Shown here: one piece after another, positions 1-64,000 of the stretch
Position numbering within the stretch: the first letter of the stretch is position 1
Layout of the letters: each line of letters begins with the position of its first letter
Virus record (IMG/VR): IMGVR_UViG_3300030060_000981
Location: 7,080-71,079 of that record
Length of the DNA: 64,000 nucleotides
Reading direction: 5' to 3' (one strand)
Source of the DNA: a virus
Notes under the pieces: model-generated
Seen by the model: only the letters and a program-made list of their open reading frames with translations
What the model was told of the DNA's origin: nothing
Databases searched by the model: none
Translations under genes and position numbers: made by a program

Positions 1-801
1 TTCTCTGTTGATTTCCGCAAGGATCTCAGTAGAAAGGATATTAGCAAGTTCTGCCTCTGCGTTCAATCCGTGGATTGCCTTAAGGTCTTGAGCAAGCTCT
101 AGTGAGTACTCAGCTTTCAACGCACGAGACTTTGCAGTCACGGTGACCTTCTCGATTGAGAATGCCATCTGGTTGAAGTGATTTCCAGCACCGTTACCAA
201 GGTTCTCTGAATCACCAGTAACCATACCTTGACCAACACTGTAATCAGTATTAGTTGCAGATGATGTTGGGTTAAGAACAGCAGGGTTAGTACCAGACTG
301 TGAAGTAGTACCAATACCAGTTGCAGCTTCTGAGAAGCCGTTCTCTAGACTGTTACCACTGTTTTCTCCAGAGAACTGTGTCTCTGCTTCGTTGTAGAAT
401 GCTTCTACTCCATCAGCACCCATGTGCTTGTACTTGGAGCGCATTGCAAAGATAAGTCCAGTTGGACCTGTCATTGGTTGAACACCAGCAAGGTCGTATG
501 CGACCAAGTTTGGCATTGATCTTCTAATCAAAGAGATTAGAACAGGGTCGAAACCAGCCTGTGGAGCAGATGCTGTTCCACCAAATCCACCTGAAGCGCC
601 TGCAGCGTTTGCGTGGTTTGTTGGGGTTTCTGTAAGAGTCATGCCACCTTCTGAGAAGGCTTGCTCATCTCTTAAAAATCTTTCTTGGTTTTCTAACAGG
701 ACAGCAGTTACACTACGTCTATGAGGATCTGAAATTTTTTCGATTCCATCATAGTCTAGTAGAGGAGCCCACTTTTCCTGCAATGATTCTGATTGGAACA
801 T
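1..801 (-). CDS. 23: Major capsid protein gp23 (C-terminus cut by window edge)
   Basis: This gene encodes the T4-type major capsid protein, which forms the hexameric shell of the prohead and is cleaved by gp21 during maturation. Only the first 267 codons are present. The ATG at 801-799 begins MFQSESLQEKW, and residues further on (SDPHRRSVTAVLLENQ, MPNLVAYDLAGVQPMTGPTG, ALKAEYSLELAQDL) match what I know of gp23 from marine T4-like phages. It is the last gene of the late cluster, 38 bp after gp22, as in T4. I saw no clear late-promoter motif in that 38-bp gap. Identity is very secure; the C-terminal half cannot be assessed. Confidence 0.96.
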   Translation of the reverse strand, partial: MFQSESLQEKWAPLLDYDGIEKISDPHRRSVTAVLLENQERFLRDEQAFSEGGMTLTETPTNHANAAGASGGFGGTASAPQAGFDPVLISLIRRSMPNLVAYDLAGVQPMTGPTGLIFAMRSKYKHMGADGVEAFYNEAETQFSGENSGNSLENGFSEAATGIGTTSQSGTNPAVLNPTSSATNTDYSVGQGMVTGDSENLGNGAGNHFNQMAFSIEKVTVTAKSRALKAEYSLELAQDLKAIHGLNAEAELANILSTEILAEINRE

Positions 802-839
802 TGCTTTAAAAATAAGTGTTTAGTTTGTAATTGTTAAAA

Positions 840-1922
840 TCAACTTTTTGCTACTGCAGATAGTGTCTTAAGATAGTTTGCCATTGAACCAGAGTGACTT
901 ACTGGTGCAGAGTCAACTCCCTCAGAGAGACTTTCTGTTTTAGCTTTTGCTGAAGATATACCATTAGGGAAATAAGATTCCTTTAGCATCTCCAGTTTTT
1001 CACGATATTGGTCTTCACTTTCAAACTCTACACTTTCGGAAAGTGAGGAGAGCTTCTCTTTCTGCGTAGTCGCTAGACCGTCAGAAACAGATTCGAGAAT
1101 ACCATCAGCAACAGACTCAGCAAGTCTCTTATTTAAACCGATGTTTTTCTCAATTTGCTCATTGAGCTTGGTTTCCATGTCATCAAGTTTATCTACCATA
1201 GTCTCAAGGACATCATATTTATCGTCAGGAATGTGTACATAATGTTCTTCAAAAAGACCCTTCATTCCACTAAGGAATGATTCGGTCAATTCTGTTTTGA
1301 GTCCGTGTTCGACAGCTAATTCGTTTTCTGTCATCCATTCTTCGGACACATACTCTAGATAAGAGTCAACTCTTTGTCCGAGTTCCTCTTTGGCTTCAGC
1401 AACTTGCTCGGCAAGTTTAGCTTCGTGCTCAGCCTCGATTGCTTCTTTAACTTCAGCAATCTTAGACTTAAGAGCAGCCTCAAAAATAGTTTTTGCTTTT
1501 TCCTTGAACTCTTCTGATAGTTCTTCACCACCTAAAAGAGCATTGACATCTTCTTCGACATCAACTTCTTCTTCTGTAGTTACTTCTTGTTCTGCCACTA
1601 CTTCTTCGGTAGAAACTTCTTCTTCCTCAATTGTATTTTCTTGAGAAATTTCTTCTTCTTCCTTAACCCCTTTTTGCATTGGCATAGCAGGTTTTGCACC
1701 TTTGTTAACTACATCCTTGACCTGTTTAAGGGTCGAACCAGGTGTCTTTAACTTGGCAGAGTCGTCTGTAGGACTATAGTTCTCAGGTGTAGGACCACCT
1801 AAATCTTCTACATTTGGTGGTATTCCACCTGTAGTAAGCTTTGGCATAGGTTCCGCAGGTTTTGCGTTTGCGTTCACAGCAGTTTTGGATTGCTCCATTT
1901 CTTGTAAATCTCCACGAGACAT
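840..1922 (-). CDS. 22: Prohead core scaffolding protein gp22
   Basis: This is the main internal scaffold of the prohead, degraded by gp21 after assembly. The 360-residue product is strongly acidic. Residues about 85-135 are almost pure Glu/Val/Thr, and most of residues 125-330 is predicted helical coiled coil. The N-terminal part has the stretches VEDLGGPTPENY and STLKQVKDVVNKGAKPA, which I associate with gp22 of marine T4-like phages. T4 gp22 is about 269 residues, so this one is enlarged at the N-terminus. The start MSRGDLQ is supported by GGAGAGGA just upstream. It lies between gp21 and gp23 as in T4. Confidence 0.9.
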   Translation of the reverse strand: MSRGDLQEMEQSKTAVNANAKPAEPMPKLTTGGIPPNVEDLGGPTPENYSPTDDSAKLKTPGSTLKQVKDVVNKGAKPAMPMQKGVKEEEEISQENTIEEEEVSTEEVVAEQEVTTEEEVDVEEDVNALLGGEELSEEFKEKAKTIFEAALKSKIAEVKEAIEAEHEAKLAEQVAEAKEELGQRVDSYLEYVSEEWMTENELAVEHGLKTELTESFLSGMKGLFEEHYVHIPDDKYDVLETMVDKLDDMETKLNEQIEKNIGLNKRLAESVADGILESVSDGLATTQKEKLSSLSESVEFESEDQYREKLEMLKESYFPNGISSAKAKTESLSEGVDSAPVSHSGSMANYLKTLSAVAKS

Positions 1923-1960
1923 TTTGGTATCCTCTCCGATTCTATCTGTATTAAAGATCT

Positions 1961-1972
1961 GTATTTATTTAG
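1961..1972 (-). promoter_or_regulatory. Late-type promoter motif upstream of gp22
   Basis: The minus strand reads CTAAATAAATAC, two overlapping copies of the T4-like late box (T/A)AAATA, 39 bp upstream of the gp22 start. The match is to the sequence motif only. Confidence 0.5.
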
Positions 1973-1977
1973 ATAAA

Positions 1978-2628
1978 TTATATATTTGATAAGAAATCGT
2001 TAAATAACGAGAGTTTATTCTCGTCTAACTTTTTCTGATCAACCAATGTATTGATTGTTTTGTATGTCTTTGCAGCATACTTCTCACGAAGAATACCACC
2101 ATCCCAAACCCAATCTTTACCTTCCATAATTCCTGAGACAAATGCATCAGGAGCAGAAGGATCAGCAACGATATCAGCAGCAGTTGCTAACATGAAATCT
2201 TCACCGACTATGTTAACACCCTCTCTTGTCATTTTTAAAGAACCCATTCCTCTAGAAGAGACTCCTAATTTGACACCTTCACTGAGTAAATTCTCAGCAA
2301 TTTTTCCCATAGGGGTGTGTAAAATCTTAGCTTTACCTATAAAGTTAGAACCATTCTCCTTAAGAGAAACGATTTTATGGGAAACACGATCCAAGTTAAC
2401 AGTCGGACCTTCTGGATGACCCAGTTCACCCAATGCTCTACCAGCATTAACGTGATTTTCACTGTACCTGTGAACTTCTCTGCGAAGAGTTTCCATAGGA
2501 TACATTCTTCCATTACGGTTTTTTATATCCCCCTGTAGAAATACCCCTTCAATAAAAAGAGATTTCTTACCGTTGCGGTTTTCAACGATAAATTCTACAT
2601 TTTCTATTTCTTCTCTAATTAGTTTCAT
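1978..2628 (-). CDS. 21: Prohead core protein and protease gp21
   Basis: This is the phage maturation protease (T4 gp21 family, peptidase S77-like), which cleaves scaffold and capsid proteins inside the prohead. It has 216 residues against 212 in T4. The conserved N-terminal NRNGRMYP is at 38-44. The histidine motif GELGHPEG puts the likely catalytic His at 71, VNLDRVSH holds Asp80, and GVSSRGMGS holds the likely nucleophile Ser124 or Ser125. These positions fit the His/Ser catalytic arrangement known for the family. Its ATG overlaps the stop of the upstream gene at 2628, so the two are translationally coupled. Confidence 0.94.
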   Translation of the reverse strand: MKLIREEIENVEFIVENRNGKKSLFIEGVFLQGDIKNRNGRMYPMETLRREVHRYSENHVNAGRALGELGHPEGPTVNLDRVSHKIVSLKENGSNFIGKAKILHTPMGKIAENLLSEGVKLGVSSRGMGSLKMTREGVNIVGEDFMLATAADIVADPSAPDAFVSGIMEGKDWVWDGGILREKYAAKTYKTINTLVDQKKLDENKLSLFNDFLSNI

Positions 2629-3185
2629 TAGGCTTCCCCAGTGATTTGAATCTGTTGAATATAAACGTTACCAGTACCAGAATCGGTTCTAGCAGCAACT
2701 TTAAAAGATGATCTTATAGTACATGTACCAAGAGAACAATCTAATGTTCCAGAAACAGCAGAAGTATCTTTTTCAACAACTACTTTCGTTGGAATATAGT
2801 TATACATTGAACCATCACCAGTTACACTATTTACTCTTTGGTGAGTAAAGTTGAAGTCTGAATTTATATTGTTAGTAAAAGTAACATAATCACCTGCAAC
2901 AAATGGACAAGTAGTACCTTCAGGGAAAGTTAATGTAGTGGTAGAACCTTTATCCAAGGCCACAATCGAAGCAGAACTATTGCTAAAAGCCAGTGTTGAT
3001 GCACTATCTTTTGGGATAGCATAGTTTGCTGTTGTTGCAGTTGGTTCAGTACCAATAGCAACAAAAGTATTCTGTCCTGTAGCAACTATTCTTAATGCAG
3101 ATGATTTTCCTGCAATAGCTGCCGTTTTTGCTGATGTTACTGACGTTGCTAAAGCAATACCATCTTCAACTGGTCTATGAGTCAT
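2628..3185 (-). CDS. Hypothetical virion-type protein between gp67 and gp21
   Basis: This 185-residue protein is rich in Thr, Ser, Ala and Val with many alternating beta-type stretches. It starts MTHRPVEDGIA. I see no catalytic motif, signal peptide or membrane segment. Two close cysteines are present in the CSLGTC motif near the C-terminus. It replaces T4 gene 68 in position, between the gp67-like core protein and the protease, and is coupled to gp21 by overlap. The composition resembles small capsid-decorating or virion beta proteins of marine T4-like phages. A decoration or structural role is inferred from position only. Confidence 0.75.
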   Translation of the reverse strand: MTHRPVEDGIALATSVTSAKTAAIAGKSSALRIVATGQNTFVAIGTEPTATTANYAIPKDSASTLAFSNSSASIVALDKGSTTTLTFPEGTTCPFVAGDYVTFTNNINSDFNFTHQRVNSVTGDGSMYNYIPTKVVVEKDTSAVSGTLDCSLGTCTIRSSFKVAARTDSGTGNVYIQQIQITGEA

Positions 3186-3203
3186 TATTCTGAGCAGTTC
3201 ATT

Positions 3204-3217
3204 TTATTTATTTATTA
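3204..3217 (-). promoter_or_regulatory. Late-type promoter motif
   Basis: The minus strand reads TAATAAATAAATAA, containing AATAAATA, about 20 bp upstream of the ATG at 3185. It overlaps the last codon and stop of the gp67-like gene. Confidence 0.5.
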
Positions 3218-3439
3218 AACTTCTTCATCGTCAGTCTCTTCATCCTCAACTTCTACTTCAGCAGAAGCTTCTATTTCCTCTGGTTCCTCAGTTTCCTGAT
3301 CACCAAAGAGAGAATTTGATACCATACTCTTATAGTTGTCCACCTTTTCAGCTGATTTAGCATACAATAAATCTTTGATTTTGTCGCTAATCTGAGAAGG
3401 ACTACTATCATCCACCATCATATCCATTAATTCATCCAT
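3215..3439 (-). CDS. 67: Prohead core protein gp67-like
   Basis: This is a 74-residue acidic protein. Residues 1-45 are helical (MDELMDMMVDD, then IKDLLYAKSAEKVDNYKSMV). The last 25 residues are almost entirely Glu, Asp and Val. T4 gp67 is a small acidic prohead core component of similar size (about 80 residues) encoded directly after gp20, as here. The sequence is short and low-complexity, so the assignment rests on size, composition and synteny. Proteolysis by gp21 would be expected by analogy. Confidence 0.75.
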   Translation of the reverse strand: MDELMDMMVDDSSPSQISDKIKDLLYAKSAEKVDNYKSMVSNSLFGDQETEEPEEIEASAEVEVEDEETDDEEV

Positions 3440-3462
3440 AGTTTAGAAAGTTTAATCGTTAG

Positions 3463-3470
3463 TATTTATA
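3463..3470 (-). promoter_or_regulatory. Late-type promoter motif upstream of gp67-like gene
   Basis: The minus strand reads TATAAATA, an exact match to the T4 late promoter core, 24 bp upstream of the ATG at 3439. Confidence 0.65.
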
Positions 3471-3489
3471 CACATTTAGTGTGGGAGGG

Positions 3490-5178
3490 TTAAATTTCCC
3501 CTCCTTTTGGCATTTCTGCCACCTTACTCATCTTTGTTTCTGCTGCTTTTAGGTCTGGTTCCATAGGAACTCCACCCCCATTTGCAAATGGTGCGCCTGT
3601 ATTTGGATCAATTTGTTGACCCATTGCTTCAGGATCTACCATCATACTTGGATCAGGAATGATACCATCATCAATTTCCTGTTGGATAATATCATCCTGT
3701 TCAACTATTTCTTCATCTGTTTGTCTTAGAACCTTACGTCTAACATAATCTTGTGAGAAATATTTGCCAACATATGGTTCTGCAGCTGCAACCATAGTGA
3801 GTCTTTCATTGAATAATTCAGACTCTTTAAGTTCTGCAAAGTGATTATCATATAAGAAGTCATATTGTATATGCTCACTCATCAATTCCCAGTCTTCAGG
3901 AGTGACAATATTCTTCAATAATAGTTGAGTTCTGAGCATATCATTGAACAAATTAGAGAATCTCTTTCTCAAACGTCCAACAAACTTACTAAATTTAACC
4001 TCATCTCTTAAGATTTCTGATGATCTACCAAGATTAAATCCACTTTCATTAGATGGTGCTCTAGTAACAGGTACATTTAATGACCTATAAAGCTTGTCTT
4101 GGAAGTATTTGATATCAGTAATTTCACCAAGGTTTTGTCCACCAGGTAAAGTTGTGATCTCAGTTCCTCTTCCACCTTCTCTACGTGGCAACCAGAAATC
4201 TTCAAGCATACTCATATATTTCTTATCATCTCTGATCTCACCAGTGCCAGCATCATATACTAACTTGTTACGATACCTATTCATTACATCACGAAGGTAT
4301 TGTTCTGCCTTAACTTTAGGTAGATTACCAACATCAATGTAGAATATTCTACGTTCTGGTGCTCTTGATAGTCTATAAATTACAAGACTATCCTCAATCA
4401 TACGAAGTTGATTGACGGCTTTAATTGCTTTGTGTAGATATGATAAAGTTGATCCCTTATTTCTATCAACTAATCCAGATGTGCAGTATGCAACTGAATC
4501 TCTGGTCATTCTTATTCCTTTATTACCCATTCCAGCAGCAGATGGGTTTCCACTAGGCCATACTGCCTTTGGATTATATTCAAAATACTCTTCAATCTCT
4601 GGAAATTCATATTCCATAGGATTGTCTTGTTGACTATTTGCCAACCTATTCTGCTCATTTTTATTTCTTTTCTTCTGTCTTATAAACCTCATCTTCATAG
4701 AGTCAATATATCTCAACTCTTGAATTCCCTCATGAGGTCTTTTGACATCAATTACCTTATGATAATATAGTCTTCCGTCTATATACCAGTTTCTATAAAT
4801 CTCGTGCGCCTTAGAATCAAAGTCTAATAGATCAATAATCTGTTTAAATTCTTCTCTAAGTTTCTTTTTTATTCCATCACTTGCGTTTAGATTATCTAAA
4901 TCAATTGTGACTGGAGCATCATTTGTATCCGAAACTATTGCTTCATTTACTATATCTTCTATTGCACTATCCACTTCTGGATGCAGTGCCATCTCTCTAT
5001 ATCTCTTAATTAAGTCAAACTCAGTACGATATATACCTTCTAAGTCTACATAAGAACCAAAGAAACCACTAGTCAAATAGTGGTCAGACTGATCCTCCTT
5101 ATTGGGAGGAACAGGTGAGACCGCCGTAGGGGCTAGTGGTTCCTTTTCATCAATAGAAAAGCCAAATAACTTTGCCAT
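3490..5178 (-). CDS. 20: Portal vertex protein gp20
   Basis: This is the dodecameric portal through which DNA enters and leaves the head; it also nucleates the prohead. It has 562 residues against 524 in T4. Recognisable conserved stretches include LIKRYREMALHPEVDSAIEDIVNEAI, YIDGRLYYHKVID, LRYIDSMKMRFIRQ, SYLHKAIKAVNQLRMIEDSLVIYR and APERRIFYIDVGNLPK. These are the classic sequences used to identify gp20 in marine phages (quoted here as short pieces). The C-terminal 50 residues are a Pro/Gly/Gln-rich tail. Its stop codon lies in a short GGAGGG/CCCTCC hairpin with no following T-run. Confidence 0.97.
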   Translation of the reverse strand: MAKLFGFSIDEKEPLAPTAVSPVPPNKEDQSDHYLTSGFFGSYVDLEGIYRTEFDLIKRYREMALHPEVDSAIEDIVNEAIVSDTNDAPVTIDLDNLNASDGIKKKLREEFKQIIDLLDFDSKAHEIYRNWYIDGRLYYHKVIDVKRPHEGIQELRYIDSMKMRFIRQKKRNKNEQNRLANSQQDNPMEYEFPEIEEYFEYNPKAVWPSGNPSAAGMGNKGIRMTRDSVAYCTSGLVDRNKGSTLSYLHKAIKAVNQLRMIEDSLVIYRLSRAPERRIFYIDVGNLPKVKAEQYLRDVMNRYRNKLVYDAGTGEIRDDKKYMSMLEDFWLPRREGGRGTEITTLPGGQNLGEITDIKYFQDKLYRSLNVPVTRAPSNESGFNLGRSSEILRDEVKFSKFVGRLRKRFSNLFNDMLRTQLLLKNIVTPEDWELMSEHIQYDFLYDNHFAELKESELFNERLTMVAAAEPYVGKYFSQDYVRRKVLRQTDEEIVEQDDIIQQEIDDGIIPDPSMMVDPEAMGQQIDPNTGAPFANGGGVPMEPDLKAAETKMSKVAEMPKGGEI

Positions 5179-5204
5179 TATTAAAATTTAACTCTTAGTA
5201 TACC

Positions 5205-5212
5205 TATTTATC
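5205..5212 (-). promoter_or_regulatory. Late-type promoter motif upstream of gp20
   Basis: The minus strand reads GATAAATA, 27 bp upstream of the gp20 ATG. It overlaps the stop codon of gp19. Confidence 0.55.
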
Positions 5213-5828
5213 AAGCTCCAGAACCTGCTGCTTCTGGGTAGTAGTATTGAACTTGGAACTCAACGGTAAACTCTTCAAGAGCATCAGTGTTATCGTATGA
5301 AAGATCTATTGAAGAAATAGTAGTTGGGAAAATATCCACGAACTTATATTGAGCAAGAATGCTTGATGCATCAGCGGGAGATCCAGATGCTTGAGCACCT
5401 GCAGCACTTCTACCAAGTTGATAAACAGTTGCTTGACCCATGTAATCACTAGGATTAACTAGACCAGATGCATCACCATACTGAGCAATGTTTTGAGCCC
5501 ATGCTTCAAAATTTCTTCTATGATCAAAGTTCTCATCGTTTATTACCGTCACTGTCCATGTTTCAAAAGTTCTGTCTCCAGCAACTTTCAAAATACGTCC
5601 TCTAAATGGAACATCGATTGATGCTACATTAGATGCTGGTAAAGCAGCTGCCTTACACATGAATCTGAAATTATCTCCATCAAATTCTGTTGGACCACCA
5701 TCACCTTGAATGCCTAGACTCACTCCAGCGGGGAAGTTTACTTGCACTTCAAACAGATTCGGCCTTGCACCACCACCAGTAAGTTTAGACTTAAACTGGG
5801 ATATGGTTCTTGTTGGGATTTCAGCCAT
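5211..5828 (-). CDS. 19: Tail tube protein gp19
   Basis: This is the inner tail tube subunit that stacks as hexameric rings inside the gp18 sheath. It has 205 residues against 163 in T4. Family features are the start MAEIPTRTISQFKSKL, the segment FMCKAAALPASNVASIDVPFRGR, and the basic FETWTVTVINDENFDHR region, followed by a beta-rich end. The extra length is a Gly/Ala/Ser-rich insertion near residues 145-165. It has a good AGGAGG ribosome site and lies between gp18 and gp20 as in T4. Confidence 0.96.
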   Translation of the reverse strand: MAEIPTRTISQFKSKLTGGGARPNLFEVQVNFPAGVSLGIQGDGGPTEFDGDNFRFMCKAAALPASNVASIDVPFRGRILKVAGDRTFETWTVTVINDENFDHRRNFEAWAQNIAQYGDASGLVNPSDYMGQATVYQLGRSAAGAQASGSPADASSILAQYKFVDIFPTTISSIDLSYDNTDALEEFTVEFQVQYYYPEAAGSGA

Positions 5829-5850
5829 TTTTTTTAGTTCCTCCTTTTGT

Positions 5851-5858
5851 TATTTAGA
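5851..5858 (-). promoter_or_regulatory. Late-type promoter motif upstream of gp19
   Basis: The minus strand reads TCTAAATA, 22 bp upstream of the gp19 start and just before its AGGAGG ribosome site. Confidence 0.4.
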
Positions 5859-5868
5859 TATGATTAAA

Positions 5869-8025
5869 TTAAACTCGACCAGCAACTTCCTCGAAGCTTA
5901 CCCCAGTTCTGGTAGCAACGAAGGTTAGTGTTACGTAGTTAATCGACTTGGCAGGCTTCAAGAAGATGTCTGCTCTAAATTCATTATTATCAATCACATC
6001 AGGAGTGTTATTAGTTTCATCACAAATGACGAGGAATCCATAAAGACCTCGTTTTGCTTCAATATCTCTTAGATATGGTTCGACAATGTTGATGAAGTTT
6101 GCTCTTGTGACCTGATCATTAAGTTCAAAGAGTTGTGCTTGTGCAGCTCTTTCTAGTGATTGCTCAATTGTTAGGAACAATCTGCGAACATTAATGCGAT
6201 CAAATGCAGATGCATATGCAAGAGATGTTTTGTCACCAAACAAGAGAATTCCAGATCCTGGTTGATTAACAATAGAGTTAATTCTTAGAGGATAAAGTTG
6301 ATCTCTTTGTGCTTTGGATGGGTTGTATGCAAGTTTAACTGCATTATTCAATGTTCCCCTTTGCTGTCCAGCAGGTGAGAACCAAGGATAAGCTTCAATA
6401 CTTGTCCTTACCATAAGTCCAGCAATGTCAGCATTCGTTGGAATGTAACGGAACTTATTGTTGAATCTATCATATGTGTACTTGTAACCACTATCAAATA
6501 CACCATAAGATGTAGATTTGAGTGATGAGAAGAACTCAATGATATTATCTGTCTGCGTGTCGGTATTAGTTACACCAACAACACCTGTTCTATCAGGTGA
6601 AATGACTGCCATACAGTCTTTTCTTGCAGCAGCAATTGAAAGCAAGATGTTTGCTTTTGCTTGAGATGAGTTTACATTATCTAAACTAGGACCATTGATT
6701 AGATAGTCAACTGCAATCTCATCCTTATTACTAAAGAGTTTGTATGCAGTTATCAAATCTCCAAGTGTTGCTTGCATTCCACCAGTAGCAGAATAATCAA
6801 CACCAGCTGAAAGTGTATATGTGCTATTTCCTATAACGTTGAATGTTATTCCCTGTGCGTTTTTATTCCAACCACCAGAAGCAGTTGTAATCGCAGTAAA
6901 TCCTGAACTAAATCCAGAAGCAGCTACATCTCCATCAGAACCATCTGAAGGATCATCACCTGCATAGACATATTCTGAGTAATCTGCAAGATAGTCTTTC
7001 CAGAATGTCTTCTGTGGTGGATTGACTGCAGAAACTGCATCTTTTGCCTTAGATAGGTTTACAAACTTCTCAAGAAGATTACCCTGTATACCTGTTACTG
7101 CACCAGTATCATCTATAACAGCAACATGAATACCATCATTCTTTGATTGTCTGTCTACAGCAAACTGAGAAGTTGTTGGTTTTGGTGCAATCGACTTCCA
7201 GTAAACAGTAGAGTTAGTTAATCCTAGAGTCTGTGAATCATACCAGTCAGTTGCGGAGTATGATTGAGCACTCAATGTTTGAGTTGCTTGTACTGCTCCT
7301 GCACTGTTAATAAACTTAACTTGGTTGCCTGGACGGAATGAAGATGCTTGATCTCTTTCTGCATATGTAATCGCAGTAGAAACACCAGCAGTTGTAACTC
7401 TTTCTGTAACTTTAACGGTAACTGAAGTTCCAGCAACACCAGTAACAATACCCTTAAGATATCCACTGAAGCTTTCTGTTGTTCCTTCACCAACGATTGT
7501 CTGGTTGGTTAGTGCAACTGTAGCACCTTGACCAACAGCAATACCAGATCCAGATGTAACTAGAAGTGTTTGATCTGCAAAGTCATCAATAACACAAATC
7601 TTAAGTGTATTTGACCAAGAACCAGGAGTCTTAGCAGCTAAACCAAATGTTTGACCTACACCTGCATAGTTTAGTGTATAGTCATCATAGTTTTTAATCT
7701 TGAGTGATGTATCAGTAGCACCATCTCTTCTTGCGTTTGCATTGTTAAGAGTAGAACCATCTGCTCTAACAACTTTTAAAACACCACCGTAAGAAAGGAA
7801 TGATGCAGCACTCATCCAATACTCGTATTGAGCATCAGTGGAAATTGGTTTTCCGAATGTGTTTATTAAGTCCGTTTCTGTTGTGATATCAATTGCTTCT
7901 TCTACTGGTCCTATTGCAAATGGACCTGCAATCGCACCGATATTGTCTAGCACATTGTCAGCTCTTCCGACAGTTAAGTCAACCTCCCTGACCAACACAC
8001 CAGGAGACAATTGTGGAGTCGCCAT
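5869..8025 (-). CDS. 18: Contractile tail sheath protein gp18
   Basis: This is the sheath subunit that contracts to drive the tube through the host envelope. It has 718 residues against 659 in T4. The N-terminal MATPQLSPGVLVREVDLT and the IGAIAGPFAIGPVEEA segment are typical of the T4 sheath family. The C-terminal third (FRYIPTNADIAGLMVRT, PWFSPAGQQRGTLNNAVKLAY, FGDKTSLAYASAFDRINVRR, ANFINIVEPYLRDIEAKRGL) is the highly conserved core. The middle (about residues 150-330) is a variable Thr/Val-rich surface domain. Confidence 0.97.
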   Translation of the reverse strand: MATPQLSPGVLVREVDLTVGRADNVLDNIGAIAGPFAIGPVEEAIDITTETDLINTFGKPISTDAQYEYWMSAASFLSYGGVLKVVRADGSTLNNANARRDGATDTSLKIKNYDDYTLNYAGVGQTFGLAAKTPGSWSNTLKICVIDDFADQTLLVTSGSGIAVGQGATVALTNQTIVGEGTTESFSGYLKGIVTGVAGTSVTVKVTERVTTAGVSTAITYAERDQASSFRPGNQVKFINSAGAVQATQTLSAQSYSATDWYDSQTLGLTNSTVYWKSIAPKPTTSQFAVDRQSKNDGIHVAVIDDTGAVTGIQGNLLEKFVNLSKAKDAVSAVNPPQKTFWKDYLADYSEYVYAGDDPSDGSDGDVAASGFSSGFTAITTASGGWNKNAQGITFNVIGNSTYTLSAGVDYSATGGMQATLGDLITAYKLFSNKDEIAVDYLINGPSLDNVNSSQAKANILLSIAAARKDCMAVISPDRTGVVGVTNTDTQTDNIIEFFSSLKSTSYGVFDSGYKYTYDRFNNKFRYIPTNADIAGLMVRTSIEAYPWFSPAGQQRGTLNNAVKLAYNPSKAQRDQLYPLRINSIVNQPGSGILLFGDKTSLAYASAFDRINVRRLFLTIEQSLERAAQAQLFELNDQVTRANFINIVEPYLRDIEAKRGLYGFLVICDETNNTPDVIDNNEFRADIFLKPAKSINYVTLTFVATRTGVSFEEVAGRV

Positions 8026-8049
8026 GTTTTTCCCCGAATCTCAGTTTAT

Positions 8050-8081
8050 CTGAAAATATTTATTCAAAAGGGTATTTTCAG
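8050..8081 (-). promoter_or_regulatory. Late-type promoter inside a 9-bp inverted repeat upstream of gp18
   Basis: Perfect arms CTGAAAATA (8050-8058) and TATTTTCAG (8073-8081) flank a 14-bp centre. The late box AATAAATA (minus strand, 8057-8064) sits across one arm. There is no T-run beyond the AT-rich arm, so I read it as a promoter within a possible operator or hairpin rather than a terminator. Confidence 0.45.
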
Positions 8082-8100
8082 TGGGGAAACAACGCATGAA

Positions 8101-8337
8101 CTACCAATCAGGATACATCCATTCATTACTACTCTTTCTAGATTTTACCACTCTTTGTATAGTACACACCTTACACTCATATGAATAAGAAGAAGGAAGT
8201 GCTCCTCTATCTTTACGAATTAAATAAAAACCATCTAGTAGATTCTTAGTCTCACCACAAACTCTACATTTTCTTTCTGATAATAATAAATGCCCAAGCT
8301 TTATCTGCTTATCTAATTCCACTATCTGTAATCCCAC
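8101..8337 (-). CDS. Small zinc-finger-like protein between gp17 and gp18
   Basis: This 78-residue protein has two CxxC pairs, Cys24/Cys27 (CRVC) and Cys55/Cys58 (CKVC), spaced as in a treble-clef or HNH-type zinc knuckle. The segment between them (GFYLIRKDRGALPSSYSYE) resembles the N-terminal zinc knuckle of many phage HNH-associated proteins. The usual H-N-H catalytic residues are not visible. A small zinc-binding DNA-associated role is plausible. Its start overlaps the end of gp17 by 16 bp, so it is coupled to the terminase. Function is unknown. Confidence 0.8.
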   Translation of the reverse strand: MGLQIVELDKQIKLGHLLLSERKCRVCGETKNLLDGFYLIRKDRGALPSSYSYECKVCTIQRVVKSRKSSNEWMYPDW

Positions 8338-9926
8338 ATATACGATCTATCACCATACTCATCTGTTTTCCATATATCACCATCATCATCAATAGTTATT
8401 TCTTCACCCAAACCATCATCCATAAAACCAAACGGAGCCATATCCTGTTCAATTTGATTTTTCTGCTCTTCATATAATCTCTTTCTTACATCTTGATCTG
8501 TAAGTTCTTTAAAGTAATCCTGTGCAACTAACCATGCATATATGACAAGACACATTGCCAAGTCATCATTACATCCTTCTTCTGCCTCGAATGAATTACT
8601 CTTTTGTATAAATGTAGTCAACTCTGAAATAGTATCATAATCATTTACCAATAACTTATTCTCTTCTATCATCGTCTTCAAGTTTAAACATCCAACCTTT
8701 TTAACTGTCTTGGACATCTTGACACCCATCTGTGTCTTCTTACCAGAGAATCCTTGTCCTACTATTTGACCTGCCCTACCACGCATTGATGCCATGAGTA
8801 AATTTTCATACTCCAAATCAAAATGCAGAATAGATGCTACCTGATCTCCTACATCATTCACCTCACATAAAATAAATGCATTGTTATAACTCTTTGCCAC
8901 CTCCCAGATAACATTTGGGAATAGCATGGGTTTTATTTCATTATTTCTATACTTAGCAACCATCTTATGTGGGAAGGTTGTAATATCCATTACAGTGAAA
9001 GCTGAATAATCATTACCAACACCACGAGCAACGTCAACTGTCATTAGATAATCATGATCTTTTTCTGGATCTGCATAAACATCTAATCCAGCACTTTTTG
9101 TTTTTGGTGCATCATATACTAACGTTCTTAATTTACTAGGAGCAATAAGAGTATCTACAGATCCTAAGAACTCACATTCAAACTCAACCTTAAACTGCTG
9201 TTCTGATGTGTTCTTGATTGTTTGCTCTTTCCATACCTCATCTCTACCTGGCACTTCTGACCAGTGAACATCAGTTGGTATATAATCATTCGCACCTTTC
9301 TCAGCATCATGCCACATACGGTAGAAATGATTCATACCGTGTGGTGTAGAAACTATTATTACTTTTGTGCTTTTACCAGAAGTAATAGTAGGGTAAACAC
9401 TAGCAAAGAATAGGATATTGAAAGACATACCCCTAACAGCACTAGCGGAAGTAGACGCAGCCAAGATTTTACTACCATTTTCTAACTCCAAAGATCCTTT
9501 GTTCCATGATAAGACACCTTGTTGCATCCACTTAGGAACATTCTCATATGCCGTTTGTAAACGACCTAATAGTTCTCTAGCAGTAGATGCTTTGTTTGCA
9601 AGAATACCAATGTTAACACTATCATTGAATAGCAGATAATGCAAGAGGTATGATATAACAGTTGTAGACTTACCTGTCTGACGAGGCATCTTACAAATAT
9701 TAAATCTATTCTCGTGGAAATTGCTAATTAGTTTCTCTTGAAAGTCATAAGGAGTGAATGGCATCAAACCTTTATCCAGAGTAACAATCTGAACATAAGT
9801 ATTTGCAAAGTAAAGAGGATCATCCTTACACTTAAGAAATTCTCTAATCTGTTCTTCAGTAAATTCTACTGCAGTATTAGCTTTCTTAAGATTGGGATTA
9901 CCCAGATAAATGTCATCAACTTTCAT
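8322..9926 (-). CDS. 17: Terminase large subunit gp17, apparently lacking the Walker B segment
   Basis: This is the ATP-driven packaging motor and headful nuclease. Visible features are Walker A PRQTGKST at residues 81-88, the STPHG coupling motif at 193-197, and RNase H-like nuclease residues D298 (VDVARG), E355 (CEVND) and D455 (CNDDLAM). The segment SAVRGMSFNILF runs directly into FASVYPTITSGKSTK at residues 173/174 (about 9405-9413). In T4 and marine relatives roughly 15 residues with Walker B and the catalytic Glu (form x-D-E-x-A-F) lie there. The frame is intact, so this is an in-frame loss. The total of 534 residues is short for the family. Confidence 0.95.
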   Translation of the reverse strand: MKVDDIYLGNPNLKKANTAVEFTEEQIREFLKCKDDPLYFANTYVQIVTLDKGLMPFTPYDFQEKLISNFHENRFNICKMPRQTGKSTTVISYLLHYLLFNDSVNIGILANKASTARELLGRLQTAYENVPKWMQQGVLSWNKGSLELENGSKILAASTSASAVRGMSFNILFFASVYPTITSGKSTKVIIVSTPHGMNHFYRMWHDAEKGANDYIPTDVHWSEVPGRDEVWKEQTIKNTSEQQFKVEFECEFLGSVDTLIAPSKLRTLVYDAPKTKSAGLDVYADPEKDHDYLMTVDVARGVGNDYSAFTVMDITTFPHKMVAKYRNNEIKPMLFPNVIWEVAKSYNNAFILCEVNDVGDQVASILHFDLEYENLLMASMRGRAGQIVGQGFSGKKTQMGVKMSKTVKKVGCLNLKTMIEENKLLVNDYDTISELTTFIQKSNSFEAEEGCNDDLAMCLVIYAWLVAQDYFKELTDQDVRKRLYEEQKNQIEQDMAPFGFMDDGLGEEITIDDDGDIWKTDEYGDRSYMWDYR

Positions 9927-9935
9927 AATAACTCC

Positions 9936-10058
9936 TTACATCATTTCGTAGTGTCCAAATTTTTTATCGTGTTCTATAGTTTTTCTTTGCAGTTCTAGTA
10001 TTTTTTCTAAATTCTCAATTTTCTTTTCTAGTTTTTTATTTTTATTTTCCTCCGACAT
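9936..10058 (-). CDS. 40-residue charged coiled-coil protein upstream of gp17
   Basis: This short product (MSEENKNKKLEKKIENLEKI, then LELQRKTIEH and a Gly-His-Tyr-Glu end) is a predicted single coiled-coil helix with heptad-spaced Leu and Ile. The ATG at 10058 lies 17 bp inside the end of the upstream gene and is preceded by ATGGAGG, a good ribosome site. The longer in-frame reading upstream is the shadow of the 95-residue gene. It sits 9 bp before gp17, so a terminase-linked role is possible. I do not recognise the family. Confidence 0.65.
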   Translation of the reverse strand: MSEENKNKKLEKKIENLEKILELQRKTIEHDKKFGHYEMM

Positions 10059-10329
10059 GGAGGAGTGGTTCTCCTGGTTCATAGTCTGAAACTTGGTAAT
10101 ACCAGAGTCTTGCTCCTGGATAAACTTTCTGCAGTTGATCCTGAACTTCTCTGCGTGATGGTTTTCTAACTTGAGGGAAGAATAATTTAATGGTGTAGTT
10201 TCTTCCTCTCCAAGCAAGATTGACTAGAATAATCCTTCCCAATTTTGTGGGAATTCTAGTTTTGGATTCGTTAATATTTTCCGAACACTCATCACCAGAG
10301 GGATTGCGAAAATCTTTAAAATCAATCAT
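10042..10329 (-). CDS. Conserved hypothetical protein, 95 residues, upstream of gp17
   Basis: This small soluble protein begins MIDFKDFRNPSGDECSEN and has a basic centre (GRIILVNLAWRGRNYTIKLFF, RKPSRREVQDQLQKVYPGARLW). It ends with YYQVSDYEPGEPLLHVGGK. I recall similar proteins next to gp17 in marine T4-like phages but know no function. It has no membrane segment or catalytic motif. The KVYPGA-x-LW-YY segment suggests a small alpha/beta fold. It is likely co-transcribed with gp17 from the late motif at 10359. Confidence 0.75.
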   Translation of the reverse strand: MIDFKDFRNPSGDECSENINESKTRIPTKLGRIILVNLAWRGRNYTIKLFFPQVRKPSRREVQDQLQKVYPGARLWYYQVSDYEPGEPLLHVGGK

Positions 10330-10358
10330 TTATCTCAAATGTGAGTATTCCTATTATA

Positions 10359-10366
10359 TATTTATC
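10359..10366 (-). promoter_or_regulatory. Late-type promoter motif upstream of the gp17 group
   Basis: The minus strand reads GATAAATA followed by TATAATAGG, 30 bp upstream of the ATG at 10329. Confidence 0.5.
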
Positions 10367-10727
10367 ATTTTATAGCCGTAAAGACTACTTTAAAGGTTGT
10401 TGAACTGTTTGATGCTGGATATCCTAAAAGTCTTAAATTGCCAGCACTGATATCTGTTGAGAATGTAGAGATGCCAACAGGTTCATTTATTGTGCCAAAT
10501 TCTGACATATATGCATTAGTTCCATCATGAACTACATTGATAGTTGTTGTATTATAATTCGTTCCTTGTACAGCTTGTACTTGATAATTTACTGATCTAA
10601 AATCATCTTTATCTAAAGTCACCAAAAGTGCTTCACTAGTACTAGTGGTTGTAGAAATAGAAGATCTAACAGATCCTGCTGACATTTCTAAAGTTGATGG
10701 TAAACTGGTTCCTACAATGTATGGCAT
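10365..10727 (-). CDS. Small virion-type protein, free-standing VHDGTN domain
   Basis: This 120-residue beta-rich protein carries INVVHDGTNAYMSEFG at about 63-78 and FKVVFTAIK at the C-terminus. The same pattern (a hydrophobic strand, VHDGTN, a few residues, EYG or EFG, then a Gly/Ser loop and a closing strand) occurs three times inside the 4008-residue gp7-like protein at about residues 2590-2890. This gene is therefore a stand-alone version of a baseplate or fibre domain. It is likely a virion surface component. Exact role is unknown. Confidence 0.75.
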   Translation of the reverse strand: MPYIVGTSLPSTLEMSAGSVRSSISTTTSTSEALLVTLDKDDFRSVNYQVQAVQGTNYNTTTINVVHDGTNAYMSEFGTINEPVGISTFSTDISAGNLRLLGYPASNSSTTFKVVFTAIK

Positions 10728-10728
10728 T

Positions 10729-11061
10729 TTAATTAGCAGTTTCTAGGAGACTAACAATTACTTTTAAAGTACTATTGACACTCGATTGTATTTTTAAAGA
10801 GTCACTTGTTTCTAAGACTAGTTTCCCACTCATAGGAACAAAAGCATCTGCAACAGGTACATTAGCATTTTTGATAATTTCGGTTTCTACACTAGATCTA
10901 ATATGCTTCATAGTTACGGTAGATGGATCACTACCATAATTTGAAATGTGTGCATACAAAATGATAGCAGTGTAACCAGTGGGTGCAGTATAAACTGTCT
11001 GCTCACTGGTACTTACTTCAAGTGTTACTGTTTGGAATCTATTGAGTGCTAACTGCGCCAT
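10729..11061 (-). CDS. Small virion-type hypothetical protein, 110 residues
   Basis: This beta-rich protein starts MAQLALNRFQTVTLEVST. It has a central APTGYTAIILYAHISNYGSD segment and alternates hydrophobic strands with short polar turns, like small neck or fibre-attachment proteins of marine T4-like phages. It is 1 bp from its upstream and downstream neighbours, in an operon with the 973-residue fibre-like gene and the VHDGTN protein. There is no motif that assigns a function. Confidence 0.72.
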   Translation of the reverse strand: MAQLALNRFQTVTLEVSTSEQTVYTAPTGYTAIILYAHISNYGSDPSTVTMKHIRSSVETEIIKNANVPVADAFVPMSGKLVLETSDSLKIQSSVNSTLKVIVSLLETAN

Positions 11062-11062
11062 A

Positions 11063-13984
11063 TTAACTTAGTGCTAGAATAAATGGTGTCATTTCAGAGA
11101 ATAAGCTTTTACTAAAAGCTCTTCCACTTATTGTACCAGTATTTTGATTAATTTGTAAGTCATCACCTATTCTAAAGTTACCTGCTTGGTCAGTGCTGGT
11201 ATAAATGACTTTTCCACCGTCTGATGTAACAACCTCATTTTCCTGAACAGTAACTCCACCACGTTTTGGTGTAGCAGTAGTGATATCATTTCCAGATCCA
11301 ACATACTCGAAAGTATGAGAACTAGCAATAATCTTACTTTGTTGGAAGAAGAATACGGTTGATCCGACCCCAACACTATTCAATAAATTAGAGTCAAGTG
11401 TTAATGTAGATATTCCAGATACTACTGGAGTTGAACTATTTATTGTGTAATAAATGGAGGATGTTGTGGCAGTAGCAGTTGCTGTATTGACACCCACATT
11501 TGGACTGGAAATAGTTACGTTTGGAGTGCCTGTATATTGATTACCACTACTAATAATAGTAATAGAAGCAACCGACTCACCTTCTAATGTTGCAAATGCT
11601 GTTGCCCTTTCTCCATTAGGACCAGAAGGAGCATCAACTGTTACTTCTGGAGTTGAAGTATATCCTGTCCCACCAGAACCAACTGCAATAGTTTGAACTG
11701 AATTATATAACTGATCAAAGTAAACTACTTGTCCATCATATGGTCTATCAATATCAACCTTTGCGGTTCCTCCAGAAACATAAGTATGAGCAAGAGTAGA
11801 TACTCCTACATTGACTACAAACTTTCTTACTGTAGGAATCTCATCAACTTCAAATATATAAGGACGTTTATGTGGGTATGTTTTGCTTCCATACGCACAT
11901 GTTAATCCAATACCAGATAGGGTTACACCCATTCCAACTGAGAAGTTATGATTGGCAGTTACAGTTACCGTGGCAATACCAGTAGTATGCGTATAATCAA
12001 AGTTTGATATATTTAAAGTTGGTGTGGATAAATCTAAAGTAACATTGTCCTGAGATACAGCAGCAGTAGAACTTACTGAACCCTTGTATTGCAATGATCC
12101 AGTTCCACGAGCAACTAATCCTTTTGTTCCAAAACTACAGTTACTATTTGCAAGATCTGCTTGACCACCAGCATCACAACTGATTGCCTCATCGCAACAT
12201 ATTGTGAATACAGATACTAACTGTGCAAATCCACCATTAGTTACAGCAACACCAACACCACCCTGATTATACTGGGTGAATGAATCAACGTTCATTGCCT
12301 TAAGAAGTCTTGCTTGAGATCCGTCTATACGAATACCAGTTCCTGTTGTTGTATCACTTGTACAGTTTTGAATATATGGTCCTTTCCACTTACCACCACC
12401 CACATTTTCTGCAATCTCAGTAGTGGGGAAACCAACAGCAGCAGCGGGGAATAGATGACCACTAAATGTCATGTTTGCAAGTTTACAACCTTTTCTTACA
12501 TGGAATAAATCTTTATCTGTTGTATTAGGAAGAACCTTTACAGATCTTTGATCATCTCCAACAATCGCAACAAATGCAGGTATCTCTATAGGATTAGTCT
12601 CAACATAATTACCAGACAACACTTTGATAGTAGTTCCCGATTGAGCAATACCAACAGCAGCTGCAATAGTTAATTTTGCGTTATCAATAGATGTTCCATT
12701 ATTTGAATCTATACCATCCTTTGCAACATATAGAACATTTGGAGCAGAGTTAATACCTGTCGCAGTAGAATTAATTTGTACATTTTCACCAATATTAACT
12801 GTTGCATTTGTAATGGTAACAATACCAACACTTATTTCTTCACTATCACCATCAATAGTAATTGAAGATTCACCAACAGTAAGAATTCCAGTAACACGAG
12901 CATTACCTTTAACCAAAAGTGTAGTTCCAGAAGAACCAACATTGGCACTACCAATAGTAGTGACTCCCAATAATGTAGAATTTCCAAGAATATTTAAATC
13001 CTTCCTACCAGTGATAATACCAATAGAATCAAGATTGGTAATATCCTGTTTGGTTATAGTTCCTGCTACAGAAAGATTACCTGTTATCTCTGCGTCACCC
13101 TGAACAAATAGTTTCTTATTTGCTACAGCTTCAGCACCAACACCAACATTTTTAATAGTATGAATTCCTACACTATCTACTGCCCAAGTTCCACCAGCAC
13201 CTGCTGATCCACCACTAGCACCTTGATCAGTTCCAATAAATTTACCACTACCAGAATCATATGCAATAAAATATCCATTTTGCTTTACAGAATCTCTATT
13301 AACATCATCTAAGAATTCAAGTCGTGTTTCTCCACCACCACCTTGAGCACTGATTAGATTCTTAAGATACTCTAGTTCATGACGTATCTTTTTAATATCA
13401 GGATCATCAACATTCTCACGAATTTCTTCTTTAGTCTTAAGTGTTCCAAGAACTTCTAGTGCCTGATCAACAGCATCTTTTTCTTCTGTTAGTTCTGCTG
13501 CTACTGGTTCTGGTTGAACAACGACTTCTTCAGATGTTGGTCTTAACCAATCTTCCAAAGCTGCTATCTGTCTTTTTTCTTTTTCTTGTTTGTACTGTGC
13601 TTGTGCTTCTTCTTTTATTTTTTTCTGCTTCTCTTCTTCAATCTTTCTTTTCTCTTCTGCTTCTATTCTTCTTTTTTCTTCTGAAAGTTTCTTTCTTTTA
13701 TTTTCTCTATCTTCCTTTTGCTCTTTCTTGAGATCTGAAACCTGAGTAAAGAATGATACAGACTCTAATGGATTATCACCTATGACTGTTTTTATTTTAT
13801 CTTCCTCTATCTTTTTCTTCTTCTCGTCTTCTTTTTTAGATTCTATAAACTTTTTCTTGACATCAGAAACTTCCTTGAAAACAGAAGCAAGAGGATCTTC
13901 TCCAACAAGAGATTTAAATTCCTCTTCTTTCTCTTTCTTGGCTTTACCGATAGATGAAAAAAACTCGTTTAGATCTTCGGTCAT
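11063..13984 (-). CDS. Fibre-like virion protein with coiled-coil N-terminus and beta-helix
   Basis: This 973-residue protein has four zones. Residues 1-210 are Lys/Glu-rich coiled coil. Residues about 215-400 carry tail-fibre type repeats (LEFLDDVNRDSVKQNGYFIAY, LFVQGDAEITGNLSVAGTIT). Residues about 418-640 resemble a right-handed beta-helix of the pectate-lyase/DUF1565 kind (YVAKDGIDSNNGTSIDNAKLT, then the GCKLANMTFSGH rung and many Gly/Asn turns). The end carries GG-x-GY repeats (SGGTGYTSTPEVTVDAPSG). It sits between gp16 and gp17, where T4 has nothing. A neck whisker or head/tail fibre is the likeliest role, inferred from domains. Confidence 0.85.
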   Translation of the reverse strand: MTEDLNEFFSSIGKAKKEKEEEFKSLVGEDPLASVFKEVSDVKKKFIESKKEDEKKKKIEEDKIKTVIGDNPLESVSFFTQVSDLKKEQKEDRENKRKKLSEEKRRIEAEEKRKIEEEKQKKIKEEAQAQYKQEKEKRQIAALEDWLRPTSEEVVVQPEPVAAELTEEKDAVDQALEVLGTLKTKEEIRENVDDPDIKKIRHELEYLKNLISAQGGGGETRLEFLDDVNRDSVKQNGYFIAYDSGSGKFIGTDQGASGGSAGAGGTWAVDSVGIHTIKNVGVGAEAVANKKLFVQGDAEITGNLSVAGTITKQDITNLDSIGIITGRKDLNILGNSTLLGVTTIGSANVGSSGTTLLVKGNARVTGILTVGESSITIDGDSEEISVGIVTITNATVNIGENVQINSTATGINSAPNVLYVAKDGIDSNNGTSIDNAKLTIAAAVGIAQSGTTIKVLSGNYVETNPIEIPAFVAIVGDDQRSVKVLPNTTDKDLFHVRKGCKLANMTFSGHLFPAAAVGFPTTEIAENVGGGKWKGPYIQNCTSDTTTGTGIRIDGSQARLLKAMNVDSFTQYNQGGVGVAVTNGGFAQLVSVFTICCDEAISCDAGGQADLANSNCSFGTKGLVARGTGSLQYKGSVSSTAAVSQDNVTLDLSTPTLNISNFDYTHTTGIATVTVTANHNFSVGMGVTLSGIGLTCAYGSKTYPHKRPYIFEVDEIPTVRKFVVNVGVSTLAHTYVSGGTAKVDIDRPYDGQVVYFDQLYNSVQTIAVGSGGTGYTSTPEVTVDAPSGPNGERATAFATLEGESVASITIISSGNQYTGTPNVTISSPNVGVNTATATATTSSIYYTINSSTPVVSGISTLTLDSNLLNSVGVGSTVFFFQQSKIIASSHTFEYVGSGNDITTATPKRGGVTVQENEVVTSDGGKVIYTSTDQAGNFRIGDDLQINQNTGTISGRAFSKSLFSEMTPFILALS

Positions 13985-14400
13985 TTGTCTCCATTCTGTT
14001 TGAGAAGTTTTGCAAGATCAGCAGTTGATCCTACAAATAATGCATTATTGACAGTAGTTGGTTTTCTGGTAGATTCCTCTTCTACATCCTTAAGTTTTTT
14101 CTGAAGATCCATCAACTTATCGGTGGCATCAGAAACACTCTTAATGAGTTGTCCAGCAACTTCATATGCTCTTGGCATTTCACTGTCTTGTGCGAGTTCA
14201 AGAATACCATCAATAGCTTCTTGACCTTTCTCTATTATACTATAAAGATTGCCACGAGTATACTCATAGTCCCTTGCAATATCATCCTTTTCTACTTTAA
14301 CTGGTACAGTTTTCTTTTCTTTTTTCACTTCAATTTCTGTCGAAACTTCTTCAGCTTCAACATCAAATGCGTCATTTAATTTATCAAAGTTCTTTTTCAT
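13981..14400 (-). CDS. 16: Terminase small subunit gp16
   Basis: This 139-residue protein begins with a charged N-terminus (MKKNFDKLNDAFDVEAEE). A helical core follows (ARDYEYTRGNLYSIIEKGQEAIDGILELAQ, EVAGQLIKSVSDATDKLMDLQKKLKDVE), then a short flexible end. This fits T4 gp16 (164 residues), the ring-forming subunit that recognises DNA and stimulates gp17. The conserved Y-x-x-x-R-x-N-L-Y-x-x-I motif is what I rely on. The order gp15-gp16 is as in T4, but gp17 is separated from it by a 3-kb insertion of three virion genes. The stop overlaps the next ATG by 4 bp. Confidence 0.9.
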   Translation of the reverse strand: MKKNFDKLNDAFDVEAEEVSTEIEVKKEKKTVPVKVEKDDIARDYEYTRGNLYSIIEKGQEAIDGILELAQDSEMPRAYEVAGQLIKSVSDATDKLMDLQKKLKDVEEESTRKPTTVNNALFVGSTADLAKLLKQNGDK

Positions 14401-14402
14401 AA

Positions 14403-15401
14403 TTAGAACCCATCGAATCCGAAGTTATCACCGAACTCTATAAGATCATTATCAGCAGCAGTTATATTCTTAACTCCTGTGCCGAGAACGTGAATGGCAG
14501 CAGTAGAACCATCTTCAGCCCTTCTGACAGTAAGATCATTGTTCTGTACAGACTCAACGTAAATCTCCTCACTATCAATGTATATGTAACTATCTGCAGT
14601 TATACTAGAAGCATCTGCAACAGTTATGATCAATTCTGTTTCACTTACATCCTCTGCTAAAGTTGTAACAGGAGTATCATTATATGCTCTAGTTGCCCTT
14701 GGAGTGACACTGTAAGTCATCTCTCTAGATGGTGCAGGAGTTCTACCACCAGCAACGTATCCAACAGTAACCTTCTTGATAATATCCTTGGTAGTATCTG
14801 TTTGAACAGGACCATAGAAGTAGGTCTTAGCAGTGAATCTCATTGTATAGATAAGTGCTCTCCTTGTGGAGAAGTCACCCTCATAATCATCACTGGTTGT
14901 GATTGAAGTAAGTACAATAGGAATATCTCTTTTTTCTCCGATAGTAGAAACTAAATCTACTGTCATCGTATATGCTGGTTGAAAATATGGAAGTATCTGT
15001 TCTACAATCTGAAGCATGTCATCATTCAACTTAGTAAAAACACTAAGTTCAAAATCTAGATTGTATGGTACTGGTAAATATGTCTTTGCTATCTTTTTCT
15101 TGTCAGACTTAACTGGACTTAAAAATGTTTGGGTAGTTGTAGACTTTCTACTAGGATCATAATTTAACCCTGTCATCTCAAATGACATTCTGGGTAAAGT
15201 AATCTGAACAGATTTACTTAGATCTGCTTGTTGTTCCAAGCGTGCTAAAAACTTCTGAGTAGGACTATAAGCAAGAGGAACTTTTAACGTGCTTACAGTT
15301 GTATCAGTTTCATTAGTGTGCTCAATTTTAATATTATTAAATAACGAACCGAACCCAATAATGGTTCTTCGCATTATTTCGTGATAAAAATATTCAAACA
15401 T
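14403..15401 (-). CDS. 15: Tail sheath stabilizer and completion protein gp15
   Basis: This protein caps the completed tail and helps join it to the head. It has 332 residues against 272 in T4. The diagnostic N-terminus MFEYFYHEIMRRTIIGFGSLFNNI is present, as are LPRMSFEMTGLNYDPSRK and the FTAKTYFYGPV segment. The extra 60 or so C-terminal residues are a small repeat-like beta domain (SETELIITVADASSI). A similar pattern (DSEIIT/DSEEIYVESV) occurs in the gp7-like giant. Confidence 0.95.
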   Translation of the reverse strand: MFEYFYHEIMRRTIIGFGSLFNNIKIEHTNETDTTVSTLKVPLAYSPTQKFLARLEQQADLSKSVQITLPRMSFEMTGLNYDPSRKSTTTQTFLSPVKSDKKKIAKTYLPVPYNLDFELSVFTKLNDDMLQIVEQILPYFQPAYTMTVDLVSTIGEKRDIPIVLTSITTSDDYEGDFSTRRALIYTMRFTAKTYFYGPVQTDTTKDIIKKVTVGYVAGGRTPAPSREMTYSVTPRATRAYNDTPVTTLAEDVSETELIITVADASSITADSYIYIDSEEIYVESVQNNDLTVRRAEDGSTAAIHVLGTGVKNITAADNDLIEFGDNFGFDGF

Positions 15402-15431
15402 GGGTAAAGCTCGGTGTACTACCTGATAAAA

Positions 15432-15439
15432 TATTTAGG
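15432..15439 (-). promoter_or_regulatory. Late-type promoter motif upstream of gp15
   Basis: The minus strand reads CCTAAATA, 31 bp upstream of the gp15 ATG, overlapping the last codons of gp14. Confidence 0.45.
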
Positions 15440-16820
15440 GCATCCCGAATGGGTTGGTTTGAGAGAAGTCAATTATTGAATCTGCTGCTGTTTCAATTTC
15501 ATTATTTTTTGCAAATCCATCCTTATCAAACTCTGATGCTACCTTTCTATATTGATGAGTTGCTCCTGATTCATCACCAGTAATTATCTCACCATTAGTG
15601 AATGATCCAGTGGCAATAGAAACCTCTAATTCATTTGTGGTAGAATCCCAAGACTTAACTCTTGCAGTTGTACCACTTTGAGATCCAGTTACAGTCTCAT
15701 TGAATATATAGTCTCCTTGGTTGCCCATATAAGGAGAAGATATAGTAACAGTAGGTGCTACTGTGTATCCAACACCAGCATCTCTGATACCAATCTGAGT
15801 AACAATACCAACTGTATTGAGGTATGCAATTGCTACTGCAGTATTGATACCTGTTGGGTTGTTACTAATAGTTACTGTAGGTACTGTAGAGTAACCAGTA
15901 CCACCACTAGTGATACTAACGATACCAATAACACCATCAGCAATACCAGATGTAGCTGCTGCACCCACTCCTCCACCACCGTGGAAAGCTATGGTTGGTG
16001 CTACTGTATATCCAGCACCTGGATTAATTAAATCTGCATGTTGAACTTTAGATGATTTCTCACCATTACAATCAACAATAAATGATATCATTGTTGAAAT
16101 TCCAACAGCAGTTGTTCCACCAGAAGGTGCAGATGAAATAGCAACCCTTGGTACATTTGCATAGTTATGCCCTCTATCACTAATATAAATTGCTCTTACA
16201 CCACCATCAGAAACTCCCATTACACTCGCAGTGGCAGTAGTTCCAGATCCAATAAGTTGTAGAGTTTCAATATAACCAAACTCCTGAACATTATCATCTA
16301 CGGTATCAATACCTGTATCAACAACCTCATCCTCATAACGGAAGAGTTCACATCTCAACTCATAGACATAATTCTTTTGGAGTTGGTAGAATGGTTTCTC
16401 ATGCTCAACAAATTTAATCTCAAATAACCTATCACCAAGAGGGAACCAAATTAGATCTCCTTCCTTTGGTCTAGTTGCTAATTTTATATTTGGTATGTTC
16501 TTTATCAACGGAGTGATATAGTTTTCAAACCTATCTTTAGATATTATCAATCCCAAGTCATGTAATCCCTGTACTCCAAACTTAGACATCAATACACCTT
16601 GACCCTCATAACCATCGTAGGTGTCCACGTATGCCTCTAGAGGGATCGCATTTTCAAACTTAGACTCAATCACCTCAGTGATTACAGTTTTGCTTGAAAC
16701 GTAGGTTCTAGGGATATAATAGACTTCAACTCCGTACATACGAAGTTGTTCGTTTACTAGATCCTGAACTAGATTTTGCTCAGATCTAGCTCCTTGCTGA
16801 AAATATGGATTAAGAACCAT
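15435..16820 (-). CDS. 14: Neck protein gp14 with inserted GG-x-GY repeats
   Basis: gp14 forms the neck with gp13 and closes the filled head. The N-terminal 165 residues match the family (MVLNPYFQQGARSEQNLVQD, YYIPRTYVSSKTVITEV, YEGQGVLMSKFGVQGLHDLGL). The C-terminus ends with DFSQTNPFGMP. Between them, about residues 175-410 hold an insertion of at least four beta repeats of the form GxGY-x-x-x-P-x-V-x-I. Examples are DRGHNYANVPRVAI, NPGAGYTVAPTIAF, SGGTGYSTVPTVTI and DAGVGYTVAPTVTI. T4 gp14 is about 256 residues; this one is 461. Confidence 0.95.
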   Translation of the reverse strand: MVLNPYFQQGARSEQNLVQDLVNEQLRMYGVEVYYIPRTYVSSKTVITEVIESKFENAIPLEAYVDTYDGYEGQGVLMSKFGVQGLHDLGLIISKDRFENYITPLIKNIPNIKLATRPKEGDLIWFPLGDRLFEIKFVEHEKPFYQLQKNYVYELRCELFRYEDEVVDTGIDTVDDNVQEFGYIETLQLIGSGTTATASVMGVSDGGVRAIYISDRGHNYANVPRVAISSAPSGGTTAVGISTMISFIVDCNGEKSSKVQHADLINPGAGYTVAPTIAFHGGGGVGAAATSGIADGVIGIVSITSGGTGYSTVPTVTISNNPTGINTAVAIAYLNTVGIVTQIGIRDAGVGYTVAPTVTISSPYMGNQGDYIFNETVTGSQSGTTARVKSWDSTTNELEVSIATGSFTNGEIITGDESGATHQYRKVASEFDKDGFAKNNEIETAADSIIDFSQTNPFGMP

Positions 16821-16824
16821 TATA

Positions 16825-17670
16825 CTAACCTATCATGTCTAATGGTGGAAGTTCATAAGTATTGGACATATTTTCTAATATCTTCTCTAAGTCTTTTTGA
16901 GCATCTTCATATATCTCACGACCATTTAATTCTACTCCACCAGGTAATTTAACACCTTGGAATTTAATGAGATTCTGACCCCATTGTTTTTTGATTAAAG
17001 CAGTGGCATATGGTTTTAGGAATGAGTCATTCCACACTCTAGGATAATCTGAAGGATTCAATAACCTAAAGCAATCAATAATAATATAGTCACCAACACT
17101 CAGACTCCCCCAATCAATATCCATATACAACCTATCTTGCCTCTTATTAAATCTTATCTGCTTTTGAGTCGTAAGTAAAAATTCAATATCCTGTAGATAT
17201 GTTTTGACCATAGCGTAGGATAAAAGTTCTGTAGAACCCCAATAGTAAATATCATTCAAGAACATCTGATACTTAACACTAAACATATTGTTAGTGATAG
17301 TATTAGTCCCATCAAAGTGGAATATCTTAGTCACACCAATGATCTCTGGAGGCATTGGTAAGTAATTACTATTCTCCTCAAAATTAAATTGAGTTGTAAG
17401 ACCTACTGGTGTATTGACTGTTGTTGTTACAATTCCAACTGGATCATCATCATCTCCTCTTGCTCTACCTCGATTTATATCATCTTGCGTTACCTTATAC
17501 TTCATATAAGTTTGATATACACCATCAAAATGTCTTTCTTGAAAATACTGAACGGCATCATCTATAAGATCTTCTATCTGTTCTTCTGCTACGTTTACTT
17601 CTAATACAGGCGCACCAAGTTTTCTCTTACAATAATCAATTAACTCTCCTCGTGTCTTTGGTTGCGCCAT
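16825..17670 (-). CDS. 13: Neck protein gp13
   Basis: gp13 is the head-completion partner of gp14. It has 281 residues (T4: 309). Conserved stretches are the N-terminal RGELIDYCKRKLGAPVLEVNV, VDDAVQYFQERHFDG (seen here as IDDAVQYFQERHFDG), LPMPPEIIGVTKIF, NDIYYWGSTELLSYAMVKTYL and DRLYMDIDWGSLSVGDYI. All are hallmarks of gp13 in marine T4-like phages. It is placed 4 bp upstream of gp14, in T4 order. Confidence 0.95.
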   Translation of the reverse strand: MAQPKTRGELIDYCKRKLGAPVLEVNVAEEQIEDLIDDAVQYFQERHFDGVYQTYMKYKVTQDDINRGRARGDDDDPVGIVTTTVNTPVGLTTQFNFEENSNYLPMPPEIIGVTKIFHFDGTNTITNNMFSVKYQMFLNDIYYWGSTELLSYAMVKTYLQDIEFLLTTQKQIRFNKRQDRLYMDIDWGSLSVGDYIIIDCFRLLNPSDYPRVWNDSFLKPYATALIKKQWGQNLIKFQGVKLPGGVELNGREIYEDAQKDLEKILENMSNTYELPPLDMIG

Positions 17671-17696
17671 TTATCTATGAGTAGTTCTTTCAATTG

Positions 17697-17704
17697 TATT
17701 TAGT
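17697..17704 (-). promoter_or_regulatory. Late-type promoter motif upstream of gp13
   Basis: The minus strand reads ACTAAATA, 27 bp upstream of the gp13 start and across the stop of the upstream gene. Confidence 0.45.
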
Positions 17705-18128
17705 ATGTTAGTGGAGCCGATGATATACCTGCAATTACTAACACATTTCCAGAGATTATTTTATAAGTTGTTGCTCCCGAACTCACCAAAACATCATATA
17801 CATATCTTCCTTCTGGTATATTGCTAGTATCTGTTGAACCCAATGATATACTAAAATCTCCACCTGCTGCACTCGTAAACCCAACATTAAAAGTCTTCAG
17901 TGCATATGCAGAAGATCCAATTGCTACACTCTTAGCAAGTTGTGCAGAACCAGTCCATCCAGTAGTAGTTGCTATTCCAACTGCATTTGCAGTAGAAAAA
18001 TCCCATGCACCACCTGAAACATTAACAACAGAATAATCACTTTTAAATGTTGCTCCAGCATTTAAAGTAAGATTTACTCCATAAGCAACCCCAGAAGTGG
18101 GATCAAAAGTAATTGTATTTTTAGCCAT
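17700..18128 (-). CDS. Virion-type beta protein, 142 residues
   Basis: This is a beta-strand-rich protein (MAKNTITFDPTSGVAYGVNL; FNVGFTSAAGGDFSISLGST; GRYVYDVLVSSGATTYKIIS). It has no cysteine, catalytic motif or membrane segment. The alternation of strands and Gly/Ser turns, and its place between the baseplate giant and the neck genes, suggest a small virion or fibre-associated protein. Its ATG overlaps the end of the upstream gene by 8 bp. I cannot assign a family. Confidence 0.72.
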   Translation of the reverse strand: MAKNTITFDPTSGVAYGVNLTLNAGATFKSDYSVVNVSGGAWDFSTANAVGIATTTGWTGSAQLAKSVAIGSSAYALKTFNVGFTSAAGGDFSISLGSTDTSNIPEGRYVYDVLVSSGATTYKIISGNVLVIAGISSAPLTY

Positions 18129-18342
18129 TTGTTAGTGCCTTCAGTAGAAATTTGATTTCATTAATATCATCCTTTAATGAAGCTAATTCACGTTCAACAT
18201 TATCCATTTTTTCTCGACTCTTCAATCTATTTTGACGTTGAGAAATATACTTCTGATATTCATTAGAGTCAACATTAAGGATAGCAGTGCTATCCTTTTC
18301 ACGTACCAAACCAACATGACCCTTGACGTTTATATGTTTCAT
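18121..18342 (-). CDS. Small helical conserved hypothetical protein, 73 residues
   Basis: The N-terminal 20 residues form a short beta part (MKHINVKGHVGLVREKDS). The remainder is a basic helix followed by a predicted coiled coil (VERELASLKDDINEIKFLLKAL). It lies 1 bp from the 2762-residue giant and overlaps the next gene, so it is co-translated with them. I recall similar small proteins at this place in marine T4-like phages. A chaperone or attachment role for the neighbouring large protein is possible but unproven. Confidence 0.75.
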   Translation of the reverse strand: MKHINVKGHVGLVREKDSTAILNVDSNEYQKYISQRQNRLKSREKMDNVERELASLKDDINEIKFLLKALTNG

Positions 18343-18343
18343 A

Positions 18344-21300
18344 TTATGCTAGTGATATAACCCTGAGATCTTTAACTCTAGGTGGTTGAGCAGCATTTGT
18401 AGATGTTCCTACAAGCTTGATACTGAAGTATCTGAAACTTGCAAGATTATCTATAGTATATTCATAATCTTTATAAACAACCTGAGAACTAGTATATGCT
18501 AAGATATCAGTCTTAGGAAGTGACTTATCTGGCAATCCATTATTCTTAGCAGGATCAATAATTTCACCTGATGGTAGTAGGTTAGTATAACCAGGGAAAG
18601 GATTATAAATCAATTCCTGATCAGGATCATTTGATATTGCATAGAATGCTCTGATATCACTGAAAACATTTATATGTCCAGTCATATAGATTTTAATTGA
18701 AGTTGCTGGAGTTTCTAGACTAACAGGTTTAGATGCATAAACAAAAGAGTTTGGATCATCTACAACTGTGGATGTTCTAGGATCACTTGAGTAATCAGTG
18801 ATTGGATTATCAACTCTATTCGATGTTAGAATAACAGCAATTCTATCCAAATCAACTATCGGTGAAAGGTTTGGATTATTAGTTGTCATATCCAAAGAAA
18901 GAGTAAATGACTTATTCTGAGGCAATCCAGTTAATGATGTAGTTTCATTTATACGTGAAGCAACTATTCTAGGAGAATCCATATAGTTGTCAGATATCAA
19001 ACTAATATCCTCAAATCCTTGATCTTGGAATGGAACTTCTGTTCCACCAATACTCTTACCACTTACAGTTCTAATCTTAGCAGTTAAGTTGGTTCCAACA
19101 GGAGTAATATTCTCAACGATAGGGGTTACAATCTCAAAAGGTATATTCTCAGTAGGAAGTATACCCTTTCCGCCAGTTGACTTCGTTTCATTGAAGTGGA
19201 GTTGTGGAAGACTTGTGCTTGCAGATCTATCTACACCATTCTTAGAAGTGTCAATCTTAATAGTATAGTAATCAAGACCAATAGGATCTGTAACAGTCGC
19301 ATCAGCAAGATTGTGATTGGTATTGATTCTTCTTAAAGATATACCATTCAATTCATATTTTTCAACAGTATCACCAGAATAGTGATTAACTGATAATGTT
19401 CCATCTACTCCTCTAGTTGTAATTCCAGTAAGAGTAGTAGCAGTTGCTCCTTCATAAGCAAATATTTCTTTTCCTATTCTTGCATATCCTGGTGTTGTTG
19501 TACCAACTCCAACTCCTTCAAATGTTCCAAATGCAGATGCATCATCTACAGTGATTGTTCCAGTATCAGAATTGCTATAATCAGCAGATAGTTTTGTTAA
19601 AGCTATATCAGACTTAGCATTATTAATTGTTACTGTATTCTGAGTAGAATACATTCCGTGGTTATTCTGATTAACCTTGATATGAAGTCCATCAGTAACA
19701 ACTGTAGGAGCAGAAGATAGTAAAACATTACCACCAATACCACTGTTAAGAGAACTTGTAACACCAGCATTGTTAACAAATTGAATTGTCTTACCAACAC
19801 CAGCAACAAAGGAACCCTGTACGTTATCAATGATTAATTCATTCACTCCACGAATATCACCGATAGATAATCTCATATTGGTTCCTAACTTATTACCACC
19901 AATTTGAGTAGGAGTAACAACATCTCCTATGGAGTAACCAGTTCCACCAGCACCAATTGTTGCTGCTATTGCAACTCCATTTTGGATACTAATATTAGCA
20001 GTTGCATTTGAACCAGTTCCAGTTATGTTAGTTAAGCTAACTCCATTGTATGTTTGATTTCCTGTGTATCCAATACCAGAGTTGGTAATAGACATAAGAC
20101 CGAAAGCACTACCAGCAGATCCAACATAATTACCAGTTGCATTACTACCCAACTGACTAATAGTATTACCAAGAGTTAAATCATCTTGTACTACAGTTGT
20201 TCCTAAACCAACTCTAATTCTATTTGAATCAATTTCAAAAGCATTTGGATTTAGTGCAGGAATTTGTTCTGTTCCTACATTTAATAGTGGGTTAGTGAAA
20301 TTAACACTTCCTGAGAATGGTGAGAATACTGCTTTGAAAAGAGTAAACTTAAGATCTTCATATTGACTTGGATTCCAAGTAGAACCATTCTGAGACTTGA
20401 ATAAAGATCCTAGTAATGGTTGCTCTGCAATAACAATTTCATCAAGTTCTGGATTGGTAGCAGATGTAATATCTGACTCACCCATTCTAGATATCCATGC
20501 TGTATAATTATTACTTGCAGATAGTAGAACTACAGAATGATATTCACCACCAGTCAAGTAAACAGGACCATCAAATGTTATTCGTGTCGCAACTGAAGCA
20601 TCTTCAGAAACATAAACATATTGTGGATCAACTACTACTTCAGAGAAAGGATAAATTTTCTCTGTAGGTAATCCAAGTTGCATTGGACGTAACTGAACAA
20701 CCACTGGTAAAGTTTCATCCTTACTTCCAAAGAAGACATCTATACTTGTAACAAAGATACCTTCAGGTTGGTTTACATAGAATGATTGTGCAAGTGGATC
20801 ATCACCACAAATAGCAGCAGTAGTTCCATCAGCAGTTGCTGCAATACTCAAAAGATTATTCTTTGCTTCTTCAAATGTTATAGAACCACTCGTAACTGCC
20901 GCAAAAGCAGCATTCAGTTCATCATTAACATCTGCTATCTCCAACTGACCTGTTGTAGAATTGTATGTTGCTGTTGCACCTACAATTTGTGTTTTCAATC
21001 CATGATAGATTGCATCATTTTTTATTTCATCAGTTAGTACAAAATCACCTTCATAATTACCACCAATTGCTTCATCGGTGTAATTAATACCAGCTGGACC
21101 ACCATATTGAATTAATGAAGCACCTTCAATAGCAAGAGATGATAAAGTTATACCTTCAGGAAGTCCAGCATTTTCACTTGCAGTTACACCAGTTGCCACA
21201 ACATCTGGGTGGGTTTTAAATGCATTTTCAGTTGTAGCAACCGCATCATTTAAACTCATACCACCTGCAATTAGATTTTTAATATCATTTTCCCAATACG

Positions 21301-24300
21301 CTTGTCCTGTAGATTCTGGTCTTCTACCCAAATACTTAACATAAAGACCAGAAGTGAGATCACTTATCTGTTCATCTTGAGTTGGTCCTGAAGCATTTGC
21401 ACCAGAAGCAATACTATTCGTAACCATTGATGCAACACCATCATTAACTTCTAATGTTGGGTTATTTGGATTAGTTGCACCTGAATAATCATAATGTGCC
21501 AATTCAGATGGAGTAATAGGTGAGTAAACATTTACACCAGTATTAGCATCAGCATCCTGATCATAGTTTGTTGAGATCTGTTGAACAACTGATACATTAT
21601 TGGATTGACCAGCAACTATAGTATCACTTGTATCAGCATATGTGATTACAATCTGAGCACCACCACCATCAACAACTGTTACTTCACCAGTCTCATCATT
21701 ATATACAGGATTTCCATTATCATCTAATAAAATCTTATCATCCCAATCTAAATCAGTGACTCCTTTAACAGTTACTTCACCTGGAGTATAATCTCCACCA
21801 ATATCAATTGTAGATGTTGCAGTGCTGGTTGTTGAAGTAGTTGTTCCTCTTATAGATTGACTTTCTACTTGAGTCTGAGTCTCAGTATGGATATTCCTAG
21901 TTGTAAGAATAGTTTCCTGTTCTTTGCTTAGTGTTCCTTGAGATTCAAATTCTGTTGTAGCATCTGTTAGAACATTACCTGCAACTTGACTATTATTCTT
22001 ATTGCTGGTAAGTCTAAAGACTTTCATACCAGTTTCAAATGCAGGATTCGCAGCTTCATTTGGATTGGGAATAAAGACTGATCCCATAACAGAACCAATA
22101 CTATCACTGAAGAGCTTTACTTCAGATACAGTTGCTTCAGCATTTGAAGTTTGACCTACCAATCTTAAACCAGTTGTAACATATCCATGATATTGTCCCT
22201 TTGCTTTTTCTGCAAGAGCCAATGTATCCACATTCAAAATTTCAGATGTAGATGAATAATCTTCAGGAATAGTCATTGATCTATCATAAGGACTTAAAAT
22301 ATAAGTCTCAGATGGTGCAACACCGTTACCAAACTTATGGTTTTGTTGGTTGATCTTAAATGTTATTAGATCTTCACCACTAGAAGTTGTTCCTTTGACC
22401 GTTTCACCCTTCTCAAATGTTCCAGATACCATCTGTATCTGTAGAAGTTTTGGAACAACGTAAGAAGTTAGATCCTCACTATCAAAGAAAGTATAAAGCC
22501 TTGTCATAGGCTTCATCTTAGCAGCACGGAATCTAATATTCCTAGATCTCATATGAGGTATGAGAGCAGTGCTTACTACTTTATTACCTTGACTTACTGT
22601 ATCAAATGTTTCTCTAGTAAGAGTTCTTGTTCCTGATCTAGTTTTCTTTCCTGTAGGAGTGCTTCTAAGAGTGGTTGTAGTTTCTTCTTGACCATATCCA
22701 AGATCAACTGTGTTTACATCTGTGCTTGCATCTGCACCTGTCCAAACTTCAGACCATGATCCCCATGTAACAGGACCAAAACCAGATCTTCCATCAGCAC
22801 TAACTTGACCAGAACTTTGAGTATAAGTTGTATCCTCAATTCTTCTTGCTTCCAACATCACAACATCAGACCAGACATCGGAAGATGGTGTTAGTTGAAC
22901 ACTTCCAGAATAATAATTAACAAGGTATGGAGTAACGTTTTCAACTCTTGATGCATATGGTTGTGATACAGCAACTAATTCATTATAATTTAATGATAAG
23001 ACTCTATTGCTTCTCTTGATACCATTAGTCAAAGGACTTATGACAAGATCCAATTCTGTAGTATATGGTGCTGGTCTTAGTTCTGAGTTCTTAACATCAA
23101 TACTATTTTTTACAATAGTCTTCTTAAGTTGAGTCGTAGTATTGGAGAAATCATCAACAAAGAATCCAGACTTAAATCTATTAAGACCATCTGCATCTTG
23201 AATCTGTAGATTTACAGTATCACTCTCCAAAAGAGATAATGAAGTGTAAAATTCCAAATTCTTGATTCTTCTTTCCAAATTTCTAATATCACGCATTCTA
23301 TATCTCTTATGCTCAGAAAGATTTAAATTAATTTCTGATACATCGCAAAGATAAGCTGGAACAGATGCTGATGCTATTTCTAAAGCATCATTAATATCAT
23401 TTGGTAGTTCGGGAGTTTCCGCTGGAATACCTTTAATTAATTGTAAAGTACCATCCTTAGTGAGGAAAATCTTATCCCTTCTTGGAAGATAGAATGAATA
23501 ATCTATAATAAATGATTGATCTGATGCTAAGATATTTGTTGCAGAGTTTCCATCTTGAGTAAATACTCTTCCTAAGAATTCAAACGGAGATCTAGTAGTT
23601 CCAGAGAAATCAGAAACCCTTGGTCTTATATCAATTATTTCACATACTTTTGTGTTATTAACTTTTGGCAAGCTACAGTAACTAAAGTCATTATATGAGT
23701 TTACAGTTGTTATATCTCCTACATCAGAAGTCAAGAAGTATGCAGATTCAAATACAACCTTTATTTTTTTAGAAGGTTCTTTATAACCAGATTTTCTTAC
23801 CAATCTAGAATAATCATATATTGTGTCTCTTTGACCATTATCAAAATCAAACTCATCAGTAATATCAGTAGAACCTAACGTAATACCAGAAACTGTTGCA
23901 GTAATTCCAGACTCTTTAAACTTAATAACTTCACCAGAAAGAGGTTCTATGTTGTTTAAAGCTATGTAATTTATAGTACCATCATCAACCTTTCCGATAT
24001 AAACACCAACAAACTTGCTAGATTCACCAATAAATTCTTCACCATCCAATAAATCTCCAGTCTTAGCAGTATCACTATTAATAGAGATTAAAGAAAGTCT
24101 TGGGAAAATTACATCATTAGCATTAGATGATTCAAATACACCATAGATTTTAGTTACATCAGGAACTCCCAATGAAATTTCATCATCTTGAACTCTGGTT
24201 CCATAGATATTGCCATAAGTAAGTCCATCATTTAAGGTTGTTGCTCCAACACCAGAAGATGAATACTTAGAAGAATCTAAAGAAAGAATATTTATTTTCT

Positions 24301-26632
24301 GTTTTGTCTTAACTTTTTCTTTAACATTGATCTTTCTAAGAGTAGCAATTAGTTTTGCAGGACCAAGACCATCCAAACCATTGATTGTTAATGTCTGAGA
24401 TCCATTTGTAAATACAAACTTATCTGCACTCAAAGCTTCTGTGCTTCCGTCAGTTCTTACTAAACAATAATTTTCTTCATCATATGGTAAGAATGTTTCA
24501 CTTCCACTTCCACTATTGATGGAGTTTGAAGAACCATTAGTAATGGTAACATCAAATTCCTTTCTTATTACAAGATTTGCATTAGTCAAGTCAACGTTAG
24601 ATACCTTGTCTTTAGGGAGAGTAGTATATAATGTATTATCGGTAGAGAATTGATATGATGAACTTAATACCCTAAAGTCAGATGGATTTATTACTGCAGT
24701 TGGTAATGCACCATCATTCACTCCAGTTACTGATGTGACAGCATTAATAACTAGTGAGTGTTGAGATACAGTCGCAACCTTCGCATATGATGGATCGGTT
24801 GAACCTGGATTTGTATATTGTACAATGTTTCCAACAGTAGTAATACCAGTGAAGAACTTAGTAGCATTTGTACTTGTAACGGTAGAAATTCCACCACTGG
24901 CAGGAGTAATATTAACTTCACCGAAAGTGGAGTGAACACTCTGTTTTACGTCAGCATTAAATGTATTAGCAGTTCCAACTGTTCCATATAATGACTTAAT
25001 ATCACTAGATGTATATGAAGTTGTTAATCCAATAACATTCCCTTCTTCAATGCCATTGAATATTAATTGTTCACCTTGTATGAATTTTCCATTGACGTTA
25101 TATGCGGTCATTGCTGTACCAGCATTAACATCATATCTTAGATAACCAGTAGCTCCACTAGACTTACCTTTAACATGCTGTGGAAGAGTCTTAGTTACTG
25201 CAGTATTCGCAGTTATATTAGTATATGTTTGAACATCATATAGAGAAATATCCCATGTATTGACATTAGGATTTACAGCATCATATGATCCAGATTCTAA
25301 AGCAAAGTCATAAACTCTTGCCAATCCAATTTCCTTACCTGCTGCAGTTGTAGATGTTACACCAATCCTAGCATCCCTTAGACTAATAGTATAATCAGTT
25401 CCTATTCCTATCTTAGGAGATCCATTAACTCTATTCAATCCAAAGCTTGGACCTGTATAGTAATTTAAACTCTGATTCTTTAATACTTTAGATGTTCTTG
25501 GTTTCTGAAAATCTAAGAATTGGTTTGTTGGTATATTTACCTCATAACCTTTAACATATGCCTTACCTGGAGAAATCTTATATGTTGCAAGATTCTCGGC
25601 TGGAACACTATTATTATATGTTAATTGATCTGAATTGAATATTCCCTTGTTTCCTTTATAGTCATTTAAAGTCTCTTTGGGTTGGACATTAAATGGAATA
25701 ACATAATAGTCACCAGACTCATCATATGTTCTTCTTGCAAACTCTTCTGATAACTTATTATATTCTGGGTTAATCTTTTGAGAAGCAATGACACCTTCTC
25801 TTACTTCCATCAACTCTATAAAGTTAGATGCCTGAGTAGAGTTTACATTCTTCTTAGTTAAAATTGCTCTTATTTTTAATCTATCTGCACCAGGCGCAGT
25901 ATAATTATTGAATGAAGATGCATTATCAGTTAAATCTGAATCAATATCTGAATTTATAACTTCCTCTAAAACTTCCAATCCAATTTTATATGTTGGAGTC
26001 GTGCTATAAGGTTCTAATATAATAGACTGTTCTGGGATATCTATAAAATATCCTCTTACAAAATAAACACCTTTTGATAAAACACAACCAGATCCATAAG
26101 AAGTAGGAACAGTAGCAGTTGTTAGAGCAACTCCTTCCCCTTCTTGAATAATAACATTTTGATTGGATATTTGCCTTTCAATCAAAAGAGTCTCTGATGG
26201 TGCAAATACTGCAGTTTCTCCATCAATGGAAGGATCCAAATACTCTACAAATAAAGTATATGGTTCACCAGGAAAAGCATTTAAGTTAAGATATGCCTTT
26301 ATCTTTGCTCTTACACCAGACTTACTTCCAACTACCCTTGCTTCTAATAAGTCATCAATATACTGGGTAACTGCTACACCAGAATAAGAAACATTAATTC
26401 TTACAACAGGATATGCATTATTATATTTTAATCCACCACCAGTTACTGAACTACCATCTTTGAACATATGCTGTCCAAATCGTTCAACTTGGTTTTGTAG
26501 AATTGACTGTAAACCAGTTAATTCTCTAGCCTGAACAGGAAATCCAGGTTTAAATAAAACCTTGTAATAGTTGTCAGACGGATTATAATCGTCAAAGTAA
26601 GGTGCGACGTTGAGATTAGTTTCCTGTGGCAT
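18344..26632 (-). CDS. 2762-residue baseplate/tail structural giant (DUF4815-like, with DUF4214-like domain)
   Basis: This gene occupies the T4 position of genes 9-12. The N-terminal 600 or so residues look like DUF4815 (VAPYFDDYNPSDNYYKVLFKP, GFPVQARELTGLQSILQNQ, VYFVRGYFIDIPEQ, PGKAYVKGYEVNIP). A long virion-type middle follows. About residues 1754-1814 form a DUF4214-like helical domain (LTSGLYVKYLGRRPESTGQA, then YWENDIK). Residues about 2150-2250 contain a GG-x-GY repeat (GAGGTGYSIGD). The end is beta-rich. It probably forms the peripheral baseplate or fibre-attachment structure; this is inferred from synteny and domains. Confidence 0.88.
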   Translation of the reverse strand: MPQETNLNVAPYFDDYNPSDNYYKVLFKPGFPVQARELTGLQSILQNQVERFGQHMFKDGSSVTGGGLKYNNAYPVVRINVSYSGVAVTQYIDDLLEARVVGSKSGVRAKIKAYLNLNAFPGEPYTLFVEYLDPSIDGETAVFAPSETLLIERQISNQNVIIQEGEGVALTTATVPTSYGSGCVLSKGVYFVRGYFIDIPEQSIILEPYSTTPTYKIGLEVLEEVINSDIDSDLTDNASSFNNYTAPGADRLKIRAILTKKNVNSTQASNFIELMEVREGVIASQKINPEYNKLSEEFARRTYDESGDYYVIPFNVQPKETLNDYKGNKGIFNSDQLTYNNSVPAENLATYKISPGKAYVKGYEVNIPTNQFLDFQKPRTSKVLKNQSLNYYTGPSFGLNRVNGSPKIGIGTDYTISLRDARIGVTSTTAAGKEIGLARVYDFALESGSYDAVNPNVNTWDISLYDVQTYTNITANTAVTKTLPQHVKGKSSGATGYLRYDVNAGTAMTAYNVNGKFIQGEQLIFNGIEEGNVIGLTTSYTSSDIKSLYGTVGTANTFNADVKQSVHSTFGEVNITPASGGISTVTSTNATKFFTGITTVGNIVQYTNPGSTDPSYAKVATVSQHSLVINAVTSVTGVNDGALPTAVINPSDFRVLSSSYQFSTDNTLYTTLPKDKVSNVDLTNANLVIRKEFDVTITNGSSNSINSGSGSETFLPYDEENYCLVRTDGSTEALSADKFVFTNGSQTLTINGLDGLGPAKLIATLRKINVKEKVKTKQKINILSLDSSKYSSSGVGATTLNDGLTYGNIYGTRVQDDEISLGVPDVTKIYGVFESSNANDVIFPRLSLISINSDTAKTGDLLDGEEFIGESSKFVGVYIGKVDDGTINYIALNNIEPLSGEVIKFKESGITATVSGITLGSTDITDEFDFDNGQRDTIYDYSRLVRKSGYKEPSKKIKVVFESAYFLTSDVGDITTVNSYNDFSYCSLPKVNNTKVCEIIDIRPRVSDFSGTTRSPFEFLGRVFTQDGNSATNILASDQSFIIDYSFYLPRRDKIFLTKDGTLQLIKGIPAETPELPNDINDALEIASASVPAYLCDVSEINLNLSEHKRYRMRDIRNLERRIKNLEFYTSLSLLESDTVNLQIQDADGLNRFKSGFFVDDFSNTTTQLKKTIVKNSIDVKNSELRPAPYTTELDLVISPLTNGIKRSNRVLSLNYNELVAVSQPYASRVENVTPYLVNYYSGSVQLTPSSDVWSDVVMLEARRIEDTTYTQSSGQVSADGRSGFGPVTWGSWSEVWTGADASTDVNTVDLGYGQEETTTTLRSTPTGKKTRSGTRTLTRETFDTVSQGNKVVSTALIPHMRSRNIRFRAAKMKPMTRLYTFFDSEDLTSYVVPKLLQIQMVSGTFEKGETVKGTTSSGEDLITFKINQQNHKFGNGVAPSETYILSPYDRSMTIPEDYSSTSEILNVDTLALAEKAKGQYHGYVTTGLRLVGQTSNAEATVSEVKLFSDSIGSVMGSVFIPNPNEAANPAFETGMKVFRLTSNKNNSQVAGNVLTDATTEFESQGTLSKEQETILTTRNIHTETQTQVESQSIRGTTTSTTSTATSTIDIGGDYTPGEVTVKGVTDLDWDDKILLDDNGNPVYNDETGEVTVVDGGGAQIVITYADTSDTIVAGQSNNVSVVQQISTNYDQDADANTGVNVYSPITPSELAHYDYSGATNPNNPTLEVNDGVASMVTNSIASGANASGPTQDEQISDLTSGLYVKYLGRRPESTGQAYWENDIKNLIAGGMSLNDAVATTENAFKTHPDVVATGVTASENAGLPEGITLSSLAIEGASLIQYGGPAGINYTDEAIGGNYEGDFVLTDEIKNDAIYHGLKTQIVGATATYNSTTGQLEIADVNDELNAAFAAVTSGSITFEEAKNNLLSIAATADGTTAAICGDDPLAQSFYVNQPEGIFVTSIDVFFGSKDETLPVVVQLRPMQLGLPTEKIYPFSEVVVDPQYVYVSEDASVATRITFDGPVYLTGGEYHSVVLLSASNNYTAWISRMGESDITSATNPELDEIVIAEQPLLGSLFKSQNGSTWNPSQYEDLKFTLFKAVFSPFSGSVNFTNPLLNVGTEQIPALNPNAFEIDSNRIRVGLGTTVVQDDLTLGNTISQLGSNATGNYVGSAGSAFGLMSITNSGIGYTGNQTYNGVSLTNITGTGSNATANISIQNGVAIAATIGAGGTGYSIGDVVTPTQIGGNKLGTNMRLSIGDIRGVNELIIDNVQGSFVAGVGKTIQFVNNAGVTSSLNSGIGGNVLLSSAPTVVTDGLHIKVNQNNHGMYSTQNTVTINNAKSDIALTKLSADYSNSDTGTITVDDASAFGTFEGVGVGTTTPGYARIGKEIFAYEGATATTLTGITTRGVDGTLSVNHYSGDTVEKYELNGISLRRINTNHNLADATVTDPIGLDYYTIKIDTSKNGVDRSASTSLPQLHFNETKSTGGKGILPTENIPFEIVTPIVENITPVGTNLTAKIRTVSGKSIGGTEVPFQDQGFEDISLISDNYMDSPRIVASRINETTSLTGLPQNKSFTLSLDMTTNNPNLSPIVDLDRIAVILTSNRVDNPITDYSSDPRTSTVVDDPNSFVYASKPVSLETPATSIKIYMTGHINVFSDIRAFYAISNDPDQELIYNPFPGYTNLLPSGEIIDPAKNNGLPDKSLPKTDILAYTSSQVVYKDYEYTIDNLASFRYFSIKLVGTSTNAAQPPRVKDLRVISLA

Positions 26633-26638
26633 GATTCT

Positions 26639-28192
26639 TTAGAATTGCAAAATGACTTTGATATCTTCCTTTTGGTTTAAAGACCTAGTGATAGCAGGTC
26701 TGTTATCAACATATATTACATTTCCAGAGTATTTCTTAACTTCTGGATTAGCCACACCGAGGGTAAATGACTGACCAAGGTTATATGTTCTATTATTTAT
26801 TGAGGTAGTATAACCAGTATAGGAAGTATCAATTCCTAAGTTGGTACTTCCACCAAAAATGGTCACAGTTCCACTAGAAGCAGGTGTTGCTGTAAACCTA
26901 TGCAATTCAAATCCATAAGTAGGATCGGTTTTTAATGAACCGTCACTATTGAATCCAACGAGACTTTTATCTTGCCAGTATTTCAATACTCCAGTAGTTT
27001 GATCATATGAGATCACTCTTCCTACAGCAGTAGATCCTAACCCGACTGTTTGGGTGACAAAACTATCTGTATTAAATGTTGTTGTGCTGTATCCAGAACC
27101 AACCAATTTCAATGCATAAGCTGCACTAGCTTTATCTAAATTTAATTTTGCAACAGATCCAAAAACTTCAGGATTTTCAACTATACCAACTCTTGCTATT
27201 TGGTTGCCAGTTACAAAATCAGGGTTCTCAGTATCATTCTCAATTCTAGAATAAACTAGAACTTTATTTGCACCCAATTCACGATATACATCTGCACCAT
27301 GTCCACCTTCTGGTGGAATAATAACATTAAAAATAGGAGCAGTGCTTCCTGTAGGAACATTACCACTGACTAGATCTACAGTTCCGTATGTATAACCAGA
27401 TCCACCCTTAGAAACAGTAACTGTATCTATTTTGGAATCATTATTAATAACAACTGTACATTCACCACCAGATCCATCACCAAGAATAGGTACTCTAGTA
27501 TAAGTTCTATTAGCAGTCCCTAAACCAACTCCTCTATTAACAACAGTAACTATTTTTAATTCACCACTAGTAGATGCATGATTTCTAACCGATGCATCAG
27601 AAGTATTAGTATCCCAGTCCGTTGGAACTGGCATAAAATTAGTAGAATCAAATTTTACAATATCACTTGGTTTGATAGTGTACAGATATTTCCAAATATA
27701 ACCATCACCACTATCACCAGCAGATCTAGGTTCCAAATCAGTAAATGTAGGTTCATCTAGTGAAGGTCTTCCACTTGGATTCTCAGGATCAGTTCCGTTT
27801 TGCAGACAAATATAAACTTTAAAATCTTCATTTACGATATAATAATTAGCAGAATATAAATTGGTTGCACCAGATGGTTTAGATGTATTTGTTCTACTAA
27901 CATCTCCTCTGTACATATCATATGTTGTACCAGAAATCCAAGCAGTTTTAGTAACCACTTGTCTGACATCACTAGGAGAAATCTTTTTCAAAGCAACCAT
28001 CGTATCCCAATAGTCATCCTCTTGTTCAAAACTATCTTTAGGGGCTGGAGGATCCGTGTCCCAAGAAGAAGAATAATCATTTGGATTGGGAAGACCAACA
28101 AAAGAATAATATGAGTTAGTAGTAGAAGTCACACCAGAAATAAAATTTCTAGCATTCAAAATTCTAAGCTGATCAGTTATAATGGCGGACAT
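26639..28192 (-). CDS. 8: Baseplate wedge protein gp8
   Basis: gp8 is part of the baseplate wedge with gp6, gp7, gp10, gp25 and gp53. The product has 517 residues against 334 in T4. From memory of T4 gp8, two places align well. GDGYIWKYLYTIKPSDI corresponds to T4 GDGYVWEYLFEIPP, and the C-terminal IYVDNRPAITRSLNQKEDI corresponds to T4 IYMENRPPIIMAMDQTEEI. The extra length is mostly beta repeats, including SKGGSGYTYGTVDLV of the GG-x-GY type. It lies directly after the gp7-like gene, as in T4. Confidence 0.92.
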   Translation of the reverse strand: MSAIITDQLRILNARNFISGVTSTTNSYYSFVGLPNPNDYSSSWDTDPPAPKDSFEQEDDYWDTMVALKKISPSDVRQVVTKTAWISGTTYDMYRGDVSRTNTSKPSGATNLYSANYYIVNEDFKVYICLQNGTDPENPSGRPSLDEPTFTDLEPRSAGDSGDGYIWKYLYTIKPSDIVKFDSTNFMPVPTDWDTNTSDASVRNHASTSGELKIVTVVNRGVGLGTANRTYTRVPILGDGSGGECTVVINNDSKIDTVTVSKGGSGYTYGTVDLVSGNVPTGSTAPIFNVIIPPEGGHGADVYRELGANKVLVYSRIENDTENPDFVTGNQIARVGIVENPEVFGSVAKLNLDKASAAYALKLVGSGYSTTTFNTDSFVTQTVGLGSTAVGRVISYDQTTGVLKYWQDKSLVGFNSDGSLKTDPTYGFELHRFTATPASSGTVTIFGGSTNLGIDTSYTGYTTSINNRTYNLGQSFTLGVANPEVKKYSGNVIYVDNRPAITRSLNQKEDIKVILQF

Positions 28193-28208
28193 TTGGGATT
28201 TTTTTAGT

Positions 28209-28216
28209 TATTTATT
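28209..28216 (-). promoter_or_regulatory. Late-type promoter motif upstream of gp8
   Basis: The minus strand reads AATAAATA, 17-24 bp upstream of the gp8 ATG, overlapping the stop of the gp7-like gene. Confidence 0.5.
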
Positions 28217-31200
28217 CGTTATAATTAGTGGATTTCAATGGAACCACTCTTTCAACAATTGGTGAAGTGGAAATGCCCAATAAACCGTTGTTGTAAGAAT
28301 TGAAAACTTTATTTTTAGATCTATTATTTATGGAGATTCTTCCCCAAGAATAGTCACCAAATACTTCACTATGACCTAAACCAGTAAGTCCATTATAATT
28401 TTGAACGCTTACCGTAACTTTCGCAACGTAAGTTTGTCCTATAGCAACAGCATTTGTCTGAGCAATAGATACAGATGCTACTTCATATATATTATCCAAG
28501 AAACTGCTTCCTGAACCAACAACAGCACCAGCACTATTTAATGAAGTAACTCCGTTGCCAATATTAGAATTGGATACCACAAAGTAATATCCTGTCTGTA
28601 TACCACTTACAGTGATAGCAGTTCCTACAACATCAGAATCTCTGAATAAAGAATCACTAGGAAGTAATAGATCAAATACGATTCCAGTGGTTACACCGAC
28701 AGTAGTAGTTGATACTCCAGATATTGTACCAAAATCACCAGTATAGGAAACTTGAGTTACTTCCTCCACATATCCAGAAGTCTTAGGATCTGCTATTAGA
28801 ACTACAGGTGGATTGGAAGAAGTATATCCAGTTCCAGCTACAGTTACACTAATAGAAGTAACTATACCAGCAGTGATAGAAGATGTAGCAGATGCTCTCA
28901 AACTGGATGCAGTGCTCACAGGATTTCCAATAGTTACTGATGGAACACCAGTATAACCAATACCACCATTTCCGATTACGATAGAACTGATGGTTCCTAG
29001 TCCAGAAACTACAGCAGTAGCAGAAGCAGAAACTACAGAATCTTGTGAGATGATTCTTATACTGTTATTTTTAGTCTGATTCTCTTTTGAGTTATCAAAG
29101 AATGTTCTAACATTTTCAACAAACGCAACTGTAGAACCAAGACTAAGTGGTTGAATCAAGTTAGTGTTTGGATAGATTAAAGGCTCATATAGTTCTCTAT
29201 CTTTAGGTACAGGAGTTCCATCAATGAATCTATCTTCAGTCTGTCTAGACCAAGTTACTGGTCTAATATAGGTTTCATTCTCATTTATTCCTGATCCACC
29301 GTAAGTATTTGTATCAACACTATCAGTGGCATTTATCTTAGTAACCAGTCTATCATTTTCCCTATATTGTATTTCATCACCTGTTATCTTAATAACATCA
29401 CCAACCTTAACTTGCTCTAATATATCAACTTCTTTTACATCGACTGCACCTGTTCCTTGATAGAATAGTAACTTAATCAAATCACCAACTTTAGGTGCTT
29501 CAGTAAATTCTATGAAACTTCCTCCATCAAAGATGTAACCGTCACCAGGAATCTGAAGGATGTCATTGATGAAGACTAATAAAGTATCTTGAACTTTAAC
29601 AGGAGAACCAATTCTAGATTTGATTGTTTTTTGAACACCATTTAACTTAATAGCAAATGTTCTCTTATTTCCATCAAACAAATTACTAAAGTCATCTAGA
29701 ACTAAGAAGTCACCCAAAGTCCAACCAGCAAAAGTATTGCTTTCAGTTTTTTCTATTGTAAGTTGAAACTCTTTAAATGATGCACCAAGAGTAGAATCAG
29801 TTGGTATTCCAACAGTTCCTCCCACACCTATTGATAAAACTTCTTCTTGACCATAACCAGATCCTTGATTATTGATAACGAAGTCTATGACACTACCTGC
29901 CATACCTACAACTATATCTGCAGTAGCCTCTGTTCCTACACCTGCACTTCCAGTATAAACTAATGGAATATCTGTATATGAAAGAGGAAGATCAAATATA
30001 ACTTCTGGTGGATTAGTTGAAGTATATCCAGCACCAGGATTGGTGATCGCAACACTAACAACATGACCATTACTGACAGCAGCAGTACCAATAAACTCAA
30101 TATTAGGAATACCAGTGCTTAGAGTTTTAACTCCAACATTAACTGTAGTTTGAATTCCAGATCTATATCCAGAACCACTATTTCCAATTGCAATAGAACT
30201 GATAGTTCCAAGACCAGAAACAATGGCAGTAGCACCAGCAGCAACTAAAGGTTGATATCCCAATCCTTGAGTAGATCCAACTGATATAATAATTCCACCA
30301 ACTGGTACAGTTGCGGTATTTGGATCAGATGATACTGAGGAAGCAGATCCAGTAAACTGAATACTTGTAATACCTGAGTTCTCAGATAGAGTATAGTTGC
30401 TAATAACATTGATAGGATCACTATACCTAGATGGTCCTTGAGCAACCTGATTTATCAATATGATAGCATTATCCGAAGAAATGCCAGTAACATTTTGACC
30501 ATTAGATTTCAAAGTAAATTCAGTGCTATATCCAGTAAATCCTGATGATATATCATCAAAGATAAAGTTCTTAGCATATGGTTCGTCAGCAGTACCAGGT
30601 ACTCCAGATCTCAAGAATGATCTTCCATTAAAGGTAGAGTGTGTTGCAATTCCTGTCCAATATACATCATCAGGACTTGCTGCAGTTGTGCTTATTGGAG
30701 TAAGTCCTTTAGGTGCAGTATAGAAGTTAATTTCATTTCCAACGATATTATAGTTTCCATTAATCTTAGTCACCATCGCATCTGCATCATGTGCTGCAAG
30801 TTGTGTTCCCATCCAAGGTCTCTTAACTCTTAGCTTGTTAGTAGCACCAAATCCTACCATATCAACTCTCATTATCTCATCATCAATTTGCAGCAGATCT
30901 CCACCAAATATAGACGTTATTCCAGTGATTGTTATATTGTCAATATTATAATCAACATTACCAGCTAAGTTTGTAGTGACAGCACTAGCAACAACTGGAG
31001 TTTGAATTACATTATCAAGACTTACTAAAACTTTGCTATTTGCATTTTTAGAAGTAAGAGAATGAGAAGTTCCTATTCCTACAGCAGTGATGTCTAAAAT
31101 AACAGGTTTAGATTTAAGAGCATCTTCTGCAGTTGCTGCAAGTTTTATATTTGAGTCATCAGACTTTACAGCAAATACAGTTGATGGAAGTTTATCAGTG

Positions 31201-34200
31201 GATCCTACACCAGGAATTGTTGTTGTCTTGATACCAACTGCCATAGTTGTACCAGCTCCCAAATTGGCATAAGTTAATGATTCACCAGTTACAAAGTAAT
31301 GATCTGGTACAAAGATCTTATTGTCTGTTAAATTAACAACACTCGATTGAGCACCTAAGAAGTTTCTCTTGAATATTGGTAGTTGCTTATGTTTGATTTC
31401 AAATGCACGTTTAACATCGGTTTCTGTTCCATAATACTCACCTTCACCAGTATCGATAGATGCATTAGTAAAGCTGATTAAGTTATCACTAACAGAATCA
31501 TTTACAGTTCCTACTGCGTTCTGCAAGACTCTTACTTGAACATTTGCACTAGCTAAAGGTTTGAATGTAAGTTGTCTGACTCCTGCTCCAGTAATATTTC
31601 CTCCAAAGTCACCTAAGTTACCTCCAGTCTGAACAACACCATATTCAGTGATGTACACTTCATTTTCATCATTAACAACTAAGACTTCAGATGCTTGATA
31701 TTGATTATTTGTAGTATCTTCGATACTTACAAAATAGTAAGCACTTCTGTAGGCATCTGAATATTCTGCAACAACTGTCTCTACAGGAGATGTAGAAGAA
31801 GCAATAGATGTTTGACTAGAATCTATTTGACCAGTATTGAATGTATGAGTACCAACTCCAGAAGAAGTGGTATCTGACATTGCAATTTTCAAACTATTAA
31901 TATGATAACCTGTTGCAGTAGTTACACCTGCATTAGGAGTGAAACTAATATTGACATAATTGCCAGATAAAGTTGCTCCATATGTTCCAATTCCAGCAGA
32001 ACCTAGAGGACTTGATGGCATGTCAGAACTTACCTGACCATACTCCATAAGTTCAACATTAGTTCCATCATGAACCATAGTTAACTCATCTACTTCATAA
32101 TATTGATATGCTGAATTAGTTGCAGCTGCAGATACAGTTATCTTTGCAGACCTGTAAGTTTTTGCTATTCCTACAATGTTTACAGCAGTAGTAACTCCCA
32201 ATCCAACAGTTGAAGTAGCACTACCAACATTAGCAATATCACCAAAATCAGTAGAACCTATACCAGCAACAGTATCAGCAATATTATAAGTTAATGTGGT
32301 TACAAAATAATCATTTGCTCTATACTTCTTAGGATAGAATAGAAGTCTTCCTTCATCTCCTAAAATATCAAAATCAAAAGTTCCAAGATCTGCGTATGTG
32401 TATACTCCACCATATTGGTTAAGCATCGCAGTTGAACTATTATGAACCATAGAAATAATATAAACCTGTCTTTCTTCACCAAATCTAGTATCTTGAATAT
32501 ATGCAATAAATTTCTTATGTCTTGCAGAAGTTAATGGGAATAAGTCTACTGGAGAAAATCTATCTGTTCTTGGTAGATCGTTAAACTGAGAACTTACGTC
32601 ATCAATCGATAAAACTCTGTTTCCAATGGATTCAATATAATCTTGAAGTATTTTTGTCTTAAATACAACTTCATCAGATACAACAGTGGTATCATCAACT
32701 TTTAGAGTTTTTTCTGTTACTAAGTCATAATCAGGAATAGTATTCAAACTCAACACTGAATCCAACATTGCTATTGATTCAACTGAACCTATTTGGTTGG
32801 TTCCTAAACCAACGCTTTGATTATTTTGAGTAATATCATTTTCAATGACCAAATCACTAAATTTCTTAAATCCAGCAGTATGGTTTAATGAAGAAACTGC
32901 TTCATCCCATTTTTCTAACTGAACAGTAGATTTTAATGCATATGAGAAGTACTGATAATAATCATTATCTGATAATCTTTGTAAGTTATTATTTAACATA
33001 CCTGTCTCACGTTTCCATCCTTTTGGAACAATAGAAGAAGCACCAATATCATATTGAGCATTATATGATATTCTTTCTTTTATTTTACCTTGAGTTCCTG
33101 AAGAATCTCCAGTTATAGTTTCATTTATATTAAACAATCTTGGAGATGATACTTTTAGACTACCTGACAATCCATTCCATGATTGGACAGTTCCAGTTGC
33201 TGATTTTGATGTAATTGTCTCACCTTTCTCAAAATCATTGGTTACCATTTCTACCCCAAAGATAGGGAACCATTTCTCTGGTATTATTGTACCCGAAGAA
33301 TTCTGAGCATCAAAATTGCCAGGAATATTACCATCAAAAATTGAATCTTGCAAACTGTAAGTAACACTACCAAGTGTTCCACCAATATTAGGATCTGTAG
33401 CTGTTATCTTAAATCGTTTGTAATTATAGTTTGATGAATTGTATCCTTTACCTGTAGTTCCAACTCCAACACTAACATTTTCGATTAAAACACTCTCACC
33501 AACTGCAAATGGATAATCAGCAGCACTACTAAAACTTGCACCTATGGTAACAGTTACATCTTTAGTTCCTAGATTATAATCCATAGAACTAATGCTAACT
33601 CCATTAGAGTTATTGACTGGAATAATAGTAGGAGCATCCTTATTCAAGGAAGTTGTATTTTTAACAATTCCAACATTAGAGTTTCCTAAAGTATATTTTA
33701 AAACTACTTCTGTTACTGGCAACTTAGTAATTCCATCCAATACAACCAAATCTGGTGCTGTAGTGTAGAAATTACCAACTGAGGTAATTCCAACCTTACT
33801 TAAAGAATAGAAAGAATCTACAGATACGTATTGAGGAAGTAAAGCTTTAGGTTGTAAGGTTTTATCAGCAGAATATTCGTATCCAATATCTTGGATATCT
33901 ACACTTTCAATACGACCAATAGTAAGACTAATAGGATCTAAAACTGCACCATAACCTTTTGATGTAGTAACACCCAAATTTGCTACTCTATCAATACCAG
34001 GAATTCTACTATATCCAAGACCTCCATTTCTAACACCAACCAAAGCTATAGGACCACGAGCAGTTCTAGATGAGGTAAGATACTTAAATTTACCATCTGC
34101 TGGAACATAAAGAGTTTTACCTGCCTCTTGAGTTAAATTAAAACTAAACGTAGTGGAACCAATTCCAGAAATTGAACGAACTTGATTTAAAATATTCTTT

Positions 34201-37200
34201 TCAGTTATTAAAGAAGATGGTGAAATAATATTTGATGTATCTTTTATTATTTCTTTTTTAACATCTGTGTTTAGTGAAAGGTTAGCAGGAACCATACTAT
34301 AATATAAATTTCTTGGTGTATCATTAGAAATTTGGAAACTTAGATTTGCATCCCCACTGACACCAGTAGTTCCAGTCTTTGTAACATTAAATATTGTAGT
34401 TTTAGGAGTGTTGTTGTAAACATTTTTACACTCTTTATCATAATAAAGATTGAAATCAAAAGCAGCATAACTTACACCACTCTTACTGAATGCCAATGAA
34501 GAATCTGATAAATCAAAATAAACTTTTTGATTTGCTTGAACTCTGATTGGTGGATTGACTGGATTTATAGTTCCAGCAGAAGCACTTGTAATATCTACAA
34601 CAGAAGCATTAAATTTTACAGCTTCATAGAAATCATTGCAGAGACTTATTTTATTTCTATCAACAACTGATACAAAATAAATCTGATTGTCTTTAAGTCC
34701 ACCTGATGCCGTACCAGCAGTATGAATAACTTTATCACCATCAGATAATCCATGATTTAGCACGGTTATTGTATTATCTGATACTGACACATTACCAGAA
34801 GTAAAGTTCTTTGGATTAATTACTAATCTTCTATTATAATCATTATATGCAACTGTAATTGTAGTTGTAATACCAATGGTGGCATCAATGACAATATTAT
34901 CATTAATATTCATTCCATGTGTAGAAGCTGTCGCAACAGTCGCATCAATTTGAGTAACTTCACCTTTAATTACATTTTGGTAATTAGTTGTAAAGCTATG
35001 ATATGTTCCTGTGCCAATACCAGTAAGGTATAATGGAAGTTTTGATAAATCATCTATTGCTAGATTTCTAAATTCACCTGTGTTACCTAAACCAACTTTA
35101 ACAGTAGCAATACCAATTATATCTTTACTTTTCCTAGCAACAAATAATTTATCATTATTGGATAAATTAAAACTTGCTGCACCAGCATAGGTTTGAACAC
35201 CAATAACTGCTCCACTATTTGAATTGTATATAATTTCATCACCTGTTTCCAATCCATGATCAGGAAGGTAAATTGATGCTAAAGAAAGAGTAACTTGAGT
35301 TGAACCAGTTCCTGCATTTGCTATTGTTATAGTATGCCCAATACCAGCAGTTCCTATTCCTAAAGATTCTACTGGATTAAAGTATATCTCTTTGTTTAAC
35401 TTATAATCAAATTCAAAAGATTGTGTTGGTTGATAGAAAATGAAGTTTCTAGGATCTTGATTCAATCTAGCAAAAGCTGGGTGTGCAGGACTTGCAGTTG
35501 CCGACTCACCCCTAAGAATTCTAATTCTACTTTGATTAGTATCTACATTTAAGACTCTAACCTTCTCTGTTCCTATACCAAGAATATCATTCTCTTTTAT
35601 GAATGGAAATTCTAATTGACCACTTGCAATATCAATATAGGTTGTAATTCCAGTAGCAGTTACATCACCAATAGCATTACCTAATATAAACCTACTAGTC
35701 TGGACTCCTATTTGATAAGAAGAACCACTAACAAAGGCATTGGTGCTTAATCCACTAACAGTACCAAAATCTTTATTCTTAATATTATGTGGGCTTGTTG
35801 AATACCCTATGATCGCACCTATTTCTCTAAAAGGAGCAAACTCAATATTACTTACAATCGTACTAGCAACATTAATAGAATGTATTTTCTTTCCAGAAAC
35901 AGCATCAACCCTTGCAACAGCTCCAGAACCACCTGACCCCTCATTATCAAATACAACACTATCATCTACAGCATAATCAAATCCTCCTGTAACAATTCCT
36001 ACTCGTGATAATTTTCCTTCAGAAATTGATTTAACTACAGTTTTCTGCTTATGATCTTTTGATGGATCTATTAGATAGTTGTAATTTGTATTTCCATCAA
36101 GAAGTCCATATGGTGTCGTATTTCTATACCAGTCACCATTATTGATATCAACATCCTTTTGATTTGAATACCTATCAAAGTTAAAAGCAATAGGATCAGA
36201 CTTAAATGAGTTTCCTACAAAGTATGGGAACTGAGGTCTTCTATAGTTTTTGAATGGTGCTTGAGAATCAATAGATTCGGAATCTATAGTAGCAAAATAT
36301 GCATATGTTCCATTTGGATAATCTGGAGTTATACCATACCTTCCATTATGTTCATCTAGATCACCATTTTCAGAATATACATAATCTTCAACAAAAGATC
36401 CACTTGGGAATACTAATTCACCAGACTCACCTAATGGATTTGGTCTATCGGATACAACACCTATAGTGTATCCAGACTTCATAATTTTAATTGCACCACC
36501 AGTAGGAAGAGTGTATGCATAAGGACCATATATGGGGTTTCCATCATATGCCCAACCTAAAAGAGGTGAGTGGTAGATAGAAGTTTCTTCTACATCATCT
36601 TCAAGAGATAAGTCTACAAAGTTAGCTGGGTTTCCATCAATAACTTGTGTTGAGTAAACTGATCTTCTTAATTTACGAGGACAGTACAAATGAGTAAATT
36701 CAATCTCAAAATCAGAGTTAATACCTTCTGCTAAAACTCCATCATCTTCAGATACTTTATTGGTGTTAACTAGTCTTTCAAATGTATTAACAGTCCATTG
36801 TTTTGATCTTGATTCAAACTGAGCCTCTGATCCAGATGCAGTTACAATAACAGTTGTATCTTTTACGTTGTATCCAAGTCCACCACTAATAACCTTTATA
36901 GATTCAATAACACCAGCATTCAATACAGGTATTAAAATACACCCTTTACCAGATCCTTTAATTTCTAAAGTTGGTGGACTATTATATTCTGATCCAGAAC
37001 TTAGAACTAGAACCTCAACAATTTTTCCATTTGAAATGACTGGTTTTAATTGTGCAGAAGCTCCTGTTTTTAAAGCAAAAGATGGTTGACGATTATAATT
37101 TAATATCTCTGATGATCCATATCCCAATCCACCATTTTCTATGAAAACAGATTGAACAGATCCTCTGAATATTGGTTGTACAATAGCATCAAACTTTTGA

Positions 37201-40200
37201 CCAGTTAGAGTAGATACTCCTATGGTTCCTTCTACAGTTACTTTAATTGGAGGATAATTAAACTCATGAGTGCCAGAACCAACAGATTGTAAATTAACAT
37301 ACTTGTCATTATCATAGTAGAAATTAGGTGCAGTAGATCCAATTCCAACTTCCGACAGTCTAAATGAGTTATCACTAACCTTTGATACAATATAATTTGT
37401 ATTTGATAGACCTTCTATAGAAGTTCCTTTAGCAGTATATAAAATTGTTTCTCCATCATTATATCCATGACCATTAATAGTAACTATATTGTTAGATGTA
37501 TTAATACCACTTATATTTGTTGTAGTTCTTTGATTAGTATATCCAGATCCAGAACTACCAATACTGATCGACTTAAGAACTTTCTTAAATTTGCTAGATC
37601 TGAAGTTATGAACACCTGTTCCATAAGATGTTAGATCAACACTAGATATGCCCGCCACAGCAGCAGGAAGGGTGTTATGTAGTGATATGGTAAATGCATC
37701 CTTGATAGAAACATGGTATGCTGCAGACGTTGTGAGACCCCCTACAGCGGTCTGTCCATTTGGTCTGTATATGACACTCTCACCATCTCTAAATTTGTGG
37801 AATGTCGAGAATGCAACTGTATTATTAGATAGGTTTACTAATCCAGCACTTTGTATTGCATTAAATTCTACAGAGTGTTCTACAGAAGATAAATTGGGGT
37901 TTGCCTTTGCTCCTTTACCATTACCACCAGTGATAGTGATAATAGGATCATCCATGTAGTCAAATCCACCATCTAAGATTTGAATTCTATTCAAATCACC
38001 TTTAACAGCACAGAATGCAGAACATCCTGATCCTACAGAATCAGTTACAGTTAGAACAGGAGGATTGATAACATCATAATCATTTCCACCACTAACAACT
38101 GCAATTTCTTCAAGAGGTCCATAAAAAACGGAATCATTTGATTTGTAGTTTAATACTTCAACACCATTAATCAAAATTCCAGTTTGACCAGGCTTTGTTT
38201 CAGACTTAATTGATGATGTAATAGGATTTTGTATTTTCCTAATAAGTTGTTGAGATTTTAATCTTTGATCCGAAAATCTTGTTAACTCAAACTTATTATT
38301 AGTGACAGTTCCTGTTACCGTGATAAATTTGCCATTGTAGATATTGGATTTACTTTTCGCAATCTTAATCGTATCAACATCAACCTTCTTAGCAAAATAT
38401 ACACCCTCAACGATGTTTAACTTATTTGTACCTTCACCAGCTACGTATGTTAATGAATCTCCAGTATAAAAACCATGATTAGCAATAGATAGATTTTCCC
38501 CATTAAAGGTTCCTGTAACTATTACAGATCTATCACTAACATCTAATGATTCATTAAGATATGATGGAATAGAAGGTGAACTAAGATACAATGAACCTTC
38601 TTTAGTATAAACATTTTCAACGTTAGTAGTTTGAATGCTTAATTCAGGATAATCTTGAACATTAGCTTTAGATAATATCTTTTCAATGGTAAAGTGTCTT
38701 GTTGTATCTAAAATACCTTGATCATTAATAGTAAAGTGGTAATCATTAATAATAGAAGTTATATTACATACTAAGTTGATACCATCAGTAGTTTTGATGT
38801 TAGCTTTGTCACCCAATACAAAATTGTGCTTATCGTAAGTAATAATGCCATATGTAGAGTTAGAAGCATCCAATAACTCTAAAGATTTTACATTATAGTT
38901 TGTTGCAATATTAAAGAACCAATTATTTGCACCTTCATTCGTAATTCCTATACCCAAGCCTTGTGGTTCAATAACATCACCAACTTCAGTCGAAAATTGT
39001 AGTGAATGTGTATTTAATTTTGAAGTAACACCAGTTACTCGAACTTTACATAGATTTGATGTTCCTACACCAACATATCCATATGCAAACTCATCAACTC
39101 TCAAATCTTGCTGAGAATCTATATTTTTAGTAACTCCAGAGCATCCATAGAACTGAGTGAGTGATTTTGATGTATAAGTTATCTTTGTACTGATTCCATC
39201 AGAGTGTTTTGTGACTAATGTTCCCGAAGTGTGAAATCCTATTGTAGAATCAACATCAAGGACGGTAGAACCGATAGAAACAGGTGTAATTACCTTTGTA
39301 GTTGGATGAATTGAGAATTCACCAAATATAGATCCCCTTACTTCAACATCTTTGTCATAATCATAGTCCAAGCTAATAATATAGTAATCTTTGTCATTAC
39401 GTCTAATCTTTTGAACATTGGTTATAGATCCCCTTGCACCTTTGATTCCATTTTGGTTAAAATCTTGGAAAAGTGTCCTATTTTCAAGATCTTGTGGATT
39501 TCCTTCAAGTGCCTCAACAACTAGATCTTTACAAATTCGATATTGAGCATCTGAAGGCGCAAAAAGGTAATCTCTTGGTTTTATTACTTCTACATCAACA
39601 CCATACAATGCACGGAACAAAATTTCAAAGGATTTATCAGTTCCTTTTGATGTATAGAAGTCTTTTGACTGTTTTATGAATATTCTTTGATCTACACTAG
39701 TATCTAACTGTCTTTCTTCAAATCCTGGTGTTATTTGACTCTTTACATTCGCAAAAAACTCTTTTAGGAATAAAATACTTAGATTATCAACTGTCGCATT
39801 TTGAGAATGAGTCGATATTTGAGATTCTTTGAAAACTAACTCATCAGGACTGTTAGGACTCCTAAAAGAGGTAATTCCACTAAATCCCCTAGAGCATCCA
39901 GTAAAGGTATTGGTTGTTATTCCACTATATGTTATAATTTCAGAATCAATCTTAATCAAGCCATAAGATTCTGGAAATCCACTTGTCGAATCAACAGAAA
40001 TAGTACTATCAACAAAACTAACATCAGAAGTCAATGTAGTAGAGTCTACAAGATTTGTTAATTCATCAACTTTGACATATTTGTCAATATTTTTAAAAAG
40101 ATCTAAAGTCAATCCCTGACTTTCCATAGATCTATAATATTCAGTTAAAAATTCCCCAACAAGTGGGTAATCTTCTCTTACATAATCAGGCAGTTGATTG

Positions 40201-40238
40201 GATACAACTGAACTAATCTTAACTCTAGTATCTGCCAT
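28212..40238 (-). CDS. 7: 4008-residue baseplate wedge giant, gp7-like N-terminus with YHYH-like and repeat domains
   Basis: By position (gp6 - here - gp8) this is the gp7 equivalent, about four times T4 gp7 (1032 residues). Residues about 185-215 (QSKDFYTSKGTDKSFEILFR, then ALYGVDVEV) resemble the C-terminal helical core of T4 gp7. Residues about 1220-1345 form a YHYH-like domain (GWAYDGNPIYGPYAY, DLDEHNGRYG, PNGTYAYFAT, FPYFVGNSF). There are about 13 GG-x-GY repeats, about eight NHG-x-x-x-GD-x-V-x-Y repeats and three VHDGTN-type domains (about 2590-2890). The frame is open throughout. A wedge scaffold with many surface domains is inferred. Confidence 0.9.
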   Translation of the reverse strand: MADTRVKISSVVSNQLPDYVREDYPLVGEFLTEYYRSMESQGLTLDLFKNIDKYVKVDELTNLVDSTTLTSDVSFVDSTISVDSTSGFPESYGLIKIDSEIITYSGITTNTFTGCSRGFSGITSFRSPNSPDELVFKESQISTHSQNATVDNLSILFLKEFFANVKSQITPGFEERQLDTSVDQRIFIKQSKDFYTSKGTDKSFEILFRALYGVDVEVIKPRDYLFAPSDAQYRICKDLVVEALEGNPQDLENRTLFQDFNQNGIKGARGSITNVQKIRRNDKDYYIISLDYDYDKDVEVRGSIFGEFSIHPTTKVITPVSIGSTVLDVDSTIGFHTSGTLVTKHSDGISTKITYTSKSLTQFYGCSGVTKNIDSQQDLRVDEFAYGYVGVGTSNLCKVRVTGVTSKLNTHSLQFSTEVGDVIEPQGLGIGITNEGANNWFFNIATNYNVKSLELLDASNSTYGIITYDKHNFVLGDKANIKTTDGINLVCNITSIINDYHFTINDQGILDTTRHFTIEKILSKANVQDYPELSIQTTNVENVYTKEGSLYLSSPSIPSYLNESLDVSDRSVIVTGTFNGENLSIANHGFYTGDSLTYVAGEGTNKLNIVEGVYFAKKVDVDTIKIAKSKSNIYNGKFITVTGTVTNNKFELTRFSDQRLKSQQLIRKIQNPITSSIKSETKPGQTGILINGVEVLNYKSNDSVFYGPLEEIAVVSGGNDYDVINPPVLTVTDSVGSGCSAFCAVKGDLNRIQILDGGFDYMDDPIITITGGNGKGAKANPNLSSVEHSVEFNAIQSAGLVNLSNNTVAFSTFHKFRDGESVIYRPNGQTAVGGLTTSAAYHVSIKDAFTISLHNTLPAAVAGISSVDLTSYGTGVHNFRSSKFKKVLKSISIGSSGSGYTNQRTTTNISGINTSNNIVTINGHGYNDGETILYTAKGTSIEGLSNTNYIVSKVSDNSFRLSEVGIGSTAPNFYYDNDKYVNLQSVGSGTHEFNYPPIKVTVEGTIGVSTLTGQKFDAIVQPIFRGSVQSVFIENGGLGYGSSEILNYNRQPSFALKTGASAQLKPVISNGKIVEVLVLSSGSEYNSPPTLEIKGSGKGCILIPVLNAGVIESIKVISGGLGYNVKDTTVIVTASGSEAQFESRSKQWTVNTFERLVNTNKVSEDDGVLAEGINSDFEIEFTHLYCPRKLRRSVYSTQVIDGNPANFVDLSLEDDVEETSIYHSPLLGWAYDGNPIYGPYAYTLPTGGAIKIMKSGYTIGVVSDRPNPLGESGELVFPSGSFVEDYVYSENGDLDEHNGRYGITPDYPNGTYAYFATIDSESIDSQAPFKNYRRPQFPYFVGNSFKSDPIAFNFDRYSNQKDVDINNGDWYRNTTPYGLLDGNTNYNYLIDPSKDHKQKTVVKSISEGKLSRVGIVTGGFDYAVDDSVVFDNEGSGGSGAVARVDAVSGKKIHSINVASTIVSNIEFAPFREIGAIIGYSTSPHNIKNKDFGTVSGLSTNAFVSGSSYQIGVQTSRFILGNAIGDVTATGITTYIDIASGQLEFPFIKENDILGIGTEKVRVLNVDTNQSRIRILRGESATASPAHPAFARLNQDPRNFIFYQPTQSFEFDYKLNKEIYFNPVESLGIGTAGIGHTITIANAGTGSTQVTLSLASIYLPDHGLETGDEIIYNSNSGAVIGVQTYAGAASFNLSNNDKLFVARKSKDIIGIATVKVGLGNTGEFRNLAIDDLSKLPLYLTGIGTGTYHSFTTNYQNVIKGEVTQIDATVATASTHGMNINDNIVIDATIGITTTITVAYNDYNRRLVINPKNFTSGNVSVSDNTITVLNHGLSDGDKVIHTAGTASGGLKDNQIYFVSVVDRNKISLCNDFYEAVKFNASVVDITSASAGTINPVNPPIRVQANQKVYFDLSDSSLAFSKSGVSYAAFDFNLYYDKECKNVYNNTPKTTIFNVTKTGTTGVSGDANLSFQISNDTPRNLYYSMVPANLSLNTDVKKEIIKDTSNIISPSSLITEKNILNQVRSISGIGSTTFSFNLTQEAGKTLYVPADGKFKYLTSSRTARGPIALVGVRNGGLGYSRIPGIDRVANLGVTTSKGYGAVLDPISLTIGRIESVDIQDIGYEYSADKTLQPKALLPQYVSVDSFYSLSKVGITSVGNFYTTAPDLVVLDGITKLPVTEVVLKYTLGNSNVGIVKNTTSLNKDAPTIIPVNNSNGVSISSMDYNLGTKDVTVTIGASFSSAADYPFAVGESVLIENVSVGVGTTGKGYNSSNYNYKRFKITATDPNIGGTLGSVTYSLQDSIFDGNIPGNFDAQNSSGTIIPEKWFPIFGVEMVTNDFEKGETITSKSATGTVQSWNGLSGSLKVSSPRLFNINETITGDSSGTQGKIKERISYNAQYDIGASSIVPKGWKRETGMLNNNLQRLSDNDYYQYFSYALKSTVQLEKWDEAVSSLNHTAGFKKFSDLVIENDITQNNQSVGLGTNQIGSVESIAMLDSVLSLNTIPDYDLVTEKTLKVDDTTVVSDEVVFKTKILQDYIESIGNRVLSIDDVSSQFNDLPRTDRFSPVDLFPLTSARHKKFIAYIQDTRFGEERQVYIISMVHNSSTAMLNQYGGVYTYADLGTFDFDILGDEGRLLFYPKKYRANDYFVTTLTYNIADTVAGIGSTDFGDIANVGSATSTVGLGVTTAVNIVGIAKTYRSAKITVSAAATNSAYQYYEVDELTMVHDGTNVELMEYGQVSSDMPSSPLGSAGIGTYGATLSGNYVNISFTPNAGVTTATGYHINSLKIAMSDTTSSGVGTHTFNTGQIDSSQTSIASSTSPVETVVAEYSDAYRSAYYFVSIEDTTNNQYQASEVLVVNDENEVYITEYGVVQTGGNLGDFGGNITGAGVRQLTFKPLASANVQVRVLQNAVGTVNDSVSDNLISFTNASIDTGEGEYYGTETDVKRAFEIKHKQLPIFKRNFLGAQSSVVNLTDNKIFVPDHYFVTGESLTYANLGAGTTMAVGIKTTTIPGVGSTDKLPSTVFAVKSDDSNIKLAATAEDALKSKPVILDITAVGIGTSHSLTSKNANSKVLVSLDNVIQTPVVASAVTTNLAGNVDYNIDNITITGITSIFGGDLLQIDDEIMRVDMVGFGATNKLRVKRPWMGTQLAAHDADAMVTKINGNYNIVGNEINFYTAPKGLTPISTTAASPDDVYWTGIATHSTFNGRSFLRSGVPGTADEPYAKNFIFDDISSGFTGYSTEFTLKSNGQNVTGISSDNAIILINQVAQGPSRYSDPINVISNYTLSENSGITSIQFTGSASSVSSDPNTATVPVGGIIISVGSTQGLGYQPLVAAGATAIVSGLGTISSIAIGNSGSGYRSGIQTTVNVGVKTLSTGIPNIEFIGTAAVSNGHVVSVAITNPGAGYTSTNPPEVIFDLPLSYTDIPLVYTGSAGVGTEATADIVVGMAGSVIDFVINNQGSGYGQEEVLSIGVGGTVGIPTDSTLGASFKEFQLTIEKTESNTFAGWTLGDFLVLDDFSNLFDGNKRTFAIKLNGVQKTIKSRIGSPVKVQDTLLVFINDILQIPGDGYIFDGGSFIEFTEAPKVGDLIKLLFYQGTGAVDVKEVDILEQVKVGDVIKITGDEIQYRENDRLVTKINATDSVDTNTYGGSGINENETYIRPVTWSRQTEDRFIDGTPVPKDRELYEPLIYPNTNLIQPLSLGSTVAFVENVRTFFDNSKENQTKNNSIRIISQDSVVSASATAVVSGLGTISSIVIGNGGIGYTGVPSVTIGNPVSTASSLRASATSSITAGIVTSISVTVAGTGYTSSNPPVVLIADPKTSGYVEEVTQVSYTGDFGTISGVSTTTVGVTTGIVFDLLLPSDSLFRDSDVVGTAITVSGIQTGYYFVVSNSNIGNGVTSLNSAGAVVGSGSSFLDNIYEVASVSIAQTNAVAIGQTYVAKVTVSVQNYNGLTGLGHSEVFGDYSWGRISINNRSKNKVFNSYNNGLLGISTSPIVERVVPLKSTNYNE

Positions 40239-40247
40239 TTATATTGG

Positions 40248-42248
40248 TTAGTACGAGGGAGTGGATGTTGTAGAATCTCCTAAAACACTATATGTGGGTA
40301 AAGATGCAATATCGATACCATCACCAGGAGCAATTCTTGCTATGTTGCCATTCATATAGCTAGGTGTAGACTTATATAAGGTTCCTGAAGGATTAGATCC
40401 TGAAGAAATATCATCCGTTAACATATTTAACGTACTACTATTAATATCTAGTTGCAAATAAAGATCCTGTAATCCGATAACATCATTTGAACGAGGACAA
40501 ACCGATAATTCGATAATTGGTTGCCCCTGAAGTGTTTTAGATGTGCTTACAAGGTTAATTGCATCTATCATGATCTCACCTTTATGATAATCAACAGTTC
40601 CAATGTTTCTTCTAATAATAGAAGGTTGGGTCTGAGAATCAAGCTTGAATAAGAATAGAGATCCTTTGTGCATATCCGCATTAGGAGAATCACTGATATA
40701 AACAGTCTCACTCACTCCAAAAATTTTAAATCCAGATGACTTAATGTTATAAGAATTCGCATTTTTGATGTAAAATGGGTTTCCGAAGCAAACTTCATAC
40801 TCAGCAACCTGATTTAACCGTGCTTTAAGGTCTCTTCTCATTGCAACAGTCGTAATATTGGAAGTAACAGACTGATGACTGTTATCAATCAAGGTTTGGA
40901 ACTTACTATACTTGAATTTTGCACCATATTTGTTCATTTCACTTGATTGTGCATAATCAGTGATGTTATTTGAGATAAGTGTCTTCACAAAATCAGCACT
41001 TGGTGCTAAATTTGCATTATAATATGCAGTTATGTCAGTCTCAACGTAGAGATACTTGAGATCAAGGATTTCTGGTACAATTCCTGCTACAGAATAACTT
41101 CTTAGCTTGTCTTTTAGGTTATCTTTAATTGAGTTCGGTACAAAAGGACCATAAAATGGTTTAATTGTAATAAAAACCTTCCCATATTGTGGTGGTTGCA
41201 ATTCTTCACCACCAAAAACCGATACAGATTGAGTTTCTGGGTAAATTTTAGGTATAAGTGCTTCATAATCTGCTGCAGTCACTGCTCTATTCTGTGTAGA
41301 GTAGATTCTAGGAGCATAACTCTTGATAGAATCAATAGATTCTATTTCTTTACCTCCTTCAGAAGCTTGTGTCGTACTAAGAAGTGAAATTCCAGTGCTT
41401 ACAAGGTTATTATTGTTATCTACAAGACGACCATTGAACAAAAATGATGAAATACCGTTTCCATTCTCACCATTTGTCTTAATATACGAAGTTTCAATAT
41501 AATTTAATGCTTTTAACTGTTCTCCAAAGATTCCATCACCAAAAATTAACTCATATCTTTCATCTTCTATCTCTTGAATGAAAAATACACGAGAAGATGC
41601 AGTAACTTCAAACAAACTATCTGAAAGAAGGTACTTTTTCGATGATGTACTTGCTTGTGTATCTCTAACTTCTACTCTCAAAGTCGATGTATCAATATGT
41701 TCGTTATTTAAGATGTATCTTTTAGGTGGAGAGGGGTTATCTGCCTCTACTGTAAAGTTTGCAGTTAGATATGTGCCTTCAAAGATCTGAATATCAGTAA
41801 AAGTAGCAAATCCATTGCTATCAACAGGAACTGTAATGTCTGAAGGTATCGCAAATGCATAACTTTCAGTACCAAATGTAGATGCAGCAGTACAAACAAC
41901 ACCTTTTTTAAGAGTTAATGTAATTGGTTTTGTGGAAAACCCTGTTGTATCTACAAAAAAGGATACAAGTGCATGTGCAGCAGTTCTAGAACGAGGAACA
42001 TAACCAATATTACGTGCAAGTGCAACAACATTCTCTCTTAATGTTGCACTATCAATGAAAACCTCATTACTAACCATGTTAGCATTGTATGAGGAGATAT
42101 ATGTATTGTATGCAAGAACGTCAATTATGGTTGAAAGGTTAGAACCTTCAAAGTCATAGTCCGTAAAATTGCTATTTGATCGTAAATAGTCTTTGATAGA
42201 GACTTTTATTTGATCAAAATCTAGATTTGTAAAATTTACTAGTGCCAT
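40248..42248 (-). CDS. 6: Baseplate wedge protein gp6
   Basis: gp6 forms the inner ring that joins baseplate wedges. It has 666 residues, close to T4 (660). The N-terminus ANFTNLDF-type (here VNFTNLDFDQIKVSIKDYLR), with DYDFEGSNLSTIIDVLAYNT and LRENVVALARNIGYVPRSRTA, is the conserved gp6 signature. RAVTAADYEALIPKIYPETQSVSVFGGEE is the J-like baseplate core shared with phage P2 gpJ. It is coupled to gp25 by a 1-bp overlap. Confidence 0.96.
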   Translation of the reverse strand: MALVNFTNLDFDQIKVSIKDYLRSNSNFTDYDFEGSNLSTIIDVLAYNTYISSYNANMVSNEVFIDSATLRENVVALARNIGYVPRSRTAAHALVSFFVDTTGFSTKPITLTLKKGVVCTAASTFGTESYAFAIPSDITVPVDSNGFATFTDIQIFEGTYLTANFTVEADNPSPPKRYILNNEHIDTSTLRVEVRDTQASTSSKKYLLSDSLFEVTASSRVFFIQEIEDERYELIFGDGIFGEQLKALNYIETSYIKTNGENGNGISSFLFNGRLVDNNNNLVSTGISLLSTTQASEGGKEIESIDSIKSYAPRIYSTQNRAVTAADYEALIPKIYPETQSVSVFGGEELQPPQYGKVFITIKPFYGPFVPNSIKDNLKDKLRSYSVAGIVPEILDLKYLYVETDITAYYNANLAPSADFVKTLISNNITDYAQSSEMNKYGAKFKYSKFQTLIDNSHQSVTSNITTVAMRRDLKARLNQVAEYEVCFGNPFYIKNANSYNIKSSGFKIFGVSETVYISDSPNADMHKGSLFLFKLDSQTQPSIIRRNIGTVDYHKGEIMIDAINLVSTSKTLQGQPIIELSVCPRSNDVIGLQDLYLQLDINSSTLNMLTDDISSGSNPSGTLYKSTPSYMNGNIARIAPGDGIDIASLPTYSVLGDSTTSTPSY

Positions 42249-42649
42249 TAGCGTGTTGGCTGTAGTGCGAATTCTAATTGTTGAGGTAAAACATCGATTC
42301 CTACGATGTCATATGTGATCCTAATGTCAAATGAATTGTCATCGTAGTTAGGAAGACACTCTACCTTCTTCAATTTCACTCTGGGTTCATAATTATTGAT
42401 GGTTGATATGATTTCTTCCTTAATTGCAGCTGCTGTTTGGTCATTTAGATTCTCAAAAAGAGATTCTTTGACTCTTGAACCCAAATCGGGATCAAAAAAT
42501 CGTTCACCAGGAGTCGTAAACACCAAATTCCTCAATGATCGTGCAATTGCAGTCTCATTCTTAATCGTTATAAGGTCTAAATTAATAGGATTCACCTCAA
42601 GTGACATACTTAAGTCCTTAAAACCCTTACTGATCCGTGGAGATGGCAT
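42248..42649 (-). CDS. 25: Baseplate wedge protein gp25
   Basis: gp25 belongs to the lysozyme-like baseplate family that initiates sheath assembly. It has 133 residues (T4: 132). Family features are RNLVFTTPGERFFDPDLGSRV at about 41-61, LFENLNDQT-type (here SLFENLNDQTAAAIKEEI), and the EPRVKL motif followed by a beta strand. It is the first gene of the baseplate operon and overlaps gp6 by 1 bp. Confidence 0.97.
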   Translation of the reverse strand: MPSPRISKGFKDLSMSLEVNPINLDLITIKNETAIARSLRNLVFTTPGERFFDPDLGSRVKESLFENLNDQTAAAIKEEIISTINNYEPRVKLKKVECLPNYDDNSFDIRITYDIVGIDVLPQQLEFALQPTR

Positions 42650-42669
42650 TAAAAAAGGAAATCTTAACT

Positions 42670-42688
42670 TATTTAGTGACTATTTAGC
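42670..42688 (-). promoter_or_regulatory. Tandem late-type promoter motifs upstream of gp25
   Basis: The minus strand reads GCTAAATA (42681-42688) then ACTAAATA (42670-42677), 21-39 bp upstream of the gp25 ATG. Both sit directly after the terminator at 42692-42716. Confidence 0.55.
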
Positions 42689-42691
42689 ATG

Positions 42692-42716
42692 AAAAAAGCA
42701 CCTCGTTAAAGGTGCT
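42692..42716 (-). terminator. Rho-independent terminator after the glycosyltransferase-like gene
   Basis: On the minus strand AGCACCT and AGGTGCT form a 7-bp stem with a 6-nt loop, followed at once by TTTTTT. It separates the accessory block from the baseplate operon. Confidence 0.88.
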
Positions 42717-42749
42717 ATAGAGAGAGTTTTTGGTGAGAGAAGCCTTCGA

Positions 42750-43517
42750 CTAGATTATACGAGTCTTTTCATGCCCTACGCGTATCCGAGGGTCACACCA
42801 GATCTCATATCCTTTCTCCTTGGCATCTAGACAGAAGCTTACATCTTCTCCACACATATCTTGTACTTTACCAGATTCAAATACCTGCATCTTCGGAGCA
42901 AACCAAGGATACTCAAGGTTCTCAAAGACACCATTCTTGATCATTACCCAACCAAAACCAGTATAGTCTACAGTAAAAGGTTTCTTCCTTCTATCCATAG
43001 TCTCAATGGTTTCGTGATTCATTACACCACCATTAGTTCTGAAGTCATCTTCTTCTAACCAGTGTGCAACTGAGGTAGTCTTACCATCTTCAGTACAATA
43101 CCAACCAGCAGTGATCTCCTTTTCATTACCATCCTTATCAATCGCAAGATCACATAACTGCCAGAACTTCTGTGCATCAAATACTATGTCAGAGTCAATC
43201 CACAACTGATAGTCATAGTTAAGCTTTCCATCCCAAGGTATCTGATTAGGACCACGTAAGACATTTGCACCTAATACCTTACATCGTGCAAAGTTAACCA
43301 TAGAGGAGTAGTCTTGACTTATCTGAATTGACATACCGTTCTGAACCATGTCAAAACAAAGTTGTACAAAGTTCTTCAGAAATATGTAAGAACATCCACG
43401 ACCAGGTAAACAAAATACTATTGCCTTACCTTTCATTCTTTCTTTTATAGCATCTATGTCCCAACTAGGAGTATTTGCTTTGGGTGCAGCTGCTTTGACA
43501 GTAAATCCTTTTGCCAT
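42750..43517 (-). CDS. Glycosyltransferase-like protein (GT-A type DxD)
   Basis: This 255-residue protein has the layout of a small GT-A glycosyltransferase. An early strand KAIVFCLPGRG is followed by YDYQLWIDSDIVF with a DSD metal/nucleotide-sugar motif at about 108-110. A GFGWVMIKNGVFE segment and CGEDVSFCLDAKEKGY follow (the usual acidic ED of the acceptor site), then VGH near the C-terminus. The substrate cannot be told. Such genes occur in marine T4-like phages. It has its own consensus sigma-70 promoter and terminator, so it is a single-gene unit. Confidence 0.82.
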   Translation of the reverse strand: MAKGFTVKAAAPKANTPSWDIDAIKERMKGKAIVFCLPGRGCSYIFLKNFVQLCFDMVQNGMSIQISQDYSSMVNFARCKVLGANVLRGPNQIPWDGKLNYDYQLWIDSDIVFDAQKFWQLCDLAIDKDGNEKEITAGWYCTEDGKTTSVAHWLEEDDFRTNGGVMNHETIETMDRRKKPFTVDYTGFGWVMIKNGVFENLEYPWFAPKMQVFESGKVQDMCGEDVSFCLDAKEKGYEIWCDPRIRVGHEKTRII

Positions 43518-43540
43518 AAATTTTAAATTCCTTCAACTCA

Positions 43541-43569
43541 ATTATATCAGTTTATTATATATTTGTCAA
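43541..43569 (-). promoter_or_regulatory. Consensus sigma-70 promoter of the glycosyltransferase-like gene
   Basis: On the minus strand TTGACA (43564-43569), a 17-bp spacer and TATAAT (43541-43546) match the bacterial consensus at all 12 positions. The -35 overlaps the stop codon of the upstream gene. An early-gene pattern, read by unmodified host polymerase, is inferred. Confidence 0.88.
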
Positions 43570-43805
43570 TAAGAATCACTTCCTGGTGGTTCTGTAGTGG
43601 AAACCCTATTCGGTCCTCCTACTCCTACCTGTGGTGCGGCAATACTATATGATAAGTCTTTATTTGTATAGTCTGTCTTTAGCAAGCCTACCATTACATT
43701 GAGTAGTTGCCATTTCTCATCGAAATCTTCTTGACGTAGATTATAATATAACACTCTATCTCCTGCGTATATGTGATATGTTATCTCATTCTCTTTGTCG
43801 TTCAT
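43566..43805 (-). CDS. Conserved hypothetical protein, 79 residues
   Basis: This small soluble protein reads MNDKENEITYHIYAGDRVLY, then NLRQEDFDEKWQLLNVMVGLLKTDYTN and KDLSYSIAAPQVGVGGP. The helix with MVGLLKTDYT followed by DLSYE/S is a pattern I recall from short proteins near gp5 and gp25 of marine T4-like phages. Its function is unknown. It starts 4 bp after the stop of the 33-residue membrane peptide, forming a two-gene unit. Confidence 0.75.
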   Translation of the reverse strand: MNDKENEITYHIYAGDRVLYYNLRQEDFDEKWQLLNVMVGLLKTDYTNKDLSYSIAAPQVGVGGPNRVSTTEPPGSDSY

Positions 43806-43809
43806 AATC

Positions 43810-43911
43810 TTACGAAGTTAACACATTATATATTGCTACCACAATAATACCGATCATTACCCATATAGGAAACATGAATAACCTGTAAATGCCACCAAGG
43901 ATTTTTTTCAT
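43810..43911 (-). CDS. 33-residue single-span membrane peptide
   Basis: The reading frame MKKILGGIYRLFMFP continues into a hydrophobic stretch (IWVMIGIIVVAIYNVL, about residues 16-31), a plausible single membrane span with a basic N-terminus. AAAGG lies 7 bp before the ATG. The stop is 4 bp before the next gene. It is too short for a family assignment; a membrane-active early peptide is possible. Confidence 0.6.
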   Translation of the reverse strand: MKKILGGIYRLFMFPIWVMIGIIVVAIYNVLTS

Positions 43912-44060
43912 GAGAAACCTTTTGAAAAACTTATAGGGTCAAAAAAATTTTCGGAGATTTTTATATATACACCTCGAATTGTCACCTCTGTAGGTTAGGG
44001 ACTTATACGTTTTTAATATAATATATAACAACCGCGTAAACACTGTCTGTTAACGAACGT

Positions 44061-44098
44061 ATAAAAATAGAGGCACTGTTTAATACTTAGTGCCTCTA
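44061..44098 (-). terminator. Rho-independent terminator
   Basis: Perfect 9-bp arms TAGAGGCAC and GTGCCTCTA enclose a 13-nt loop and are followed on the minus strand by TTTTTAT. It ends transcripts of the 42-residue gene at 44112-44240. The 150 bp downstream (43912-44060) is AT-rich with no gene and no clear promoter. Confidence 0.9.
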
Positions 44099-44111
44099 CA
44101 GTTCTTATTAC

Positions 44112-44240
44112 TTATAGGTAGGTATCTGCACCCTCTACAATATCATCGAGGACTGACAAGATTTCATTGCCATTGTTTGCACTTTCTAAAAGAAACTCTG
44201 CAAAGCTTTGTGATACAAACTGTACATTAGAGTTTGACAT
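44112..44240 (-). CDS. 42-residue acidic hypothetical protein
   Basis: The reading frame is MSNSNVQFVSQSFAEFLLES, then ANNGNEILSVLDDIVEGADTYL. It is helical and acidic, and shares the MSNS start with the 51-residue protein at 48588-48743. There is no strong Shine-Dalgarno (CCCACTAATT precedes the ATG). It is followed directly by a strong terminator, which supports it being the last gene of a transcript. Confidence 0.6.
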   Translation of the reverse strand: MSNSNVQFVSQSFAEFLLESANNGNEILSVLDDIVEGADTYL

Positions 44241-44274
44241 AATTAGTGGGAATAATAAGGGTTTTGGTTAACAC

Positions 44275-44308
44275 TGTCAGTTTATAGACTTAACAAGGTC
44301 TACTGACA
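44275..44308 (-). promoter_or_regulatory. Intergenic two-tier hairpin
   Basis: Outer arms TGTCAGT and ACTGACA (7 bp) and inner arms AGAC and GTCT make a stable hairpin in the 72-bp gap between two small genes. There is no T-run, so it is not a typical terminator. RNA processing or a regulatory site is possible. Confidence 0.45.
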
Positions 44309-44312
44309 AGAA

Positions 44313-44480
44313 TTACCTGTCAATTTCACTGTCTTCAATATAACTTTCTACACACTCATCTGGTTCTAATTGTAATACTTTTCTCCAGTCAATATTACGT
44401 GCTTCAAAGTCATTTAGTACGTCAAGAGTTAGTGTTACTCTGACTCTCTTTCTTTGTGCCTGAGTGTAACTTACTGACAT
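44313..44480 (-). CDS. 55-residue conserved hypothetical protein (QRKRVRVTLTLDVLNDF family)
   Basis: The product MSVSYTQAQRKRVRVTLTL is followed by DVLNDFEARNIDWRKVLQLE and an acidic end. I recall this short family from marine T4-like phages; its function is unknown. A longer start (MNLNN at 44516) has GGAAGG upstream but overlaps the TATAAT of a perfect promoter. Transcripts from that promoter would begin after 44516, so I chose the ATG at 44480. Readthrough transcripts could still use the longer start. Confidence 0.72.
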   Translation of the reverse strand: MSVSYTQAQRKRVRVTLTLDVLNDFEARNIDWRKVLQLEPDECVESYIEDSEIDR

Positions 44481-44514
44481 TAAACTTAGGATTGAGTTTG
44501 TGTTATTTAAGTTC

Positions 44515-44543
44515 ATTATAGTACACCTTCCAGTATATGTCAA
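44515..44543 (-). promoter_or_regulatory. Consensus sigma-70 promoter laid over a ribosome site and ATG
   Basis: TTGACA (44538-44543), a 17-bp spacer and TATAAT (44515-44520) on the minus strand match the consensus at 12 of 12 bases. The spacer contains GGAAGG, and the final AT of the -10 begins an ATG, so promoter and translation start overlap. Confidence 0.88.
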
Positions 44544-44614
44544 GTGGTACGAATGTATTTATAAAATGTATGTTACGAAAACGCAATATCCCCCAGAAAG
44601 TGTTATCGGGGGTC

Positions 44615-44643
44615 TTGACATTTCGGGGAGTTCTTGTTATAAT
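44615..44643 (+). promoter_or_regulatory. Consensus sigma-70 promoter on the plus strand
   Basis: TTGACA (44615-44620), a 17-bp spacer and TATAAT (44638-44643) match the consensus fully and point against all neighbouring genes. The nearest reading frame downstream is the 45-codon one at 44698. Just upstream is a CCCCC/GGGGG inverted repeat (about 44590-44612). Confidence 0.85.
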
Positions 44644-44673
44644 GCTCCCTAACATCACTACTCTCAGAAGCAT

Positions 44674-44862
44674 TTAAGAACTATTAATTACAAGAGAATG
44701 ACTAACAATTACTACAAGGATTACAGAGGGATTAATAACACTTTTCCACAGGTAGTTTCCACAGTTTCTAACACTTTCTCCCCATACTTGTGGAAAAGAT
44801 ATAAACAACGGTTTCCTATTTATAATACCATTTAAAACATTATTTAAGGGTAATTTGCTCAT
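44674..44862 (-). CDS. Possible 62-residue frame antisense to the plus-strand unit
   Basis: This minus-strand frame overlaps the previous gene in ATGA fashion, which favours translation. Its composition (one acidic residue, hydrophobic IINPSVILVVIVSHSLVI near the end) is unlike its acidic neighbours, and it lies wholly across the plus-strand unit. Only one of the two overlapping frames is likely real; I slightly prefer the plus-strand one because of its promoter. Confidence 0.3.
   Translation of the reverse strand: MSKLPLNNVLNGIINRKPLFISFPQVWGESVRNCGNYLWKSVINPSVILVVIVSHSLVINSS
44698..44835 (+). CDS. 45-residue plus-strand hypothetical peptide
   Basis: The reading frame MTNNYYKDYRGINNTFPQVV continues to SPYLWKRYKQRFPIYNTI. 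It is basic and rich in Tyr, Asn and Phe. It lies about 48 nt downstream of the expected start of the consensus plus-strand promoter and has AAGAG 5 nt before the ATG. A weak GGTAA/TTACC hairpin with TCTTTT follows the stop. I recognise no family. The transcript could alternatively be a regulatory antisense RNA to the 62-codon minus frame. Confidence 0.45.
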   Translation: MTNNYYKDYRGINNTFPQVVSTVSNTFSPYLWKRYKQRFPIYNTI

Positions 44863-44949
44863 AATTTACCTCTTTTCACTACATTTTGCCTCTCATAGTT
44901 ATCATTAACCACCTGTGAAATCCTCAGAATAACTTCATCTTTTTCCACA
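44742..44949. repeat. Three DnaA-box-like sites (TTTTCCACA)
   Basis: TTTTCCACA occurs at 44742-44750 and 44941-44949, and its complement TGTGGAAAA at 44789-44797. All fit the bacterial DnaA-box consensus TT(A/T)TNCACA. The first two form a 10-bp inverted repeat (CTTTTCCACA and TGTGGAAAAG). The 200-bp spacing is tighter than expected by chance, but a replication role is unproven. Confidence 0.35.
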
Positions 44950-45032
44950 GGATTTCCATACTTTAGGTTATCAATTAAACCATTAATATCAGTACGAATT
45001 GTTGACATTAATTGTGAGTAATTCATATCCAT
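44859..45032 (-). CDS. 57-residue hypothetical protein
   Basis: The product begins MDMNYSQLMSTIRTDINGLI and continues NLKYGNPVEKDEVILRISQVV. It is helical with a charged middle, and its family is unknown. GGAGG lies 9 bp before the ATG at 45032, but this site sits inside a consensus promoter spacer. Transcripts starting at that promoter (about 45026) would be leaderless from MNYSQ (45026) or would use MSTIRT (45008). It probably has two translation starts depending on the transcript. Confidence 0.65.
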   Translation of the reverse strand: MDMNYSQLMSTIRTDINGLIDNLKYGNPVEKDEVILRISQVVNDNYERQNVVKRGKL

Positions 45033-45062
45033 ATTATACATCCTCCACACCATTTATGTCAA
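45033..45062 (-). promoter_or_regulatory. Consensus sigma-70 promoter laid over a ribosome site
   Basis: TTGACA (45057-45062), an 18-bp spacer and TATAAT (45033-45038) lie on the minus strand. GGAGG in the spacer and an ATG next to the -10 repeat the layout seen at 44515-44543. The site lies within the last codons of the 47-residue gene. Confidence 0.82.
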
Positions 45063-45177
45063 CCCTCACTAATAACTTATGATTAGCAATATCAAACCAT
45101 ATGTTATCATTTACTTCTGTTAATAACTCCTCTTCAGATAGATTTTGGAGTTCAGTTAATAGGTCTAAGTACAACAT
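45034..45177 (-). CDS. 47-residue hypothetical protein (LSEEEL type)
   Basis: The frame MLYLDLLTELQNLSEEELLT is followed by EVNDNIWFDIANHKLLVRVD and an acidic end. The LQNLSEEELLTEV pattern loosely resembles small cyanophage proteins that begin with a helix and LS-x-EQL followed by one beta-hairpin. The stop codon lies within the -10 of the downstream promoter. It starts 2 bp after the stop of the gene before it. Confidence 0.62.
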   Translation of the reverse strand: MLYLDLLTELQNLSEEELLTEVNDNIWFDIANHKLLVRVDINGVEDV

Positions 45178-45179
45178 AA

Positions 45180-45332
45180 TTAGTAGTCAATGTTAGAGAG
45201 TAAGTAAGAATTAAGGTCAAAATCTTTGTTATTATTGTTATACGGATTTATGGTATTTTGTTCTTCTAAAATGTCGCAAACCTCTGTCTGTGAGGTATTC
45301 AGATAATCTTGTAATTTGTCTGAGTAAGTCAT
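45180..45332 (-). CDS. 50-residue hypothetical protein
   Basis: The frame MTYSDKLQDYLNTSQTEVCD is followed by ILEEQNTINPYNNNNKDFDL and NSYLLSNIDY. It is polar and Asn-rich with a short N-terminal helix. It starts 2 bp after the stop of the 27-residue membrane peptide, in a tight run of small genes. There is no recognisable family. Confidence 0.6.
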   Translation of the reverse strand: MTYSDKLQDYLNTSQTEVCDILEEQNTINPYNNNNKDFDLNSYLLSNIDY

Positions 45333-45334
45333 AA

Positions 45335-45418
45335 TTAGTGATGAGGATTGTAGATAGAAAATACTATTAAAGAACTAACGATTGTTACGATTAATAGTAT
45401 AGCAATTAGGTTAAACAT
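45335..45418 (-). CDS. 27-residue membrane peptide
   Basis: MFNLIAILLIVTIVSSLIVF followed by SIYNPHH is almost entirely one hydrophobic span with a short polar end. Its ATG overlaps the stop of the upstream gene (TGATG), so it would be translated by coupling. Its size is at the limit of prediction; the tight packing is the main support. Confidence 0.5.
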   Translation of the reverse strand: MFNLIAILLIVTIVSSLIVFSIYNPHH

Positions 45419-45555
45419 CAGTATAACTTTACCTCCGCTTTTACATCTATTTGTTGTAACTTTGCGATTGCGTTTAGTGCCTCTTGATATGTACTAAAGG
45501 ACATATATTTGCACCTGAGAGTATCAGGAAACCAGTATCGAATCGTAGTGTTCAT
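45418..45555 (-). CDS. 45-residue hypothetical protein
   Basis: The frame MNTTIRYWFPDTLRCKYMSF is followed by STYQEALNAIAKLQQIDVKA and EVKLY. The layout (short strand, then the helix YQEALNAIAKLQ, then a strand) suggests a small alpha/beta fold. It contains an internal GGAGG that may serve the membrane peptide. It shares 1 bp with its downstream gene. Confidence 0.6.
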   Translation of the reverse strand: MNTTIRYWFPDTLRCKYMSFSTYQEALNAIAKLQQIDVKAEVKLY

Positions 45556-45557
45556 TG

Positions 45558-45710
45558 TTAGTCAACCTCATAAGATAGTGGATTAAAGTATAAAGGGTTA
45601 TTATAATATAACGGATTGTGATAACAGTTAATAGATCCATATTGCTGATCTTCAAAGTTATACTGCTCCTGTAATTCTTCGTACTGATTAACACTTATTG
45701 TTTGTCTCAT
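45558..45710 (-). CDS. 50-residue Tyr/Asn/Gln-rich hypothetical protein
   Basis: MRQTISVNQYEELQEQYNFE is followed by a low-complexity Tyr/Asn/Pro-rich segment (NPLYYNNPLYFNPLSYE). It probably has little fixed structure. The next gene starts 2 bp after its stop and the gene before it ends 4 bp upstream. No family is recognised. Confidence 0.58.
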   Translation of the reverse strand: MRQTISVNQYEELQEQYNFEDQQYGSINCYHNPLYYNNPLYFNPLSYEVD

Positions 45711-45714
45711 AATG

Positions 45715-45951
45715 TTATCCTCCGAAGGTGAATTGTGGACTTTGAAGTAATATATCTCTCACATTTTCTCTGTCTAAAGTATCACCATCACCCCACGAAT
45801 ATTCGGGCATAGATGGATAACAGCACATCTGTAAGTATAACCAACTTGCCTCTAATATATCCTTCTTTGTTAAACCTTTGATCGGATAAAGTTCAGATTG
45901 TGGGTTATAGAAACTCCACACATAATCTATGAATTCTTGTAAGTTACTCAT
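45715..45951 (-). CDS. 78-residue hypothetical protein
   Basis: The helical product begins MSNLQEFIDYVWSFYNPQSE, then LYPIKGLTKKDILEASWLYL and a Trp/Asp-rich segment. The Y-P-I-x-G-L-T-x-x-x-I pattern resembles short phage proteins that recognise a partner through a helix-turn. No catalytic motif is visible. Its ATG overlaps the upstream stop (ATGA). It ends FTFGG because its last codons carry the GGAGG of the next gene. Confidence 0.7.
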   Translation of the reverse strand: MSNLQEFIDYVWSFYNPQSELYPIKGLTKKDILEASWLYLQMCCYPSMPEYSWGDGDTLDRENVRDILLQSPQFTFGG

Positions 45952-46193
45952 GCTAATACCTCACTTGAAATATACTGAGGTGGCATGTATTCAGAAGTAA
46001 CTGAATATTTACAATCTTTAATATATTCCCTTACTTGATAATAAAACTCTTGACGAGATATTAACATTTTTTTCTGTGTATCACCTCTGAAAGATAATAC
46101 TTTGAGCATACGATTTGCGATTAGATTGTTATTCATGTCCTTTACAGGATAGAAATCAACAACCATATTACCGTCTCTAGATGTAATTTCCAT
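45948..46193 (-). CDS. 81-residue hypothetical protein
   Basis: The chosen ATG (46193) begins MEITSRDGNMVVDFYPVKDM. A longer frame from a GTG at 46244 exists and would overlap the previous stop. Its extra residues look non-coding, and neither start has a strong Shine-Dalgarno. The beta-then-helix layout (LKVLSFRGDTQKKMLISRQEF, EYIKDCKYSV) suggests a small soluble protein. It overlaps the next gene by 4 bp. Confidence 0.6.
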   Translation of the reverse strand: MEITSRDGNMVVDFYPVKDMNNNLIANRMLKVLSFRGDTQKKMLISRQEFYYQVREYIKDCKYSVTSEYMPPQYISSEVLA

Positions 46194-46236
46194 GATGTAA
46201 TTTGAATAAGTGGATAATAAAAAAGAGGGAGAATAC

Positions 46237-46584
46237 TTATGCACAGATTAGAGAATCTGCATCTAAAAGTATCATCCCATCTCTAAAAAGTGTGGTTTGA
46301 TTGTTAAATGAAATAAACCAATCGAAGTTCTTTTGAAATACTGAACAACCGTATTTAACCTCACTAAGTATAGCATTTAATCTTGACTTAGTAGTGTTTG
46401 TAGTCCATCCGCAACTATCAACTTTAACTGCTTTAGTCTCATGGCATACAGTAGCAATACGATGACCATGTAGAAAAACAGATGAGCAGTTTGTAGAATC
46501 GTTGAACTCAACTCTGGTATTAGATGATGACCAGTCAGTTTTGTGAGTGATTGCCATGTTCATTTGCTGCTCAATCTTACGCAT
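46237..46584 (-). CDS. Conserved hypothetical protein, 115 residues
   Basis: The product contains NSTNCSSVFLHGHRIATVCHE-type strands (DSTNCSSVFLHGHRIATV) followed by WTTNTTKSRLNAILSEVKYG and VFQKNFDWFISF. I recall this strand-strand-helix-strand arrangement (LHG-x-x-IA, then TRLNA(I/L)L, then VFQK-x-F-x-WF) from short proteins shared by many marine T4-like phages. Its function is unknown. It is the first gene behind palindromic promoter A, with a 50-nt leader lacking a clear Shine-Dalgarno. MAITHK (46557) is an alternative start. Confidence 0.75.
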   Translation of the reverse strand: MRKIEQQMNMAITHKTDWSSSNTRVEFNDSTNCSSVFLHGHRIATVCHETKAVKVDSCGWTTNTTKSRLNAILSEVKYGCSVFQKNFDWFISFNNQTTLFRDGMILLDADSLICA

Positions 46585-46636
46585 AATTTAAAAAGAAGTT
46601 AGAGTAAAAAGGAAGTGGAATCTCTCCCACCTTTAT

Positions 46637-46695
46637 ATAATACACCATTTTAGGGTCAGTGGGGTAAAGCTTGTGCCACTTTGTTTACTGGCACA
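46637..46695 (-). promoter_or_regulatory. Palindrome-class promoter A
   Basis: The 24-bp palindrome lies at 46672-46695 (TGTGCCAGT-N6-AGTGGCACA on the minus strand). An ACCCCA box follows, and TATTAT is at 46637-46642, 29 bp below the palindrome. It shares CCTAAAAT-x-GTG with promoter C. It drives the operon from 46584 down to about 44860. This copy lies 28 bp beyond the preceding stop codon. Confidence 0.75.
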
Positions 46696-46723
46696 CCCTA
46701 TGTAATAACAACTGTTTTTTCGA

Positions 46724-47140
46724 TTAGTATCCATCTATTCGATAATAATCATCATTAACTCCCTTCATTTTATCTACTAATGTATCAACACAATCCCTAT
46801 AATCATTGCCTTCAGTAATACATTGCTCGACATAATCTACCTCGTTATATGTTGCATTGTTCTTGTTATTTGATTCGCATTTGATATAATCACTATCCCT
46901 AACTGTACTAATATCACCCTCTAATTCTTGAGATGATATTACTTTAGGTTCTGCAAATTCACCTTCCCAACTATCAGTAACTTCCTCTAATGCGGTGAAA
47001 ACATTATCAATATCTAATGACAAGTCTCCTCCTTCATTGTAATCATCATTGCCTTGAATCCATCCTTCTAGTGCATATAAAATCGAAGAGATTTCACTGC
47101 CACTCAATGTTACTTTGTGAATCGAATCTTCAAATGTCAT
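46724..47140 (-). CDS. 138-residue acidic hypothetical protein
   Basis: The start MTFEDSIHK (47140) has GGAGG 7 bp upstream and was preferred over a longer frame. The N-terminal helix LSGSEISSILYALEGWIQ is followed by an acidic middle and a Cys-containing end (CITEGNDYRDCVDTLVDKM). No catalytic motif is visible. It overlaps the upstream gene by 11 bp and is the last gene of the C-promoter operon. Confidence 0.7.
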   Translation of the reverse strand: MTFEDSIHKVTLSGSEISSILYALEGWIQGNDDYNEGGDLSLDIDNVFTALEEVTDSWEGEFAEPKVISSQELEGDISTVRDSDYIKCESNNKNNATYNEVDYVEQCITEGNDYRDCVDTLVDKMKGVNDDYYRIDGY

Positions 47141-47312
47141 TGTTAACCTCCTCTCCTGATTTGTTGAACTCCTTGTCAAGAATAGGTACATATAGTATGC
47201 CCTTATCTGTTAACTTTGATGTCATAGATTGAAACCATTGATTGTTAACATTGTGCTGGTCTGGTGTTAAATCATTGAAGTAACTTTCAGACCATTGTTG
47301 ATAAGTTGCCAT
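47130..47312 (-). CDS. 60-residue hypothetical protein
   Basis: The frame MATYQQWSESYFNDLTPDQH is followed by NVNNQWFQSMTSKLTDKGIL and YVPILDKEFNKSGEEV. The W-x-E-x-Y-x-x-x-LTP-x-Q and KGILYVP patterns suggest a small helical domain followed by a strand. GGAGG precedes the start, which overlaps the upstream stop (TAATG). Confidence 0.68.
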   Translation of the reverse strand: MATYQQWSESYFNDLTPDQHNVNNQWFQSMTSKLTDKGILYVPILDKEFNKSGEEVNNDI

Positions 47313-47503
47313 TAGAATCCTCCAGATAATCGAATCATTTGTTGATAGATCTTATGTGCTTCATATTCAGTTATATCCTCTAATATTTCATTTCCATTCT
47401 CATCTTCTGTTGTGATTAGATCACCTTCAATAACATCAACTGTATCCCTTAGAATATCAAATAGGACATCAAATTGGTCATTGGTTAGTGTTAATTGTCT
47501 CAT
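47312..47503 (-). CDS. 63-residue acidic hypothetical protein
   Basis: The frame MRQLTLTNDQFDVLFDILRD is followed by the acidic TVDVIEGDLITTEDENGNEI and a C-terminal helix. The LT-x-x-QFD-x-L-x-x-IL pattern is a recurrent start in short accessory proteins of these phages. The ATG at 47503 overlaps the previous stop (ATGA); the longer GTG frame is less likely. It ends LSGGF because its last codons carry the next ribosome site. Confidence 0.68.
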   Translation of the reverse strand: MRQLTLTNDQFDVLFDILRDTVDVIEGDLITTEDENGNEILEDITEYEAHKIYQQMIRLSGGF

Positions 47504-47655
47504 GTTAACCACTTTTCATCGGTTGTTTCTAACAATTTACCTACCTTATAATCATATCCTTCGCAATACTCAACCTCTTCATAATGTTTGCAATGTTCAA
47601 AATCTTTTGCAATTCTCTTTGCTTCAAATGTGTAACTGTTTAATAGTTCAGTCAT
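47500..47655 (-). CDS. 51-residue hypothetical protein
   Basis: The frame MTELLNSYTFEAKRIAKDFE is followed by HCKHYEEVEYCEGYDYKVGK and an acidic end. It has two Cys and two His in the CKHYEEVEYC region, which might bind a metal, but the pattern matches no finger I know. It has a GGAGG ribosome site and is coupled on both sides (TAATG before, ATGA after). Confidence 0.65.
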   Translation of the reverse strand: MTELLNSYTFEAKRIAKDFEHCKHYEEVEYCEGYDYKVGKLLETTDEKWLT

Positions 47656-47906
47656 TAGAATTGTCCTCCGTTGTTGTTAGTGTCAAGTACAGTTTCGTTA
47701 GTTACGTTATCAACTAACTCGTCAAATAAGTCTTCATCAAAGTTATCAACTTCCTCTTTTAACTCCTCTTTAGTTAATGTAACAATGTATTCTGTAATTC
47801 CATCTTTTGCATATTGTAGCAAAGAATCCATGTCCATACCATCAACAACTAACTCAACATACTGTTCAATTAGTTTATCTTGTTGATCGTTATTTAATAC
47901 TATCAT
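47655..47906 (-). CDS. Conserved hypothetical protein, 83 residues (NNDQQDKLIEQY family)
   Basis: The acidic helical product begins MIVLNNDQQDKLIEQYVELV, then DGMDMDSLLQYAKDGITEYI and EELYDELVD-like DEDLFDELVDNVT. I recall near relatives (N-E-QQDKLIEQY, DELVDNVTNETVL) in many marine T4-like phages; no function is known. The start MIVLNN is fixed by GGAGG and a TAATG overlap. It ends NNGGQF, encoded by the ribosome site of the next gene. Confidence 0.78.
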   Translation of the reverse strand: MIVLNNDQQDKLIEQYVELVVDGMDMDSLLQYAKDGITEYIVTLTKEELKEEVDNFDEDLFDELVDNVTNETVLDTNNNGGQF

Positions 47907-48139
47907 TAGAATTGCCTCCAATAGAGTGAATTAAAGTCTGCTATGTTTAGATAATCATCATCATATATTTGATCCTCATCTTTATATACAGGCACTACAA
48001 ATTCATCTGCAAAATATTCTGCACTTATGTTTCCAAGTTCTTCACAAGCACGTAATACGTTGCCTATTCCTACATCATCTTGATCACATTCATCAATAAG
48101 AAATGCAATGTCCTTCTCTAATTGTGATTTATCCTTCAT
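47906..48139 (-). CDS. 77-residue acidic hypothetical protein
   Basis: The helical, Asp-rich product begins MKDKSQLEKDIAFLIDECDQ, then DDVGIGNVLRACEELGNIS and an acidic strand-rich end (NIADFNSLYWRQF). GGAGG lies before the ATG, which overlaps the upstream stop (TAATG). No family or catalytic residues are recognised. Confidence 0.7.
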   Translation of the reverse strand: MKDKSQLEKDIAFLIDECDQDDVGIGNVLRACEELGNISAEYFADEFVVPVYKDEDQIYDDDYLNIADFNSLYWRQF

Positions 48140-48369
48140 TATACACCTCCGTTGATTGTTAGTGAATTGTTGTGAATGTGCTTGTTAATTACACACGCTT
48201 GGTGAATATTAAAGAGTTTATCATAATCAACTCCCTCCCAGTCATCCCACTCTGAAACATAGTCAGAACAGTCAAAATCACCAGTTCCGTCTATATTTTG
48301 TGGGCATGATTTGAAGTCATTGTTATCATCAACCCAGAAGATTCTCCCAAATGTTTCAGATTTAAACAT
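48139..48369 (-). CDS. 76-residue acidic Trp/Asp-rich hypothetical protein
   Basis: The frame MFKSETFGRIFWVDDNNDFK is followed by CPQNIDGTGDFDCSDYVSEW and DDWEGVDYDKLFNIH. It has the look of a small beta protein with a C-terminal helix. GAGGAGG precedes the start. It ends INGGV because its last codons carry the next ribosome site. Function is unknown. Confidence 0.7.
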   Translation of the reverse strand: MFKSETFGRIFWVDDNNDFKSCPQNIDGTGDFDCSDYVSEWDDWEGVDYDKLFNIHQACVINKHIHNNSLTINGGV

Positions 48370-48374
48370 GGTAA

Positions 48375-48548
48375 TTAGTCCTCCTCATTGATAATTACAT
48401 CCCATACTTTAATGTATTGGGTTAACCAGTCCTTCTGGTATTGGGTGAGTTGGTTATCACCATCATAGAGTAGATCGTCTGCACTTGCTAATTCTAATCC
48501 ATTGCAATTACAGAAGTTATCTAACACTATTGTCAAGAATTGTAGCAT
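48375..48548 (-). CDS. 57-residue hypothetical protein (FLTIVLDN type)
   Basis: The frame MLQFLTIVLDNFCNCNGLEL is followed by ASADDLLYDGDNQLTQYQKD and WLTQYIKVWDVIINEED. It is an acidic all-helical product with a CNC pair. It contains an internal TTGACA that has no -10 partner and is therefore coding only. It lies 5 bp before the next gene and carries its GAGGAGG in the last codons. Confidence 0.66.
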   Translation of the reverse strand: MLQFLTIVLDNFCNCNGLELASADDLLYDGDNQLTQYQKDWLTQYIKVWDVIINEED

Positions 48549-48587
48549 GATAAAATGTTAGTAAGTGGACAAGAAAAAGGGGAAAGA

Positions 48588-48743
48588 TCACATTTTAGTG
48601 ACCTTATCCCATAACTGATTGAATACATCAGAACCAAAATCATCATTATACTTATCATCATAGTCTAAAGATGCAAGATCTCCAAACATTTGAGATAGTA
48701 ATTGTACTTGGTCGGATGTTAACTTAAGAGTTGAATTTGACAT
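48588..48743 (-). CDS. 51-residue hypothetical protein (MSNSTLKLT)
   Basis: The frame MSNSTLKLTSDQVQLLSQMF is followed by GDLASLDYDDKYNDDFGSDV and FNQLWDKVTKM. The LTSDQVQLLSQ start parallels the LT-x-DQFD-x-L start of the gene at 47312, so the two may be related. It has no strong Shine-Dalgarno. The stop is followed by a pyrimidine run (CTTTCCCCTTTTTC). Confidence 0.66.
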   Translation of the reverse strand: MSNSTLKLTSDQVQLLSQMFGDLASLDYDDKYNDDFGSDVFNQLWDKVTKM

Positions 48744-48767
48744 AATAAAAAGATTTAGTGAAGTGAA

Positions 48768-48920
48768 TTAAGGGTTGTTAGATAGAAACTTGTCCATTGC
48801 AATCTGCTGTGCCATCTTGTAAGCATCAGCATAAAATGGTGAATCTTTGTTTATACCTAACTCGTCTAATGTCTCATCAAATAATGTCTCAAAAATGACT
48901 TCATTTGCTAGAGTTGACAT
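48768..48920 (-). CDS. 50-residue hypothetical protein behind a structured leader
   Basis: The frame MSTLANEVIFETLFDETLDE is followed by LGINKDSPFYADAYKMAQQI and AMDKFLSNNP. It is acidic and helical, and is the first gene of a ten-gene run. The 5' region of about 85 nt holds a long hairpin (48943-49007) and no Shine-Dalgarno near the ATG, so its translation may depend on leader structure. Confidence 0.68.
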   Translation of the reverse strand: MSTLANEVIFETLFDETLDELGINKDSPFYADAYKMAQQIAMDKFLSNNP

Positions 48921-48942
48921 AAACAAATAATGCGAAAATACA

Positions 48943-49007
48943 AGTGGAGGGAACGGTCAAGAGGTGCTTCACCTTTCTAAGAAGGTACTAACTCGTTCCC
49001 CTCCACT
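48943..49007 (-). ncRNA. Structured 5' leader RNA of the small-gene operon
   Basis: On the minus strand AGTGGAGGG(G)AACG pairs with CGTTCCCTCCACT, giving about 13 bp with one bulged G. The 38-nt loop holds two alternative hairpins that share the same AGGT: ACCTT with AAGGT, and AGGTG-AAG-CACCT. It starts within a few bases of the predicted transcription start of promoter C. The outer stem also hides a GGAGGGG sequence. A regulatory switch is inferred. Confidence 0.6.
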
Positions 49008-49012
49008 CTTAT

Positions 49013-49070
49013 ATAATACACGATTTTAGGGTCAAATGGGGGATTAGTGGACAGTTTGTGAACTGTCACA
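49013..49070 (-). promoter_or_regulatory. Palindrome-class promoter C
   Basis: The 24-bp palindrome lies at 49047-49070 and TATTAT at 49013-49018, 28 bp below it, with CCCCCA near -35. The palindrome forms the last eight codons of the 49-residue gene. It drives the run from 48920 to 46724. Confidence 0.75.
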
Positions 49071-49193
49071 AGCTTTGTTTATACTTTTGTCCCTTAATAT
49101 AGGATAGTCGATGTTATTGAACTTTGGAAATCTATAGTTATGATCTATAACTATTTGACGGTAAAATTCCTCATCCCATTGATACTCAGTCAT
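49044..49193 (-). CDS. 49-residue hypothetical protein
   Basis: The frame MTEYQWDEEFYRQIVIDHNY is followed by RFPKFNNIDYPILRDKSINK and ACDSSQTVH. The last eight residues are encoded by palindrome C, so the C-terminus looks like an add-on shared with the gene at 50459 (both end in CDS plus five residues). The ATG overlaps the upstream stop (ATGA). Confidence 0.68.
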   Translation of the reverse strand: MTEYQWDEEFYRQIVIDHNYRFPKFNNIDYPILRDKSINKACDSSQTVH

Positions 49194-49567
49194 CTTTTTA
49201 TCCTCGGTACTTCTATTGTCCATGAAGGATTAACTATGCTAACTAACTCAAACTGTTTCTTGAATTGTTTCTCTCTTTCTTTCTTTTCCTTCTCCATTGT
49301 TAACTCAATCGTTTCAATAGTTGTACTTGGATTCTTTTCTTTTATACCCAAATATTCTAGGATAGATTCATCTATCATCTGAAATATCGTATCAAATGTT
49401 AAAGTTTCTCTCAAATTTACTGCAATTCGATCTATATCACCTTTGTCTAAGTATTCACCCTTGTTTACTTTCTCTGAGTAATCATCATACTGTGAAATAA
49501 GTTTTGCCCTAATCTCGACTAATTCATTTAAGTTAATCGTGATCTTTACATCATCATAAATTGCCAT
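49190..49567 (-). CDS. 125-residue helical hypothetical protein
   Basis: The N-terminus is a strand (MAIYDDVKITINLNELVEIR). Helices and a long charged coiled coil follow (ETIELTMEKEKKEREKQFKK), with a basic end. No catalytic motif is visible. It sits in the D-promoter operon, 6 bp after the 74-residue gene and overlapping the next by 4 bp. A protein-binding role is plausible from the coiled coil only. Confidence 0.72.
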   Translation of the reverse strand: MAIYDDVKITINLNELVEIRAKLISQYDDYSEKVNKGEYLDKGDIDRIAVNLRETLTFDTIFQMIDESILEYLGIKEKNPSTTIETIELTMEKEKKEREKQFKKQFELVSIVNPSWTIEVPRIKR

Positions 49568-49573
49568 AGTGAG

Positions 49574-49798
49574 TTAATCTCCAGAGTAAACACCATCTTT
49601 GTTGGTTAAATCTATTCTTGCAAAACAACAATATTCTTTAATATGTTCTCTCATTTCTGTATACATTGCAGCATAATCCCATTTCTTCTTTATATCAATG
49701 GAAATCATTTCTATCTCATCAGATGTTAACTTAGGATAGAATTGTTCTACTGCTTCAGTAATATTAATACTGAGTAAATGCTCTCTGTTAATTTTCAT
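49574..49798 (-). CDS. 74-residue hypothetical protein
   Basis: The frame MKINREHLLSINITEAVEQF is followed by YPKLTSDEIEMISIDIKKKW and a CC-containing segment (EYCCFARIDLTNKDG). It is mostly helical with an adjacent Cys pair. The LTSDEIEMI pattern recalls the LT-x-DQ starts of other proteins in this block. It overlaps the zinc-ribbon gene by 4 bp. Confidence 0.7.
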   Translation of the reverse strand: MKINREHLLSINITEAVEQFYPKLTSDEIEMISIDIKKKWDYAAMYTEMREHIKEYCCFARIDLTNKDGVYSGD

Positions 49799-49977
49799 TT
49801 AACCTCTACACTCCAATCATACTTTTCTACACTTTCTCTGCAACACATACAAACTATTGCTGACCATGAAAAATGATAAACTTTAGATGTTTGTGAACAT
49901 TTAGGACACTTAATCCATTTACCTGACCTACCACTTCTAGTGTGAGAAGTGATAGGTTTAAATGTTAATGTAGTCAT
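49795..49977 (-). CDS. 60-residue zinc-ribbon protein
   Basis: CPKC at 24-27 and CMCC at 43-46 form two knuckles 15 residues apart, a typical four-Cys zinc ribbon. The N-terminal tail is basic (HTRSGRSGKWIK) and may contact nucleic acid. No enzyme domain is attached. It lies 4 bp downstream of the 139-residue gene and overlaps the next gene (ATGA). Transcription-factor-like or RNA-binding roles are possible. Confidence 0.75.
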   Translation of the reverse strand: MTTLTFKPITSHTRSGRSGKWIKCPKCSQTSKVYHFSWSAIVCMCCRESVEKYDWSVEVK

Positions 49978-49981
49978 CAGA

Positions 49982-50401
49982 TTACCTCAAGTAAAGATAA
50001 CCACCTGCCCAACCTGTAAATGTTGGATCATGTAATTGCTCACGTTGATTGATAATTCTCATATCATAACGAACATATTTAGCAGGAGAATTGTAAGATG
50101 CTGGTTTGTAAACTTCACCAGTATTCTTATCAACAAATGCGTGAACACTTCCTTCTCTCCACTCATTACGATCTTGGAATGTATCGAATTCACGTTGCAT
50201 GATCTTGTAATACTTGCGACCATTCTTGATAACAAAATTACTAAGATTAGCAGTGCCATTCTTTACATCTTCTAACCTTCTTTTAGAATAGTCAGAATCA
50301 GATCCAGCAAACATTCTAATTGAATGTTGCTTATAGTTCTCTGTTAATGAATCACAATAGGATTGTGTCCATTCCAGAATTCTTTCAGTTAAAGATGCCA
50401 T
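49982..50401 (-). CDS. Conserved hypothetical protein, 139 residues (VHAFVDKNTGEVYKPAS)
   Basis: The N-terminal helix (ERILEWTQSYCDSLTENYKQ) leads to a basic region and then a beta part, GSVHAFVDKNTGEVYKPASY, with APAKYVRYD-like SPAKYVRYDMRI. I recall this C-terminal pattern in short proteins of T4-like and other marine phages; no function is known to me. It is the first gene of the D-promoter operon with AAGGGA 10 bp upstream. It ends GWAGGYLYLR. Confidence 0.78.
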   Translation of the reverse strand: MASLTERILEWTQSYCDSLTENYKQHSIRMFAGSDSDYSKRRLEDVKNGTANLSNFVIKNGRKYYKIMQREFDTFQDRNEWREGSVHAFVDKNTGEVYKPASYNSPAKYVRYDMRIINQREQLHDPTFTGWAGGYLYLR

Positions 50402-50427
50402 AGTGGTAAAATCCCTTGTACTCTTCT

Positions 50428-50485
50428 ATTATAACGGTTACAGACGATTTTAGGGGCATTAGGGGACACTTTTTAAACTGTCACA
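50428..50485 (-). promoter_or_regulatory. Palindrome-class promoter D
   Basis: The 24-bp palindrome lies at 50462-50485 and TATAAT at 50428-50433, 28 bp below it, with GCCCCT near -35. The palindrome exactly covers the last eight sense codons of the HEXXH gene. It drives 50401 to 49044. Confidence 0.75.
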
Positions 50486-50821
50486 CATTTCTCTATACAT
50501 AGTGCCTTCAATCTGATATGCTTGAGATTCTCTTATCCCCTCATCTTTGATGCCAAAAATGTCTTGAACTACATGGGTAAATTCGTGGAATAATGTTCTA
50601 AAATGCTCCTCATATCCTAGAGCATTATGTATAGTAACTAACCATGAATCTTCATCCACTCGTTCACACCAACCAAGTACATTATCCTCGGTTAAGTCAC
50701 AATAATGTACCTCAATTTCCTTGTTGCTGAATGTATCTCCAGAGTGATGATTACAGAAGTATTTGTAAGCATCAAAGGCAATATAGGAGCAATACTTATC
50801 ACCTGATGTGCAAATAGTCAT
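50459..50821 (-). CDS. HEXXH metallopeptidase-like protein
   Basis: This 120-residue protein has a HEFTH zinc motif at 79-83 inside the helix FRTLFHEFTHVVQDIFG, followed by RESQAYQIEG at about 97-106. The Glu of ExxA could supply the third zinc ligand, as in ImmA/SprT-like minimal peptidases. Asp/His-rich residues come before it (NHHSGDTFSNKEIEVHYC). It is only the catalytic core with no extra domain. It is the third gene after the ligase-like and nuclease-like genes, with a 2-bp gap. Its last eight codons are palindrome D. Confidence 0.78.
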   Translation of the reverse strand: MTICTSGDKYCSYIAFDAYKYFCNHHSGDTFSNKEIEVHYCDLTEDNVLGWCERVDEDSWLVTIHNALGYEEHFRTLFHEFTHVVQDIFGIKDEGIRESQAYQIEGTMYREMCDSLKSVP

Positions 50822-50823
50822 TG

Positions 50824-51378
50824 TTAGAAATCCAAGTAAGATTGATCTGCTTGATTGTAAAATACAGATAGATTTGTAGGTGGTAGAGTAACACTTATTT
50901 CAGGTAAATTACACTCATAGTAATCACCTTCATTCAGTCTAATCATAGCACCATCCGCACCTTCTGTATATAAACTTCTTGCGTGTTCATCATTAACAAC
51001 CACAACTCTTCGTGCTGTTAAATCTATAACAAGCAAGTAATCGTATGTACTAATTTGTTTAAAGTCCTCTACTGTTTTAGTCTCACTAAGAAAAGATTTA
51101 ACCTTAAACTTCTTAGTTGCTTTAGGATCTTTCCTCTTATAGAATAAGTTCTTACCCATCTTTAACTCTACTTTCTTATCATCAAATAAGAAATCGTATC
51201 CATTCTTATCAACTCGTTCCAAATTAGAGAACTTATCTATAGCTTTCTCTACCATAGTTGCCCTTGCAAAGTTATCAGCATTTGATGTAAATCCTTTATC
51301 TGAGTATAAAGAATCAACTACACCAAATACCTTGTTCCAATTAACATTTTGCTCTAGATGTTGTGTAAATGTATTCAT
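50824..51378 (-). CDS. PD-(D/E)XK-like nuclease, predicted
   Basis: This 184-residue protein shows a restriction-endonuclease-like core. It has a helix with Glu44 (TMVEKAIDKF), then GYDFLFDDKKVELKMGK with Asp62, Glu71 and Lys73 (D-x8-E-x-K), then a basic loop and a beta strand (STYDYLLVIDLTARRVVVV). These are the usual three catalytic residues of the fold. The length fits a stand-alone nuclease. It overlaps the ligase-like gene by 4 bp. DNA end processing or a restriction role are alternatives; the call is from motif only. Confidence 0.62.
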   Translation of the reverse strand: MNTFTQHLEQNVNWNKVFGVVDSLYSDKGFTSNADNFARATMVEKAIDKFSNLERVDKNGYDFLFDDKKVELKMGKNLFYKRKDPKATKKFKVKSFLSETKTVEDFKQISTYDYLLVIDLTARRVVVVNDEHARSLYTEGADGAMIRLNEGDYYECNLPEISVTLPPTNLSVFYNQADQSYLDF

Positions 51379-52274
51379 GGTCTTTGAATTAGAAAGTTTG
51401 CTCTAGAAAATACATCCCTATCTACAATCTTATATGAACCAAATTCGTTGTGAAGAACATAACCTTCATGCCCAACATCTTCACCATTGATATAACATTC
51501 TACATTATCTTCAACCATAATGTAATCTAACATCTGCATCTTGATTGTTGATACTAACTTCCACAATCTGAGGACATTTATATCAACATGATTGTAATCT
51601 GCGAGTGCGTGTAATACTAGATCATCTAATTCTACACCCTCTTTGATACATCTATTAAGATGTTTCTTAACTCGTGCAACAATAGTTCTATCGGGGAACT
51701 CACATAGTGTTGCAATCTGCTTTGCAAAGTTACATTTAGTGGTGATACTATCAACATCTAAATCTATCTCTGCTTCTGGTTCTATCCATTTAACATACTC
51801 ATTGTCTGCCCAATTAAACTCAAAAGGTTTAACAACTGCGTTCCTCAAATCATTATGTGCCTCATAATAAGTATGTGGTGCAATAATAATAGGTTGATCA
51901 ATAACTTTACTGAAAGCGTATGCAATTAGGTTGGGTTGATATACATTATCACCACCAAATCCTATAAAGTCACCTTGATAAATGCCATCCAAAAATGGTA
52001 AATTGTCATAACATTCATGTAGAATTCTTGCTACTTTACCAGAGTGGTTAGTATCAATATCCTCATGCGATTCATTGATCTTAATTTTAACTTTGTTGAA
52101 TACAGATTTAGTACCAACAAAGAAATTGCCAGTGGCAGGATTAGTACCCCAAACTATTGCTGGAGAACCATCAATCTTAACTGATATTTTAGAATCAGCA
52201 GTGAACCAGTTTAATACACTTAGATCACCACTTAATACCAAATCTTCAGGGTGTTCCATGTGTGTGTTTTTCAT
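51375..52274 (-). CDS. Ligase-like nucleotidyltransferase (DUF6267-type), predicted
   Basis: This 299-residue protein has marks of the covalent nucleotidyltransferase (ATP-dependent ligase/capping) fold. K33-x-D-G sits in SVKIDGSPAIVWG as motif I, FVGTKSVFNK may be motif III, HEGYVLH near residue 270 motif IV, and YKIVDRDVF motif V with its Lys. I recall similar proteins in marine T4-like phages, often labelled DUF6267. Nothing after motif V suggests an OB domain. It begins about at the predicted transcription start, so it may be leaderless, or use MEHPED at 52259. Confidence 0.72.
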   Translation of the reverse strand: MKNTHMEHPEDLVLSGDLSVLNWFTADSKISVKIDGSPAIVWGTNPATGNFFVGTKSVFNKVKIKINESHEDIDTNHSGKVARILHECYDNLPFLDGIYQGDFIGFGGDNVYQPNLIAYAFSKVIDQPIIIAPHTYYEAHNDLRNAVVKPFEFNWADNEYVKWIEPEAEIDLDVDSITTKCNFAKQIATLCEFPDRTIVARVKKHLNRCIKEGVELDDLVLHALADYNHVDINVLRLWKLVSTIKMQMLDYIMVEDNVECYINGEDVGHEGYVLHNEFGSYKIVDRDVFSRANFLIQRP

Positions 52275-52280
52275 ACTATT

Positions 52281-52339
52281 ATTATAAACTAAAAAACCCC
52301 CGAATGGGGGTTGTGTGTGCCAGTTCTAAAACTGGTTGT
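52281..52339 (-). promoter_or_regulatory. Palindrome-class promoter F
   Basis: The 24-bp palindrome lies at 52316-52339 and TATAAT at 52281-52286, 29 bp below it. A terminator for the upstream gene lies between them, and its CCCCCA arm occupies the -35 position. The palindrome contains the stop codon of the 89-residue gene. It drives the ligase-like/nuclease-like/HEXXH operon. Confidence 0.72.
52291..52312 (-). terminator. Rho-independent terminator
   Basis: On the minus strand AACCCCC and GGGGGTT form a 7-bp stem with a 4-nt loop, followed by TTTTTT. It ends the transcript of the 89-residue basic protein and sits inside promoter F. Confidence 0.92.
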
Positions 52340-52595
52340 TGATAAGTCTTTTTGTGAAATCTTCAAGATATAATAGAGGGAGTAAGATTAACTCTAGTCC
52401 ATCTAATTCTCTTACAGATCTTCTTACTTTCTTTTCAACATTTTTAACTGGTGTTTCTGTCACTTTAACTGCCTCAATCTGTGTAATCTTATTTACACTT
52501 TTTGCTGGAGTTACAGTGGTTTTCTTAACAACAGTTCTAGGTGTTTTCTTAGCAGTTGTAGATTTAACTGCTGAAGTTCTTCTCCTAGTTGCCAT
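52326..52595 (-). CDS. 89-residue basic Lys/Thr/Val-rich protein (histone H1-like tail)
   Basis: The first 60 residues are low-complexity and strongly basic (MATRRRTSAVKSTTAKKTPR, then TVVKKTTVTPAKS). They resemble the Ala/Lys/Pro tails of H1-like or nucleoid proteins. The last 30 form a hydrophobic helix (GLELILLPLLYLEDF). The start MATRRR was chosen over an upstream TTG. It has its own palindromic promoter B about 260 nt upstream and its own terminator. A DNA-binding or packaging role is inferred from composition. Confidence 0.72.
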   Translation of the reverse strand: MATRRRTSAVKSTTAKKTPRTVVKKTTVTPAKSVNKITQIEAVKVTETPVKNVEKKVRRSVRELDGLELILLPLLYLEDFTKRLINNQF

Positions 52596-52856
52596 AAGTA
52601 ACAAAAATGCAAGTGTGTAATGTGGGACTTACAGGACGTAATTTCTCTGCTGAACAGAGACAACCATAGATCCTTGCCCAAATGGTGAGGGAAAACAAAA
52701 CTGAGGGGAAGTCAATTACCTCAACAGTCATTTCTCTGCTTCTTATCATCTATCCTAACGGTATTTTTTACGATATGCGTGATGCAGTGACCAACCGTAA
52801 CATAATTAAGATGAATGTCAGAGTAGTTGAGAACCTCGTTTGTTTTCCACATTTAT
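52596..52856 (-). other. Long 5' leader of the basic-protein gene
   Basis: About 250 nt separate promoter B from the ATG at 52595. The region has a near-identical direct repeat (AGCAGAGAAAT(G/T)AC, around 52654 and 52735). It also has a perfect hairpin TCTCTG-TTCAG-CAGAGA and a TGAGG/CCTCA hairpin. A 54-codon frame (52585-52749) with AGGA upstream is present, but its composition (Cys, Trp, Arg, Pro) is unlike its neighbours. I read this as a structured leader rather than a gene; a leader peptide is possible. Confidence 0.5.
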
Positions 52857-52915
52857 ATAATACATGATTTTGGTGGCAGTGGGGTAAAGCGTGTGCCACT
52901 TTGTTGACTGTCCTA
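52857..52915 (-). promoter_or_regulatory. Palindrome-class promoter B
   Basis: The 24-bp palindrome lies at 52892-52915 and TATTAT at 52857-52862, 29 bp below it, with ACCCCA at -35. Its palindrome overlaps the stop codon at 52913-52915. From palindrome to -10 it closely matches promoter A. Confidence 0.75.
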
Positions 52916-53251
52916 ATAGTCAGGATGTCTTCCCTCTTGCGATTTATAACCATCTGCCATATTATATTCTCTTCTATTCTTTACATATTCCAACTCATTC
53001 CAGTTCTCTTTATTACATATTAGCAAGCAATGTATGTTCTTATGTCTCATTGGTTTACCAGAAGTATAAACACAATCTTTCTTTGGATATACATGAATCT
53101 CTATAGTTATATACTGTGAAATTGAGTTCCACCCTTGCTTTATACGCTTTTCATTATCTACAGGTTCACCCTTAAAATATACCCACCCCTCGTCTATATC
53201 TCCATTTGGTTTTCTCCAAATAACATAATCATCAACTTTTGGTTCATACAT
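52913..53251 (-). CDS. Conserved hypothetical protein, 112 residues (MYEPKVDDYV)
   Basis: The protein starts MYEPKVDDYVIWRKPNGDID and continues EGWVYFKGEPVDN and YITIEIHVYPKKDC. It then has basic and Cys/His-rich residues (MRHKNIHCLLIC) and a WNELEYVKNRRE segment. I recall this as a widely shared short protein of marine T4-like phages (KV-x-DYV-x-W, EGWVYFK, ITIE). It has an SH3-like beta start. The ATG at 53251 replaces a TTG frame; no Shine-Dalgarno is clear. Confidence 0.78.
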   Translation of the reverse strand: MYEPKVDDYVIWRKPNGDIDEGWVYFKGEPVDNEKRIKQGWNSISQYITIEIHVYPKKDCVYTSGKPMRHKNIHCLLICNKENWNELEYVKNRREYNMADGYKSQEGRHPDY

Positions 53252-53273
53252 TAGTATCAATTAGTAGGGTGAA

Positions 53274-53438
53274 TTAGTCTTCAATAATATACTCGTGTTC
53301 TTCAAACCATGAGTATAGGTTTAAAGATAAACTGAAACTATCTTCATCATTAATATTATATTCTTCAACCAACTGGTCAACCATACGTTCAATATCTGAT
53401 GTTTTTATACTCTTCACATTGAAAGATCGTGTACTCAT
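53274..53438 (-). CDS. 54-residue acidic hypothetical protein
   Basis: The frame MSTRSFNVKSIKTSDIERMV is followed by DQLVEEYNINDEDSFSLSLN and LYSWFEEHEYIIED. It is helical and acidic, with a pattern typical of short regulators. It lies 22 bp before the next gene and 12 bp after the one before it. No family is recognised. Confidence 0.62.
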   Translation of the reverse strand: MSTRSFNVKSIKTSDIERMVDQLVEEYNINDEDSFSLSLNLYSWFEEHEYIIED

Positions 53439-53450
53439 TGTTATATATTA

Positions 53451-53645
53451 TCAGTAGAATCTTTCATAATCATCACTAACTTGTACTTCAATAGTATCAA
53501 AGATTCTATTCAATGATCTAGCAAAAGTTCTATATCCAGATCCAACATATAATTGACCAGCAACTACAGAGAAGGTTGCAATTCCCCAGAATAAGTAATA
53601 GAATCTTGACTTAACTTGATTTCTTATTTTGTCTTTAGTAATCAT
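53451..53645 (-). CDS. Small membrane protein, 64 residues (SRFYYLFWGIATFSVVAG)
   Basis: A basic N-terminus (MITKDKIRNQVKSR) is followed by one membrane span (FYYLFWGIATFSVVAGQLYV) and a short soluble C-terminus. I recall the same span motif in short proteins of several marine T4-like phages; function is unknown. It is the first minus-strand gene after the divergent gap at 53646-53740. A TTGTCA-N17-TTACAT pair in that gap may be its promoter. Confidence 0.78.
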   Translation of the reverse strand: MITKDKIRNQVKSRFYYLFWGIATFSVVAGQLYVGSGYRTFARSLNRIFDTIEVQVSDDYERFY

Positions 53646-53684
53646 AATCTTTGTTGCGAAGTATGTAATAATTGTCAGTAATTG

Positions 53685-53713
53685 ATGACAAAATGAATAA
53701 ATAGTGGTATATT
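53685..53713 (+). promoter_or_regulatory. Plus-strand promoter of the 57-residue gene
   Basis: ATGACA (53685-53690), a 17-bp spacer and TATATT (53708-53713) form a fair sigma-70 site, 28 bp before the plus-strand ATG. Confidence 0.6.
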
Positions 53714-53740
53714 ATGAATTAAATTCAATCGGAGTTTAAA

Positions 53741-53914
53741 ATGCACAACTTAATGTCACATAATCAGTTAGAAGGTTGGAGATCTAATGTTACTCAATTA
53801 GAGGAGACAACAGATTACCAGAATCAGTTACTCAATGATTACTTTAATTGTCTCATTGAATGTGAAGATGATCAATCAAGTTGCAAACGAGTCTGCAAGG
53901 ATATGCTCACTTAA
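53741..53914 (+). CDS. 57-residue plus-strand hypothetical protein with four cysteines
   Basis: The frame MHNLMSHNQLEGWRSNVTQL is followed by EETTDYQNQLLNDYFNCLIE and CEDDQSSCKRVCKDMLT. Four Cys lie within 18 residues (C-x4-C-x6-C-x3-C), which could bind a metal or form a disulphide hairpin. GGAG lies 7 bp before the ATG, a promoter 28 bp upstream and a terminator 28 bp after the stop. It is a complete single-gene unit facing all others. Confidence 0.82.
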   Translation: MHNLMSHNQLEGWRSNVTQLEETTDYQNQLLNDYFNCLIECEDDQSSCKRVCKDMLT

Positions 53915-53941
53915 CGAATGAATCAAATTAAATATACCAAC

Positions 53942-53967
53942 AACCCTCTATGAAAATAGGGGGTTTT
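53942..53967 (+). terminator. Rho-independent terminator of the plus-strand gene
   Basis: AACCCTCTA and TAGGGGGTT form a 9-bp stem (one G-T pair) with a 6-nt loop, followed by TTTTATATT. It lies between two convergent genes and may also help stop the minus-strand methyltransferase transcript. Confidence 0.85.
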
Positions 53968-53982
53968 ATATTGCATAGTATA

Positions 53983-54900
53983 TCACAAAAGCTTTGTAAT
54001 ATCAACTGGTACACGTTCACCTATTAACTTATTGTAATCTTCATGCAGTTCACATCCAATATAATACCGACCCAAACTCCTTGCTACTGCTGCGGTTGTG
54101 CCACTTCCCATAAATGGATCAAGCACAATATCATTCTTCTCACTACCTGCTAATATACATGGTTTAATTAACTCTTCAGGATAAGTTGCAAAATGAGCAC
54201 CTTTATATGGTTTCTTGTTTATACTCCATACACTACGTTTATTCCTCTTTGAGTATGATTTAGTGAGTCCAGAATGAGGTTGTAAACCTGTACCTTCATT
54301 GTGATATTTGCCGTTAGTTCTATCTCTTGTACCCCAATCTTGTGCTGGTTCTTTTATACTTTCATTGTCATAATAATAATATTTACTCTTACTTAAGAGG
54401 AAGATATATTCATGTGATTTAGTACATCTATCCTTCACACTTTCTGGCATTGGGTTAGGTTTATGCCATATAATATCTTGTCTTAAATACCATCCATCTG
54501 CTCTTAATGCAAATGCTAACATCCAAGGTATTCCAATTAAATCTTTATCTTTATATCCTACAAGTTTATTACTCCTACGAGGTGTAGTCTTTGGTAGATC
54601 TTGTCTACTATTTGTAAATGTTTGTTTAGGTATGCAACCATCTTTCCTATAATTATAATAACTATCACCAATATTCAACCACAATGTACCATCATCAGTA
54701 AGACAATCTCTTACTAACCTGAATACATTTACCATCTCTTCAATATATTCTTCTGGTGATTGTTCCTGTCCTATTTGATTATCCTCACCACCATAATCAC
54801 GAAGACCATAGTAAGGTGGAGATGTCACACAGCACCTAGCTTTTTCATCGAATTGTTTAAGTGTCTCTCGACAATCACCAAATAGTATTGTATCCTTCAT
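53983..54900 (-). CDS. DNA methyltransferase (beta class, TSPPY)
   Basis: This 305-residue S-adenosylmethionine-dependent DNA methyltransferase carries catalytic motif IV TSPPY at 26-30. AdoMet motif I (DPFMGSGTT) is near the C-terminus at about 261-269. This order (IV before I) marks the beta class. SPPY occurs in N4-cytosine and some N6-adenine enzymes, so the base is undecided. Motifs such as GTLWLNIGDSY and RQDIIWHKPNPMPES fit the family. It is coupled to the helicase by ATGA. The target site is unknown. Protection of phage DNA from host restriction is the usual role. Confidence 0.93.
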   Translation of the reverse strand: MKDTILFGDCRETLKQFDEKARCCVTSPPYYGLRDYGGEDNQIGQEQSPEEYIEEMVNVFRLVRDCLTDDGTLWLNIGDSYYNYRKDGCIPKQTFTNSRQDLPKTTPRRSNKLVGYKDKDLIGIPWMLAFALRADGWYLRQDIIWHKPNPMPESVKDRCTKSHEYIFLLSKSKYYYYDNESIKEPAQDWGTRDRTNGKYHNEGTGLQPHSGLTKSYSKRNKRSVWSINKKPYKGAHFATYPEELIKPCILAGSEKNDIVLDPFMGSGTTAAVARSLGRYYIGCELHEDYNKLIGERVPVDITKLL

Positions 54901-56069
54901 CGTGTAATTACAGAAATTGCTGGTTCACCCTGATTGAAAATAGTATCAACAACTGCCTCAACTTTGCGTGATGTAGATATACCAACTCTATCATATACTG
55001 GTACAGAAATCAACCCATAAGTCTTAGTATCATTTCCCTTTCTTATTACTCTACCAATAGTTTGACTGATACCAATGTAATCCATGTTTCTTAAGAATAC
55101 TGCTGCTTCTAATCCTTTGACATTGATGCCCTCAGATAATATACTATGATGTAATACAACGAACTTCTTAGTATCATCATTACCCCACTCATTAAGTGTA
55201 GTAAAGAACTCATCACGATCTACTTTCTTACCATTGATAACACCACCAGTTTTAGCAGTTATATACATCCAGTCATAACCACGAGCATTAAGTTCAATGC
55301 AGAAGTCAGATTGAGATACTAGATTAACAATCTGTTTGGTAGATCTAGCACAGACTAATACTTTATCAATATCAATATCATCTATAGTTGATATAACATG
55401 GTCACAATCATGCTCATGTTTGAATCTACTATCTTCTACTACATCTATCTTCTTGATCTTAACTTTAGGTGGTAATATATGTCCTTCATCTACCAACTGA
55501 GGTGCTGGTACGTTGACTATAACTTTACCATAGATGTCCTCATCATTCATCCCTATCTTAAAAGGAGTCTTAGAATGTTTGGGTGTAGCAGTAAAGAAAT
55601 AGCAACGATTAGCATACATTGAAAAGAACTCAGTTGGTTCAACAAAGTTCTTCTGAACACTATTATGTGCTTCATCGAAGTATATTGCATCCACCTGAAT
55701 ATTACTTTCTTGTACTCTATGTAATGAATGATATGTTGTGAATATCAATACATTATCTGTATTATTATTAACCCAATAATCTATCTCGTCTGCTTTAGTT
55801 GTGCTTTTGTGATGTGTCTCTCCTGAGTGAACATGAAGTACATCTACATTATCAATTAGTTCTAAGAAATCTTCACATAATTGCTGTGCTAATAGTATGC
55901 GAGGTGCAACAATTACAATAGTCTTAGGTAAACTACTTGCAAATTGTATCTTAGCATCCTCAATCATACACATTGTTTTACCACCACCAGTGGGAACAAT
56001 CACCTGACCTTTAGATTGTAACTGCATTACATCTAAAGCATCCTGTTGATGTAATCGTAGTTTAATCAA
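54897..56069 (-). CDS. SF2 helicase (DEAH-type), coupled to the methyltransferase
   Basis: This 390-residue two-domain ATPase shows a Q-like LRLHQQDAL, Walker A PTGGGKT at 26-32, DEAH at 132-135, TATP at 160-163, and motif VI QTIGRVIRKG in the second domain. It resembles the helicase part of restriction subunits and the UvsW/RecG-like helicases of phages. No nuclease domain is attached. The start is TTG (56069), as no in-frame ATG precedes the Q motif. A three-codon frame ATG-TAT-TGA overlaps this TTG, so start-stop control is possible. It sits behind promoter G. Confidence 0.92.
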   Translation of the reverse strand: MIKLRLHQQDALDVMQLQSKGQVIVPTGGGKTMCMIEDAKIQFASSLPKTIVIVAPRILLAQQLCEDFLELIDNVDVLHVHSGETHHKSTTKADEIDYWVNNNTDNVLIFTTYHSLHRVQESNIQVDAIYFDEAHNSVQKNFVEPTEFFSMYANRCYFFTATPKHSKTPFKIGMNDEDIYGKVIVNVPAPQLVDEGHILPPKVKIKKIDVVEDSRFKHEHDCDHVISTIDDIDIDKVLVCARSTKQIVNLVSQSDFCIELNARGYDWMYITAKTGGVINGKKVDRDEFFTTLNEWGNDDTKKFVVLHHSILSEGINVKGLEAAVFLRNMDYIGISQTIGRVIRKGNDTKTYGLISVPVYDRVGISTSRKVEAVVDTIFNQGEPAISVITR

Positions 56070-56092
56070 TACATTTAATTCTCAATACATGT

Positions 56093-56150
56093 ATTATAAC
56101 AGAAAATCTTGGATTATGAAAGAGCGTGTGACAGTTCTCGAAGTGCCACC
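56093..56150 (-). promoter_or_regulatory. Palindrome-class promoter G
   Basis: The palindrome lies at 56127-56150 and an extended TGTTATAAT (TATAAT at 56093-56098) 28 bp below it. This copy is the least symmetric (left half GGTGGCACT). There is no CCCC box; TTTCAT is at -35. It drives the helicase-methyltransferase pair. Confidence 0.7.
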
Positions 56151-56335
56151 ATCTTAGTGAACAGTCCTTCCATATTATAAAATAACTTATAATTCTCTGT
56201 TGTAACGTAATGACCCATGATGTCATTACCATCACAATGCCATCCGTATGCTTGAACCTGTTCCTCTATACCATCTATTCTCATTTTCTTACTACCGTCT
56301 AAGTAAGAATGGTATCGTTCGTCTAAGTTAATCAT
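56114..56335 (-). CDS. 73-residue hypothetical protein
   Basis: The frame MINLDERYHSYLDGSKKMRI is followed by DGIEEQVQAYGWHCDGNDIM and GHYVTTENYKLFYNM. It is an alpha/beta mixture with His and Cys but no catalytic motif. The end (VALRELSHALS) is encoded across palindrome G. A TATAAT with extended TG lies 25-30 bp upstream without a palindrome. Confidence 0.66.
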   Translation of the reverse strand: MINLDERYHSYLDGSKKMRIDGIEEQVQAYGWHCDGNDIMGHYVTTENYKLFYNMEGLFTKMVALRELSHALS

Positions 56336-56359
56336 AGTTCTATGGTGGAGTGTGTTGAT

Positions 56360-56368
56360 ATTATAACA
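56360..56368 (-). promoter_or_regulatory. Extended -10 promoter
   Basis: The minus strand reads TGTTATAAT with no recognisable -35, 25 bp upstream of the 73-residue gene. It may also serve no purpose, as TATAAT is frequent in AT-rich DNA. Confidence 0.35.
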
Positions 56369-56419
56369 TAAGATATGTATTATATCTATAAACTTAATTA
56401 TCTCTTTAGACTTGAGTAA

Positions 56420-56632
56420 TCATTCGATATATTTACGAGGGTTGTGCATCTTCTTAGTCATATCAACAACATAGTCTCTAATTTCCATCAACTCGTCATA
56501 ACATTGTTGGTTATGAGCGCATGATCTGAGATGATTATCAGGTTTCAACAACGATTCTAAAAAAATAGAATGTGCAGCATCCCACTTCTCAAACGAAGTC
56601 AGTTTCTTTTCTAATGTGTTTTGATCCTTCAT
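56420..56632 (-). CDS. 70-residue helical hypothetical protein
   Basis: The frame MKDQNTLEKKLTSFEKWDAA is followed by HSIFLESLLKPDNHLRSCAH and NQQCYDELMEIRDYVVDMTK. It is all helix, with a CAHNQQC segment that could bind metal. It lies 22 bp after the stop of the preceding gene, in the E-promoter unit. Confidence 0.7.
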   Translation of the reverse strand: MKDQNTLEKKLTSFEKWDAAHSIFLESLLKPDNHLRSCAHNQQCYDELMEIRDYVVDMTKKMHNPRKYIE

Positions 56633-56654
56633 GTGATTCAGAATGTAAGTTTAG

Positions 56655-56849
56655 TTATTTAACAACTTCCCAGTTGTCATCTCCACTCTCAAAGATCTCG
56701 AAAGAATACCTACGAGATATAGATGCAAGCACAACCTTACCATGCTCACGCTTTACTACACGACATGAATGTAGACGATCCATGTCATTATTAAACCTAT
56801 CCTCTGCAACAGGAGACTTGGGTTTAACACATAAAAATTCTGATTTCAT
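56655..56849 (-). CDS. Conserved hypothetical protein, 64 residues (MKSEFLCV)
   Basis: The chosen start MKSEFLCVKPKSPVAEDRFN is followed by NDMDRLHSCRVVKREHGKVV and ISRRYSFEIFESGDDNWEVV. I recall this short family (MKSEFLCV-x-PK, LHSCR, DDNWE) from many marine T4-like phages, with no known function. A longer upstream start has no support. A 16-codon frame ends at TGATG on this start, so a leader peptide is possible. It is the first gene behind promoter E, with a leader of about 120 nt. Confidence 0.8.
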   Translation of the reverse strand: MKSEFLCVKPKSPVAEDRFNNDMDRLHSCRVVKREHGKVVLASISRRYSFEIFESGDDNWEVVK

Positions 56850-56977
56850 CAATAAACGAATGTAATGGCGGACTGAGTTAGACGTACACCCCAATTCATA
56901 AAAATGAGGAACGTGGTGACAAATAGTAGTTTGTCCGATAACGAATATTTCATCAATGGAAATTATTTGATGGACTT

Positions 56978-57035
56978 ATTATAACACAGATATTGCCGAG
57001 TTAACGAATGGTGTGACAGTTCTTAAACTGTCCTA
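56978..57035 (-). promoter_or_regulatory. Palindrome-class promoter E
   Basis: The palindrome lies at 57012-57035 and TATAAT at 56978-56983, 28 bp below it. Its far edge overlaps the stop codon of the 898-residue fibre gene (57033-57035). There is no CCCC box. Confidence 0.75.
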
Positions 57036-59729
57036 TGCATGGGCGTAGTAGATGTATTTGTCATTATTGTAATTGTAATGTAAGTACCCAACTTTTAACT
57101 GGAAGCCTGTAGAAGACGGCTCAACATAAACTTCAGAAGGAGTGCTTTGTGCATCATCATCATTTAACTTCAAAAGCTTATTACTGGAACTTGATAAACC
57201 TCTAACTGTGTCAAGAATATACCAATCTCCATCACCAGAAACACGCTTAATCATAATTAGTCTTGGAGCAAAACCTGTTGTTATAACTGGACCAGTAGTT
57301 GATCCATTTCCTGTATATACACCAACCTTGCTGATTTTGTCTATGCTGGCGAACAACAACGCCATTATAGATTCACCACTTTGATTTGTACTATAAGTAT
57401 CACCTACCCTGAAATGAGTGCTGTTCGGATGAGTGTGATCCCAAGTACCACTCATACTAAAGTTAGCTTGATCAGTTGTATTTAATTCTAAAGTTGGTGG
57501 ATTATTTCCATAATTATCTGGATCACTACCATAAACTGACAGGTGAGTTATTCCACTTACATATACCATCCAATCTGCTCCACCTCCAGCAGTTCTTGTT
57601 CTGTTCTTCAACCACATCATATTCGGGGCAACCCCTAGGCTATGCCTAATATCACGACCCTGAACACCGTCACCTGTGAAATTAACCACATCCATGCCAG
57701 CACCTCGTTTCCATAACCAACCAAATCTTATACCTGAACCACTTGCATAACTACTCATACCACTTTGATAATCAAATACTTGATATGTATTAGCAGATTC
57801 AGCAGCCTTTGTATTAGGTGTTAGTTTCTTTCCAGATATTAATCTTGCAGTAGCGTTCCAATCTACAGCTTGTGTTGCAAAATTACTATTCTTTTGAAGA
57901 CTAAAATCTACAACATGGTTATTAGATTTAAACATTGGAGCGTTTACACTTCCGTAAACTGGAGTAAAGACCTGATTACCAAGTTCGGGAGGCTTGCCAA
58001 CGTATCCATCTGGTCTTCTTATGGCTGTAAATGAGTATGTTTCTGCTGAATTGTTCCAATGTGTTCCTGTAGATATAACCTTGAAGCCTGTAGAGGTAAA
58101 TTCAATTACATCAGCCGACCCCTCTACATCACCTCCATTTGCTTTTAGATATTCGTCATTTCCGTTAGTTACAACTCCTCTCATTGAATCCATAATATAC
58201 CAATCACCTGTTCGACTTATAGCTTTTATCATTAACCAAGACGGCTCCCACCCGACATTAACTTCTAAGCCTGCGGAACCTGATCCTTTATAACTACCGC
58301 ACTTAATTACGTTTTGATCCTCTTCCTCACCAAATTTATATCCAGCTGGATCGTCGAAGGGACTATCTGTGCTTGCTGTTTGATTACCAGACCCACTAGC
58401 TGCTAGTACAGCAGGAGAAACAGTGTATCCAGTAACACTGGAATTATTACAACATAAAAGTTTAGTATTAGTTATGTTTGTTAATGGCTCATAAGGTGGT
58501 CTAAATCCTGATGTATAAACTGCTGTTCCTTTTACAAATCTAAGATTAGATATTTTCCCATTAAAACCATAAGCATTTGAACCACTATTGTATGAACCTA
58601 TACTTGGGTAGTATCCATCAAGTCCAGCGACAGTAACATTATGCGTTGCACTATAAAATTGAGTGCCATTAAGAAATAATCTCCATGTATTCCCAGATCT
58701 AGTAACAGCTACATGATTCCAAGTACCGTCAGCTATGGACGGAGATGTCACATTATTAATAAACCAATTATTTCCTGTATCTTTAAAGAATATACCAATT
58801 GCATTTCCAGTAACATTATGCTGGAATTGAACTGGGTTACCAAACGAAAGGAAGTTTCTATTAGCAGATGTCACACCATCAGAGTTAATCCAAAGTTCAA
58901 GTGTAAAATCACTAGAACCCATTTCTAAGTCTGTACTGCTTGATTGTACGTTTAAATAATTTCCTGATCCTCCAATAAAATTAACTGATCTTGCAGTCGC
59001 AGCAGTGCTTTCTCCACCTCCGAATAGGTAGGCAATAAAAGTACCACCTGAAGTATTAACATAACCATTGTTGCCTTCTACAGTAAATGTTGTACTGGTG
59101 GGACTTGTAGAGTTCCAAGGTGACCCAGTACCAATTGCACTAGTTGTGTTTAATTTTCCATATTTTGCAGCTCCACCTTCTCTGTGATAAACCATCCAAT
59201 CACCACTAGAGTCTGTTCTCTTCACAATAATTAGACCTGGGACACAACCAAGATCGTGAGACAAAGTTTGAGCACTATTTGATCCTGAATATTCTTTTAT
59301 TGTGAAAAACCCTTTTGCCTTGCGGAATGACCATGAGGTATAATCCATATCCAAAACATTTCCACCAGCAGATCTATAAGCAAGATCAAATCCATTTGAA
59401 TTAAATTGTTCTAATTCAGAAGAAGTTGAACCTCCTTGTGCGCCAGAACCATCTGATTTAAGTAAGTATCCAGCACCTCTAACAGTATCAACTAACTCGT
59501 GCATAGATTCAGATGTTCTGCTTTTTATCCATACCAGACCTCCTTTACCTGCCAAATCTATTCCATTAGTAATAGTATGTCCTGCTGTTTGATTTCCTGT
59601 ATATAAAAACGTCGAGAAAATATCGTCAAGATATGTTTTTTTAGCTACAGCACCACCAAATGCTAATCCAGTTCCTCCTCCACCCATACCAGTCAATCCA
59701 AGGAACGGAGATTGTTTAATGTTACTCAT
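57033..59729 (-). CDS. Tail-fibre/adhesin protein with LamG-like and DUF7483-like modules
   Basis: This 898-residue protein is built from repeated modules. The N-terminus resembles marine-phage DUF7483-like segments (DDIFSTFLYTGNQTAGHTIT, then LAGKGGLVWIKSRTS). Around residues 245-410 there is a LamG/concanavalin-like lectin fold (FIGGSGNYLNVQSSSTDLEMG, FTLELWINSDG, DGTWNHVAVTRSGNTWRLFLNG). W-x-I-x-D-x-x-RG motifs recur (GDWYIMDSMRGVVT; GDWYILDTVRGLSSS; MHELVDTVRGAGYL). A sugar-binding host-recognition role is inferred. It ends at promoter E. Confidence 0.85.
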   Translation of the reverse strand: MSNIKQSPFLGLTGMGGGGTGLAFGGAVAKKTYLDDIFSTFLYTGNQTAGHTITNGIDLAGKGGLVWIKSRTSESMHELVDTVRGAGYLLKSDGSGAQGGSTSSELEQFNSNGFDLAYRSAGGNVLDMDYTSWSFRKAKGFFTIKEYSGSNSAQTLSHDLGCVPGLIIVKRTDSSGDWMVYHREGGAAKYGKLNTTSAIGTGSPWNSTSPTSTTFTVEGNNGYVNTSGGTFIAYLFGGGESTAATARSVNFIGGSGNYLNVQSSSTDLEMGSSDFTLELWINSDGVTSANRNFLSFGNPVQFQHNVTGNAIGIFFKDTGNNWFINNVTSPSIADGTWNHVAVTRSGNTWRLFLNGTQFYSATHNVTVAGLDGYYPSIGSYNSGSNAYGFNGKISNLRFVKGTAVYTSGFRPPYEPLTNITNTKLLCCNNSSVTGYTVSPAVLAASGSGNQTASTDSPFDDPAGYKFGEEEDQNVIKCGSYKGSGSAGLEVNVGWEPSWLMIKAISRTGDWYIMDSMRGVVTNGNDEYLKANGGDVEGSADVIEFTSTGFKVISTGTHWNNSAETYSFTAIRRPDGYVGKPPELGNQVFTPVYGSVNAPMFKSNNHVVDFSLQKNSNFATQAVDWNATARLISGKKLTPNTKAAESANTYQVFDYQSGMSSYASGSGIRFGWLWKRGAGMDVVNFTGDGVQGRDIRHSLGVAPNMMWLKNRTRTAGGGADWMVYVSGITHLSVYGSDPDNYGNNPPTLELNTTDQANFSMSGTWDHTHPNSTHFRVGDTYSTNQSGESIMALLFASIDKISKVGVYTGNGSTTGPVITTGFAPRLIMIKRVSGDGDWYILDTVRGLSSSSNKLLKLNDDDAQSTPSEVYVEPSSTGFQLKVGYLHYNYNNDKYIYYAHA

Positions 59730-59732
59730 GAT

Positions 59733-59740
59733 ATTTACGC
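59733..59740 (-). promoter_or_regulatory. Weak late-type motif before the LamG-like fibre gene
   Basis: The minus strand reads CGTAAATA only 4 bp upstream of the ATG at 59729, overlapping the stop of the previous gene. The position is close for a promoter. Confidence 0.25.
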
Positions 59741-60871
59741 AGAAGTTTTAGAAAGATTACCTATTACGGTGAAGTCAGTTGTTCCAGCACCTGTTTTAAT
59801 GATTGTATACGAATATATGTCTACTCCCGAACCACCACCAGCAGCAGGTACTTCCCCTCCTATCCAGTTCTCTGTGGTTGCTGCACCTTCTATGGTTAAC
59901 TGTGCTGAATATCCACCAGCAGCAGCAGTTGTGATGATTGTAACCACCATTGTATCACCAGTAGACATGATGGTATTGATACCAGCACTTGCAGTGATGT
60001 TAGGTGTAGATGTTGTTGTCTCAGTAGTGGTAAAGTAATGAACCATACCATTATCTAAGTTGATATTCTGGTTGTCACTTAACTTACCAGCAGTTATCTT
60101 TACTTTCTCAGTTAACGAAGAGTTTGAAAATTTAAATGCAGAATCGTTTGTAATAGTTAATGATGTGCCACCCTGACCACCGATGTATGTATCAGTACCT
60201 TCATAATTCCATAAAAATCCTTTTTCACTACTATCTAAACCAACACTAAAGCCGTCTCCTGATGCTCCTCCTGTTGTTGTATTTTGGAATTGTACTTGTG
60301 TTTGTCCACTTGAATTTTCATAAAGAACAAAAGCTCTTTGTGGATTATTAGTTCCGATCCCGATTTTTCCATCATTTACAACACGAACTCTTTCAGTTCC
60401 TTCTGTTGATACTTTAAAATGACCATCAGAACCAGTATCAACTACCTCTGCTGTTGTATTACCTTCTTCAATTTTATCTATTCCTGTCAGTCCTGATCCA
60501 GCACCACTAAAGCTTGTAGCAGTAACAACACCAGTTACAGTCAATCCTGTATTAATTCCTACTCCACCCTTCTGATCATCATACTTAATAGTTACATTAG
60601 AAGGACCATATATCTCTATACCTGAACCATCCTGAGTCGCAGATGTAGGAGTAGCAGTTGAAGCGATACCAACTGTCTTATCCTTTACATCAAGTGTGTC
60701 AGAATTAATAATTGTCTGACTTCCCTGAACAGTTAAATCGCCAGAAAGTATTAAGTTTGTTCCAGTAGCATTAGTTGCTAATGCTCCATCAAACTTAGTT
60801 GCAGTAACAACACCAGTTACATTAAAACCACTTGGTAAATTAGCAACTAATTGGGTCTTTGTCTGGCTCAT
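59735..60871 (-). CDS. Tail-fibre-like protein with shared N-terminal module
   Basis: This 378-residue protein has residues about 40-125 (GDLTVQGSQTIINSDTLDV, KDKTVGIAST, GIEIYGPSNVT, GVGINTGLTVTGVVTATSFSG) closely repeated in the 603-residue neighbour at 60898. The C-terminal half is a beta-rich fibre domain (GTERVRVVNDGKIGIGTNNPQ; the IGIG-x-x-x-P motif of fibre and endosialidase chaperone-linked proteins). No autochaperone end is visible. It is probably a tail or accessory fibre. It starts 26 bp after the stop of the preceding gene. Confidence 0.85.
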   Translation of the reverse strand: MSQTKTQLVANLPSGFNVTGVVTATKFDGALATNATGTNLILSGDLTVQGSQTIINSDTLDVKDKTVGIASTATPTSATQDGSGIEIYGPSNVTIKYDDQKGGVGINTGLTVTGVVTATSFSGAGSGLTGIDKIEEGNTTAEVVDTGSDGHFKVSTEGTERVRVVNDGKIGIGTNNPQRAFVLYENSSGQTQVQFQNTTTGGASGDGFSVGLDSSEKGFLWNYEGTDTYIGGQGGTSLTITNDSAFKFSNSSLTEKVKITAGKLSDNQNINLDNGMVHYFTTTETTTSTPNITASAGINTIMSTGDTMVVTIITTAAAGGYSAQLTIEGAATTENWIGGEVPAAGGGSGVDIYSYTIIKTGAGTTDFTVIGNLSKTSA

Positions 60872-60889
60872 TTTCTATTACTTTCTAGT

Positions 60890-60897
60890 TATTTAGC
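60890..60897 (-). promoter_or_regulatory. Late-type promoter motif
   Basis: The minus strand reads GCTAAATA followed by ACTAG, 19 bp upstream of the ATG at 60871. Confidence 0.5.
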
Positions 60898-62709
60898 TTA
60901 TTTAATAAGGAGTTTAGTACTATCTATTGCTACTCCAGCAACAGGAGCAGATGGTGTTGGTAAGTTATTGTCTATAAACGAAACGAGTCCACCATCACCT
61001 TGAGCATAATATTTTGATCCTGTAGTAAAACCAACCTGACCAGAAACGACTGTACCGACTGCCTTCACATTGACAGTTTGACCATTAGTATAAGCAGCAT
61101 CAGAGTAACCAACATAATTTGTACCATCACCATTAAGAGTAGAATTTCTAAGTGCTTCTACTTTGGCATATGCGTTCAGAGGGGTCTCAATCGCACCAGA
61201 AATAATTATAGAATTGCCTCCCTGTACTAATGATATCATACCACCGTACCCACTAGTAAGAACTTTTTCATCAGTCCAAGTCATCACTTCAGGATCTGAA
61301 GAATCTGCTGGATTTATCTTTCCACGATAATAATATAGTTTTGTGATACTAGATGTTCTGTAAGACATTAAAACATATGATTTATTATATGGATCATAAG
61401 CTAAGAAGTTACCACCATGTAGATTGGTTGCATCCTGTCTTATTCCAGTAGGTTCACCCCATGTTATGCTAGTAGCACTCACATATTTTCCTACAATAGA
61501 TTGTATTTCATTTGTGTTATAATTATATGAAGTAAGAACAATCCTTTCTCTCTCTTCATTATAGTGCATATTAAATCTATTCTGATTAGTATTATAATAG
61601 ATCTTACCAGCACTTACTATTGATATAGATGATCCACTTACTGTACCAATATATGCCCAAGCATTATTACTTTGACCTGCATCATAACCAAGACCTAAAA
61701 TAACTTTATTGTTCTTAGTATCATAGGTAACTCCTGGAGCATAAGAGTTAGAGCCAGCGACTTGTACTCCAGTTCCATATGATAGACCTGTTCCACTAAT
61801 TGCAACCATATAAACGTTTGCAACATTACTACTATTCTTGAAATGAACAACTATTTGATTAGTATCAGGATCCATACAGCACTCAATTCCCTCTATGGTT
61901 CCAGAAGATAATTGTGCTATAGAACCAAATGAAGGTGTTGTACCACTTACTGAAATAACTTTTCCAGCGAGATTACTACTATTTCTCCAGAATACAACAA
62001 ATTTATCAGAGTTTGGATCATAGACTCCTCTAACATACCCATCCATATTACCACCTGTTTCAAATGCTGCCCAAGCACCCCATGTTATAGTAGTTCCACT
62101 TATTGTTCCCACTGCACAATGACCAGTGCTATCAGAAGTCCTCCTTGCTAGAGCAACTACTTTACCATTTCCATATACAAGCTCACCAGATCCAGCAACT
62201 AAATCTGTTGATCCAATTTTTGCATATGGTCCCCATTCTGCTTTAGTTCCTGTAATGACACCAACTTTACCATCAGGAAGAATAGCAAGAGAACGATTTG
62301 CAGGTATTGTGCCAGAAGCAGTTGCAGTAAATCCAGTTACACCAGTTAATCCAGATCCATCACCACTAAAGCTTGTAGCAGTAACGAAACCAGTTACACT
62401 TAATCCTGTATTAATTCCTATTCCACCTTTCTGTCCACTATATGTCAACGTAACATTAGAAGGTCCATATATCTCTATACCTGCACCATCCTGTGTCAGT
62501 GCCGTTGGGTTTGCTGTTGACGCAATACCAACTGTCTTATCCTTTACATCAAGTATATCACTATTAATTACAGTCTGCGTTCCCTCCACTACCATGTCAC
62601 CATAGACATTTAGTGTGCTGCCAGCAGCAACTCGCATCCCATTAGGAAAGGTCGGTCCTAATGTAGAACCTGTCCTGTCTTTAATGTTGTCAACGTTTAA
62701 CTGAGACAT
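60898..62709 (-). CDS. Fibre-like protein with N-terminal shared module and beta-propeller-like repeats
   Basis: This 603-residue protein has three zones. Residues 1-125 hold the module shared with the 378-residue gene (GDMVVEGTQTVINSDILDV and GIGINTGLSVTGFVTATSFSG). Residues about 155-510 repeat blocks of about 50 residues such as VGTISGTTITWGAWAAF then GVYDPNSDKFVVFWRNSSNL and KVISVSGTTPSFGS, suggesting a beta-propeller. The C-terminal 90 residues (YVGYSDAAYTNGQTVNVKAVG, SKYYAQGDG, AVDSTKLLI-like AIDSTKLLI) recur in the next fibre gene and may be the attachment or receptor tip. Confidence 0.87.
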   Translation of the reverse strand: MSQLNVDNIKDRTGSTLGPTFPNGMRVAAGSTLNVYGDMVVEGTQTVINSDILDVKDKTVGIASTANPTALTQDGAGIEIYGPSNVTLTYSGQKGGIGINTGLSVTGFVTATSFSGDGSGLTGVTGFTATASGTIPANRSLAILPDGKVGVITGTKAEWGPYAKIGSTDLVAGSGELVYGNGKVVALARRTSDSTGHCAVGTISGTTITWGAWAAFETGGNMDGYVRGVYDPNSDKFVVFWRNSSNLAGKVISVSGTTPSFGSIAQLSSGTIEGIECCMDPDTNQIVVHFKNSSNVANVYMVAISGTGLSYGTGVQVAGSNSYAPGVTYDTKNNKVILGLGYDAGQSNNAWAYIGTVSGSSISIVSAGKIYYNTNQNRFNMHYNEERERIVLTSYNYNTNEIQSIVGKYVSATSITWGEPTGIRQDATNLHGGNFLAYDPYNKSYVLMSYRTSSITKLYYYRGKINPADSSDPEVMTWTDEKVLTSGYGGMISLVQGGNSIIISGAIETPLNAYAKVEALRNSTLNGDGTNYVGYSDAAYTNGQTVNVKAVGTVVSGQVGFTTGSKYYAQGDGGLVSFIDNNLPTPSAPVAGVAIDSTKLLIK

Positions 62710-62725
62710 CTTATTACTTTTTAGT

Positions 62726-62733
62726 TATTTATA
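62726..62733 (-). promoter_or_regulatory. Late-type promoter motif
   Basis: The minus strand reads TATAAATA, an exact T4 late core, 17 bp upstream of the ATG at 62709 and followed by ACTAAAAAG. Confidence 0.6.
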
Positions 62734-62742
62734 GAAGTTGAT

Positions 62743-64000
62743 TCAAGTCTTAATGATCAAATTAGTTGTTGATAATGCGATACCAGCAGAAATATACCCA
62801 TATTTTCCTTCTGGGTCATTAAAGAACTGTCCACTTAAAGAAGGAGTATTAGTTAACGAAGCATCAGGTAATACATAATATTTTTTTGAAGTCGATAATC
62901 CTACCTGATTAGTGTCTATTGCACCAGCAATCTTAATAGTTGCTGTCTGACCATCAGTATAGGAAGCTTTGGAGAATCCTAAGAAATTTTCTGACGTTAA
63001 ATTAGTATCTTGAGTTGAAGATGCCCATACAGCACCAAGTTTTGCACTTGTTTCTCCTGGCTTATAATAATAGGGGAATCCAGCAAAGACTTTCTTCCCT
63101 GTAGGATCAAATGCCATACTACTAAAATATGCCATAGGATAAGATCCTGCAAAACCAACTGGAGTTGTAGCCGCAACTCTTTCATATCCACCAAAACTAT
63201 TACCAATACCCAAAACACCTGATGAATTCTCTATATCTCCACTTATTATCTTAGCTCTGACCAATCTTGCTGCTTGATAGGATTCTCCTCTATAAATGAT
63301 ATACATTTCATTATTTACAGTATCAAATGTGCTTGACACATATTCTCCCTTGACATCTTCTATTAGTTTGACTGATTGTACTCTAAACAATCCTTGTGTG
63401 CCACCACTAGCATTAACTGGAATACCAGTGGCAATCATTAAACCTCTTTCAGGAGAAGTGTTCTCTGCTTCAGACATCCAAGCAATCATCATTTTCTCAT
63501 TTACAGGATCATATTCTATACAAGGATAGGCTTGTTGGTTGTTTCCGTTAGTTACTTGAACCGCATCCCCTTTAGTAATAGTTGTTCCAGATACAACTAT
63601 GGTTATAGTCTGTAATTGACCAGCAGAATTATACCAAACAATTACACCAGTATCACTCGCAGTGTGCCAAGCACCATCCATAAAATTTGGAACTCCTCCT
63701 TGTAATTCGATTTGAGTACCAAACGTTACACTTGTGCCACTTATTGTACCACAAATAGCATCAGTACCACTAGAACCATTTTTTAATCCAATTATAAATT
63801 TATTTGTATTACCAACATTAAATAAAGCAAATTGAGCAAAAGTGTTGGCAGTAGTAAATGTAACTATACTACCAAACGATATGGATGTCCCACTCACTGT
63901 TCCAATCACGCACTTTCCCCTTTGATTATCACCAGAATCAGAATTAATTATAACTACTTTACCAGTATTAGAATTAAAGATAACTCTAGGATAATAGGGT
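62743..64000 (-). CDS. Fibre-like beta-propeller protein (N-terminus cut by window edge)
   Basis: The frame is open to position 64000 (reading PYYPRVIFNSNTGKVVIINS, then GKCVIGTVSGTSISFG), so the GTG near 63909 is not the true start. At least five repeats of the type GTVSGTSISFGS and IEYDPVNEKMMIAWMSEAEN occur, like its neighbour. The C-terminal 100 residues (FLGFSKASYTDGQTATIKIAG, SKKYYVLPD, GIALSTTNLIIK) match the end of the 603-residue protein. It is a fibre paralogue with a different N-terminus that is not visible here. Confidence 0.86.
   Translation of the reverse strand, partial: PYYPRVIFNSNTGKVVIINSDSGDNQRGKCVIGTVSGTSISFGSIVTFTTANTFAQFALFNVGNTNKFIIGLKNGSSGTDAICGTISGTSVTFGTQIELQGGVPNFMDGAWHTASDTGVIVWYNSAGQLQTITIVVSGTTITKGDAVQVTNGNNQQAYPCIEYDPVNEKMMIAWMSEAENTSPERGLMIATGIPVNASGGTQGLFRVQSVKLIEDVKGEYVSSTFDTVNNEMYIIYRGESYQAARLVRAKIISGDIENSSGVLGIGNSFGGYERVAATTPVGFAGSYPMAYFSSMAFDPTGKKVFAGFPYYYKPGETSAKLGAVWASSTQDTNLTSENFLGFSKASYTDGQTATIKIAGAIDTNQVGLSTSKKYYVLPDASLTNTPSLSGQFFNDPEGKYGYISAGIALSTTNLIIKT

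Follow-up and report, generated by a model that had tools for sequence, protein, structure and literature searches.

Seven 24-base palindromes lie on the minus strand of the window, which is the whole stretch of 64,000 nucleotides of virus record IMGVR_UViG_3300030060_000981 analysed here, and they are concentrated in the accessory region of the phage. The copy at 46672..46695 (TGTGCCAGTAAACAAAGTGGCACA) is followed after a gap of 29 bp by the -10 box TATTAT at 46637..46642 and the gene 46237-46584 (Kyano_Gp96, PF23790). The copy at 49047..49070 (TGTGACAGTTCACAAACTGTCCAC) is followed after 28 bp by TATTAT at 49013..49018 and by small ORFs at 48.9-47.3 kb. The palindrome TGTGACAGTTTAAAAAGTGTCCCC at 50462..50485 has its TATAAT at 50428..50433 (gap 28 bp), upstream of the gene 49982-50401 (DUF7717, PF24835). 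At 52316..52339 (ACAACCAGTTTTAGAACTGGCACA) the spacer of 29 bp before TATAAT (52281..52286) is filled by a hairpin that resembles an intrinsic terminator (AACCCCCATTCGGGGGTTTTTT, 52291..52312, minus strand), and the gene 51375-52274 (DUF6267, PF19782) lies downstream. Small ORFs at 52.85-52.33 kb follow the palindrome TAGGACAGTCAACAAAGTGGCACA at 52892..52915 and its TATTAT at 52857..52862 (gap 29 bp). The remaining two copies both have a gap of 28 bp to TATAAT: GGTGGCACTTCGAGAACTGTCACA at 56127..56150, with the box at 56093..56098 upstream of a helicase (54897-56069) and an N6/N4 DNA methyltransferase (53983-54900), and TAGGACAGTTTAAGAACTGTCACA at 57012..57035, with the box at 56978..56983 upstream of the gene 56655-56894 (phrog_1653). 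All -10 boxes are on the minus strand.

The seven sites and their gaps, four of 28 bp and three of 29 bp, had been reported in a first-pass annotation and were all verified. The three copies with TATTAT (46672, 49047 and 52892) have a longer -10 region in common, approximately CCCTAAAATNRTGTATTATATAA, and are therefore not fully independent. The half-site of the dyad described there is better written TGTG(A/C)CA(G/C)T(T), with outer bases that deviate in single copies, e.g. TAGGACAGT, GGTGGCACT and ACAACCAGT. Taking the start of the -10 box as -12, the palindrome centre moves slightly from the earlier -52 to between about -52.5 and -54.5. An Rfam search of the window found no known RNA.

Motif model and chance expectation

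We used a matrix consisting of the palindrome, a gap of 28-30 bp and the -10 box, trained on other phages. A scan of the full 78,680-base record, late region included, gave 13 matches of at least 18 bits (both strands counted), all on the seven palindromes and none elsewhere. In 200 shuffles (first-order Markov) the mean was 0.07 matches and the maximum 2, so that pairs of palindrome and spacing occur well beyond chance.

The consensus over 218 sites is TGTGMCASTT-N4-AASTGKCACA, which corresponds neither to the NtcA box (GTA-N8-TAC) nor to the Pho box (CTTA-N7-CTTA) as defined in PMC3037559. When all palindromes of at least 15/18 were pooled, the distance to the -10 box peaked at 28-30 bp (12, 46 and 36 sites), against mostly 1-6 sites per distance off the peak and 15 at 35. 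Over 197 sites the -10 box is accompanied by a purine at the predicted +1 in 94%, as expected of sigma-70 promoters. The earlier statement that a TTGACA is missing holds for the seven copies here; among the 197 sites of relatives, a weak -35 (at least 4/6, 16-18 bp) is enriched, with 85 found against 20.9 expected.

Being an inverted repeat between genes, the palindrome might act as an RNA hairpin that ends the upstream transcript or serves in its processing, and real terminators do adjoin it in 24 of the 197 sites. We regard this as exceedingly improbable, as conservation extends to the sequence itself and the -10 box follows at a fixed distance. Moreover, half-site positions 5 and 8 vary independently, which points to a dyad in the DNA and not to an RNA stem, and the hairpin reading was rejected because roughly one copy in two would have a broken stem.

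Distribution among cyanophages

The matrix search of related phages found 197 copies of at least 20 bits with a -10 box at 28-30 bp, in 17 of 19 genomes, with up to 37 such promoters per genome; the freshwater phages S-CRM01 and S-SKS1 are among the genomes carrying the motif. An ORF starts within 200 nt below 157 of the 197 sites (84 in the reverse direction), and 34 sites lie inside ORFs of at least 100 aa, compared with 82% of random positions. In distant phages the palindrome often precedes orthologous genes (CobS, CobT-like peptidase, helicase, DUF6267, Gp96), mostly 58-59 nt upstream in the case of the CobT-like peptidase. This conservation at orthologous genes supports the earlier proposal of one coordinated promoter set whose dyad lies where activators typically bind. 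Expression from these promoters, taken as middle in the first-pass annotation, could be early. In Syn9, four of the six sites of at least 20 bits lie at 48.5-53.0 kb.

The matrix scan did not find the motif in pelagiphage HTVC008M, and no sites were found in S-TIM5, the cyanosiphovirus PSS2 or P-SSP7. Despite their related hosts, S-SM2 (one weak site) and P-TIM68 (3-4 weak sites) have almost none. Sites for the host protein PlmA, proposed below as the regulator, would thus not be needed by every cyanophage. A de novo search of P-TIM68 and HTVC008M for an alternative palindrome yielded no clear candidate beyond what shuffles gave.

Host Yfr2 promoters

The same palindrome was found in host promoters of the Yfr2 (Cyano-1) sRNA, in 18 of 30 loci of an unselected sample compared with 0 of 30 control windows. 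Its right edge is 35-41 nt above the 5' end of the Cyano-1 RNA, and in 17 of 23 Yfr2 loci a TAnnnT starts 28-31 bp below it. The Cyano-1 RNA lies immediately downstream of the palindrome at L294, L382, L385, L386 and L387, and Prochlorococcus-sized genomes are represented among the Cyano-1 loci (L432-L436). Host copies are fewer and weaker than those of the phages, one half-site being poor in Prochlorococcus-sized genomes (TGTGACAGTTAAGATAGAGGTCTA). The motif is therefore not phage-specific, contrary to what had been assumed, since it is common to nearly all T4-like cyanophages tested and to host Yfr2 promoters.

The exact palindrome has 55 matches in 257 Gb of genomes, which is near chance, and Prochlorococcus or Synechococcus records are absent from these 55. 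With one mismatch it occurs in 8 of 161 Cyanobiaceae. Three Cyanobiaceae records have a near-perfect copy with TGCTAC or a related hexamer 29 bp below it; in the two of them whose locus held a 16S gene, this gene lies about 400 bp below the palindrome. A general link to host rRNA promoters was rejected, as 30 other 16S loci are without the palindrome.

According to PMC6778093, citing Lambrecht 2018, PMM1637 binds yfr2 promoters via the element CGRE1 and mediates Yfr2 induction; the same paper has PMM1637 as common to all cyanobacteria and CGRE1 in MED4 only at yfr2 promoters. The protein, PlmA, belongs to the GntR regulators, is dimeric and occurs in cyanobacteria alone (PMC6243067). The Yfr2a promoter equals psbA2 in strength (PMC2662882).

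We infer from its position in yfr2 promoters that the palindrome is identical with CGRE1. As this comparison is one of position, a host factor other than PlmA might bind the element in the Yfr2 promoters and in those of the phages. We give this little probability: the palindrome is the evident shared upstream element of the sampled Yfr2 promoters, and PMM1637 is the published regulator binding them (PMC6778093).

Search for the regulator protein

A GntR match was present in all eight Cyanobiaceae genomes tested, as a single strong match in seven, and in none of 15 virus records (14 phages and the record studied here). Phyletic profiling over 9-14 genomes found no phage protein family that is in all motif-rich genomes and absent from the motif-poor ones. 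Four candidates were rejected. The AbrB/MazE-like phrog_661 has no member in S-SSM7, S-CRM01 or P-HM1; the HTH-like phrog_1920 has none in S-SSM7, P-HM1 or P-SSM4 and yet occurs in S-SM2; phrog_485 and phrog_507 fail the same profile.

The first-pass annotation had suggested an activator perhaps encoded outside the window, and these results together with the host Yfr2 match speak against it. A phage-encoded activator could be conserved in T4-like cyanophages, the host Yfr2 promoters merely resembling its sites or sharing an ancestral factor. Near-perfect copies are indeed frequent among phages and scarce in hosts (the 55 exact matches and the eight Cyanobiaceae above), and T4 employs phage factors for its middle and late genes. 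Such an activator is nevertheless unlikely, because no family follows the motif and because it leaves unexplained why sequence, position and spacing agree with those of the Yfr2 promoters.

Proposed mechanism

The palindrome at the same position in host Yfr2 promoters points to a host control protein rather than a viral one. We consider it probable that host PlmA (PMM1637 in Prochlorococcus MED4) serves the phages as an activator at the palindrome. The phage would then carry, many times over, the element found upstream in host Yfr2 (Cyano-1) promoters; dimeric PlmA would bind and activate at these copies, centred at about -53, and would recruit host sigma-70 RNA polymerase to the -10 box 28-30 bp below, whether or not a weak -35 is present. 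The phage genes downstream would presumably be early genes.

PlmA could instead act as a repressor. Either PlmA or a phage protein might serve as a brake on these promoters, e.g. under stress or in early-gene shut-off; GntR proteins are often repressors, and an occupied site would block the upstream DNA contacted by the polymerase alpha subunit. A brake is improbable, however, as a site that lies upstream of the -35 and keeps an almost constant distance to the -10 box has the usual geometry of an activator. Spacers are often filled by a terminator or without a -35, which implies that help in recruitment is required, and PMM1637 mediates induction of Yfr2 according to PMC6778093.

Significance

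Early and middle control in T4-like cyanophages without MotA/AsiA has been described as unclear (PMC2984593), and the PII-PipX-PlmA regulon was undefined as of 2018 (PMC6243067). The present analysis names a candidate, testable host factor and gives about 200 predicted promoters over 17 genomes. Chances are roughly even that abundant ocean phages depend on a host stress regulator for much of their accessory, probably early, transcription, through dozens of PlmA-dependent promoters with the Yfr2 element. This would take the piracy of host regulators beyond single nutrient genes, to most of a gene block, and would tie the expression of phage genes to the PII-PipX-PlmA nitrogen network. Since PlmA is tied to the host nitrogen sensor PII-PipX, the onset of infection would be coupled to the nitrogen and light state of the host. 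The near-invariant DNA-binding domain of PlmA in Prochlorococcus and Synechococcus would help to explain how one promoter set serves many hosts. A measurable consequence would be that phage genomes and Yfr2 promoters compete for PlmA.

Comparison with known systems

Doron and co-workers reportedly described in 2016 a new regulatory element ahead of early genes in the cyanophages Syn9 and P-TIM40, conserved among T4-like cyanophages; a possible likeness is that Syn9 carries palindrome sites here. In the late promoters of P2 and P4, the phage zinc-finger activators Ogr and Delta act at a dyad TGT-N12-ACA near -55. The dyad centre is near the same position as here, whereas half-site spacing and sequence differ, the outer TGT and ACA being 18 bp apart in our palindrome against N12.

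In T4 middle promoters the MotA box, like the palindrome, takes the place of the -35 in front of a sigma-70 -10 box. In contrast to the palindrome at about -53, it is non-palindromic, lies at about -30 and is served by phage-encoded MotA/AsiA, which cyanomyoviruses lack (PMC2984593). Host PhoB sites in the P-SSM2 pstS promoter and in S-PM2 promoters are a further case of a phage using a host regulator via a promoter site (PMC10976474), with another site and protein and for a few nutrient-stress genes rather than most accessory operons. A close counterpart is the control of Yfr2 by CGRE1 and PMM1637 (PlmA) in marine picocyanobacteria, in which host promoters carry the palindrome with position and -10 spacing as in the phages; control there extends to one or two sRNA genes of the host, compared with up to 37 phage promoters per genome here.

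Sites in the window

All seven minus-strand 24-bp palindromes of the first-pass annotation, each with its -10 box, were confirmed at the stated positions. The gap between palindrome and -10 box is 28 bp at 49047, 50462, 56127 and 57012, and 29 bp at 46672, 52316 and 52892. The window comprises bases 7080-71079 of a virus record of 78,680 bases, and the closest records are marine T4-like cyanophages (the single-cell virus AG-345-O18 and Prochlorococcus phages P-TIM68, P-SSM7 and P-SSM2).

A matrix covering palindrome, spacing and -10 box was trained on other phages and used with a cut-off of at least 18 bits. The record had 13 matches, every one on the seven palindromes, compared to a mean of 0.07 and a maximum of 2 in 200 shuffles, and the late region had zero matches.

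Distribution among cyanophages

Viral contigs scanned with the exact consensus yielded at least 120 stretches with the motif. Among the matches listed, a TATAAT-like hexamer was located 28 (12), 29 (43) or 30 (30) bp downstream, with at most 6 cases of any other spacing, and most contigs carried Kyanoviridae-like genes. Matches of at least 18 bits, counted on both strands, were found in the isolate genomes of ACG-2014f (57), the freshwater phage S-CRM01 (37), S-SSM7 (29), P-SSM2 (28), S-PM2 (23), P-RSM4 (22), P-SSM7 (20), S-SKS1 (18), P-SSM4 (16), P-HM1 (14), S-RSM4 (11), Syn9 (9), P-TIM68 (4) and S-SM2 (1); shuffled isolate genomes gave 0-0.3. The same scan gave 0 matches in pelagiphage HTVC008M and cyanosiphovirus PSS2, and a pattern search of S-TIM5 and P-SSP7 did not find the motif. 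The palindrome is a common property of T4-like cyanophages, and one 35-kb stretch holds most copies in motif-bearing genomes.

Conservation at syntenic genes of relatives, which the annotation had proposed as a check, was confirmed. In eight panel genomes the palindrome is located in front of the gene for the CobT-like peptidase (phrog_459), mostly at a distance of 58-59 nt. Many distant phages also have it upstream of CobS, DUF6267, the early helicase, DUF7717 and Kyano_Gp96.

S-SM2 and P-TIM68 are Kyanoviridae with related hosts and carry almost no sites. Near-complete loss of the element is possible, as these two phages show, and their early promoters must work some other way. One viral contig stretch of 3,946 bases without matching phage genes has two identical palindromes with TATGAT 28 bp below each.

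Anatomy of the promoter

The consensus over 218 sites is TGTG(A/C)CA(G/C)TT-N4-AA(C/G)TG(G/T)CACA. Positions 5 and 8 vary independently between the halves, so that about half of the copies could not pair fully, which argues for a protein dimer site rather than an RNA hairpin.

Promoter anatomy was described on 197 sites of at least 20 bits. An ORF begins no more than 200 nt downstream of the predicted start in 157 sites (84 in reverse), 34 sites are inside ORFs of at least 100 aa (versus 82% of random positions), and the predicted +1 is a conserved purine in 94%. The absence of a -35 box is true within the window but not general, since a weak -35 is enriched in this set (85 sites observed, 20.9 expected).

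The spacer between palindrome and -10 box is occupied by an intrinsic terminator in 24 of the 197 sites (expected 0.35), for example at 52291-52312 in the window. Such sites form a compact module in which one operon ends and the next begins within 60 bp.

Three phages carry a promoter subtype whose -10 region is long and conserved, approximately CCCYAAAATCGTGTATTNTATAAG; it is nearly always downstream of the palindrome (window 46672, 49047 and 52892; Syn9 48602 and 53040; S-SKS1 146-151 kb). A published putative Pho box of S-PM2, CCTATACT GAT CTCAGTTC (PMC10976474), overlaps at 22067 an apparent TATACT -10 box of the palindrome promoter group.

The palindrome in host genomes

In 257 Gb of genomes the near-perfect consensus had 55 exact matches, which is chance level. 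It is rare in Cyanobiaceae, where one-mismatch copies occur in 8 of 161 genomes. Of 390 genomes from the class Cyanobacteriia, 48 contain it, whereas a control pattern occurs in about 4, and several copies are directly upstream of Cyano-1 RNA (RF01701). We take Cyano-1 to be the Yfr2 small-RNA family, as shared GGAAACA/GTGAGGAG features also support.

Among 30 further Cyano-1 loci, sampled independently and oriented on the RNA, 18 had the palindrome with its right edge 35-41 nt upstream of the RNA start, compared to 0 of 30 control windows. TAnnnT begins 28-31 bp downstream in 17 of 23 palindrome-bearing Cyano-1 promoters. At their Cyano-1 loci, Prochlorococcus-sized genomes (L432-L436) have the palindrome in a form with one strong and one weak half.

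Three Cyanobiaceae records (L376, L380, L373) have TGCTAC or a related hexamer about 29 bp below a near-perfect palindrome, which in two of them (L376 and L380) is about 400 bp above 16S rRNA; the palindrome was absent from 30 other 16S loci. A perfect palindrome adjoining conserved repeat-like sequence is common to Fischerella/Westiellopsis-type genomes (L266, L283, L288), and in L288 it is about 400 bp upstream of a conserved gene (MTIQTLQVGNEVLQADQLMSLL...).

Candidate binding proteins

Phage protein families were compared with the motif distribution by presence/absence and profile searches, and no family was both in all motif-rich genomes and absent from the motif-poor ones. Two families were DNA-binding-like, and both fail as binder. 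AbrB/MazE-like phrog_661 is missing from S-SSM7, S-CRM01 and P-HM1, and small HTH-like phrog_1920 is missing from S-SSM7, P-HM1 and P-SSM4 and present in S-SM2. In nine phages (P-RSM4 54009, P-SSM2 69216, S-PM2 1910, ACG-2014f 59905 and others) the former, a protein of 50-65 aa, is encoded at the border of the palindrome-rich region or close to it.

Yfr2 promoters carry the CGRE1 motif bound by the GntR regulator PMM1637, which is common to all cyanobacteria and mediates Yfr2 induction under nitrogen starvation and high light; in the MED4 genome CGRE1 is restricted to yfr2 promoters (PMC6778093). PlmA, taken here as the same regulator, is a homodimeric GntR protein, unique to cyanobacteria, a PII-PipX partner and linked to Yfr2 regulation (PMC6243067). 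The promoter of Yfr2a is comparable in strength to psbA2 (PMC2662882). A strong GntR match was found in all eight Cyanobiaceae genomes tested, one of which (G128) has a second, weak match, and the DNA-binding stretch is nearly invariant (MQTGLHRNTISKVYRQLE-DGVVEA-AGSGIYVRD). There was no GntR match in 14 phages or in our own record.

The simplest account is that these phages carry the host Yfr2 upstream element in many copies, with host PlmA as candidate activator working together with unmodified host polymerase. The palindrome would then correspond to CGRE1, PlmA would bind and activate the phage promoters, and the genes may be early. This would explain why no phage protein matches the motif distribution, why the motif is absent from pelagiphage HTVC008M, and how a single promoter set could serve several hosts. 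Doron and co-workers reportedly described in 2016 a new regulatory element of early genes that occurs in Syn9 and P-TIM40 and is conserved among T4-like cyanophages. If that element is this palindrome, the new part is the identity with a host promoter and PlmA; if Lambrecht 2018 also made the link between phage and host, the finding is a confirmation.
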